40,265 nt of DNA, from contig JADCHE010000050.1 of the NCBI GenBank assembly GCA_020248665.1, positions 1 to 40,265 of the forward strand. Direction: 5' to 3'. This DNA comes from Burkholderiales bacterium. GTDB lineage: Bacteria > Pseudomonadota > Gammaproteobacteria > Burkholderiales > Burkholderiaceae_E. The notes under the pieces are model-generated. The model had not been told where the DNA came from, searched no databases, and saw only the letters and a list, made by a program, of their open reading frames with translations. The position numbers and the translations under genes are program-made. Shown here piece after piece: positions 1 through 40,265 of this stretch (position 1 is its first letter; each line of letters begins with the position of its first letter).

Positions 1-9
1 AGCCCCGGG

Positions 10-1239
10 TCACTGCATCGCGTCGGCCGGGCGCAGCTTGCGGACCTCGGCCTCCGACGGGAGCACCGCGGTGCCGTCGATGTAGCGGAAGTCCTTCATC
101 ACGCCGCGCCCCTGGTTGACGGTGGTCGTCCCGACATAGGCACCCATCGTGGCCTGGTGGTCGACCGCACGGTAGGTGAACTTGCCGAATGGGCTGTCGA
201 CCTGCAGGCCGCGCATCGCGGTGATCAGCTTCTCGGTGTCGGTCGACTTCGCCTTCCTGATGCCCTCTGCGATCGACATCATCGTCGCGTAGCCGACGAT
301 CGAGCCGAGCCGCGGGTACTCCTTCCACCGGCGCTGGTAGGCGGTCAGGAACTTGTCGTGCTCGGGCGTCTTGATCGAGTACCAGGGGTAGCCGGTGACG
401 ATCCAGCCCTCGGGAGCCTCGTCGCGCAGCGGGTCCAGGTACTCCGGCTCGCCCGACAGCAGCGAGACCACCGGGCGGTCCTTGAAGAGGCCCCGGGTCT
501 GGCCCTCGCGCACGAATCGCGCGAGGTCCGCGCCGAAGGTCACGTTGAAGATCGCCTCGGCCTTGGCGTCGATCAGCGCCTGCGCCACCGCGCCCGCGTC
601 GATGCGCCCGAGCGCCGGTGCCTGCTCGGCGACGAACTCGACGTCGGGCTGCGCGGCCTTCATCAGCGCCTTGAAGGTGGCGGCGGCCGACTGGCCGTAC
701 TCGTAGTTGGGGTAGACGATCGCCCAGCGCTTCTTCTTCAGCTTGACCGCCTCGGGCACCAGCATCGCCGACTGCATGTAGGTGTTCGGGCGCAGCCGGA
801 ACGTGTAGCGGTTGCCGTTCTCCCAGGTGATCTTGTCGGTCAGCGGCTCGGCGGCGACGAACAGCACCTTGCGCTGCTTGGCGAAGTCGGTGACCGCCAG
901 GCCGATGTTCGACAGGAAGGTACCGAAGACCAGCACCGCGCGCTCGCGCGAGACGAGTTCCTCGGCGACGCGCACCGCGTCGCCCGGGTTGGCGTTGTCG
1001 TCGCGCGAGATCACCTCGACCTTCTGACCGAGCAGGCCGCCGGCGGCGTTGATCTCCTCGAGCGCGAGCTCCCAGCCCTTGCGGTAGGGCTCGAGGAAGG
1101 CGGGCTGGGCCTTGTAGCTGTTCAGTTCGCCGATGCGGATCTGCGCGGCCGCGGGGGTCGCGGCGAACGCGGCGGCGACGGCCAGACTGGCAACGGCCCC
1201 GCGCAACGCGCGGGGGATCAGACGGTGGGTCGGGTTCAT
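10..1239 (-). CDS. Periplasmic branched-chain-amino-acid-type ligand-binding protein (ABC transporter)
   Basis: The 409-residue product has the form of a LivK-type (type 1 periplasmic-binding fold) solute receptor. Residues 1-33 are a signal peptide with two arginines, an Ala-rich hydrophobic core and an Ala-Ala-Ala-Gln cleavage region. The mature part begins IRIGELNSYK, followed by GWELALEEINAAGG and later VGYATMMSIAEGI, all typical of this family. It is the last visible gene of the minus-strand operon that starts near 8569, 62 bp after the DUF1185 gene. Its location suggests it captures the heterocyclic substrate, or a breakdown product, for an importer; no permease or ATPase partner is visible before the left edge. 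The family is confident. The ligand is inferred from context only; a sensory role is also possible. Confidence 0.85.
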   Translation of the reverse strand: MNPTHRLIPRALRGAVASLAVAAAFAATPAAAQIRIGELNSYKAQPAFLEPYRKGWELALEEINAAGGLLGQKVEVISRDDNANPGDAVRVAEELVSRERAVLVFGTFLSNIGLAVTDFAKQRKVLFVAAEPLTDKITWENGNRYTFRLRPNTYMQSAMLVPEAVKLKKKRWAIVYPNYEYGQSAAATFKALMKAAQPDVEFVAEQAPALGRIDAGAVAQALIDAKAEAIFNVTFGADLARFVREGQTRGLFKDRPVVSLLSGEPEYLDPLRDEAPEGWIVTGYPWYSIKTPEHDKFLTAYQRRWKEYPRLGSIVGYATMMSIAEGIRKAKSTDTEKLITAMRGLQVDSPFGKFTYRAVDHQATMGAYVGTTTVNQGRGVMKDFRYIDGTAVLPSEAEVRKLRPADAMQ

Positions 1240-1301
1240 GCGCGAGGCTCCCTGGCTGGGGACGGTGTGGGCGGGTTGTACGGTGACAGGACGCTCGGCG
1301 C

Positions 1302-1886
1302 TCAGCGCAGGCCGTCCCTACCTTCGATCTCGTGGACCTGCAGGCCGCCGATCCGCGGATGCGGCCGGCCGGCGGCGGTGACGGCGACCGCGACGACGAT
1401 CTCGTCGGCACGTGGCGCGTCCGGCACGCGCGCCTCGATCGCATCGAAGTGGCTGCGGACGAACGCGGCGTCCTTGTGGCCGAGCGGCACGTCGATCGCG
1501 GTGCCGAGCCCGCCCATCTTCTTGGCCGACGGCACCAGCGCCGCGCCCTTCTCCACGGCCTTCCTGAGCGGCGCGCCGAGCTTCGGGTGCAGGATCGCGG
1601 CCGCATGCTCGAGCTCGCCGCGCTCGCCGACGATCGCGGCCTTGCCGAAGCTGTGCGCCTCGCCCGGCGCGATGCCGAGCGCCTTGACGCAGGCCTCGCC
1701 AAGCGTGCCGCCGAGCTCCTCGCCGATCGCGACCAGCTCGTCCAGCGACTCGCTCCAGCGGCCTGCGTACGGGTTCGCGATCACGGCGATCGCGACGGCG
1801 CGGCGTACCGGCGGGTCGACCGGGCGGCCCATCTCGATGCGGGTCTCGTCGACGCACACCATCGTCTTGCGGATGTTCGCGGGCAT
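1302..1886 (-). CDS. Amino acid synthesis (DUF1185) family protein, paralog 1
   Basis: This 194-residue protein belongs to the 'amino acid synthesis' family (AA_synth, DUF1185), whose biochemical function is not established as far as I know. The ATG at 1886 follows a GAGAGGAC ribosome site. Family features are the IANPYAGRW segment, the GKAAIVGERGELEHAAAILHP segment and the C-terminal GGLGTAIDVPLGHKDA / VRSHFDAIEARVPDAP block. It is clearly a paralog of the next gene upstream (1901-2494): both share KK.GG.G...DVP, VRSHFDAIE and the same last residues, DGLR. The intergenic gap is 14 bp, so the two are cotranscribed. No signal peptide or membrane segment is seen, so it is cytoplasmic. Given the operon, a part in N-heterocycle breakdown, for example handling a cyclic amide, is inference. 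Confidence 0.82.
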   Translation of the reverse strand: MPANIRKTMVCVDETRIEMGRPVDPPVRRAVAIAVIANPYAGRWSESLDELVAIGEELGGTLGEACVKALGIAPGEAHSFGKAAIVGERGELEHAAAILHPKLGAPLRKAVEKGAALVPSAKKMGGLGTAIDVPLGHKDAAFVRSHFDAIEARVPDAPRADEIVVAVAVTAAGRPHPRIGGLQVHEIEGRDGLR

Positions 1887-1900
1887 GGGTGTCCTCTCGT

Positions 1901-2494
1901 TCAGCGCAGGCCGTCGAGGCCCTTGACGTCGGCGGCGGCGAGGCCGGCGACGCGCGCATGCACGCGCGCGCCGGTGGTCATCGCCAGGATGAAGACCAGC
2001 TCGTCGGCCTTCGGATGCCCGGGCACGCCGACCTCGATCGCGTCGAAGTGGCTGCGCACATAGCTCGCGTTCACATGGGTGATCGGCACGTCGAGCCGCG
2101 CGCCGGGGCCGCCGACCTTCTTCGTGGACGGCACGATCGCCTTCGTCGGCACGCCGTGCGTCTCCTGCAGCAGGTCGCGCATCGCGTAGCCGCCGGGCAC
2201 GTGCCACAGCGCGCCGTGCTCGATCTCGCCGCCGGCGCCGACGATCGAGCCCTTGCCGTAGCCCTCGATGCGCTGCGCCGGCACGCCCATCGCGTCGAGC
2301 AGTCGGCGCGCCATGTCGGCGCCGACCGGGTTCAGCGCCGCCATCATCGGCAGGATGTCCGGCTCGTGGCGGCCCGCGTAGGGATTCGCCAGCACCACCG
2401 CGACCACGCCGCGCACCAGCGGCACGGCCGCCGGCGGGCCGAACTCGTGGCGGATCGTCTCGACCTGCGTCCAGATGCGTCGGATCTCGATCAA
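1901..2494 (-). CDS. Amino acid synthesis (DUF1185) family protein, paralog 2
   Basis: This is a 197-residue DUF1185-family protein, paralogous to the gene downstream. I place the start at TTG 2494, because AGGGGAG stands 6 nt before it and translation then begins LIEIRRIWTQVE, which is where family members start. ATG codons further upstream (2542, 2560) would add a non-conserved leader overlapping the UPF0280 gene. Conserved segments are LANPYAGRHEPD, GKGSIVGAGGEIEHGALWHVPGG, STKKVGGPGARLDVP and YVRSHFDAIE. Two members side by side suggest either a hetero-oligomer or two successive reactions; the sequence does not decide. Start choice is moderately certain and family is confident; function is unknown. 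Confidence 0.8.
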   Translation of the reverse strand: MIEIRRIWTQVETIRHEFGPPAAVPLVRGVVAVVLANPYAGRHEPDILPMMAALNPVGADMARRLLDAMGVPAQRIEGYGKGSIVGAGGEIEHGALWHVPGGYAMRDLLQETHGVPTKAIVPSTKKVGGPGARLDVPITHVNASYVRSHFDAIEVGVPGHPKADELVFILAMTTGARVHARVAGLAAADVKGLDGLR

Positions 2495-2549
2495 CGCGGG
2501 CTCCCCTGTCGTGTCGTGTTCGTCGAATTGCCCTGCGACCATGCCGCGA

Positions 2550-3455
2550 TCATGCCGCAACCGCGTCCCTTCGCGCAGGCCCGGCGAGCCCGCGCGCCTC
2601 GACGCGCGCTTCGCCGACCGCGCGCCAGCGACCCTGCAGCGCGATCAGCGCGCCGCCCGCGAGCCCGCGCGCGACGCAGCGGCGCGCCTCGGCCTCGCCG
2701 GCATCGAGCGCGCGGCGTACCGCCTCGTCGGGCAGCGGCGGCACTTCGACGGTCGCCGGGATCCCCCCGAGGTCGCTGTCGTCGCGCAGGCTCGAGGCCG
2801 GCGCGCGCACGATGCCGGGCGCATCGACGTCGACCGCGTTCGCGATCATCGTGGCCGCGGCGTCGGCGCGCGCGCCGTCGACGGCGAGCACGGTCACGCT
2901 GTCCGCGATGCCGAGCGACAGGCTGCGGCCGCGCCAGCCGCTGGTGGCGACGCCGCGCCACGGCGCGTCGGCCGCCACGTGCAGCGCGGCCGGCATCGAC
3001 ACCGCGGAATCGCGCCCGTCGAGCGCGCCGCGCCGGTCGAGCGCGACGCCGATCGAGTACGCCGGTGCCCCCGGCGCGAGGTACAGCGCGATGTCGCCGC
3101 CGTTGTTGACGCAGGCCCGCGCGATGCCGGGCGCGCGAAGGCAGCCGAGGATCTCGTCGGCGACCGCGCCGGCGACCGCCGCCATCGGCGTCACGAAGCG
3201 CGGCCGGAACGGCAGCACCGCAGCGTGCATGCGCGCGGCGACCGCGCCGACGGGCGCCGCGTGCGCCTCGGCGCAGCGCCGCAGCAGCAGCAACTCGGCC
3301 ACCAGCTCGCCGAGCAGCGGCCCGAAGCGGCGCCACGCACGATCGATCCCGTCGGCCACCGCGGCCGGCTCGCCATCGACGGCGATCACCAGGTCGATCG
3401 GCCCGTGCTGGAAGTGCACCCGGCCGTCGGGCAGGCGGGCCCGAGATGCGCTCAT
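2550..3455 (-). CDS. UPF0280 (ApbE-like superfamily) protein
   Basis: This 301-residue cytoplasmic protein is of the UPF0280 family, which is structurally grouped with ApbE-like flavin-handling proteins. The ATG at 3455 opens with MSASRARLPDGRVHFQHGPIDLVIAVDG. Family hallmarks are PRFVTPMAAVAGAVADEIL (residues roughly 90-110), ARACVNNGGDIALYL and GVATSGWRGRSLSLGIADSVTV, where the Asn-Asn-Gly-Gly-Asp motif resembles the flavin/metal loop of ApbE proteins. It lies 7 bp after the reductase gene and 55 bp before the DUF1185 pair. Its role is unknown. A flavin-related service to the neighbouring flavo- and Fe-S enzymes is a guess supported only by fold and context. Confidence 0.82.
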   Translation of the reverse strand: MSASRARLPDGRVHFQHGPIDLVIAVDGEPAAVADGIDRAWRRFGPLLGELVAELLLLRRCAEAHAAPVGAVAARMHAAVLPFRPRFVTPMAAVAGAVADEILGCLRAPGIARACVNNGGDIALYLAPGAPAYSIGVALDRRGALDGRDSAVSMPAALHVAADAPWRGVATSGWRGRSLSLGIADSVTVLAVDGARADAAATMIANAVDVDAPGIVRAPASSLRDDSDLGGIPATVEVPPLPDEAVRRALDAGEAEARRCVARGLAGGALIALQGRWRAVGEARVEARGLAGPARRDAVAA

Positions 3456-3462
3456 CGCCGCG

Positions 3463-4908
3463 TCACCGCGCCGCCGCGGGCTCGATCGGCCACGGGTTGC
3501 CCGCGTCCCAGGCGAGCACCTTGGCCTGTGCACGCGCGATCGCGTCGGCGACCGGCACGACGCGGTCGACGTGCCCGCCCAACCGCGCGTAGTCGTCGGC
3601 GCGCATCGTGAACTCGATCGGCGCGACGATCGCCGGCGTCGGCACCCAGCCGAAGCTGCGGTCGGGCATCCGCGCGACGTCGACCATCACGGTGATGCCG
3701 CCGCCCGGCCACACGTAGGCCGGCGCGCCGCCGACGGTCACGCGGGTCAGCAGGTCCTTGATCGAGCGCGTCAGCAGCACCGGGTTCTCGGTCACGCCGG
3801 CGCGCAGGCTGCCGCCGGCGCCGGCTACGAACAGCACCGTCGCCACCGACGGCTCGCAGTTCTCCCCGATCCGCTCGACCACCTTCATCACCTCGGCGGG
3901 CATCGGCGCGGGCCGCGGCACCAGCGCGTCGTCGAGCACGTACCACGCGTGATGATCGCCGGTCGTCGACACGAACAGCAGCCGCATGCCGGGTCGCGAG
4001 ACCTTCGGGTCGAAGGACTCGACGATCGTCAGCGGGTCGGTGACGTCGGTGCCGCCCCAGCCGGTGCCAGGGTTCGCGACCTGGAAGTAGCGGCCAGGCG
4101 TCGACTTCCTGCCGCGCACCCGCAGCCCCGACGGCGGCATGTCCAGGCACTTGCCCGCCTGGTGCTCGGTCAGCACGCCGGTGATGTGGTCGTCGACGAC
4201 GACGACCTCGTCGACGTGGCCGAGCCACTGCTTGGCGAAGATGCCGATCGTCGCCGACCCGCAGCCGACGCGCATGCGTCGCTCCTCGACGCCGTCGACG
4301 ATCGGCGGGCGGCCGGCCTGCACGACGAGCTTCGCCCCACCCTCGACCTCGAGCTCGACCGCCTCCTTGTTGCCGAGCGCCATCATCAGGTCGCAGGTGA
4401 CCCGCCCTTCCTTCTTGCTGCCGCCGGTGAGGTGGTGCACGCCGCCGAGCGACAGGAACTGCGAGCCGTACTCGATCGTCGTCACGTGCCCGACCGCCTC
4501 GCCGCGATGGCGCACGGTCGCGCATTCGGGCCCGAGGTAGCGGTCGGTGTCGATCTTGATGCGGAAGCTGCAGTAGCTGAAGATCCCCTCGGTCACGACC
4601 GTGACCATGTCGACGCCGTCCTGTCGGCTCGACACGATGAAGGGCGCGGGCTTGTAGTCCGGGTAGGTGGTACCGGCGCCGACCCCGGTCACGAACACCT
4701 CGCCGCCGACCAGGTCGCCGTCCCAGTCGTCCTCGCGGCTCGCGAACGGGACCTTCTCCGGCTGGCGCGACATCAGCACCACCGGATCGACGCGGACCAG
4801 CCGCCCCTCGACGTTCGCGTACCGGTCGCAGGCGCCGGCCCGGCCCTCGGTGATCTGGCAGAGCACCGGGCACGCGTTGCACTCGATCTTGCCCGCCCCG
4901 GCGCTCAA
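3463..4908 (-). CDS. hnr: 6-hydroxynicotinate reductase-like Fe-S protein
   Basis: This 481-residue protein resembles 6-hydroxynicotinate reductase, known from Eubacterium barkeri, which uses reduced ferredoxin to convert 6-hydroxynicotinate to 1,4,5,6-tetrahydro-6-oxonicotinate. The N-terminus carries a four-cysteine cluster motif at residues 10, 13, 17 and 27 (CNACPVLC...GACDRY). Further conserved blocks are VFVTGVGAGTTYPDYKPAPF, EGIFSYCSFRIKIDTDRYLG, GGVHHLTGGSKKEGRVTCD and VGCGSATIGIFAKQW. No ATG or GTG fits. The chosen TTG at 4908 overlaps the stop of the molybdopterin gene as TTGA, implying translational coupling. The upstream hydroxylase would make its substrate and the divergent ferredoxin could reduce it. 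The exact substrate may be another hydroxylated N-heterocycle; family assignment is good, start moderate. Confidence 0.8.
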   Translation of the reverse strand: MSAGAGKIECNACPVLCQITEGRAGACDRYANVEGRLVRVDPVVLMSRQPEKVPFASREDDWDGDLVGGEVFVTGVGAGTTYPDYKPAPFIVSSRQDGVDMVTVVTEGIFSYCSFRIKIDTDRYLGPECATVRHRGEAVGHVTTIEYGSQFLSLGGVHHLTGGSKKEGRVTCDLMMALGNKEAVELEVEGGAKLVVQAGRPPIVDGVEERRMRVGCGSATIGIFAKQWLGHVDEVVVVDDHITGVLTEHQAGKCLDMPPSGLRVRGRKSTPGRYFQVANPGTGWGGTDVTDPLTIVESFDPKVSRPGMRLLFVSTTGDHHAWYVLDDALVPRPAPMPAEVMKVVERIGENCEPSVATVLFVAGAGGSLRAGVTENPVLLTRSIKDLLTRVTVGGAPAYVWPGGGITVMVDVARMPDRSFGWVPTPAIVAPIEFTMRADDYARLGGHVDRVVPVADAIARAQAKVLAWDAGNPWPIEPAAAR

Positions 4909-7730
4909 CGTCCGGCTCCCGCCTCGAGCAGCGCCGCGCGCAGCCGGTCGGGCGTGACCGGCACGCGGGTCGCGCGCACGCCGGTCGCGTGCCGGATCGC
5001 GTTCAGGATCGCCGGCGCGGTCGCGACCAGCGCCGGCTCGCCGACGCCCTTCGCGCCCCAGGGGCCGAGCGGCTCCGGGTCCTCGACGAGGTGCACCACG
5101 ATCGGCGGCACGTCGCCGACCGTCGGGATCAGGTAGTCGTGCAGGTTGTCGGTACGGCCGGAGACGTACTCCTCCATCAGCGCGAGGCCGAGCCCCTGCG
5201 CGATGCCGCCGTGCACCTGGCCCTCGACCTGCGTGGGGTTCACCGCGCGGCCGACGTCGTGCGCCGCGTGCACCGACAGCACCTTCGTCGTGCCGAGGTC
5301 GACGTCGACCTCGACCTCGGCGAACTGCGCGGCGAAGCCGTACGTCGCGTAGGGCACGCCCTGGCCGTCCGCGTCGAGCGGCACGGTCGGCGGGTCGAAG
5401 CGGCCGCGGCCGACCGCGACATCGCCGTTCGCGTCGAGCGGCAGCGCGCGCAGGTCGACGCGGACCTCGCGGCCGCCGAGCGCGACGACCAGCGTGCCGC
5501 CGTCGTTGCGCAGCGTCGCACGCACGGCGTCCGCCGACGGCAGCCCGGCGAGTTCGACGAGCCTTCGCCGCAGGTCCTCGCCGGCGAGCCGCGCCGCGTT
5601 GCCCGACACGAAGGTCTGGCGCGACGCCGAGCTCTTGCCGGCGTCCTCGGTCAGCGCGGTGTCGGCGCGGATCTGATCGAGCGCCGAAACCGGCACGCCG
5701 AGCGCGTCGGCGGCCATCTGCGGCATGATCGTGTAGGTGCCCTGCCCGATGTCGACCGCGCCGTTGTAGAGCACGAAGCGCCCGTCGGGCCGCAAGCCCA
5801 CGGTCATCGTCGACGGGTTCGCCATCACCGTATTGCCGATGCCGTACCACATGCAGGCGACACCGACGCCGCGACGCAGCGGTCCGGTGGCTGTCGCGTT
5901 GAACGCCTCCGCCGCCGCGCGCGCAGTGCGCCACGCGGGCCTCAGCGCGTCGAGGCAGGCGCGCAGGCCCACGCTCGCGTCGAGGCGCTGGCCGGTCGGC
6001 GTCGTGTCGCCGGCGCGCAGCGCGTGCGCGTGGCGCAGCTCGAGCGGGTCGGTGCTGGTGCCGATCGCGAGCTCGTCGAGCAGCGCCTCGACGACGATCG
6101 TCGACTGCGGCACGCCGAAGCCCCTGAACGCACCCGACACCGGGCCGTGGGTGTGGACCGCGCGCGTGGTCGCGCGCACCACGCCGAAGCGGTACGGGCC
6201 GCTCGCGTGGATCGGCACGCGGTTGGCGACCGTCGGGCCCCAGGACGCGTAGGCGCCGGTGTCGAAGTCGCCGTGGAAGTCGTAGGCGAGCAGCGTGCCG
6301 TCGTCGGCCGCGGCGAGCGTCGCGGTCATGTCGGCCGGATGGCGCTTGGTCGTCGAGGCCATCGACTCGGGCCGCCCGTAGACGATCCGCGCCGGCCGAC
6401 CGAACTTGCGCGACGCGGCTACGAGCAGCGGCTGGATCGACACGTCGAGCTTGCCGCCGAAGCCGCCGCCGACCGCCGACGGAACGATCCGCACCCGCTG
6501 CGGCGCCAGCCCGAACATGAAGGCGAGCTCGTCACGGTCCATGTAGGGCGTCTGCGTGCAGGCGAACACCTCGACCGAGGGCGGCGCACCGTCGCGGCCC
6601 GGCGTCCAGCGCGCCCAGCCGGCCTCGGGCTCGATGTAGGCGTGCTCGACGTGCGCGGTGCGCACGCGCAGCGTCGCGCGGCGCGGCGCGGCGGCGATCG
6701 CGCGCTCGACGTCGCCGCGCGCGACGCGACCGCGGCACAGCACGTTGTCCGGATAGCGCGCGTGCAGCGGCTCGGCGCCCTCGGCGAGCGCGTCGGACGG
6801 CGCCTCGAGCGCGGGCAGCGGCGTCCATTCGATCGGCACCTCGGCCGGATCGAGCGCGTCGATCGCGTCGCGCTCGCCGACCAGCACCAGCACCGCCTCG
6901 CCGCGGAAGCGCGCGACGCCCTCGGCGACCGCCGGCTGGTCGCGCAGGTCCGGGAAGATCGCGAAGCGGTTGTTCGGCACGTCCGGGGGCAGCACGACGC
7001 CGACGAGGCCGGGCCGCGCGCGCACGAACGCGTCGAGGTCGCCGAACCCGAAGCGCGCGTGCGGATGCGGCGAGCGGATCGCCCGCAGCCACAGCGCATC
7101 GGCCGGCGCCGCGTCGGCGCCGAAGACCTCCGTGCCGAGCACCTTCTCCGGGCCGTCGAGCCGCGGCAGCCGCGCCCCGACCGCGGCGCCGGCGGCCGGC
7201 GCCTCGTCGGCGACCGGCCCGGCCGCGCCGTGCGCGACCGCCATCACCGCGTCGACGATCTTGCGGTAGCCGGTGCACCGGCACAGCACGCCGGCCAGCG
7301 CGTCCAGCACCTGCGACTCGGTGGGCTCCGGATGACGACGCAGCACGTCGGTCGCGGCCATCAGCATGCCGGGCGTGCAGATCCCGCACTGCGCGGCACC
7401 GTGCGCGACGAACGCGCGCTGCAGCGCCGACGGCGCGCCGCCCTCGGCGAGGCCCTCGACCGTCGTGACGGACGCGCCCTCGCACTGCCCGACCGGCACC
7501 AGGCACGCGCAGGCCTGCTCGCCGTCGACCAGCACCGTGCACGCGCCGCAGTCGCCGGCGCTGCAGCCGACCTTCGTGCCGACGAGGCCGAGGTCGTCGC
7601 GCAGCCAGTCGGACAGCCGCTTCGCGGGCGCGGCGCCGAGCGGCACCTCGACGCCGTTGACGGTCGCGCGCGGCGAGGCCGCGCCTTCGGCGGCGGCGAG
7701 CGCGGGGATCGGTGCGGAAGGGTGGTTCAC
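4905..7730 (-). CDS. Xanthine-dehydrogenase-family hydroxylase, fused [2Fe-2S] and molybdopterin subunit
   Basis: This 941-residue protein fuses two subunits that are usually separate. Residues about 20-165 are the small Fe-S subunit, with the plant-type [2Fe-2S] motif (GCSAGDCGACTVLVDGEQAC) and the second four-cysteine cluster (QCGICTPGM ... CRCTGYRKI). After a short Ala-rich linker, the rest is the molybdopterin-binding domain: GGGFGGK, GAFRGFGVPQ and the C-terminal KGVGEPAL segment holding the catalytic glutamate. Such enzymes hydroxylate a carbon next to a ring nitrogen using water. With the reductase next door, nicotinate to 6-hydroxynicotinate is the natural guess, but purines or other rings cannot be excluded. 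The start is GTG 7730, which overlaps the FAD gene stop as GTGA. It is cytoplasmic; no Tat signal is seen. Confidence 0.88.
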   Translation of the reverse strand: MNHPSAPIPALAAAEGAASPRATVNGVEVPLGAAPAKRLSDWLRDDLGLVGTKVGCSAGDCGACTVLVDGEQACACLVPVGQCEGASVTTVEGLAEGGAPSALQRAFVAHGAAQCGICTPGMLMAATDVLRRHPEPTESQVLDALAGVLCRCTGYRKIVDAVMAVAHGAAGPVADEAPAAGAAVGARLPRLDGPEKVLGTEVFGADAAPADALWLRAIRSPHPHARFGFGDLDAFVRARPGLVGVVLPPDVPNNRFAIFPDLRDQPAVAEGVARFRGEAVLVLVGERDAIDALDPAEVPIEWTPLPALEAPSDALAEGAEPLHARYPDNVLCRGRVARGDVERAIAAAPRRATLRVRTAHVEHAYIEPEAGWARWTPGRDGAPPSVEVFACTQTPYMDRDELAFMFGLAPQRVRIVPSAVGGGFGGKLDVSIQPLLVAASRKFGRPARIVYGRPESMASTTKRHPADMTATLAAADDGTLLAYDFHGDFDTGAYASWGPTVANRVPIHASGPYRFGVVRATTRAVHTHGPVSGAFRGFGVPQSTIVVEALLDELAIGTSTDPLELRHAHALRAGDTTPTGQRLDASVGLRACLDALRPAWRTARAAAEAFNATATGPLRRGVGVACMWYGIGNTVMANPSTMTVGLRPDGRFVLYNGAVDIGQGTYTIMPQMAADALGVPVSALDQIRADTALTEDAGKSSASRQTFVSGNAARLAGEDLRRRLVELAGLPSADAVRATLRNDGGTLVVALGGREVRVDLRALPLDANGDVAVGRGRFDPPTVPLDADGQGVPYATYGFAAQFAEVEVDVDLGTTKVLSVHAAHDVGRAVNPTQVEGQVHGGIAQGLGLALMEEYVSGRTDNLHDYLIPTVGDVPPIVVHLVEDPEPLGPWGAKGVGEPALVATAPAILNAIRHATGVRATRVPVTPDRLRAALLEAGAGR

Positions 7731-8569
7731 GAGGCGAGCCCTCCGAGCGCGCGGGCGACCAGCGTCGCGGCCGCGTCGAGGCGATAGCGCGCGGTGCCGC
7801 GCACGTCGTCGATCGGCGCCAGCGGCGCGAGCGCGGCCGCATCGCGCAGCGCGCGCGCCGCGGTGTCGGGGAGCGCCGCCCTCGGCGTGCCGAGCAGTGC
7901 CTCCTCGACGGCCGGCAGGCGCCTCGCCGCGGCCGAGCAGGCGCCTACCGCGACGCCGGCCCACGCGATGCGGTCGGCCTCGTCGACGTCGACCGCGGCC
8001 GCGACCATCGCGATCGAGATCACCAGGTAGCGACGGTGGCCGAGCTTCAGGAAGCGCGAGCGCGCTGCAGCACCGCGCCGCGGGACGCGGATCGCGACCA
8101 GCAGTTCGTCCGGCGCGAGCGCGGTGCGGCGCGGCCCGAGCACGAAATCGGCGAGCGGGAGCGTGCGCGTGCCGCGCAGGCTCGCGAGTTCCACGCTCGC
8201 GTCGAGTGCGAGCAGCGCGGGCACGCCGTCGGCCGCCGGCGACGCGTTGCACAGGTTGCCGCCGACGGTACCGCGGTTCTGCACCTGCAGCCCGCCGACC
8301 TCGAGCGCGGCCTGCGCGAGCGCGTCGAACAGCGGCGGCAACGCGGCGCGCGCGACGTCGGTCCAGGTGGTCAGCGCGCCGATGCGCCAGCCCGAGCCGT
8401 CGGCCGTGATGCCGCGCAGCGCGGCGAGGCGCGACAGGTCGAGGATCTCGGCTTCGGGCGGCCGGCCGACGCGGGCCGGATGGAAGTCGGTACCGCCGGC
8501 GACGATCGCCGGCCGGCTCGTGGCGAGCCACCGCAGGGCCTGGCCAAGTTCCTCGGGACGACCGTACAC
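7727..8569 (-). CDS. Xanthine-dehydrogenase-family hydroxylase, FAD-binding subunit
   Basis: This 280-residue FAD subunit (CoxM/XdhB type) of the molybdenum hydroxylase passes electrons from the Fe-S clusters to an acceptor. Characteristic motifs are PAIVAGGTDFHP near residue 20, the FAD pyrophosphate loop, and QNRGTVGGNLCNASPAADGVPALLALDA around residues 95-125. It is the first gene of the minus-strand operon. The start is GTG 8569, with a strong GGAGGGGAG ribosome site 3 nt upstream; that site directly abuts the palindrome at 8583-8602. The gene ends in a 4-nt overlap with the Fe-S/Mo gene, so the two subunits are probably made in equal amounts. Confidence 0.88.
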   Translation of the reverse strand: MYGRPEELGQALRWLATSRPAIVAGGTDFHPARVGRPPEAEILDLSRLAALRGITADGSGWRIGALTTWTDVARAALPPLFDALAQAALEVGGLQVQNRGTVGGNLCNASPAADGVPALLALDASVELASLRGTRTLPLADFVLGPRRTALAPDELLVAIRVPRRGAAARSRFLKLGHRRYLVISIAMVAAAVDVDEADRIAWAGVAVGACSAAARRLPAVEEALLGTPRAALPDTAARALRDAAALAPLAPIDDVRGTARYRLDAAATLVARALGGLAS

Positions 8570-8582
8570 GCACTCCCCTCCG

Positions 8583-8602
8583 AATGAAGCGAACGCTTCA
8601 TT
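8583..8602. promoter_or_regulatory. Perfect 20-bp palindrome, likely repressor operator of the heterocycle operon
   Basis: The sequence AATGAAGCGAACGCTTCATT has two perfect 9-bp arms around a central AA. It lies in the divergent gap between the FAD-subunit gene and the ferredoxin gene, just before the ribosome site of the former and about 15 bp downstream of a minus-strand -10 element. This is the place for a repressor operator, and the form resembles TetR-type sites. The regulator is not encoded in the visible neighbourhood. A hairpin in the mRNA leader next to the ribosome site is an alternative reading. Confidence 0.6.
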
Positions 8603-8616
8603 GCGTCTGGTGCGGG

Positions 8617-8645
8617 ACGTTAACCCGCGCTAAGATCAGCGTCAA
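8617..8645 (-). promoter_or_regulatory. Putative sigma-70 promoter of the heterocycle operon
   Basis: On the minus strand TTGACG (8645-8640) and TAACGT (8622-8617) are separated by exactly 17 bp. The -35 matches consensus at five of six positions, the -10 at three of six. Transcription would begin near 8610, placing the palindrome at about +8 to +27. For the opposite ferredoxin gene only a -10-like TAAGAT at 8631-8636 is seen, without a convincing -35. Confidence 0.45.
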
Positions 8646-8696
8646 TCGGATCGCCTTCCGCGCTCCGCCTTGCGCCCACGCGGCACGGACCGCCCC

Positions 8697-9020
8697 ATGC
8701 CCCACATCGTCACCGAGTCCTGCATCCGCTGCAAATACACCGACTGCGTCGACGTCTGCCCCGTGGACTGCTTCCGCGAAGGGCCGAACATGCTGGTCAT
8801 CGATCCGGACGAGTGCATCGACTGTGCGGTCTGCATCCCCGAGTGCCCGGTCGAGGCGATCAAGGCAGAGGAAGACGTCCCCGCCGAGCAGCAGAAGTTC
8901 GTCGCGCTCAACGCCGAGCTCGCCAAGGACTGGCCGAGCATCACGCGGACCAAGCCGCAGTTGTCCGAGGCCGACGAGTGGAAGGACGTCAAGGACAAGC
9001 TGCAGTACCTGCAGAGGTGA
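8697..9020 (+). CDS. fdxA: 7Fe (3Fe-4S/4Fe-4S) ferredoxin, FdxA type
   Basis: This 107-residue electron carrier starts at ATG 8697 ([16 protein letters not shown]). The first cysteine set is [17 protein letters not shown], the 7Fe arrangement; the second, [16 protein letters not shown], binds a [4Fe-4S] cluster. The C-terminal extension with [18 protein letters not shown] is typical of FdxA-type ferredoxins. The gene is divergent from the hydroxylase/reductase operon and lies 3 bp before the large flavoprotein gene, whose ribosome site overlaps the ferredoxin stop. It probably exchanges electrons with that flavoprotein. FdxA genes are also general housekeeping genes, so an exclusive link to 6-hydroxynicotinate reduction is inference. 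Confidence 0.92.
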
Positions 9021-9023
9021 TCG

Positions 9024-12000
9024 ATGGCTGACGCGAACCCGGCCGCAGGCGACTCCACGGCCGCGGCCCAGGGGCTCGCGTTCGGGCTCGCTTTCCCGGA
9101 CCTCTACGAGCGCGACGGGCTGCTGCGCGTCGACGCCGCGTGGCGCACGTTCCTCGACGAGGCCGACACCGCGCTCGCCGCGCGCTACGAGGCCGCACGC
9201 GCCGCCCCGGACGCGCTCGACGCGAAGGCCGAAGCCGCGCTGCTGATCGAGGCGGGCCCTGCGGTCGACGCGTTCGTCGCGCGGCTCTTCGGCATCGAGC
9301 ACGAGTTCGCCGAGTTGCGCGCCGTGCACGCCGCGCTCGATCCGCTGTGGCGGGTGAAGTGGAAGTTCGTCAAGCGCCAGGCGCTGCTGTCGGTGACGCC
9401 CGAGCAGGTCGCGGCGCTCGACGCGGACGCGGCACGCACGACGCTGGCCACCGCGGTCGCACCGCACGGGGAGCCGGGCCGGGCGGCCGCGACGCCGCCC
9501 GCCGCCGGCTTCGACGAGCTCGCATTCGCGCGCGCCGTCCTCGCGTGGCAGGCCGACGAGGCCGCGCACGGCGAGCTGCTCGACCTCGCGAAGCGCTATG
9601 CCGCGTGGGCGGTGACCACGCACGACGGCCAGGCACGGCATGCGACGGGCGTGCTGTTCCGCCAGCCCGGGAAGGTCGACCCGTACGAGCTGCTGGTGCA
9701 CGCGCGCACCGACGCGCGCGACGACGGCGTGCGCGTGACGACGATCCGCCCCGAGCACATCCGCCGCCGGCTCGACCACGCGCGTGCGCCGTTCGCGCTG
9801 ACCGATCCGGGCACGGGCCTCGTCGGCGCGCTCGACCAGACGAACTACTGCATCCTGTGCCACAAGCAGGGCAAGGACTCGTGTTCGAAGGGCCTGCGCG
9901 AGAAGCCCGGCCCGGACGGCGCGCCGGTGTTCAAGCGCTCGGCGTTCGGCGCCGAGCTCGCCGGCTGCCCGCTCGAGGAGCGGATCTCCGAGTTCCACAC
10001 GTTGAAGAACGACGGCCACGCGATCGCCGCGCTCGCGATGATCGTCATCGACAACCCGATGCTCGCCGCGACCGGCCACCGGATCTGCAACGACTGCATG
10101 AAGGGCTGCATCTACCAGAAGCAGACCCCGGTCGACATCCCGCAGGCCGAGACCCGGACGCTGAAGGACGTGCTCGAGCTGCCCTGGGGCTTCGAGATCT
10201 ACGCGCTGCTGTCGCGCTGGAACCCGCTGAACCTGCGCCGCCCGCTGCCCGCGCCCGACAGCGGCCGCAAGGTGCTGGTGGTCGGCACCGGCCCGGCGGG
10301 CTTCACCCTCGCGCACCACCTGATGAACGACGGGCACCAGGTCGTCGCGATCGACGGGCTGAAGATCGAGCCGCTGCCACCCGCGCTCTCGGGCGTCGCC
10401 GACGACGGCACGCGCGTGCCGTTCGCCCCGGTACGCGACGTCGCCACGCTGTACGAGTCGCTCGACGACCGGGCGATGGCCGGCTTCGGAGGCGTCGCCG
10501 AGTACGGCATCACGGTGCGCTGGAACAAGAACTTCCTGAAGCTGATCCGCCTGCTGCTCGAGCGGCGTGCGCGGTTCGCGCTCTTCGGCGGCGTGCGCTT
10601 CGGCGGCACGCTCACCGTCGAGGACGCCTGGCGGCTCGGCTTCGACCACGTCGCGCTCGCGATCGGCGCGGGGCGGCCGACCACGCTCGACATACCGAAT
10701 GGCCTCGCGCGAGGCGTGCGCACCGCGAGCGATTTCCTGATGGCGCTGCAGCTCACCGGCGCGGCGAAGGCCGACTCGATCGCGAACATGCAGCTGCGGC
10801 TGCCGGTGGTCGTGATCGGCGGCGGCCTCACCGCGATCGACACCGCGACCGAGTCGCTCGCCTACTACGTGGTGCAGGTCGACAAGTTCCTCGCGCGCCA
10901 CGAGGCCCTGGTCGCGCGACTCGGCGAGGCGGCGGTACGCGCGAGCTGGACCGCGGAGGACCGCGAGGTCGGCGACACCTTCCTCGAGCACGGCCGCGCG
11001 ATCCGCGCCGAGCGAGAGGCCGCGCGCACCGAGAGCCGCGCGGCGCGGATCGTCGAGCTGCTCGACGGCTGGGGCGGCGTGACGATCGCCTACCGCAAGC
11101 GGCTCATCGACGCGCCGTCGTACACGCTGAACCACGAGGAGGTCGAGAAGGCGCTCGAGGAAGGCATCCGCTTCGCCGAATGCCTGGACCCGAAGCGCAT
11201 CGACGTCGACGCGTACGGCGCGGTGCGCGCGATCGCGCTCGCGCGCCAGCACCGCGACGAGGACGGCACGTGGCGCGCCGAGGGCGAGTTCGTGCTGCCG
11301 GCGCGCAGCGTGTTCGTCGCGGCCGGCACACAGCCGAACACCGTGCTCGCGCGCGAGCACCCCGCGCACTTCGCGCTCGACGGCAAGTACTTCCGCGCGG
11401 TCGACGAAGCCGGGCGTCCGGTGAAGCCCGAGCATCAGCGTGCGAAGCCGAACGCGACGCACGTGCTGATGTCCGGCGAGCCCGGCGGGCGCCGGATCTC
11501 GTTCTTCGGCGACGTGCATCCGAGCTGGTTCGGCAACGTGGTGAAGGCGATGGGCTCGGCCAAGCAAGGCTGGCCGGTGGTGTCGCGCGCGCTCGCCGCG
11601 CGCGCGCCCTCGACCGACGAGTCGGCAGCCGCGTTCGCCGCCCGGATCGGCGCGCAGCTGCGCGCGCGGGTGGTCAGCGTCGAACGCCTCGCGCCGAACA
11701 TCGTCGAGGTCGTCGTGCACGCGCCGCTCGCGGCCGCGCACTTCGAGCCGGGGCAGTTCTACCGGCTGCAGAACCTCGAGACCCGCGCCGCGACGGTCGA
11801 GCTGCCCGGCGCGGCGCCGACGCGGCTCGCGATGGAGGGCCTCGCGCTCACCGGCGCCTGGGTCGACAAGGCGAAGGGGCTCGTCTCGACGATCGTGCTC
11901 GAGATGGGCGGCTCCTCGGACCTGTGCAAGCTGCTGCGGCCCGGCGAGCCGGTGGTGCTGATGGGGCCGACCGGCACGCCCACGAGCATCGCCGCGGGCG

Positions 12001-12659
12001 AGACGGTCGTGCTCGCCGGCGGCGGGCTCGGCAACGCGGTGCTGTTCTCGATCGGTGCGGCGTTCCGCGCGGCCGGCTCGAAGGTGCTCTACTTCGCCGG
12101 CTACAAGAAGCGCGTGGACCGGTACAAGATCGCCGAGATCGAGGCCGCGGCCGACGTCGTGGTGTGGTGCTGCGACGAGGCGCCGGGCTTCGAGCCGACG
12201 CGACCGCAGGACCGCGCGTTCGTCGGCAACATCGTGCAGGCGATGCTCGCCTGGGCGACCGGCGCGCCGCTCGGCCCGGGCGACGACGGCGCGCGCCCGC
12301 TCAGGATGGCCGAGGCCGACCGCATCGTCGCGATCGGCTCGGACCGGATGATGGCCGCGGTCGCGGCCGCGCGGCACGGCGTGCTCGCGCCGCACGTCAG
12401 GCGCGGGCATGTCGCGATCGGATCGATCAACTCGCCGATGCAGTGCATGATGAAGGAGATCTGTGCGCAGTGCCTGCAGCCGCAGGTCGACCCCGCGACC
12501 GGCCGTACGCGCTACGTGTTCTCCTGCTTCGACCAGGACCAGCCGCTCGACATGGTCGACTTCGGCGCGCTCGACGCACGGCTGCGGCAGAACGCGGTCC
12601 AGGAGAAGCTGACGGCACGCTGGATCGCCGAGTGCCTGAGGGCACTCGCGCCGGCCTGA
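9024..12659 (+). CDS. Fused GltD/NfnB-like and PyrK/NfnA-like FAD-dependent oxidoreductase
   Basis: This is a 1,211-residue multidomain flavoprotein. Residues 1-270 match no family I recognise. A GltD-like Fe-S region follows: C276, C279, C287, C315 (GCPLEERISEFH), then C355, C358, C362. The first dinucleotide fold is VLVVGTGPAGFTLAHH (about 416) and the second LPVVVIGGGLTAIDTATES (about 592). The C-terminal third is PyrK/ferredoxin-reductase-like: FEPGQFYRLQNL (about 907), VVLAGGGLGNAVLF (about 995), and a [2Fe-2S] cysteine set at 1141, 1147, 1150 and 1168. This is the order NfnB then NfnA in one chain; NfnAB is a flavin-based, electron-bifurcating NADH/NADPH:ferredoxin enzyme. The ATG at 9024 has AGAGGTG 6 nt upstream. 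Plausible role: NAD(P)H:ferredoxin oxidoreductase for the adjacent ferredoxin. Whether it bifurcates is unknown. Confidence 0.85.
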   Translation: MADANPAAGDSTAAAQGLAFGLAFPDLYERDGLLRVDAAWRTFLDEADTALAARYEAARAAPDALDAKAEAALLIEAGPAVDAFVARLFGIEHEFAELRAVHAALDPLWRVKWKFVKRQALLSVTPEQVAALDADAARTTLATAVAPHGEPGRAAATPPAAGFDELAFARAVLAWQADEAAHGELLDLAKRYAAWAVTTHDGQARHATGVLFRQPGKVDPYELLVHARTDARDDGVRVTTIRPEHIRRRLDHARAPFALTDPGTGLVGALDQTNYCILCHKQGKDSCSKGLREKPGPDGAPVFKRSAFGAELAGCPLEERISEFHTLKNDGHAIAALAMIVIDNPMLAATGHRICNDCMKGCIYQKQTPVDIPQAETRTLKDVLELPWGFEIYALLSRWNPLNLRRPLPAPDSGRKVLVVGTGPAGFTLAHHLMNDGHQVVAIDGLKIEPLPPALSGVADDGTRVPFAPVRDVATLYESLDDRAMAGFGGVAEYGITVRWNKNFLKLIRLLLERRARFALFGGVRFGGTLTVEDAWRLGFDHVALAIGAGRPTTLDIPNGLARGVRTASDFLMALQLTGAAKADSIANMQLRLPVVVIGGGLTAIDTATESLAYYVVQVDKFLARHEALVARLGEAAVRASWTAEDREVGDTFLEHGRAIRAEREAARTESRAARIVELLDGWGGVTIAYRKRLIDAPSYTLNHEEVEKALEEGIRFAECLDPKRIDVDAYGAVRAIALARQHRDEDGTWRAEGEFVLPARSVFVAAGTQPNTVLAREHPAHFALDGKYFRAVDEAGRPVKPEHQRAKPNATHVLMSGEPGGRRISFFGDVHPSWFGNVVKAMGSAKQGWPVVSRALAARAPSTDESAAAFAARIGAQLRARVVSVERLAPNIVEVVVHAPLAAAHFEPGQFYRLQNLETRAATVELPGAAPTRLAMEGLALTGAWVDKAKGLVSTIVLEMGGSSDLCKLLRPGEPVVLMGPTGTPTSIAAGETVVLAGGGLGNAVLFSIGAAFRAAGSKVLYFAGYKKRVDRYKIAEIEAAADVVVWCCDEAPGFEPTRPQDRAFVGNIVQAMLAWATGAPLGPGDDGARPLRMAEADRIVAIGSDRMMAAVAAARHGVLAPHVRRGHVAIGSINSPMQCMMKEICAQCLQPQVDPATGRTRYVFSCFDQDQPLDMVDFGALDARLRQNAVQEKLTARWIAECLRALAPA

Positions 12660-12796
12660 GCCGGGGCTGCTTCGGGCCCGCCGCTTCCCCGGAACCACCT
12701 CGACCGCAGGCTGACCTGTGGTGCGCCGCGCAACGCCGGACCTCCGCCCGGCCTGCCGGACTGCCCGACGACGACGAAATGGTCACATTTCGTTCG

Positions 12797-12833
12797 ATGG
12801 TGCATTGCACCATGGCCGGGGCGGGACGATAAT
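12797..12833 (+). promoter_or_regulatory. phaZ promoter with overlapping 17-bp palindrome (PhaR-like site)
   Basis: TTGCAC (12805-12810) and GATAAT (12828-12833) are spaced by exactly 17 bp, a strong sigma-70 arrangement about 30 bp before the phaZ start. A perfect palindrome, ATGGTGCA-T-TGCACCAT (12797-12813), covers the -35. Its core TGC-N3-GCA matches the published recognition core of PhaR, the PHB-responsive repressor, in Paracoccus and Rhodobacter. PhaR control is inferred from that similarity and the target gene. The remaining gap from 12660 holds no gene. Confidence 0.6.
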
Positions 12834-12864
12834 CGCGCGGTTTCTGTCAATCGGAGCAGACGCC

Positions 12865-14112
12865 GTGCTCTATCAAGTCCGTGAAGCGCAGCGTGCCGTG
12901 CTCAACCCCCTGTCCAGCTGGGCGGAGGCGATGAGCCAGCTGTACAGCAACCCGTACAGCCCGTACGCCTACGTCCCGTTCGCGCCGCGGATGGCCGCCG
13001 GATTCGAGCTCTTCCACCGGCTGGGCAAGGAGTACGAGAAGCCCGAGTGGGGCCTGAAGTCGACCCCGATCGGCGGCCAGGAGGTGACGGTCGTCGAGCG
13101 CATCGAGGTCAGCAAGCCCTTCTGCAACCTGATCAAGTTCGAGCGACTGCTCCCGGCGGCGCTGAAGAAGCGCGAGGCGGACCCGAAGGTGCTGGTGGTC
13201 GCGCCGCTGTCGGGCCATCACGCGACGCTGCTGCGCGACACGGTGCGCGCACTGCTGCCCGATCACGCGGTCTACGTGACCGATTGGCTCGACGCACGGA
13301 TGGTGTCGCTGTCGCAGGGCCCGTTCCACCTGCACGACTACGTCGCCTACGTGATCGAGTTCGTCCGTCACCTCGGGCCGGACGTTCACCTGATCTCCGT
13401 GTGCCAGCCGACGGTGCCGGTGCTCGCCGCGGTCTCGATCATGTCGACGCTCGGCGACGCGAAGCTGCCGAAGACGATGACGATGATGGGCGGGCCGATC
13501 GACACCCGAAGGAGCCCCACCCAGGTCAACAACCTCGCGACCGAGAAGAGCTTCGGCTGGTTCGAGCGGACGGTGATCCACCGCGTGCCGGGCAAGTACC
13601 CCGGCGCCGGACGGCTGGTGTATCCGGGCTTCCTGCAGCACGCGGGGTTCGTCGCGATGAACCCCGACCGGCACGCCGAGTCGCACTGGGACTTCTACCT
13701 GAACCTGGTCCGCGGCGACGACAGCGACGCCGAGGGGCACCGCAAGTTCTACGACGAGTACAACGCGGTGCTCGACCTGCCGGCCGAGTACTACCTCGAC
13801 ACGATCCGCACGGTCTTCCAGGAGCACCGCCTGCCCCTCGGCACCTGGGACGTCCCCTTCGAGGGCCGTACCCTGCGGGTCGCGCCCGAGGACGTGCGCA
13901 AGGTCGCGTTGTTCTGCATCGAGGGCGAGCTCGACGACATCTCCGGCGTCGGCCAGACCGCGGCCGCGCTCGAGCTGTGCCGCGGCCTGCCGAAGGCGAT
14001 GAAGCAGTACATGGTCGCCGAGGGTGCGGGCCACTACGGCATCTTCAGCGGGCGTCGCTGGCGTGAGATCATCTGCCCGAAGATCCGCGCCTTCATCCGC
14101 GAGCACGCCTGA
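12865..14112 (+). CDS. phaZ: Intracellular polyhydroxyalkanoate depolymerase
   Basis: This 415-residue protein is of the Ralstonia PhaZ1 type, which hydrolyses stored poly-3-hydroxybutyrate in cytoplasmic granules. The GTG at 12865 has GGAG 8 nt upstream and gives the family N-terminus ([21 protein letters not shown]); a start further upstream would add non-conserved residues. The nucleophile is a cysteine ([11 protein letters not shown], Cys180), as in this depolymerase class. The catalytic Asp and His are expected in the EGELDDISG and [10 protein letters not shown] segments. No signal peptide is present. Its stop codon overlaps the next gene. A PhaR-like palindrome on its promoter suggests induction when PHB is present. 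Confidence 0.92.
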
Positions 14113-14819
14113 ACCCCGCCGTCCCGACCCGCTCCGCGCCCCCTCCCACTGCCGCGTCGTCCCGCGGGGACGACGCCGTCGACGCACGCGTCGACGCGAT
14201 CGACGCGCTGCTGCCCCAGACGCAGTGCACGAAGTGCGGCCACGGGGGTTGCCGGCCGTACGCGACCGCGATCGTGCGAGGGGACGCACCGATCGACCGC
14301 TGCCCGCCCGGCGGTGCGGCTGGCATCGCACTGCTGTCGGCGGCGACCGGACGACCGGTCGTGCCGCTCGATCCGGCCTGCGGCGTCGAGGCGCCGCGAC
14401 GCGTCGCGCGGATCATCGCCGAGCTGTGCATCGGCTGCACGAAATGCATCCAGGCCTGCCCGGTCGACGCGATCGCCGGCGCGACGAAGCGGCTGCACGC
14501 GGTGATCCCCGAGTTGTGCACCGGCTGCGACCTGTGCGTCGCGCCCTGCCCGACCGACTGCATCGAGATGATCGCACCGCCGCCGGCGCTCGCCGGCTGG
14601 AGCCGCGCGGACGCCGACGCGGCGCGCATGCGGCACCGGCGCCGTGCCGAGCGGCTCGAGCGCGTCGATCGCGAGACCCGCCAGCGGCTCGCAGGCGAAG
14701 CACGCGCGCAGCTCGCGTCGCTCGAGTTCGGCCCGCAGGACGCGGCGGTCGCGCGCAAGCGCGCGGTCGTCGAGGCCGCGATCGCGCGCGCCCGCGCGCG
14801 GCTGGAGGACGCGCGATGA
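14109..14819 (+). CDS. rsxB: RnfB/RsxB-like Fe-S protein with non-canonical start
   Basis: This 236-residue Fe-S protein is related to subunit B of the Rnf/Rsx electron transport complex, but without the N-terminal membrane anchor and with no other rnf genes nearby. The first cluster site is [15 protein letters not shown] (Cys40, 43, 48, then Cys64 in DRCPPGG). Two ferredoxin motifs follow, [16 protein letters not shown] and [15 protein letters not shown]. The last 80 residues are an Arg/Ala/Glu-rich, probably coiled-coil tail. In this frame no ATG, GTG or TTG occurs between the in-frame stop at 14064 and GTG 14274, which lies after the first cluster motif. I therefore propose CTG 14109, overlapping the phaZ stop as CTGA. 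It ends in an ATGA overlap with nth. Its partner may be Nth or another Fe-S protein. Confidence 0.8.
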
Positions 14820-15601
14820 AGCCCGTCGACCGCGTCGAGCTGTTCAAGCGCTTCCGTGCGGCGAACCCGACGCCGACCACCGAGCTCGAGTACGCGACGC
14901 CATTCGAGCTGCTCGCCGCGGTGCTGCTGTCAGCGCAGGCGACCGACAAGGGCGTCAACATCGCCACGCGCCGGCTCTTCCCGGTCGCGAACACGCCGGC
15001 CAGGATCCTCGCGCTCGGCGTCGAGGGGCTCGAGGCCCACATCCGGACCATCGGGCTCTATCGCTCGAAGGCGAAGCACCTGATCGAGGCCTGCCGCATC
15101 CTCGTCGACGAGCACGGCGGCGAGGTGCCGCGCGACCGCGCGTCGCTCGAGCGCCTGCCCGGCGTCGGGCGAAAGACCGCGAACGTGGTGCTGAACACCG
15201 CGTTCGGCGAGCCGACGATGGCGGTCGACACGCACATCTTCCGCGTCTCCAACCGCCTCGGGCTCGCGCGCGGCAAGACACCGCTCGCGGTCGAGGAAGG
15301 GCTGCTGAAAGCGGTTCCGGCCGAGTTCCTGCAGGATGCGCACCACTGGCTGATCCTGCACGGGCGCTACGTCTGCAAGGCGCTGAAGCCGGAATGCTGG
15401 CGCTGCCCGATGTCGGACCTGTGCCGGTACACGCCGAAGACGCCGGCGCCGGGGACGCAGGCCGCGAAGCCGAAGGCGAAGGCGAAGGCGGCCTCGAAGC
15501 CCGCGCCCAGGCGCGCCGCGAAGCCCGCTACGAAGCCCGCTACGAAGCCCGCCACGACACCCGCCCGCCGCCGCCGCCGCGATGTTCAACCCGAGTCGTG
15601 A
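14816..15601 (+). CDS. nth: Endonuclease III (DNA glycosylase/AP lyase)
   Basis: This 261-residue base-excision-repair enzyme removes oxidised pyrimidines and cleaves the abasic site. The helix-hairpin-helix [12 protein letters not shown] contains the catalytic lysine, and the catalytic aspartate is in MAVDTHIFR. The [4Fe-4S] ligands have the standard C-x6-C-x2-C-x5-C spacing ([17 protein letters not shown]). About 48 residues beyond the normal end form a basic, Lys/Ala/Pro-rich tail coded by a short tandem repeat; E. coli Nth has only 211 residues. The ATG at 14816 overlaps the rsxB stop, and the 3' end overlaps the DUF1841 gene by 20 bp, so four genes from phaZ onward are interlocked. Confidence 0.95.
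15521..15556 (+). repeat. 12-bp tandem repeat in the nth 3' end
   Basis: Three consecutive copies of AAGCCCGCTACG occur, the last with one change (AAGCCCGCCACG). In the nth frame each reads Lys-Pro-Ala-Thr, lengthening the basic disordered tail. A 12-bp unit preserves the frame, so copy number could vary by slippage. Confidence 0.85.
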
Positions 15602-16010
15602 CGATGTCCGCCGCTTCTTCTGCGATGCGCGCCGCAAGCAGCGCGGCGGGCTGCCGCTGACGCCGCTCGAGGCGATCACCGCGGACTGGATCGCGCGCCA
15701 CCCCGAGTACCACGCGACGCTCGACGACCCGGAGCGCGCGCTGCAGGCCGAGTTCCCTCCCGACGCGGGCCGCGAGAATCCTTTCCTGCACCTGTCGCTG
15801 CACCTGTCGCTGCTCGAGCAGGTGCAGATCGACCAGCCGCCCGGAATCCGCGACGCGTGGCAGGCGCTGCTGCGCGCGACCGGTGACGAGCACGAGGCCG
15901 CGCACCGCGCGATCGACGCGCTCGCCGAAACGGTCTGGGAAGCCCAGCGCGACCGCTGCCCGCCCTCGAACGAGCGGTACCTGGAACGGCTTCGCCGCGC
16001 GGCCGGCTGA
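15582..16010 (+). CDS. DUF1841 family protein
   Basis: This 142-residue cytoplasmic protein of unknown function belongs to a family largely restricted to beta- and gammaproteobacteria. It starts [19 protein letters not shown] and includes the conserved LTPLEAITADWIARHPEYHATL and NPFLHLSLHLSLLEQVQIDQPPG blocks. The start codon lies inside the end of nth (20-bp overlap), so it is probably translated from the same message. The constant company of nth and an RsxB-like gene hints at a shared context. Nothing in the sequence gives a reaction. Confidence 0.88.
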   Translation: MFNPSRDDVRRFFCDARRKQRGGLPLTPLEAITADWIARHPEYHATLDDPERALQAEFPPDAGRENPFLHLSLHLSLLEQVQIDQPPGIRDAWQALLRATGDEHEAAHRAIDALAETVWEAQRDRCPPSNERYLERLRRAAG

Positions 16011-16134
16011 GCCCGGCTGCCCGCGTCCGGCACCGCTCGGACCGGGCCGCTCGCCGCCGGTGCGGCCGGTCGGGCAGAGGGGCGTTTCCGATACACTGCG
16101 CCCCGCCTGCCCCCACACTCGACCGGAACCCGAC

Positions 16135-16770
16135 ATGTTCGGCCGCCTGATGCCCCGCGAGGGTCGCTTCTTCGACCTGTTCAACCAGCACGCCGAGCGG
16201 ATCGTCGAGGGCGCCGGGCACCTTGTGCACCTCATGCAGCACTACGACGACGAGGCGACCCGCCAGACCGAGCTCGAGGAAATCGACCGCGTCGAGACCT
16301 CGGCGGACAAGATCACCCACGAGACCCTCGCGCTGCTGCACAAGACCTTCATCACGCCGTTCGACCGCGAGGACATCCACCAGCTGATCTCGCGGATGGA
16401 CGACATCCTCGACCTGACGCAGGACGTCGCCGAGTCGGTGATGCTCTACGACATCCGGTCGGTCACGCCCGAGGCCATCCAGCTCGCGTCGCTGTCGCAG
16501 ATGTGCTGCGAGCGCGTGCGCAGCGCGGTCGCGCTGCTGAGCCACATGGACAATGCCGAGACGATCCTGAAGCTCTGCACCGAGATCGACCAGCTCGAAT
16601 CGGACGCCGACCGGGTGATGCGCTCGGCGATGTCGAAGCTGTTCCGCGACGAGACCGACGTGCGGACGGTGATCAAGATGAAGGCGATCTACGAGCTGCT
16701 GGAGTCGCTGACGGACAAGTGCGAGGACGTCGCGAACATCCTCGAGGGCGTGGTGCTGGAGAATGCGTGA
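16135..16770 (+). CDS. PhoU-like DUF47 family protein (partner of PiT transporter)
   Basis: This 211-residue, all-helical PhoU-like protein is of the DUF47 (Pit accessory protein) family. It begins MFGRLMPREGRFFDLFNQHAE. Characteristic segments are ETSADKITHETLALLHKTFITPFDREDIHQLISRMDDILD and QLESDADRVMRSAMSKLFRDE, rich in Asp/Glu as in metal-binding PhoU helices. The PiT phosphate permease gene follows after a repeat-filled 143-bp gap, the usual pairing; DUF47 proteins are thought to regulate or assist PiT. A TACACT -10-like hexamer at 16092-16097 may belong to its promoter, but no good -35 is seen. Confidence 0.9.
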   Translation: MFGRLMPREGRFFDLFNQHAERIVEGAGHLVHLMQHYDDEATRQTELEEIDRVETSADKITHETLALLHKTFITPFDREDIHQLISRMDDILDLTQDVAESVMLYDIRSVTPEAIQLASLSQMCCERVRSAVALLSHMDNAETILKLCTEIDQLESDADRVMRSAMSKLFRDETDVRTVIKMKAIYELLESLTDKCEDVANILEGVVLENA

Positions 16771-16893
16771 GCAGGGGCGCCGAGCACTGCTCGGCGAGCG
16801 AGCACTGTTCGCGGCCCGCTCACGTGGAGTCGGCATGCTTGCCGACTCCACCCTGCGTCCCGGACGTGAATCCGCCGTGAGGCGGCTGGATTC
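16768..16893 (+). repeat. Palindromic repeat element, copy A
   Basis: The gap between the PhoU-like and PiT genes is almost filled with inverted repeats, beginning at the stop codon. GCCGAGC-ACT-GCTCGGC lies at 16779-16795, with a related CGAGCACTGTTCG at 16799-16811. A perfect 12-bp stem, GTGGAGTCGGCA, with loop TGCT occupies 16824-16851. An imperfect hairpin from GAATCC to GGATTC spans about 16868-16893. The middle and 3' parts share GCATGCTTGC and GCGTCCCGGACG, nearly equally spaced, with the element at 32160-32267. No T-run follows the stems, so this is not an ordinary intrinsic terminator. Confidence 0.75.
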
Positions 16894-16913
16894 CCGCACG
16901 GCCGCCTGACCCC

Positions 16914-17918
16914 ATGACCTCCCTCACCATCAGCCTCTACATGCTGGTCTTCCTCGTCGCGCTCGCCCTCGCGTTCGACTTCATGAACGGCTTCCACGAC
17001 GCGGCCAACTCGATCGCGACCGTGGTCTCGACCGGCGTGCTCAAGCCCTACCAGGCGGTGGTGTGGGCGGGGATGTTCAACATGCTCGCCTACCTGATCT
17101 TCGAGCTGAAGGTCGCGGCTACCGTCGGCAAGGGCATCGTCGACCCGACGGTCGTCGACCACTACGTGATCTTCGGCGCGCTGATCGGCGCGATCGCCTG
17201 GAACGTGATCACCTGGTGGTTCGGCATTCCGTCGAGCTCGTCGCACGCGCTGATCGGCGGGTTGATGGGCGCGACGATCGCGAGGGCCGGCGTGGACGCG
17301 CTGATCGGCACGGGGATCCTGAAGGTCGCAGCGTTCATCCTGGTCTCGCCGCTGCTCGGCTTCGTGCTCGGTGCGCTGCTGATGGTCGCGACCTCGTGGG
17401 TCGCGCGCAGCTCGCCGCCGCGGCGCATCGACCGCTGGTTCCGCCGGCTGCAGCTCGCCTCGTCGGCGATGTACAGCCTCGGGCACGGCAGCAACGACGC
17501 GCAGAAGACGATGGGCATCATCTGGCTGCTGCTGATCGCCGCCGGCGCGACCGGTCCGGACCACCTGCCCGGTTGGGTGGCGCCGTCGTGCTACCTCGCA
17601 CTCGGCGTCGGCACGATGTTCGGCGGCTGGCGGATCGTGAAGACAATGGGCCAGAAGATCACCAAGCTGAAGCCCGTCGGTGGCTTCTGTGCGGAGACGG
17701 GCGGCGCGATGACGCTGTTCATCGCATCGGCCGGCGGCATCCCGGTATCGACGACGCACACGATCACCGGCGCGATCGTCGGCGTGGGCTCGGCGAGGAC
17801 GTTCTCAGCGGTGCGCTGGGGGCTGGCCGGCAACATCGTCTGGGCGTGGGTCCTGACGATCCCGGCGAGCGCGTTGATGGCCGCGACCGCCTGGTATCTC
17901 GGCACCCTGGTGCTGTAG
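16914..17918 (+). CDS. pit: Inorganic phosphate transporter, PiT family
   Basis: This 334-residue integral membrane protein carries the two inverted PiT signatures: FDFMNGFHDAANSIATVVST near residue 22 and the second, LGHGSNDAQKTMGI, in the middle. About nine to ten hydrophobic segments are visible, with a basic cytoplasmic loop (ARSSPPRRIDRWFRRLQ). PiT permeases take up metal-phosphate by proton symport with low affinity. The gene follows the DUF47 partner, and the hydrolase gene starts 7 bp after its stop, suggesting cotranscription. The ATG at 16914 fits the family N-terminus. Confidence 0.94.
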   Translation: MTSLTISLYMLVFLVALALAFDFMNGFHDAANSIATVVSTGVLKPYQAVVWAGMFNMLAYLIFELKVAATVGKGIVDPTVVDHYVIFGALIGAIAWNVITWWFGIPSSSSHALIGGLMGATIARAGVDALIGTGILKVAAFILVSPLLGFVLGALLMVATSWVARSSPPRRIDRWFRRLQLASSAMYSLGHGSNDAQKTMGIIWLLLIAAGATGPDHLPGWVAPSCYLALGVGTMFGGWRIVKTMGQKITKLKPVGGFCAETGGAMTLFIASAGGIPVSTTHTITGAIVGVGSARTFSAVRWGLAGNIVWAWVLTIPASALMAATAWYLGTLVL

Positions 17919-17925
17919 GCGCCCC

Positions 17926-18609
17926 ATGGATCGAACCGCCGGCGAGCAGGTCTGGCTCGAGCTGCCTCCGATCTCGGCGAGCGCGCCGCGGCGGCTGCTG
18001 GTGTTCCTGCACGGCGCGGGTTCATCGCCCGAGACCTTCGCGCCGGTCGCGATCGCCTGGCAGCTGAAGTTCCCCGGCGCGACCGCGGTCCTGCTGCAGG
18101 GGTTGCGCCGGTTCGGGCACGGCGGAGCCGACTGGTTCGACGGCACGGAGCGCGACGCCCGCGGCCCGCTCGGCGTCGACGGCGCGACCGCTGCGGTCGC
18201 CGGGCGCATCGCTCGGCTGCAGGCGCCGCTCGGCCTCGAGGCGTGCGACACCGTGCTGGTCGGCTTCGGCCAGGGGGCGACGCTCGCGCTCGAACTCGCG
18301 CGCGCGCAGCCCGCGCTCGCAGCGATCGTCGTCGCCTACGCGGGCCGCCTCGCGCGCCCGATCGTCGACGGTGACCGGATCGGCGCGACCGTGCACCTGA
18401 TCCACGGCGAGTTCGACAGCGTGGTGCCGTCGGTCCATGCAACGCGCGCGTTCCGCGGGTTACGCGCGGTGGGCGCCGACGTCACGCTCGACATCGTCGA
18501 GGACGAGTCGCACGCGATCGGCCAGGGCATGGTGAACCTCGGCACGACCCGCGTGATGCAGACGGTGTTCCGCGGGCGCCGGCCGGCATGGCCGCGCACG
18601 CTGCACTGA
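17926..18609 (+). CDS. YpfH-like phospholipase/carboxylesterase family protein lacking the nucleophile serine
   Basis: This 227-residue alpha/beta-hydrolase belongs to the phospholipase/carboxylesterase (YpfH-like esterase) family. LLVFLHGAGSSPETFAP is the oxyanion-hole region. The nucleophile elbow, normally GFSQG, reads GFGQGAT here: residue 115 is glycine (GGC). The remaining triad positions look intact, with Asp164 in HGEFDSVVP and His196 in EDESHAIGQGM. A serine codon AGC differs from GGC by one base, so either a real loss of catalysis or a sequence error would explain it. If real, the protein is probably non-hydrolytic or uses another residue. It sits 7 bp after pit and converges on the MFS gene. 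Confidence 0.82.
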   Translation: MDRTAGEQVWLELPPISASAPRRLLVFLHGAGSSPETFAPVAIAWQLKFPGATAVLLQGLRRFGHGGADWFDGTERDARGPLGVDGATAAVAGRIARLQAPLGLEACDTVLVGFGQGATLALELARAQPALAAIVVAYAGRLARPIVDGDRIGATVHLIHGEFDSVVPSVHATRAFRGLRAVGADVTLDIVEDESHAIGQGMVNLGTTRVMQTVFRGRRPAWPRTLH

Positions 18610-18642
18610 GCCCGCCGCGCGGTTGCAGCGTGCCCGCTCGAT

Positions 18643-19869
18643 TCAAGCCGTCGCCACCCGCCGCTGCACCATCGGGCGCTGGTCGATCGGTGCGTGCATC
18701 ACCGCCGCGAAGGCGCCGAACGCGATCACCATGATCCACGCCCAGTCGTACGAGCCGGTCGCGTCGTAGATCCGTCCGCCGAGCCACGCGCCGAGGAAGC
18801 TGCCGATCTGGTGGCCGAAGAAGACCACGCCCCCCAGCAGCCCCAGGTGCCGCACGCCGTAGATCTGGCCGACCAGGCCCGTCGTCAGCGGCACCGTCGA
18901 CAGCCACATCAGCCCCATCGCCGCAGAGAACAGCCACACCGACCAGGTCGACAGCGGCGCGAGCAGGAACGCGATCATCACCAGCGAGCGTCCGACGTAG
19001 ATGCCGACCAGCAGCCACTTCTTCGGCGCCCGGCCCCCGAGCCAGCCGAACCCGAGCGAGCCGATCACGTTGAACAGTCCGACGATCGCGAGCGCCTGCG
19101 CGCCGAGCGACAGCGGCAGGCCCTTGTCGGCAAGGTAGGCCGGCAGGTGCAGGCCGATGAACACCACCTGCAGCCCGCAGACGAAGTAGCCCCAGAACAG
19201 CAGGTGGAAGCTGCGGTCGCCGCCGGCCTCGCGCAGCGCCTGGCCGAAGGTGAGGCCACCCGGCTGCGCGGAACCGGCCGCGCGGTCGCCGCGCACGCCG
19301 AGCGCGAACAGTGCGATCGTGGCGACCGCGACGGCGTGCCCGACCAGTGCGGTCTGCCAGCCGTACGCGCGGATCGCCTCGGCGGCGATCGGCAGGAACA
19401 GGAACTGGCCGAACGATCCGGCGGCGGTGCCGATCCCGAAGGCCCAGGTGCGCCGCTCGGCCGGCACCAGCTTGCCGATGGCCGCGAACACCACACCGAA
19501 CGCGGTCCCCGCGATGCCCAGGCCGTAGAGCACGCCACCGGTCAGCGTCAGGCCGACGCCGCTCGTGGTCGACGCCATGCCGACGATGCCGATCGCGTAC
19601 AGCGCCGCACCGATCATCAGCGTGCGCATCGCGCCGATCCGATCCGCGAGCGCGCCGAACGCGATCGCCCCGAGCCCCCAGGCGATGTTCTGCACCGCGA
19701 TCGCGAGGCCGAAGGTCTCGCGAGTCCAGTCGCGCGCCTGCGTCATCTCCGGCAGGAACAGGCCCGTCGTCGAGCGGGCGCCGTTGGCCAGCGCCAGGAT
19801 CACGCAGCCGGCGACGAGCGCGCCCAGCCAGGGCGCGGCCCGCGTACCGCCGCGCGTGTCAGAGCCCAC
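18643..19869 (-). CDS. Major facilitator superfamily transporter
   Basis: This 408-residue membrane protein has about 12 hydrophobic segments in two halves separated by a hydrophilic loop near residues 190-215. [18 protein letters not shown] after the second segment is the classical MFS loop signature, and [21 protein letters not shown] is its counterpart in the second half. It most resembles the monocarboxylate/oxalate-type carriers, but the substrate cannot be read from sequence. The GTG at 19869 lies within the last codons of hemL (11-bp overlap), so the two are probably one transcript, though a link to haem synthesis is not implied. Confidence 0.85.
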
Positions 19870-21136
19870 GGAACGCCGCCTTCGCCTGCTCCAGCGTGAA
19901 GTCGACCTCGGCGTCGCCGTGTGCCGAGGAGAAGAAGAACGCCTCGACCGGCGACGGCGGGAAGTACACGCCCGCCTCGAGCATCCGATGGTAGAAGCGC
20001 TTGAAGCGCTCGGCGTCCTGGGTCATGACCTCGGCGAAGCCCGAGGGCGGCGAGGCCATCATGTACATGCCGGCCATCGTGCCGCACTGCTGCGCGCTGA
20101 AGGTGACGCCCGCGGCCTTCGCCGCCTCCTTCAGCCCGGCGACGAGCCGGCCCAGCCGGGCCGAGGTCGCCTCGTAGAAGCCGGGCACCGAGATCAGCTC
20201 GAGCGTGGCAAGCCCGGCCGCCATCGCGATCGGGTTGCCCGACAGCGTGCCCGCCTGGTAGACGTTGCCGAGCGGTGCCATCTTCTCCATCACCGCCGCC
20301 GGGCCGCCGATCGCGCCGACCGGCATCCCGCCGCCGATCACCTTGCCGAACGCGCTGAGGTCGGGCGTCACGCCGCTCACCTGCTGCATGCCGCCGAGCG
20401 CGACGCGGAAGCCGGTCATCACCTCGTCGAAGATCAGCAGCGAGCCGTCCTTCGAGCAGATCGAGCGCAGCCCCTCGAGGAAGCCCGGCTTCGGCAGGAT
20501 CAGGTTCATGTTGCCCGCGGCCGGCTCGACCATCACGCAGGCGATCTGCCCTGGATGCGCGTCGAAGAGGGCCTGCACGCTCGCGAGGTCGTTGAACTGC
20601 GCGATCAGCGTGTGCTTGGCGAGGTCCTCGGGCACGCCGGCGGAGCTCGGCTGGCCGAATGCGAGCGCGCCGCTACCGGCCTTCACCAGCAGGCTGTCGG
20701 CGGTGCCGTGGTAGCAGCCCTCGAACTTCAGGATCTTGGTGCGACCGGTGTGGCCGCGCGCCAGGCGCAGTGCCGACATGGCGGCCTCGGTGCCCGAACT
20801 CGTGAAGCGCACCCGCTCGACGTGCGGGAACAGCGCGCAGATCCGCTCGGCGAGCTCGGTCTCCATCACGTTCGGCGCGCCGTAGGACAGGCCGTGCGCG
20901 GCCGCCTCGCGTACCCGCTCGAGCACCAGCGGATGCGAGTGGCCGACGATCATCGGGCCCCACGAGCCGAGGTAGTCGACATAGCGGTTGCCCTCGACGT
21001 CCCACATGTAGGCGCCTTCGGCGCGCGCGATGAAGCGCGGCGTGCCGCCCACCGCGCGGAACGCGCGGACCGCGGAGTTGACGCCGCCGACGAGCACCGT
21101 GCGGGCGCGGTCGAATTCCTGCTGGTTGGTGGCCAT
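19859..21136 (-). CDS. hemL: Glutamate-1-semialdehyde 2,1-aminomutase
   Basis: This 425-residue PLP enzyme of tetrapyrrole synthesis converts glutamate-1-semialdehyde to 5-aminolevulinate. Diagnostic blocks are [20 protein letters not shown] at the N-terminus, [42 protein letters not shown] and the PLP-binding lysine in [18 protein letters not shown] (Lys265). [16 protein letters not shown] and the usual C-terminus are present, so it is full length. The ATG at 21136 is preceded by GGGAG at long spacing. A TATACT -10-like hexamer is at 21171-21166 with no clear -35. The divergent enoyl-CoA hydratase starts only 71 bp away. Confidence 0.96.
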
Positions 21137-21207
21137 GGCGCTGGTCGATCTCCCTGAAAGGGGGCAGTATAGAGGCCGGCCCGCCCCGCCCTTTCCGCCG
21201 CGTGACC

Positions 21208-22017
21208 ATGTCCGAAACGACCGCCCCCCCGGCCGACACCGGCCGCATCGTCGTGCGCCGCATCGACGGCACGATCCTCGCGATCGGGCTGGACCGCCCG
21301 GCCAAGCGCAACGGCTTCACGCCCGAGATGGCGCTGCAGCTCGCCGACGCCTATACCGAGCTCGAGCGCAACGACGCGCTGCGCGTGGGGCTGCTGTACG
21401 CCGAAGGCGAGCACTTCTGCGGCGGGCTCGACCTGCCGCGATGGGCGCCCCGGATGCAGGCGGGCGAGCCCATGTGGCCCGCCGACCGGATCGACCCGTT
21501 CGGGTTGCGCGAGCCGCGCCGCACGAAGCCGGTGGTCTGCGCGGTGCAGGGATGGTGCTGGACGCTCGGGCTCGAGCTGATGATGGCCGCGGACATCGCG
21601 GTGGCGGCGCACGACTCGCGCTTCGCGCAGCTCGAGGTGCTGCGCGGCGTGATGGCCACCGGCGGCGGCACGATCCGCATCGCCGAGCGCGCGGGCCTCG
21701 CCAACGCGCTGCTGTACCTGCTGACCGGCGATGGCTTCGACGCGGCCGAGGCATACCGGCTGGGCCTCGTGCAGAAGCTCGTACCCGCGGGCACGCAGTT
21801 CGACGAAGCGCTCGCGATCGCGCGCCGGATCGCCGCGGCCGCGCCGCTCGCCGCGCGGGCGACGCTCGCCAACGCGCGGCTCGCGGTCGAGCACGGCCTG
21901 CATGCGGCGGTCGCCGAACACCGCGAGGTGCAGCAGCGGCTCGCGCGCAGCGAGGATGCGGCCGAAGGTGTGGCGGCGTTCAGGGAGCGGCGCCCGCCCC
22001 GCTTCCAGGGGCGCTGA
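21208..22017 (+). CDS. Enoyl-CoA hydratase/isomerase (crotonase) family protein
   Basis: This 269-residue crotonase-fold protein has the oxyanion-hole segment [14 protein letters not shown]. The two hydratase glutamates seem present: one in the helix [18 protein letters not shown] and one in [21 protein letters not shown], aligned with the classical QPEI...GTIPGAGGTQRL region. It therefore probably acts on an enoyl-CoA, with substrate unknown. ATG 21208 is preferred; a GTG six bases upstream is the alternative. Its last 38 bases overlap the end of the broken acetyltransferase gene on the other strand. Confidence 0.9.
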
Positions 22018-22384
22018 CCGGCTCGCTGCGCAGCTTCATGCGCTCGTGCAACGCGACGAACCCGAGCGAGGCATGGAACCGGATCGCGTCGGGCAGCTGC
22101 GTGTCCGAGGTCAGCTGCACCATCGTCCAGCCGCGCTCGGCCGCGCGCGATCGCCCACTCGATCATCCGCAGCCCGCGACCGGGCGCCCGGGCAGCGCGA
22201 AGACGACGGGCGCCTGGTTCGGGTCGCGGTCGATCTCGTCGAACGCCGCGCCGTACGAGGCGGGCAGCGGGTCGGACACCGACTCGCGGGTCGCGCCGAG
22301 CGCGCCGTCGGCGAGCAGCCGGACGTTCGCCGGCAGGTCGTCGCGGGTCGCACGCCGTACGCTCGGCGTGCCCGCGTCGCTCAC
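21980..22384 (-). pseudogene. GNAT-family N-acetyltransferase pseudogene
   Basis: These are remains of a small acetyltransferase gene. Starting at GTG 22384 (GTGA overlap with the VOC gene stop) the frame reads VRRATRDDLPANVRLLADGALGATRESV and DPNQAPVV, a typical N-terminus. It then jumps to GLRMIEWAIA in a second frame, without the central beta strands and most of the acetyl-CoA loop, and shifts back to ERGWTMVQLTSD and RFHASLGFVALHERMKL. In the starting frame a TGA stop appears at 22165. One internal deletion plus a one-base gain (GGCC for GCC) near the ARAERG segment explains the frames. This fills the stretch between the hydratase and VOC genes. Confidence 0.8.
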
Positions 22385-22812
22385 TTCGCGAAGAGCCGCG
22401 AGGGGTCCGCGAAGGCCTTGAACTCGAGCGCGTTGCCGGACGGGTCGAGGAAGAACATCGTCGCCTGCTCCCCGACCTGGCCCTTGAAGCGCACGTGCGG
22501 CTCGATGACGAATCGGGTACCGGCCGCACGCAGCGTCTCGGCCATCGCCTCCCACTGCGCCATGCCGAGCACGACGCCGAAGTGGCGCACCGGCACGTCG
22601 TCGCCGTCGACCGCGTTGGTCGAGCGGTGCCCGCACTCCGACGGCGCGAGGTGCGCGACCACCTGGTGGCCGAACAGGTCGAAGTCGATCCACTCGTCCG
22701 ACGAGCGCCCCTCCAGGCAGCCGAGCAGCCCGCCGTAGAACGCGCGCGCGGCCTGCAGGTCGTGGACCGGGAAGGCGAGATGGAACGGCTGGGTGACGGC
22801 GTAACCGGACAC
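22381..22812 (-). CDS. VOC (glyoxalase/dioxygenase-fold) family protein
   Basis: This 143-residue vicinal-oxygen-chelate protein starts [23 protein letters not shown] after a short leader, with [24 protein letters not shown] in the middle and [17 protein letters not shown] near the end. The first-strand histidine and the C-terminal glutamate fit a metal-binding VOC site. GTG 22812 is chosen because AAGGAG stands 8 nt upstream. It lies 26 bp after the formate dehydrogenase alpha gene, so it is likely cotranscribed, but no known role links it to formate oxidation. The substrate is unknown. Confidence 0.86.
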
Positions 22813-22838
22813 GGGACGGGCTCCTTCGGGGCGGCAGG

Positions 22839-25643
22839 TCATTGTACCGGCGGGACCTTCGGCGCCGCCGCGACGCGGACCGCGCAGTACTTGAGCTCGG
22901 GGATCTTGCCGAAGGGGTCGAGCGCGGGGTTCGTCAGCCTGTTCGCGGCGGCCTCGGCGTAGGCGAACGGCACGAAGACCGTCCCATCCGGGATGCCGTC
23001 GTCGTGCCGCGCCGCGAGCACGATGCTGCCCCGGCGCGACTCGACCGATACCGGCTCGCCGGGCTCGACACCGAGCCGCGCGAGCTCGCGGCCGTTCAGC
23101 GACGCGGTCGCCTCGGGCTCGACCGCGTCGAGCACCGTCGCGCGCCGCGTCATCGAGCCGGTGTGCCAGTGCTCGAGCTGGCGGCCGGTGATCAGCACCA
23201 TCGGCCAGTCGGCGTCGGGCCGCTCGTCGGCGAAGCGCAGCGCAGCCGGCACCAGCCGGGCGCGACCGCTGTCGGTCGGGAAGCGGTCGACGAACACCAC
23301 CGGGTGGCCGGGGTCCTCCGGCGTCGGGCACGGGTAGGTGACCGCACCCTCGCGCTCGAGGCGGGCCCAGTCGATCCCGCGGATGGAATCCATCGCCTCG
23401 CGCATCTCGGCGAATGCGTCCTGCGGGCCGGCGACGGTCCAGGGCAGCCCGAGGCGGCGGGCCATGTCGACGATGATGTCGAGGTCCTGGCGCGCCTGGC
23501 CGGGAGGATCCACCGCCTTGCGCGCGAGCTGCACGATGCGGTCGGTGTTGGTGAACGTGCCGGTCTTCTCGGCGAAGGCGGACGCCGGCAGGATCACGTC
23601 GGCGAGCCACGCGGTCTCGGTCGGGAAGATGTCCTGCACGACCAGGTGCTCGAGGGTCGCGAGCGCGGCGCGCGCATGCGTGAGATCGGGGTCGGACATC
23701 GCCGGGTTCTCGCCCATCACGTACATGCCGCGGATCGTGCCGGCCGCGGCCGCTTGCAGGATCTCGACGACGGTCAGGCCCGGGCGGCGGTCGATCGGGG
23801 CGCCCCACAGCCGCTCGATCGTGGCCGCCGCGCCAGCGTGGTCGACGCGATGGTAGTCGGGCAGCATCATCGGGATCAGGCCCGCGTCGGATGCGCCCTG
23901 CACGTTGTTCTGCCCGCGCAGCGGGTGCAGCCCGGTGCCGGGCCGGCCGATCTGGCCGGTCAGCAGCGACAGCGCGATCAGGCAGCGTGCGTTGTCGGTG
24001 CCGTGCACGTGCTGCGACACGCCCATGCCCCACAGGATCATCGACGCGCGCGAGCGTGCGAACGCACGGGCCACCGTGCGCAGCGTCGCCGCATCGATGC
24101 CGCAGACCGGCCCCATGACCTCCGGGCTGCACGCGCGCACGCTCTCGACGATCGCCGCGTAGTCCTCGGTGCGCGACTCGACGAACGCGCGGTCGACGAG
24201 GCCCTCCTCGACGATCACGTTCAGCATCGCGTTCAGCATCGCGACGTCGGTGTCGGCGCGGAACTGCAGCACGTGCGTCGCGTGCCGGGCGAGCTCGGTA
24301 CGGCGCGGGTCGGCGACGATGAGCGTCGCGCCGCGCTTGGCGGCGTTCTTGATCCAGGTCGCGGCGACCGGGTGGTTGACCGTCGGGTTGGCGCCGATGA
24401 CCAGGATCGTCTCGGCGAGCGCGACGTCGGCGACCGGGTTCGACACCGCGCCCGAGCCGAGGCCCTCGAGCAGCGCGGCGACCGAGGACGCGTGGCAGAG
24501 CCGCGTGCAGTGGTCGACGTTGTTCGTGCCGAAGCCGGTACGCACCAGCTTCTGGAACAGGTAGGCCTCCTCGTTGCTGCCCTTGGCGGAGCCGAAGCCG
24601 GCGAGCGCGGACGGCCCGTGCCCGTCGCGGATGCGCGCGAGGCCGCCGGCGGCGATGGCCATGGCCTCCTCCCAGCTCGCCTCGCGGAACGCGTCGCGCC
24701 AGTTCGCGGGCACGCGCTCGAACGCGGGCTCCTTCGGCACGCCCTCGCGGCGGATCAGCGGCACGGTCAGCCGCTCGGGGCTCGACGCGTAGTCGAAGCC
24801 GAAGCGGCCCTTCACGCACAGGCGTCCATGGTTCGCGGGGCCGTCGCGACCCTCGACCCAGTCGATGCGGCCGTCGCGCACGTGGTAGGTGGCCTGGCAG
24901 CCGACGCCGCAGAACGGGCACAGCGAGTCGACGCTGCGCTCGGTCGCGGTCGGGTCGACCACCTCGCCGGCCGCGTCGCCGAGGCGGCGCGGCAGCAGGG
25001 CGCCGGTCGGGCACGCCTGCACGCACTCGCCGCAGGCGACACAGGTGGAGGCGCCCATCGGGTCGGCCTGGTCGAATACGATCCGCGCCGCGTCGCCGCG
25101 CCACGCGTAGCCGATCACGTCATTCACCTGCTCCTCGCGGCAGGCGCGCACGCAGCGGCCGCACTGGATGCAGGCGTCGAGCGAGACGGCCATCGCCGGG
25201 TGCGACAGGTCGACCGGTACCGCCTCGCGCGGCGCGAAGCGCGTGCCCTCGACGCCGAGCGCGCGCGCCCATCGCAGCAGCTCCGAGTCCTTGCGCTGGG
25301 ACGCGGCCGGCGCCTCGGCGAGCAGCAGCTCGAGCACCATCCGCTGCGAGCCGCGGGCCCGCTCGCTGTCCGCGCGCACCGTCATGCCCTCGGCGGGCGC
25401 ACGGCAGCACGAGGGCGCGAGCACGCGCTCGCCGTCGATCTCGACGACGCACGCGCGGCAGTTGCCGTCGGGGCGCAGGCCATCCGAGTGGCACAGGTGC
25501 GGGATTTCGACGCCGTGACGCGCGGCGCACGACAGGATCGACTCGCCGGGCACGGCCTCGAGCGGCCGGCCGTCGAGCGTGAAGCGGATCGGGGCGGCCT
25601 GCGGGTCGGGCGACAGCGCGGCGGCGGCGGTCGGGGCGTTCAT
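22839..25643 (-). CDS. fdsA: NAD-dependent formate dehydrogenase, alpha (molybdopterin) subunit
   Basis: This 934-residue catalytic subunit has an N-terminal NuoG-like [2Fe-2S] domain ([21 protein letters not shown]), then ferredoxin-type motifs [11 protein letters not shown] and [16 protein letters not shown]. The [4Fe-4S]/molybdopterin domain starts CPFCGVGC. Cys383 in [11 protein letters not shown] is the likely molybdenum ligand; the enzyme is thus a cysteine, not selenocysteine, form. It oxidises formate to CO2 and passes electrons to the diaphorase encoded upstream. The ATG at 25643 overlaps that gene's stop (ATGA). No fdhD or fdsD gene is in the window. Related molybdenum oxidoreductases exist, but the pairing with a NuoEF-type diaphorase makes formate dehydrogenase the best reading. 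Confidence 0.9.
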
Positions 25644-27340
25644 CCCTTCGAGACCTCGTGGGGGAAGTACCGGAGCACCGAGTCGAATGGATTCGGCGCG
25701 GCCTGGCCGAGCCCGCAGATCGACGCGTCGCGCATCGCGCGCGACAGCTCGCCGAGCAGCGCGGCGTCCCACGCCGGCGATTCGAGCAGCGGCTCGGCCT
25801 TCGCGGTGCCGGCACGGCACGGTGTGCACTGGCCGCAGGACTCGTGGCGGAAGAAGCGCAGCAGGTTCGCGGCTGCGTCGCGCGCGCGGTCGCGCTCGGA
25901 CAGCACGACGACCGCGCAGGAGCCGACGAGTGCGCCGTGCGGCGCGAGCGTGTCGAAGTCGAGCGGCACGTCGGCGAGCGACGCGGGCAGGATGCCACCC
26001 GACGCGCCCCCCGGCAGGAAGCCGTACAGCGCGTGGCCGTCGGCCATCCCGCCGCAGTACTCGTCGACCAGCTCGCGCAGCGTGATGCCGGCCGGCGCGA
26101 GCTTGACACCCGGCTCGCGCACGCGACCGGACACCGAGAACGATCGCAAGCCGACACGCCCTCGCCGGCCGTTCGACGCATAGTCGGCCGCGCCGCGCTC
26201 GAGGATCGTCGCGACCCACATCAGGGTCTCGGGGTTGTTGACGAGCGTCGGCCGCCCGAAGAGGCCGACCTGCGCGACGTAGGGCGGCCGCAGCCGCGGC
26301 ATGCCGCGCCGGCCCTCGATCGACTCGATCATCGCCGACTCCTCGCCGCACACGTAGGCGCCCGCGCCGCGTCGCAGGTGCACCTCGGGCGCCGCGCCCG
26401 CGCCTGCCGGCCACGCCTCGGATAGCCACGCGCGCAGCGCCGGCAGCTCGCGCTCGAGCCACGCGCGCACGCCGGCGTATTCGTCGCGCAGGTACAGGTA
26501 CACCGCGGACGCGCCGACCGCCCACGCGCCGATGAGCATGCCCTCGAGGATGCGGTGCGGCGCGGTCTCGAGCCACACGCGGTCCTTGAAGGTGCCGGGC
26601 TCGCCCTCGTCGGCGTTGACCGCCATCAGACGCGGCCCCGGCTGCGCGGCGACGGTGCGCCACTTGCGGTGCGTCGGGAAGCCTGCACCGCCGAGCCCGC
26701 GCAGGCCCGAGGCCTCGAGCGCGGCGAACACCGCGTCGCGGCTCGTGCCCCCATCCAGGCAGCCACGAAGCTGCGCGTAGGCACCCGCGGCGAGCGCGTG
26801 GTCGAACGGCAGCGCGTCGGGCGGCGCGCACTCCCGCGCGCCGGCGTCGAGCGCCGCGCGGACCGCGTCGGGCGCCGCGTGCTCGACCGGGTGGCGGTCC
26901 ACGATCGCGACAGGCGCGCGGTCGCAACGGCCGACGCAGGGCACGCGCTGCACGCGGACCGTGTCGGCGGGCAGCCCGGCCGCGAGTGCGTCGGCGAGCG
27001 CATCGGCGCCCTGGATCGCGCAGGAGATCGAATCGCAGACACGCACGGTCAGCGCGGGCGGCGGGGCGCCGCCGTCGCGCACGACGTCGAAGTGGTGGTA
27101 GAAGGTCGCGACCTCGAACACCTCGGCCTGCGACATCCGGAATGCGTCGGCGATCGCGGCGATCGCAGCCGACGACAGGTGCCGCTCGGCGTCCTGCACC
27201 CGGTGAAGCGCCTCGATCAGCAGGTCGGGCCGGCGCGGCAGGTCGGCGAGCAGGTCAGCGACGCGCGCGGCGACGGCCGAATCGAGCGGGCGCCCCTTGG
27301 GACGGCCGACCGGACGGCGGAAATGCAGAGGTCTCTCCAT
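25640..27340 (-). CDS. Formate dehydrogenase diaphorase: fused gamma (NuoE-like) and beta (NuoF-like) subunit
   Basis: This 566-residue protein joins two subunits that are separate (FdsG and FdsB) in Cupriavidus and Rhodobacter. Residues about 15-160 are the thioredoxin-like [2Fe-2S] domain: the helical AERHLSSAAIAAIADA start and the cysteine pairs CDSISC and CVGRC. From about residue 210 the NuoF part has GGAGFPTHRKW (NADH), NADEGEPGTFKDR (FMN), GAGAYVCGEESAMIESIEG and, near residue 498, the [4Fe-4S] motif ESCGQCTPCRAGT with SICGLG. It reduces NAD+ with electrons from the alpha subunit. ATG 27340 is chosen over the GTG nine bases upstream. It is the first gene of this operon. Confidence 0.88.
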   Translation of the reverse strand: MERPLHFRRPVGRPKGRPLDSAVAARVADLLADLPRRPDLLIEALHRVQDAERHLSSAAIAAIADAFRMSQAEVFEVATFYHHFDVVRDGGAPPPALTVRVCDSISCAIQGADALADALAAGLPADTVRVQRVPCVGRCDRAPVAIVDRHPVEHAAPDAVRAALDAGARECAPPDALPFDHALAAGAYAQLRGCLDGGTSRDAVFAALEASGLRGLGGAGFPTHRKWRTVAAQPGPRLMAVNADEGEPGTFKDRVWLETAPHRILEGMLIGAWAVGASAVYLYLRDEYAGVRAWLERELPALRAWLSEAWPAGAGAAPEVHLRRGAGAYVCGEESAMIESIEGRRGMPRLRPPYVAQVGLFGRPTLVNNPETLMWVATILERGAADYASNGRRGRVGLRSFSVSGRVREPGVKLAPAGITLRELVDEYCGGMADGHALYGFLPGGASGGILPASLADVPLDFDTLAPHGALVGSCAVVVLSERDRARDAAANLLRFFRHESCGQCTPCRAGTAKAEPLLESPAWDAALLGELSRAMRDASICGLGQAAPNPFDSVLRYFPHEVSKG

Positions 27341-27420
27341 GCGGCGCACTCTGATCCCGAGTGTCTGTCCGTGCCATGCGTCGAAGGACGTAGGCCCCTA
27401 TGGTACGGGGAAACGCGCGG

Positions 27421-27437
27421 GCGGGCTCGGAGCCCGC
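27421..27437. repeat. 17-bp palindrome upstream of the formate dehydrogenase operon
   Basis: GCGGGCTC-G-GAGCCCGC has perfect 8-bp arms. It lies about 80 bp before the diaphorase start, in the 208-bp gap after dnaJ, which contains no gene. It could be a weak terminator for the dnaJ message, since both operons run the same way, or an operator. No clear promoter could be picked out here. Confidence 0.4.
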
Positions 27438-27538
27438 GGGAGAGAGGTCGGCGGCATGGCCCCTCGTGACGCCCACCGGCCGCTCCGCGGCCTGCAAGGC
27501 CTGGCTGCGCCGGAAGCTGGCGGGCGCCGCAAGGTCGA

Positions 27539-27564
27539 GGAGTTCTTCCTACTGGAAGAACTCC
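27539..27564 (-). terminator. Hairpin spanning the dnaJ stop codon
   Basis: A perfect 10-bp stem, GGAGTTCTTC/GAAGAACTCC, with a 6-nt loop forms across the last codons and the TAG stop of dnaJ. No T-run follows on the minus strand, so it is not a standard intrinsic terminator. It may protect the 3' end of the chaperone transcript or mark a processing site. Confidence 0.4.
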
Positions 27565-28676
27565 TTCACCTTGTCCTTCCAACTCTTCGACTGGGGGCTG
27601 TGCTTGTCGTCCTTCAGCGTCGCGTCGAGGTCGCGCAGCAGCGCCTTCTGACGGTCGGTGAGCCGCACCGGCGTCTCGACGACAACGTGCGCGTACAGGT
27701 CACCCGGGTAGCTCGAGCGCACGCCCTTGATGCCCTTGCCGCGCAGACGGAAGGTCTTGCCGGTCTGCGTGCCTTCGGGCAGCTCGATCTCGGCGCTGCC
27801 GCCGAGCGTCGGGACCTTGACGCTGCCGCCGAGCGCCGCCGCGGTCATCATGACCGGGACGTGGCAGTGCAGGTCGTCGCCGTCGCGCTGGAAGACCGGG
27901 TGCTCCTTGACATGGATCTCGACGTACAGGTCGCCGGCTGGCCCGCCGTTGACGCCGGGCTCGCCGTTGCCCGCCGAGCGGATCCGCATCCCTTCGTCGA
28001 TGCCGGCGGGGATCTTCACCTGCAGCGTCTTGTTGCGCTTCACGCGGCCGACGCCGTCGCAGGCCTCGCACGGATCGGGCACCACCTTGCCGCTGCCGTG
28101 GCAGGTCGGGCAGGTCTGCTGGATCGAGAAGAACCCCTGCTGCACGCGAACCGAGCCCTGCCCGCTGCAGGTGCGGCAGGTCTGAGGCTTCGTGCCGGGC
28201 TTGGCGCCCGAGCCCTTGCAGGTGTCGCAGTTCTCCCAGGACGGCACGCGGATCTCGGTCTCGAAGCCGTGCGCGGCCTGCTCGAGCGAGACGTCCATCG
28301 CGTAGCGCAGGTCCGCCCCGCGGAACACGTTGCTGCGCGCGCCGCCGCGGGCGCCCTGCTGGCCGCCGAAGATGTCACCGAAGATGTCGCCGAACACGTC
28401 GGCGAAACCGCCGAAGCCCTGCGCGCCCGGGCCGCCGCCGGCCGCGTTCGCGTCGACGCCCGCGTGCCCGAACCGGTCGTACGCCTCGCGCTTGGAGGCG
28501 TCCGACAGCATCTCGTACGCCTCCTTCGCTTCCTTGAACTTCTCCTCGGCCGCCTTGTCGTCCGGGTTGCGGTCCGGGTGGTGCTTCATGGCGAGCTTGC
28601 GATACGCCTTCTTGATGTCGTCCTCGGAGGCATTCTTGGGCACGCCGAGGATCTCGTAGAAATCACGCTTCGCCAT
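27549..28676 (-). CDS. dnaJ: Chaperone protein DnaJ (Hsp40)
   Basis: This 375-residue co-chaperone stimulates the DnaK ATPase and delivers unfolded proteins. The J domain (residues 1-70) contains the HPD motif in [11 protein letters not shown] Gly/Phe-rich stretch ([18 protein letters not shown]) follows. Four zinc-binding CxxCxGxG repeats are intact: [24 protein letters not shown] and CEACDGVG. The C-terminal substrate-binding domains are complete. It is the last gene of grpE-dnaK-dnaJ, 155 bp behind dnaK. Confidence 0.97.
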
Positions 28677-28797
28677 GGCAACTGTTCTTCACTCGATGTC
28701 GGACTGTACCGCAGCGGCACGGGCCGCCGGCGCAATGCGCAGGCCTCCGGGCCACCCTGACGACACACGGTCGCCCGGGGGGCACGGAGGCCGACGC

Positions 28798-28813
28798 GCG
28801 GGCCGGGGCCCGC
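28798..28813. terminator. GC-rich palindrome between dnaK and dnaJ
   Basis: GCGGGCC-GG-GGCCCGC is a perfect inverted repeat 19 bp after the dnaK stop. It lacks a T-run. In the 155-bp dnaK-dnaJ gap such a stem could attenuate transcription into dnaJ or stabilise the dnaK message. Apart from it and a -10-like TACAGT at 28708-28703, nothing was recognised in the gap. Confidence 0.35.
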
Positions 28814-28831
28814 GACCCCACGCGGCGCGAT

Positions 28832-30784
<1,953 letters not shown>

Positions 30785-30826
30785 GATGTGCTGGTGTCCT
30801 CTGGAGAAGGTGTGGATGTCGTGTGG

Positions 30827-30855
30827 ATAAGTTGGCCCAGGGCCTGCGAAATCAA
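30827..30855 (-). promoter_or_regulatory. Putative internal promoter for dnaK
   Basis: TTGATT (30855-30850) and ACTTAT (30832-30827) are 17 bp apart on the minus strand, in the 67-bp gap between grpE and dnaK and the last codon of grpE. It could add dnaK transcription independent of the grpE promoter. The -10 is only a moderate match. Confidence 0.35.
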
Positions 30856-31463
30856 GACCCTGCGCGCACCGTGACGAGCGCCGGGCGCAGCACGCGGTCG
30901 TTGATCAGGTAGCCCTTCTGGAGCACCGACACGACGTGGTTCGCGGGCACGTCGCCGGCCGGGACCATCGAGATCGCCTGATGGCGGTTCGGGTCGAACT
31001 TCTCGCCCACCGGATCGATCGCCAGAAGCTTGTGCTTGTCGAAGGCGTTCGAGAGCACCCGTAGCGTCGCCTCGACGCCTTCGCGAAGGCTCTCGACCGA
31101 CGGCGCGTCGACCTTCAGCGCCATCTCGAGGCTGTCGCGCACCGGCAGCAGACTCTCGGCGAAGTTCTCGATCGCGTACTTGTGGGCGGCCGCGACCTCG
31201 ATCTGCGCGCGCTTGCGCTGGTTGTCGAGCTCCGCGCGGGCGCGCAGCGCCATGTCCATGTACTCGGTGGCGCGCGCCTCTGCGTCCGCGAGCCGCGCCT
31301 GCTCGGTCGCGTCGAGCGCGCCACCGGCGTCGGAGGGCGCCGCGTCCGCGCCGGGAGCGGCCGTGGCGGCGCCCTGCGGGTCGGTGGACGGCCGCTCGGG
31401 GCCAGGCTCGGGACGGGCGTTCGGATCGGTCATCGTTTGTCTATTCGGATCAATGGCTTGCAT
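30852..31463 (-). CDS. grpE: Nucleotide exchange factor GrpE
   Basis: This 203-residue protein releases ADP from DnaK. An acidic, Pro/Ala-rich disordered N-terminus of about 55 residues precedes the long dimerisation helix ([21 protein letters not shown]), which carries the conserved NQRKR. The compact C-terminal domain has the [15 protein letters not shown] motif and ends [11 protein letters not shown] 31463 is given; ATG 31433 (TDPNARPEP) is an equally reasonable start, because the proposed sigma-32 promoter would leave only a leader of about 8 nt for the first. It is the first gene of grpE-dnaK-dnaJ. Confidence 0.95.
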
Positions 31464-31477
31464 CGGGCTCGCCGGGC

Positions 31478-31505
31478 ATGTCAGGGCGGTTTCCAGGATT
31501 TCAAG
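31478..31505 (-). promoter_or_regulatory. Sigma-32 (heat-shock) type promoter for grpE-dnaK-dnaJ
   Basis: On the minus strand CTTGAAA (31505-31499) is a perfect sigma-32 -35. Twelve bases later CCCTGACAT (31486-31478) is a fair match to the CCCCATnT -10. Position and target agree with heat-shock control. I looked for the HrcA operator (CIRCE, TTAGCACTC and its inverse) in the gap and saw none. Confidence 0.6.
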
Positions 31506-31556
31506 GGGGGAGTTCGGTCGCGATGGCGCGCGTCACCGCCCGTCACGCGCATTCGA

Positions 31557-31586
31557 TTGACGCCCCTTCGGAGAGCCCCCCATAGT
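31557..31586 (+). promoter_or_regulatory. Putative sigma-70 promoter of the LysM/BON gene
   Basis: TTGACG (31557-31562) and CATAGT (31581-31586) are spaced by 18 bp, followed by a leader of about 60 nt and the gene at 31654. Both hexamers are reasonable matches. The rest of the 190-bp divergent gap holds no gene. Confidence 0.45.
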
Positions 31587-31653
31587 CACGCCTGCGTCCC
31601 GACCCGGCGAGGTCGGACGTCACGAAGAACGCACCAGCCAAGGAGGTCGACCG

Positions 31654-32163
31654 ATGGGACTGCTCTCTTTCCTCAAGGATGCGGGCGAAAAGCTGTTCGG
31701 CAAGGGCCAGGCGCAGGCCGCCCAGCAGGCCGCCGCAGCCGAGCCGGCGAACGCCGAGAAGCGCAAGGCCGCCGATGACGCCGCCGCGAAGGCGATCGAG
31801 GACTACGTCCGGTCGATGAACCTGGATGCGACCGGGCTGATGGTCGAGTTCGACGGCGGCTCGAGCGTCGTCACCGTGCGCGGCATCGCGCCCGACCAGG
31901 CGACGAAGGAGAAGATCGTCCTGTGCTGTGGCAACGTCGCGGGCGTCGCGTCGGTCAACGACCAGCTGACGGTCGAGGTGCCGGTCGAGGAGTCGAAGTA
32001 CTACACCGTGAAGAGCGGCGACACGCTGTCGAAGGTCGCGAAGGAGTTCTACGGCAACGCGAACGCCTACATGCAGATCTTCGAGGCGAACAAGCCCATG
32101 CTGTCGCACCCGGACAAGATCTATCCGGGGCAGACGCTGCGGATCCCGCCGAAGGCGGCGTAG
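31654..32163 (+). CDS. lysM: BON and LysM domain protein (Kbp/YgaU-like)
   Basis: This 169-residue protein of the Kbp/YgaU family has an amphipathic N-terminus (GLLSFLKDAGEKLFGKG), a BON domain (about 48-110: AIEDYVRSMNLDATGLMVEF ... GVASVNDQLTVE) and a LysM domain (KYYTVKSGDTLSKVAKEFYGN to YPGQTLRIPPKA). E. coli Kbp is a cytoplasmic potassium-binding protein. The absence of a cleavable signal here fits a cytoplasmic location, though LysM domains often bind peptidoglycan. The start is certain: AAGGAGG lies 8 nt before the ATG. A palindromic repeat begins at its stop codon. Confidence 0.92.
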   Translation: MGLLSFLKDAGEKLFGKGQAQAAQQAAAAEPANAEKRKAADDAAAKAIEDYVRSMNLDATGLMVEFDGGSSVVTVRGIAPDQATKEKIVLCCGNVAGVASVNDQLTVEVPVEESKYYTVKSGDTLSKVAKEFYGNANAYMQIFEANKPMLSHPDKIYPGQTLRIPPKAA

Positions 32164-32267
32164 CCGGGGTTTCGGCCCGCACTGCGGGCCGCCGGCGGAA
32201 AGACCGGCGCATGCTTGCGTCGGGCTCCAGCGTCCCGGACGGGTATCAGGCGAGAGCCGGCTGATTC
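32160..32267 (+). repeat. Palindromic repeat element, copy B (between convergent genes)
   Basis: The element starts with GTAG, which includes the lysM stop, and fills the gap to the amidase stop. It comprises GTAGCCGGGGTTTC, a perfect hairpin GGCCCGC-ACT-GCGGGCC (32174-32190), GCATGCTTGC (32209-32218), GCGTCCCGGACG (32230-32241) and a final imperfect hairpin ending CGGCTGATTC. Its first part matches copy C over 21 bp exactly; its second part matches copy A. Between convergent genes it may also stop transcription in both directions. Confidence 0.75.
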
Positions 32268-33666
32268 AGACCGCCGGCCTCCGCCGGTGCCAGTCCGTCT
32301 CCCGCTGGAACGCCCGCCCCGCCCGCACCAGCAGGTCCTCGCGCAGCGCCCCGGCCGCGAGCTGCACGCCGATCGGCAGCCCGCCCGTGGTGAACCCGCC
32401 GGGCAGTGTGATCGTCGGCTGCCCGGTCATGTCGAACGGCGTGGTGTAGCGCTGCAGGCGCACGCGGTGGCCGGGGACCCGGCGCAGCGCAGCGATCTGC
32501 TCGAGGCTCGGGCCGGCCAGCGGCATCGCCGGCGTCAGCAGCAGGTCGACGTCGGCGAGCAGCGCGGCCATCCGGCCGGAGAACGCCGCGCGCACGAGCA
32601 GCGCGCGCTGGTAGTCGACGGCCGAGAGCGCGAGTCCGTCGTCGAGCAGCGCGGCGAGCATCGGGCCGTACTCGGCGCGCCTCGACGGGAACGTCGAGGC
32701 GTGCGCGACCGCGGCCTCGGCCGCACAGATCGGCATCCACGCGGCGACGACCGGGTCGGTGTCGGGCACCGCGACCGGCACGATCGAGGCGCCGAGCGCG
32801 CGCAGCACGTCGCGCGCGGCGAGCACCGCGGACCGCACCTCGGACTCGACGTCGCCCGCCGCCCAGGTCTCGTCGAAGCCGATGCGCACGCCGCCGAGGC
32901 GATCCGCGTCGCCGTCGACGTAGCGCGGCACCGGCGCCTGAGTGGCCGTCGGGTCGTCCGGATCCGGGCCGGCGATCGCACCGAGCATCAGGCCGCAGTC
33001 CTCAGCACTGCGGCACATCGGCCCGAGGTGGTCGAGCGACGCGGCGAGCTCGAACGCGCCGAAGCGCGACACGCGGCCCCAGGTGGGCTTGAGCCCGGTG
33101 ACGCCGCAGGCCGCCGACGGGAAGCGGATCGAGCCGCCGGTGTCGGAGCCGATCGAGCCGAAGCACAGCATCGCGGCGGTCGCGACGCCCGAGCCGCTCG
33201 ACGACGAGCCGGTCCACGCGGCCGCGTCCCAGGGGTTGCGCGGCGGCACGACCTGCGGGTGGTGCGCCGAGAACGCAGCCTCGGTCATCTGCAGCTTGCC
33301 GAGCAGCACCGCGCCCGCCTCGCGCAGCCGTCGCACGACCGTGCCGTCGACCTCGGGCACGAAGTCCGCGAATACCGTGGTGCCGGCCGCGGTCGGCATG
33401 CCGCGCGTCCAGCACAGGTCCTTCACCGCGACAGGCACGCCCGCGAGCGGTCCGACCGGCTCGCCGCGCGCGAGCCGCGCGTCGACCTCGGCGGCCTGCG
33501 CGAGCGCGAGCTCGGGCGTCGCGAGTGCGTAGGCGCGCAGCGCCGGGTCGAGGCGATCGATGCGCGCGAGCATCGCGCGGGTCGCCTCGGTGGCCGAGAG
33601 CGCGCGCCCGCGGATGCGGGCCGCGAGCGCGGCGAGGTCGAGCCGGGCGAGGTCGTCGTCGGTCAA
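32266..33666 (-). CDS. Amidase signature family hydrolase
   Basis: This 466-residue amidase has the Ser-cisSer-Lys triad in place: lysine in GVPVAVKDLCWTRG, the bridging serine in TGSSSSGSGVATAA, and the nucleophile serine in GSDTGGSIRFPSAACGVTGLKPTWGRVSRFG. The C-terminal PTITLPGGFTTGGLPIGVQL is also typical. TTG 33666 is proposed as start, with GGAG 7-8 nt upstream, giving LTDDDLARLDLAALAARIRG. No ATG or GTG is suitably placed. The upstream MarR gene runs the same way, and an AmiC-like protein gene is divergent from it, suggesting amide-responsive control. The substrate is unknown; GatA is less likely, as no gatB/gatC is near. Confidence 0.88.
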   Translation of the reverse strand: MTDDDLARLDLAALAARIRGRALSATEATRAMLARIDRLDPALRAYALATPELALAQAAEVDARLARGEPVGPLAGVPVAVKDLCWTRGMPTAAGTTVFADFVPEVDGTVVRRLREAGAVLLGKLQMTEAAFSAHHPQVVPPRNPWDAAAWTGSSSSGSGVATAAMLCFGSIGSDTGGSIRFPSAACGVTGLKPTWGRVSRFGAFELAASLDHLGPMCRSAEDCGLMLGAIAGPDPDDPTATQAPVPRYVDGDADRLGGVRIGFDETWAAGDVESEVRSAVLAARDVLRALGASIVPVAVPDTDPVVAAWMPICAAEAAVAHASTFPSRRAEYGPMLAALLDDGLALSAVDYQRALLVRAAFSGRMAALLADVDLLLTPAMPLAGPSLEQIAALRRVPGHRVRLQRYTTPFDMTGQPTITLPGGFTTGGLPIGVQLAAGALREDLLVRAGRAFQRETDWHRRRPAV

Positions 33667-33773
33667 GGGGGACGCTCCGGGCTGGGATCCGACCGATGCT
33701 AGCGCGCGCCGCGCGCCGGCGGCGCAGAGGGCGCCACGGATCGGAGCGAAGACAGCGATGAGGCCGGCGCGCG

Positions 33774-34223
33774 TCAGCGCGCCGGGTCGCGCAGGAAGTC
33801 CTGGAGCAGCCGGCGCAGCGCGCGCCCCCGCTCGTCGCCGAGCCGCTGTTCCAGGTCGCGGCGGGTGCGGCGCACGCGGTCGCGCAGCTGGCGGTGCTTC
33901 TCGAGGCCGAGGTCGGACACGTAGACCAGCACCCGGCGCTGGTCGGCTGGATCCTGTGCGCGCTGAACCAGCGCGCCGCCGGCCATCCGGTCGATCAGCT
34001 TGGACAGCGCGGGCAGCTTCACGTCGAGCTCGTCGGCGAGCGCCGTCATCGTGAGGCCGCGACCGTCGGCGAGCTGCTCGAGCACGCGCCACTGGTCGAC
34101 CGGCAGGCCCTCGGGACTGAGCACGCGCTCGAACTCGGCCGATGCGCGCCGGCTCGCCTCGGACAGAAGCACGGCCAGCGATGGTGCGTCGTCCGCACCG
34201 GAATCGCGCTTCTTGGTCGCCAT
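33774..34223 (-). CDS. MarR family transcriptional regulator
   Basis: This 149-residue winged-helix regulator has the core WRVLEQLADGRGLTMTALADELDVKLPALSKLIDRMAGGALVQRA followed by the wing DPADQRRVLVYVSDLG, as expected for a dimeric MarR repressor. It lies 107 bp before the amidase gene, on the same strand, and is divergent from the AmiC-like gene, so these are its likely targets together with itself. ATG 34223 comes only 6 nt after a TAGAAT -10-like element, which predicts a leaderless message. The ligand is unknown. Confidence 0.9.
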   Translation of the reverse strand: MATKKRDSGADDAPSLAVLLSEASRRASAEFERVLSPEGLPVDQWRVLEQLADGRGLTMTALADELDVKLPALSKLIDRMAGGALVQRAQDPADQRRVLVYVSDLGLEKHRQLRDRVRRTRRDLEQRLGDERGRALRRLLQDFLRDPAR

Positions 34224-34229
34224 GCGTGG

Positions 34230-34258
34230 ATTCTAGGGGCGCGGCCGCGGCCTGGCCA
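34230..34258 (-). promoter_or_regulatory. Putative promoter giving a leaderless marR-type transcript
   Basis: TGGCCA (34258-34253), a 17-bp spacer and TAGAAT (34235-34230) lie directly before the MarR ATG at 34223. Transcription starting 6-7 nt after the -10 would begin at the start codon itself. No ribosome site is seen before this ATG. The rest of the 182-bp divergent gap shows no clear operator. Confidence 0.4.
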
Positions 34259-34405
34259 CCTCCTCGCGGACGACCGGTTCGCCGGAACGCGGTGCGCGTC
34301 GTGTCAGGATCCGTGTTGCGGCGCATGGTGACGCGCCGCATCGGGTCGACGAACATCGGCGTCCCGGCCAGCCGGGCGGGCCCGGCAGCGCGGAGAACGG
34401 ACCTC

Positions 34406-35575
34406 ATGAATCACCTCGGACTCGGCGCCTGCGCGCCCTCGGCCCCGCCCGGCATCGCGATGCCCGGGCCACGTCCGCCGTGGCCCGTGCCACGCGGCGC
34501 GCGATCGGCGCGCCCAGGCGCCGCACAACGACTCGGCGAGGATGCGACGCCGTTCCGGCTCGCGCTGCTGGTGCCGACTTCGGGCACAGCCGGGCTGTGG
34601 GGCGCGTCCAGCCTCGCCTGCGCGCGGCTCGCGATCGAGGCATGGAACCGCGAGGGTGGCGCGCGCGGCCGCGAGGTGCAGCTGCGCGTCGTCGACGCGA
34701 GCGATGAATCGAGCGATGTCGAGGACGATCTGCTCGCGCTTGCCGAGGACGGCGAGCTCGACGCGATCGTCGGCATGCACACGAGCTCGGTCCGCGAGCG
34801 GGTCACCGCGCTCGGACGTCTCGGCGTGCCGTTCGTCTACACGCCGCTGTACGAGGGCGGTGCGCTGCCGGACGGCGTGCACGCGATCGGCGAGACGCCG
34901 GCCATGCAGCTGCTCCCGGCGCTCGACTGGATGGTCGAGCGATGGCGGCTGTCGCGCTGGTTCCTCGCCGGCAACGATTACCGCTGGCCGCGCCGCACCC
35001 ATGGTCTCGCGCAGCGCCGGCTGGTCGAGCGCGGCTGCTCGGTGGTCGGCACCGCGTACGAGCCGCTCGGCCGCTGCGACCACGAGCGTCTGATCGAGGA
35101 CATCCGCGCGAGCGGCGCGCAGGCGGTGATGCTGTCGTTGGTCGGGCAGGACGCGATCGAGTTCGGCCGTGCGTTCCGTGACAGCGGGCTGGCGGGCCGC
35201 ATTCCGCGGCTGGGATGCGCGATCGAGGAGAACGGCCTGCTCGGCATGGGCGCCGACTGCACCGACGGCCTGTTCGTCGCGTCGGGCTACTTCGCAGCCC
35301 TGCCTGGCGACCGCAACGGCGCGTTCCGCGAGCGCTACTGGACGCGGTTCGGGGACCGCGCGCCGGTGCTCAACGCGCTCGGGCAGTCGACCTACGAGGG
35401 CGTCGCCTTCCTGCGCGGCCTGCTCGACGGCGCGCGGCACCCCGACGGCAGCGTGCGCTTCGACTCGGTACGCGGCACCCGCTGGCGATCGAACGCCTCG
35501 AAGGCGGCGCCGGTCTATCTGGCGGCGGCCGAGGGCATGGGCTTCGGGATCGTGCGGACCTTCGAGCCCGCCTGA
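34406..35575 (+). CDS. AmiC/UrtA-like substrate-binding protein without signal peptide
   Basis: This 389-residue type 1 periplasmic-binding-fold protein is most like AmiC, the cytoplasmic amide sensor of Pseudomonas, and UrtA-type receptors. Matches include ARLAIEAWNREGGARGREV, FVYTPLYEGG, WFLAGNDYRWPRRTHGLAQRRL and VMLSLVGQDAIEFGRAF. From ATG 34406 the first 50 residues are Pro/Arg/Ala-rich and contain no hydrophobic core, so export is unlikely. This favours a sensory role over transport. It is divergent from the MarR/amidase pair. No AmiR-type antiterminator is visible. Start position is uncertain; an in-frame ATG at 34325 also gives no signal peptide. An exported protein with a misjudged start is the alternative. 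Confidence 0.75.
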   Translation: MNHLGLGACAPSAPPGIAMPGPRPPWPVPRGARSARPGAAQRLGEDATPFRLALLVPTSGTAGLWGASSLACARLAIEAWNREGGARGREVQLRVVDASDESSDVEDDLLALAEDGELDAIVGMHTSSVRERVTALGRLGVPFVYTPLYEGGALPDGVHAIGETPAMQLLPALDWMVERWRLSRWFLAGNDYRWPRRTHGLAQRRLVERGCSVVGTAYEPLGRCDHERLIEDIRASGAQAVMLSLVGQDAIEFGRAFRDSGLAGRIPRLGCAIEENGLLGMGADCTDGLFVASGYFAALPGDRNGAFRERYWTRFGDRAPVLNALGQSTYEGVAFLRGLLDGARHPDGSVRFDSVRGTRWRSNASKAAPVYLAAAEGMGFGIVRTFEPA

Positions 35576-35582
35576 GCGCGGC

Positions 35583-36695
35583 TCAGGACGGCGCGCCGAG
35601 CGCGACCGCCCGCTCGCGTCGCTCGACCAGCGCGAGGTCGCGGCGCACCGATTCCTCGGAGCCGAGCGCCCGGGTGGGCCAGCCGGCGGTCTGGCGCTCG
35701 ACGAGGCCGGCGAGCGCGTCGACGAAGGACGGCGCATCGTTCAGGCACGGCAGGTAGCGGAACTCGGCGCCGCCCGCGCCGAGGAACGCGCCGCGCGCCT
35801 CCATCGCGATCTCCTCGAGCGTCTCGAGGCAGTCGGCGACGAAGCCGGGGCAGACGACGTCGACCGTGCGCACGCCCTCCTTCGCGAGGCGCTCGAGCGT
35901 CGGTTCGGTGTAGGGCTGCAGCCACTGCGCCTTGCCGAAGCGCGACTGGAAGGTGACGATCCACTCGCCGCGGGCGAGGCCGAGCCGCGCGGCGAGCAGC
36001 CGCGCGGTCGCGTGGCATTCACAGTGGTACGGATCGCCGAGCTCGAGCGTGCGGCGCGGAACGCCGTGGAAGCTCATCACCAGCCGCTCGCCGCGCCCGT
36101 CGCGCGCCCAGGCCGCCTGCACGCGCTCTGCGAGCGCGTCGACGTAGCCGGGGTCGTCATGGAAGTTGCGCACCCACCGGACCTCGGGCAGGTTGCGCCA
36201 GCCGCGCAGCACCCGGGCCACCTCGTCGAAGACGGTGGCAGTCGTCGACGCGGAGTACTGCGGGTACATCGGCAGCACCAGCAGGCGGGTGACGCCGCGC
36301 TCGCGCAGGGCCTCCAGCGTCGACTCGATCGACGGCTCGCCATAGCGCATCGCGAGCGCGACCTCGACGTCGAGCCCCCGTTCGCCGAGCGCGCTGCGCA
36401 GCAGCTTCGACTGGCGTACCGAGTGCACCATCAGCGGCGACCCCTCGTCGGTCCAGACGCTCGCGTACTTCTTCGCGGACTTCGCCGGGCGGGTATTCAG
36501 GATGATCCCGTGCAGGATCGGCCACCACAACAGGCGCGGGATCTCGACGACACGAGGGTCGCCAAGGAACTGGGCGAGATAGGGGCGCAGCGCCGCGGCG
36601 GTCGGCGCGGCAGGGGTGCCGAGCTGCACCATCAGCACGGCCGTGCGGGAACGGCCCGCGTGGTCGAACGCGGGCGGAGGGGAGGGTCGCACCAT
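35583..36695 (-). CDS. hemH: Ferrochelatase
   Basis: This 370-residue enzyme inserts Fe2+ into protoporphyrin IX, the last step of haem synthesis. Typical blocks are VLMVQLGTPAAPTAAALRPYL, RLLVLPMYPQYSASTTATVFDE, the catalytic histidine in VMSFHGVPRRTLELGDPY (His210), and TFQSRFGKAQWLQPYTEPTL with VVCPGFVADCLETLEEI. The chain is complete. It faces the AmiC-like gene tail to tail with 7 bp between stops. In many betaproteobacteria hemH lies between hrcA and grpE, as it roughly does here. A 104-bp gap without recognised features separates its start from the broken permease gene. Confidence 0.96.
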   Translation of the reverse strand: MVRPSPPPAFDHAGRSRTAVLMVQLGTPAAPTAAALRPYLAQFLGDPRVVEIPRLLWWPILHGIILNTRPAKSAKKYASVWTDEGSPLMVHSVRQSKLLRSALGERGLDVEVALAMRYGEPSIESTLEALRERGVTRLLVLPMYPQYSASTTATVFDEVARVLRGWRNLPEVRWVRNFHDDPGYVDALAERVQAAWARDGRGERLVMSFHGVPRRTLELGDPYHCECHATARLLAARLGLARGEWIVTFQSRFGKAQWLQPYTEPTLERLAKEGVRTVDVVCPGFVADCLETLEEIAMEARGAFLGAGGAEFRYLPCLNDAPSFVDALAGLVERQTAGWPTRALGSEESVRRDLALVERRERAVALGAPS

Positions 36696-36799
36696 GTCGC
36701 GAGTCTACCAAGCCGGCCGGAGGCGGCCGGCGATCGGCCTTCCGCCGCACTCGGGTGTCCGGGCGGCGGTCGGCCCCCGCCCGCACGCGGCCGCGCGCG

Positions 36800-37588
36800 T
36801 CACTCGTTTACGGCGCCCGTCATCCCCGCGACGTAGTACCCGACGAAGAACGAGTAGAACACCGCGACCGGCACGGTCTTGATCTCGGAGTCGGACACGA
36901 AGGTGAGCGCGTCGATGAACTCGTTCCACGACAGCGTGAACGCGAAGATGCCCGCCGAGATCAGCCCCGGCACCGCGAGCGGCAGGATGATCTTGACCAG
37001 GATCTGCCAGCGCTACGCGCCGTCGATCAGCGCGCACTCCTCCAGTTCGAACGGGATCGAGCGGAAGTAGCCCATCAGCAGCCAGGTGCACAACGGGATC
37101 AGGAACGTCGGGTAGGTGAAGATCAGCGCCCAGCGGGTGTTGAAGAGCCCGAGGTGCTGCAGCACGAAGGCGAGCGGGATGAAGAGGATCGATGGCGGGA
37201 TCAGGTAGGCGAGGAAGATCGCGAGGCCGGTGGCCTTCGAGCCGCGGACGCGCAGCCGCTCGATCGCGTAGGCGGCGAACACCGCGGCGAACAGCGAGAC
37301 GAAGGTCGCGACCACCGACACGATCATGGTGTTCAGCAGCCAGGACGGGTACTCGGTGTCGAACAGCAGCTTCTTGACGTGCGCGAGCGTCGGGTTCGAC
37401 ACCCAGAAGGGATTGCCGTCGCGCGACAGAAGCTCCTCGTTCGGCTTGAACGCGGTGATTCCCATCCAGTAGAACGGAAACAGCAGCACGACGAGAAACA
37501 GGCCCATCGGGATGTAGGCGGTGACCGAGCGGCGGCCGCGGGTCTCCAGGAAGTCCATCCCGCCCTGGTCTTCGGCCGCGCCGCTCAT
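36800..37588 (-). pseudogene. Carbohydrate ABC transporter permease (MalG/UgpE type), nonsense-interrupted
   Basis: This 263-codon frame codes for the second permease of a sugar ABC importer. It starts at ATG 37588 with about four hydrophobic segments and reaches the cytoplasmic ATPase-contact (EAA) loop, FELEECALIDGA, where a TAG stop stands (37015-37013). In the same frame RWQILVKIILPLAVPGLI, SWNEFIDALTF and GYYVAGMTGAVNE follow to a TGA, as expected for the intact protein. A single base change (for example TCG to TAG) explains the break. The truncated product would lack its last two membrane segments and contact loop, so the gene is probably dead. Readthrough or a sequencing error are the alternatives. 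Confidence 0.85.
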
Positions 37589-37613
37589 GTTGACCTCCAG
37601 GTCCTGCGGCCGG

Positions 37614-37715
37614 GCCCCCCGAGGGGGCGCGAGCGCCTCCGATGCGGGAGGGCGCCGCCGGCACGCGGCGCCCGCTTCGCCGGCGGCGAGCGATGCTCGC
37701 CGAAACCCCGGCTAC
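37614..37715 (-). repeat. Palindromic repeat element, copy C, with additional hairpins at a deletion junction
   Basis: On the minus strand the element begins GTAG at the TAG that ends the binding-protein frame, continues CCGGGGTTTC, and forms the hairpin GGCGAGC-ATC-GCTCGCC (37701-37685), then GCCGGCG. It has the same plan as copy B, with compensating stem changes, and 21 bp are identical to B. Two more stems follow: GGCGCCG/CGGCGCC (37651-37672) and GCCCCC-CGA-GGGGGC (37614-37628). It occupies the place where the rest of the binding-protein gene and the first permease gene would be expected. Confidence 0.7.
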
Positions 37716-38605
37716 GCCGTGCGCTGGAACGACAGCGTCGCCATCAGGTGCGTCGCGTTCAGGGGACCGCCGCGCATCAGCACGTAGATCACCTTGACCT
37801 TCGGGTCCTGCGAGTTCTTCGCCGCGTAGTAGATCGAGATGCCGTTGTTGGTGACGCTGACCTGGCCGTCCAGGAAGGCCTTGTTGTCGTTCGGGTCGAG
37901 CCACGACAGCGTGCCCGGCACGGCGTTCGCGTAGAGCTCCTTGGCTTACTCGAGCGCCCTGATCGTCTCGGGGCTGTCGATGACCACCTTGTTGTTCCTG
38001 TCGACGATCGAACCGCCGAACGCCCACATCAGCCAGTGGGTCCAGCCGCTGTCGCCGGTCGCGTTGCCGAGCGGCACGCCGATCCACTTCTTGCCGTCCG
38101 GGCGCAGGTCGGCCTCGGCCGCGGGATACCACCCGCCGGACTTCTTGCCGAGGTAGTCGCACAGGTCGGTGACGTCGACCAGCTTGTCCGGATACAGGTT
38201 CGCGTCGTCGCTGGTCGACAGGATGATGTCCGGGCCGCTGCCGACGTTCGCCGCGACCGCCGCCTTCGGGCGCACGTCCTCCCAGCCCTCGTTGTCGACG
38301 CGGACCTCGATGCCGGTCCTCTCGGTGAACTTCCATACGTTCACCATGTAGGCGTCGATGTCGCCCTGGACGAACCGGCTCCATCGCAGCACGCGCAGCT
38401 TCGAGCCCTTCTCCGGCTGGTTGTTCCAGGTCGCCTGCGCTTGGATCGCGGGGGCGCCGAGCAGGCCGCCCGCACCGATCGCGGCGCCGGTTCCGGCCTT
38501 GAGCAGTGAACGGCGGGTGGTGGTGTCACGGGTCTTCTCGGGGTCTCCTTCCCTCTGGATGGGTCCTTCGTGAGCCGGTCGCGCAGCTCGGGGGAGCCGT
38601 CGCAC
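37712..38605 (-). pseudogene. Carbohydrate ABC transporter substrate-binding protein, broken
   Basis: The frame encodes an extracellular sugar-binding protein (family 1) with a Tat-type signal (TTTRRSLLKAGTGAAIGAGG, then APAIQAQA). Mature segments include VLRWSRFVQGDIDAYMVNVW, GPDIILSTSDDANLYPDKLVDVTDL and GWTHWLMWAFGGSIVD. It stops at TAA (37947-37945) in ETIRALE-stop-AKELYANA, where a tyrosine codon would be expected. It resumes as TLSWLDPNDNKAFLDGQVSVTNNGI and ends at residue 298, over 100 residues short of usual length. After the strong GGAAGGAG ribosome site there is no in-frame ATG, GTG or TTG; the nearest start is GTG 38605 upstream of it. With up to three lesions the gene is almost certainly non-functional. 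Confidence 0.8.
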
Positions 38606-38617
38606 CGGTGCGGGAAC

Positions 38618-39676
<1,059 letters not shown>

Positions 39677-39844
39677 TGACCGTCTCCTCCGTGGCGACCC
39701 GGCGCGTCAGGCGCATCGCGTCGTCCGATGCCGCGCGGGTGCCGCCCCGCGTCGGGCCCGCAATGCTCCACCAATCGGATCGGCGGCGTCAAACCCGTTT
39801 CGGGGAGGGGGCGGACACGCAGGGCGCCGCGGCGCCGCGGGCCT

Positions 39845-40265
39845 TCAGCCATGGCTCAGCGCGCTCGAGACCAGCTTGGCGGTGATGTCGACGATCGGGA
39901 TCACCCGCTCGTAGGCCATCCGCGTGGGCCCGATCACGCCCAGCGTGCCGACGATCTTGCCGTCGGCGCCGTACGGCGCGACGACCACCGACAGCTGGTC
40001 CATCGGCACGAGCTGCGACTCGCCGCCGATGAAGATCTGCACGCCCTCGGCGTGGCTGCTCGCATCGAGCAGCTGCACGAGCCCGGTCTTCTGCTCGAAC
40101 AGTCCGAACAGCTGGCGCAGCCGGTCCATGTTGTCGGACAGCTCGTGGACGGCCACCAGGTTGCGCTCACCGCTGATCATCAGCGTCTCGGCCTGCTCGG
40201 CCGCGGCCTGGTTGCCCGCCGCGACCGCCTTGTGCAGCAGCCCGGTGATGTCGTCGCGCAGGCTG
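39845..40265 (-). CDS. hrcA: Heat-inducible transcription repressor HrcA (3' part, cut by window edge)
   Basis: The last 139 residues of HrcA, the repressor that binds CIRCE operators of chaperone genes, are present. Recognisable segments are the dimerisation/inserted domain end ([22 protein letters not shown]), [23 protein letters not shown] and the C-terminal [31 protein letters not shown]. The N-terminal winged helix lies beyond position 40265. A GC-only inverted repeat (CGCGGCGCCGCG) follows the stop. The 168-bp gap to the ATPase gene holds no gene. Confidence 0.93.

Follow-up and report, generated by a model that had tools for sequence, protein, structure and literature searches.

A gene pair encoding a 7Fe ferredoxin (FdxA) and a single-chain Nfn homologue lies divergent from a probable nicotinate operon in a Burkholderiales bacterium. 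With moderate confidence, this FdxA/Nfn-type module is considered here a general electron supply that also feeds the ring reductase of the operon. The anaerobic ring reductase uses reduced ferredoxin. For aerobes, no description of ferredoxin supply to this reductase was found among titles and the beginnings of abstracts, in a collection with few subscription papers, or in passages of PMC3511419, PMC9304392 and PMC12746152. The pathway itself is already known and aerobic clusters of the same type are in print (passages of PMC3511419). The new element is a comparison of loci which points to a slot at the nicotinate operon where the ferredoxin and its reductase are exchangeable.

The nicotinate operon and the divergent gene pair

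The window, i.e. the whole stretch of 40,265 nucleotides that was analysed, is an entire contig of a 5.07-Mb genome in 218 contigs, with a GC content of 68-77% in 2-kb steps. The gene arrangement described in the earlier note was confirmed after correction of frames and starts (Table 1). Gene calls and Pfam/NCBIfam scans identified a minus-strand operon with a molybdenum hydroxylase and a ring-reductase homologue, running from the FAD subunit through the fused FeS/Mo subunit, the ring reductase, UPF0280 and two AA_synth-type proteins to the transporter substrate-binding protein. Across a 127-bp gap, the plus strand encodes FdxA and the single-chain NfnB/NfnA fusion, followed by a PHB depolymerase, an RnfB-like ferredoxin, nth and DUF1841. 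Three-frame translation discarded two listed open reading frames as the ring reductase, 3452-4882 for its wrong frame and 3463-5934 for its over-long start.

Table 1. Features of the window around the divergent control region
Feature	Position	Strand	Basis or remark
Substrate-binding protein, Liv-type ABC transporter	10..1239	-	Pfam PF13458
AA_synth (PF06684) protein, second copy	1302..1886	-	Pfam 237 bits; gene call
AA_synth-like protein, first copy	1901..2542	-	BLAST clustering with second copy
UPF0280 / ApbE-like protein	2550..3419	-	NF003322 333 bits, cutoff 290; ApbE 26.2 bits, cutoff 25.6
6-Hydroxynicotinate reductase homologue	3463..4908	-	Three-frame translation; gene call; start codon uncertain
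Molybdenum hydroxylase, [2Fe-2S] and molybdopterin domains in one chain	4905..7730	-	Fer2, Fer2_2, MoCoBD_1/2
Molybdenum hydroxylase FAD subunit	7727..8569	-	NCBIfam xanthine-dehydrogenase FAD subunits, below cutoff
Divergent control region, 127 bp	8570..8696	.	Between FAD-subunit gene and fdxA
Palindrome ATGAAG-N6-CTTCAT	8583..8602	.	13 bases before FAD gene
fdxA, 7Fe ferredoxin	8697..9020	+	NCBIfam FdxA_Protbact 167.7 bits, above cutoff 135
Single-chain Nfn homologue, 1211 aa	9024..12659	+	Helical N-terminal region, NfnB-like middle, NfnA-like C-terminus
PHB depolymerase	12898..14112	+	Block staying with fdxA-fusion
RnfB-like dicluster ferredoxin	14361..14819	+	Fer4_21; same block
nth, endonuclease III	14816..15601	+	Same block
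DUF1841	15582..16010	+	Same block

Homologues of the ring reductase, 64-77% identical to it, occur in 23 other genomes of the order. Pfam and NCBIfam scans at E 0.001 gave no match for it, and no PDB hit fell below E 0.12. The domains of the fused molybdenum subunit and its PDB matches, including nicotinate dehydrogenase 3hrd and aldehyde oxidoreductase 1sij, are those of a first-step molybdenum hydroxylase of nicotinate degradation, whose substrate is predicted. A second contig of the same genome, C10, carries LivMH-LivF-LivF-enamidase-TetR-nicotinate phosphoribosyltransferase (pncB)-LUD-2-hydroxyacid dehydrogenase. It is probably the other end of the window's operon, because the gene order continues to the enamidase in one relative (G382) and to the TetR gene in another (G344). 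The C10 enamidase was recognized as such by its match to PDB entry 2vun (ENAMIDASE; 349 bits, residues 11-394), which we take to be the E. barkeri enzyme. UPF0280, found among the next 3 genes at 88 of 102 ring-reductase loci, encodes a possible flavin transferase for the ring reductase.

The name 6-hydroxynicotinate reductase was given because of this enamidase gene and of the published cluster (passages of PMC3511419). In those passages, the homologue of strain SG-6C is 42% identical to the E. barkeri reductase and an aerobic nicotinate cluster is conserved in A. caulinodans and others. The closest known nicotinate clusters, those of A. caulinodans, Bradyrhizobium and SG-6C, follow the 6-hydroxynicotinate reductase route; ferredoxin is mentioned 0 times in the main text of PMC3511419, whereas the window has a divergent fdxA and an Nfn-type fusion. 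The reductive N-heterocycle pathway put forward in the earlier note is thus well supported by operon content, the C10 enamidase and the published cluster; the substrate of the operon, like that of its transporter, is probably nicotinate.

The best PDB matches of FdxA are 7-Fe ferredoxin I entries, and those of the fusion, by sequence, are Nfn and related oxidoreductase subunits. The folds ranked first for a structure model of fusion residues 269-1211 (pLDDT 68.9) were NfnABC, NfnI and Xfn, and a match was obtained for each half; against NfnL and NfnS, the TM scores by target were 0.56 (5jca_L) and 0.66 (5jca_S). Eleven Fe-S cysteines (C276, C279, C287, C315; C355, C358, C362; C1141, C1147, C1150, C1168) are conserved in 68-69 of the 69 homologues in an alignment that excludes sequences of at most 1050 aa and the divergent L290 (from G354). 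Ligands for two [4Fe-4S] clusters and one [2Fe-2S] cluster are therefore present, the second [4Fe-4S] cluster with three cysteines only. In Nfn, the fourth ligand of this cluster is a glutamate. The fusion is related to the NCBIfam PRK06567 model (NF005128) and not a formal member (696 bits, below the cutoff of 1072). Its N-terminal 290 residues were modelled as mostly helical (about residues 24-205) and gave no PDB fold match at E 0.001.

With NfnB-like and NfnA-like halves in one chain and the NfnA-like part C-terminal, the fusion corresponds to pattern C of a 2019 review, reported there from Actinobacteria, Alpha- and Gammaproteobacteria (passages of PMC6405883). It differs from pattern C Nfn by its 1211 residues, against the ~950 implied by the figures in those passages, by its helical N-terminal region and by fdxA directly upstream.

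Electron-supply genes beside ring-reductase loci

Ring-reductase loci were divided into type A, with molybdenum genes in front of the ring reductase, and type B, with none. From 129 loci fetched, removal of 5 without a reductase gene call and 9 duplicates left 115, of which the 89 with at least 2.5 kb upstream were counted and 26 dropped, the window itself remaining uncounted. Electron-supply genes were scored if they lay on the opposite strand at up to 6 kb. Among the 31 type-A loci, 13 have fdxA (11 with the fusion, 2 with fdxA alone), and 10 of the 11 loci with both belong to the window's family. Among the 58 type-B loci, an FPR-type ferredoxin-NADP reductase (FNR) is found in 41 and fdxA in 16, of which 13 adjoin the reductase gene and 3, in the window's family, lie at about 3 kb. 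The type-B FNR that was searched is canonical (387 bits to solved bacterial ferredoxin-NADP reductases). In two loci (L160, L176), the gene after fdxA is of the thioredoxin-reductase type; that of L176, the one searched, scored 396 bits to ferredoxin-NADP reductase 5ygq. Three ferredoxin-reductase types, namely FPR-type FNR, thioredoxin-reductase-type FNR and the fusion, thus occur in the slot, and since they share flavoprotein superfamilies they are different rather than unrelated.

The type-B operons of Variovorax, Acidovorax, Polaromonas and relatives contain the same protein families as the window's operon (ring reductase, UPF0280, AA_synth, transporter, enamidase) and, by our own observation, likewise divergent electron-supply genes, but with FNRs of these two types in place of the fusion. 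Most Paraburkholderia loci fetched have neither FNR type. In an fdxA tree built from fusion-linked and type-B-linked copies, the window copy joins the fusion-linked ones, apart from the type-B-linked ones.

These parallel arrangements argue against a coincidental neighbourhood, in which fdxA-fusion would be a housekeeping locus merely located beside the operon and the ring reductase would use another donor. The pair also recurs once outside the window's family, in G010, where it is divergent from and next to the operon; G103, of the same other family, has a same-strand fusion 3.5 kb away. Adjacency within 10 kb, a limit chosen afterwards, concerns 2 of 18 genomes outside the window's family (p 0.003 under uniform placement), both in that one family. 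In an Alphaproteobacteria-labelled MAG (L150), the fusion is on the same strand at a distance of 1.9 kb, separated by an EAL gene. Several observations weigh against the general supply that we favour. No fdxA, FNR or fusion is present in 18 of the 31 type-A and 13 of the 58 type-B loci within the strand and distance counted. Moreover, in a tree of 59 rows all type-B reductases fall into a single clade except that of G357, a short contig to which the rule assigns type B, so that the 41 FNR loci do not count as independent. Coincidence is rather unlikely, though it deserves to be taken seriously in view of the distribution described below.

The palindrome in the control region has no second match anywhere in the 5.07-Mb genome when up to 1 mismatch is allowed. 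Of 23 other distinct type-A gaps, 13 contain it, and of 60 type-B gaps, 36 contain a sister form; mononucleotide shuffles gave about 0. By hand count, it occurs in 15 of 17 gaps of the family (window included) against 1 of 6 reductase-free fdxA gaps (p 0.003). It may be the operator of the operon's TetR gene. Because it tracks the operon and adjoins the molybdenum gene, it supports control of the operon only, and its site rules it out as proof that fdxA and the operon are co-regulated. No sigma-70-like promoter was detected in the 127-bp gap.

Distribution of the fusion and the ring reductase

Co-occurrence was surveyed at several taxonomic levels. In a sample of 300 genomes of the order, 24 carry the reductase (a 25th, G006, at E 8e-4, was dropped) and 87 the fusion at E below 1e-20 (weaker ones among 152 hits dropped, fragments kept). 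The fusion is present in 21 of the 24 reductase genomes and in 66 of 276 reductase-free ones (p 7e-10, no lineage correction). For the window's family the figures are 25/34 versus 20/40 (p 0.056), or 28/37 versus 17/37 (p 0.017) once three genomes whose contigs end in molybdenum genes next to fdxA-fusion (G384, G386, G399) are moved. The phylum sample gave no significant co-occurrence (p 0.15), the fusion being present in 3 of 32 reductase genomes and missing from 29; among the genomes of 44 of the 80 named reductase loci fetched, it was found in 10 and missing from 34. Strong in the order, borderline in the family and not significant in the phylum, co-occurrence follows lineage at least partly and was rejected as proof of a link. 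The frequent lack of the fusion in the last two samples also counts against a general supply through this protein. Replacement of the fusion by FNR is a hint only: by hand count over the fetched loci of the 44 genomes, FNR occurs in 16 of 34 without the fusion and 2 of 10 with it (p 0.16).

Relatives provide informative contrasts. In five of them (G383, G387, G391, G349, G365) fdxA-fusion is divergent from the transporter substrate-binding protein without the reductase block, and in a sixth (G348) the same arrangement has one small ORF between; no reductase was found elsewhere in these six genomes, of 81-98% completeness. In the two loci scanned further (L300, L309), the transporter operon continues into nicotinate phosphoribosyltransferase, as on C10, and this stretch has no molybdenum, reductase, UPF0280, AA_synth, enamidase or TetR genes. 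Conversely, the operon persists without the fusion: G403 has the operon and fdxA, which again bears against a general supply by the fusion, and G179 and G407 have a type-B operon beside fdxA. Since the pair is kept without the reductase and the operon without the fusion, the latter very likely has a role outside the nicotinate pathway.

The earlier note held that the link would be coincidental if the pair were equally common in the same context without the reductase, and this is in part what these relatives exhibit. Together with the reductase-free fusion genomes of the order, the few phylum genomes with both genes and several other families in which fusion and operon stand apart from each other, they are the evidence for coincidence. 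They also contradict a pair dedicated to the pathway, whose fusion would provide ferredoxin chiefly to the ring reductase. The fusion is found in all 12 genomes sampled from the window's genus and a reductase in only 3 (5 if contig breaks in G384 and G386 are allowed for), and the only 7Fe FdxA copy found in the genome (E 1e-10) belongs to this pair. Dedication draws on the uncorrected association in the order and on the conservation of the divergent pair within the window's family; it is very improbable and largely refuted already. Of the proposal in the earlier note, the location of the ring reductase beside a ferredoxin-reducing system is sustained by the parallel fdxA/FNR arrangements and the recurrence of the pair beside the operon, but the dedicated link is not.

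Proposed electron route and its significance

By homology, the molybdenum hydroxylase would convert nicotinate to 6-hydroxynicotinate, the ring reductase would reduce this to 1,4,5,6-tetrahydro-6-oxonicotinate and the enamidase would open the ring. FdxA would be the electron donor of the ring reductase and would itself be re-reduced from NAD(P)H by the Nfn-type fusion. FdxA and the fusion would thus form the low-potential supply of the cell in general, kept with a housekeeping block and shared with the pathway rather than dedicated to it. Elsewhere the slot holds an FPR-type FNR, accompanied by fdxA or not, or else fdxA together with a thioredoxin-reductase-type FNR. The opposite direction is conceivable, the fusion mainly oxidizing reduced ferredoxin to make NADPH, in which case the ring reductase would need a different source of reduced FdxA. 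In vivo, Nfn is indeed described as using NADH and reduced ferredoxin to form NADPH (passages of PMC6405883), but no 2-oxoacid:ferredoxin oxidoreductase was found among the window genes scanned, a weak argument as it concerns the window only; this direction appears improbable.

A more specific model can be put forward tentatively: in aerobic proteobacteria the ring reductase may depend on FdxA, the reductase recharging FdxA may be exchangeable between the FPR-type FNR, the thioredoxin-reductase-type FNR and, in the window's family, the fused Nfn, and the latter may bifurcate electrons from NADPH to ferredoxin and NAD+. If true, this would give pattern C Nfn a physiological role in an aerobe. 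The comparison names three candidate electron suppliers and offers Variovorax, Acidovorax, Polaromonas and Paraburkholderia as test cases, with natural contrasts available in relatives that have the operon and no fusion or the fusion and no operon. It also provides a concrete context for a fused Nfn of the kind called not characterised in the 2019 review (passages of PMC6405883).

Genes downstream of the ring reductase

A UPF0280/ApbE-like gene lies downstream of the ring reductase gene in the window and in 88 of 102 related loci by gene-neighbour count. Since the 6-hydroxynicotinate reductase of E. barkeri carries a covalent flavin, the UPF0280/ApbE-like product may be the flavin transferase of the ring reductase. 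Genes of the AA_synth (PF06684) type are found at most four genes downstream of the ring reductase in 91/102 loci by the same type of count.

Variants at the fdxA site and a probable formate dehydrogenase

In three loci of the family of the window's genome (L083, L084, L297), a type-B (FNR) operon occupies the same site, adjoining fdxA-phaZ; the fusion is absent from two of the three. In genome G404, an old-yellow-enzyme-like gene (Oxidored_FMN) separates fdxA from the fusion. Elsewhere in the window, genes for a molybdopterin oxidoreductase and a fused NuoE/NuoF-like subunit probably encode an NAD-linked formate dehydrogenase.

Probable operon end and possible salvage genes

Features and their coordinates
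Feature	Locus	Coordinates
AA_synth-type proteins	window	1302-2542
UPF0280/ApbE-like gene	window	2550-3419
Molybdopterin oxidoreductase, fused NuoE/NuoF-like subunit	window	22839-27340
Old-yellow-enzyme-like gene	L279 (G404)	4938-6398
Probable operon end: transporter, enamidase, TetR_C_29 regulator, nicotinate phosphoribosyltransferase, LUD, 2-hydroxyacid dehydrogenase genes	L320 (G000 contig C10)	6887-15303
Transporter then nicotinate phosphoribosyltransferase	L300 (relative without ring reductase)	12265-19901
Transporter then nicotinate phosphoribosyltransferase	L309 (relative without ring reductase)	11088-17027

The L320 segment, on another contig of the window's genome, is the probable end of its nicotinate operon. 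In L300 and L309, the gene content looks as if the operon had been turned from breakdown to salvage.
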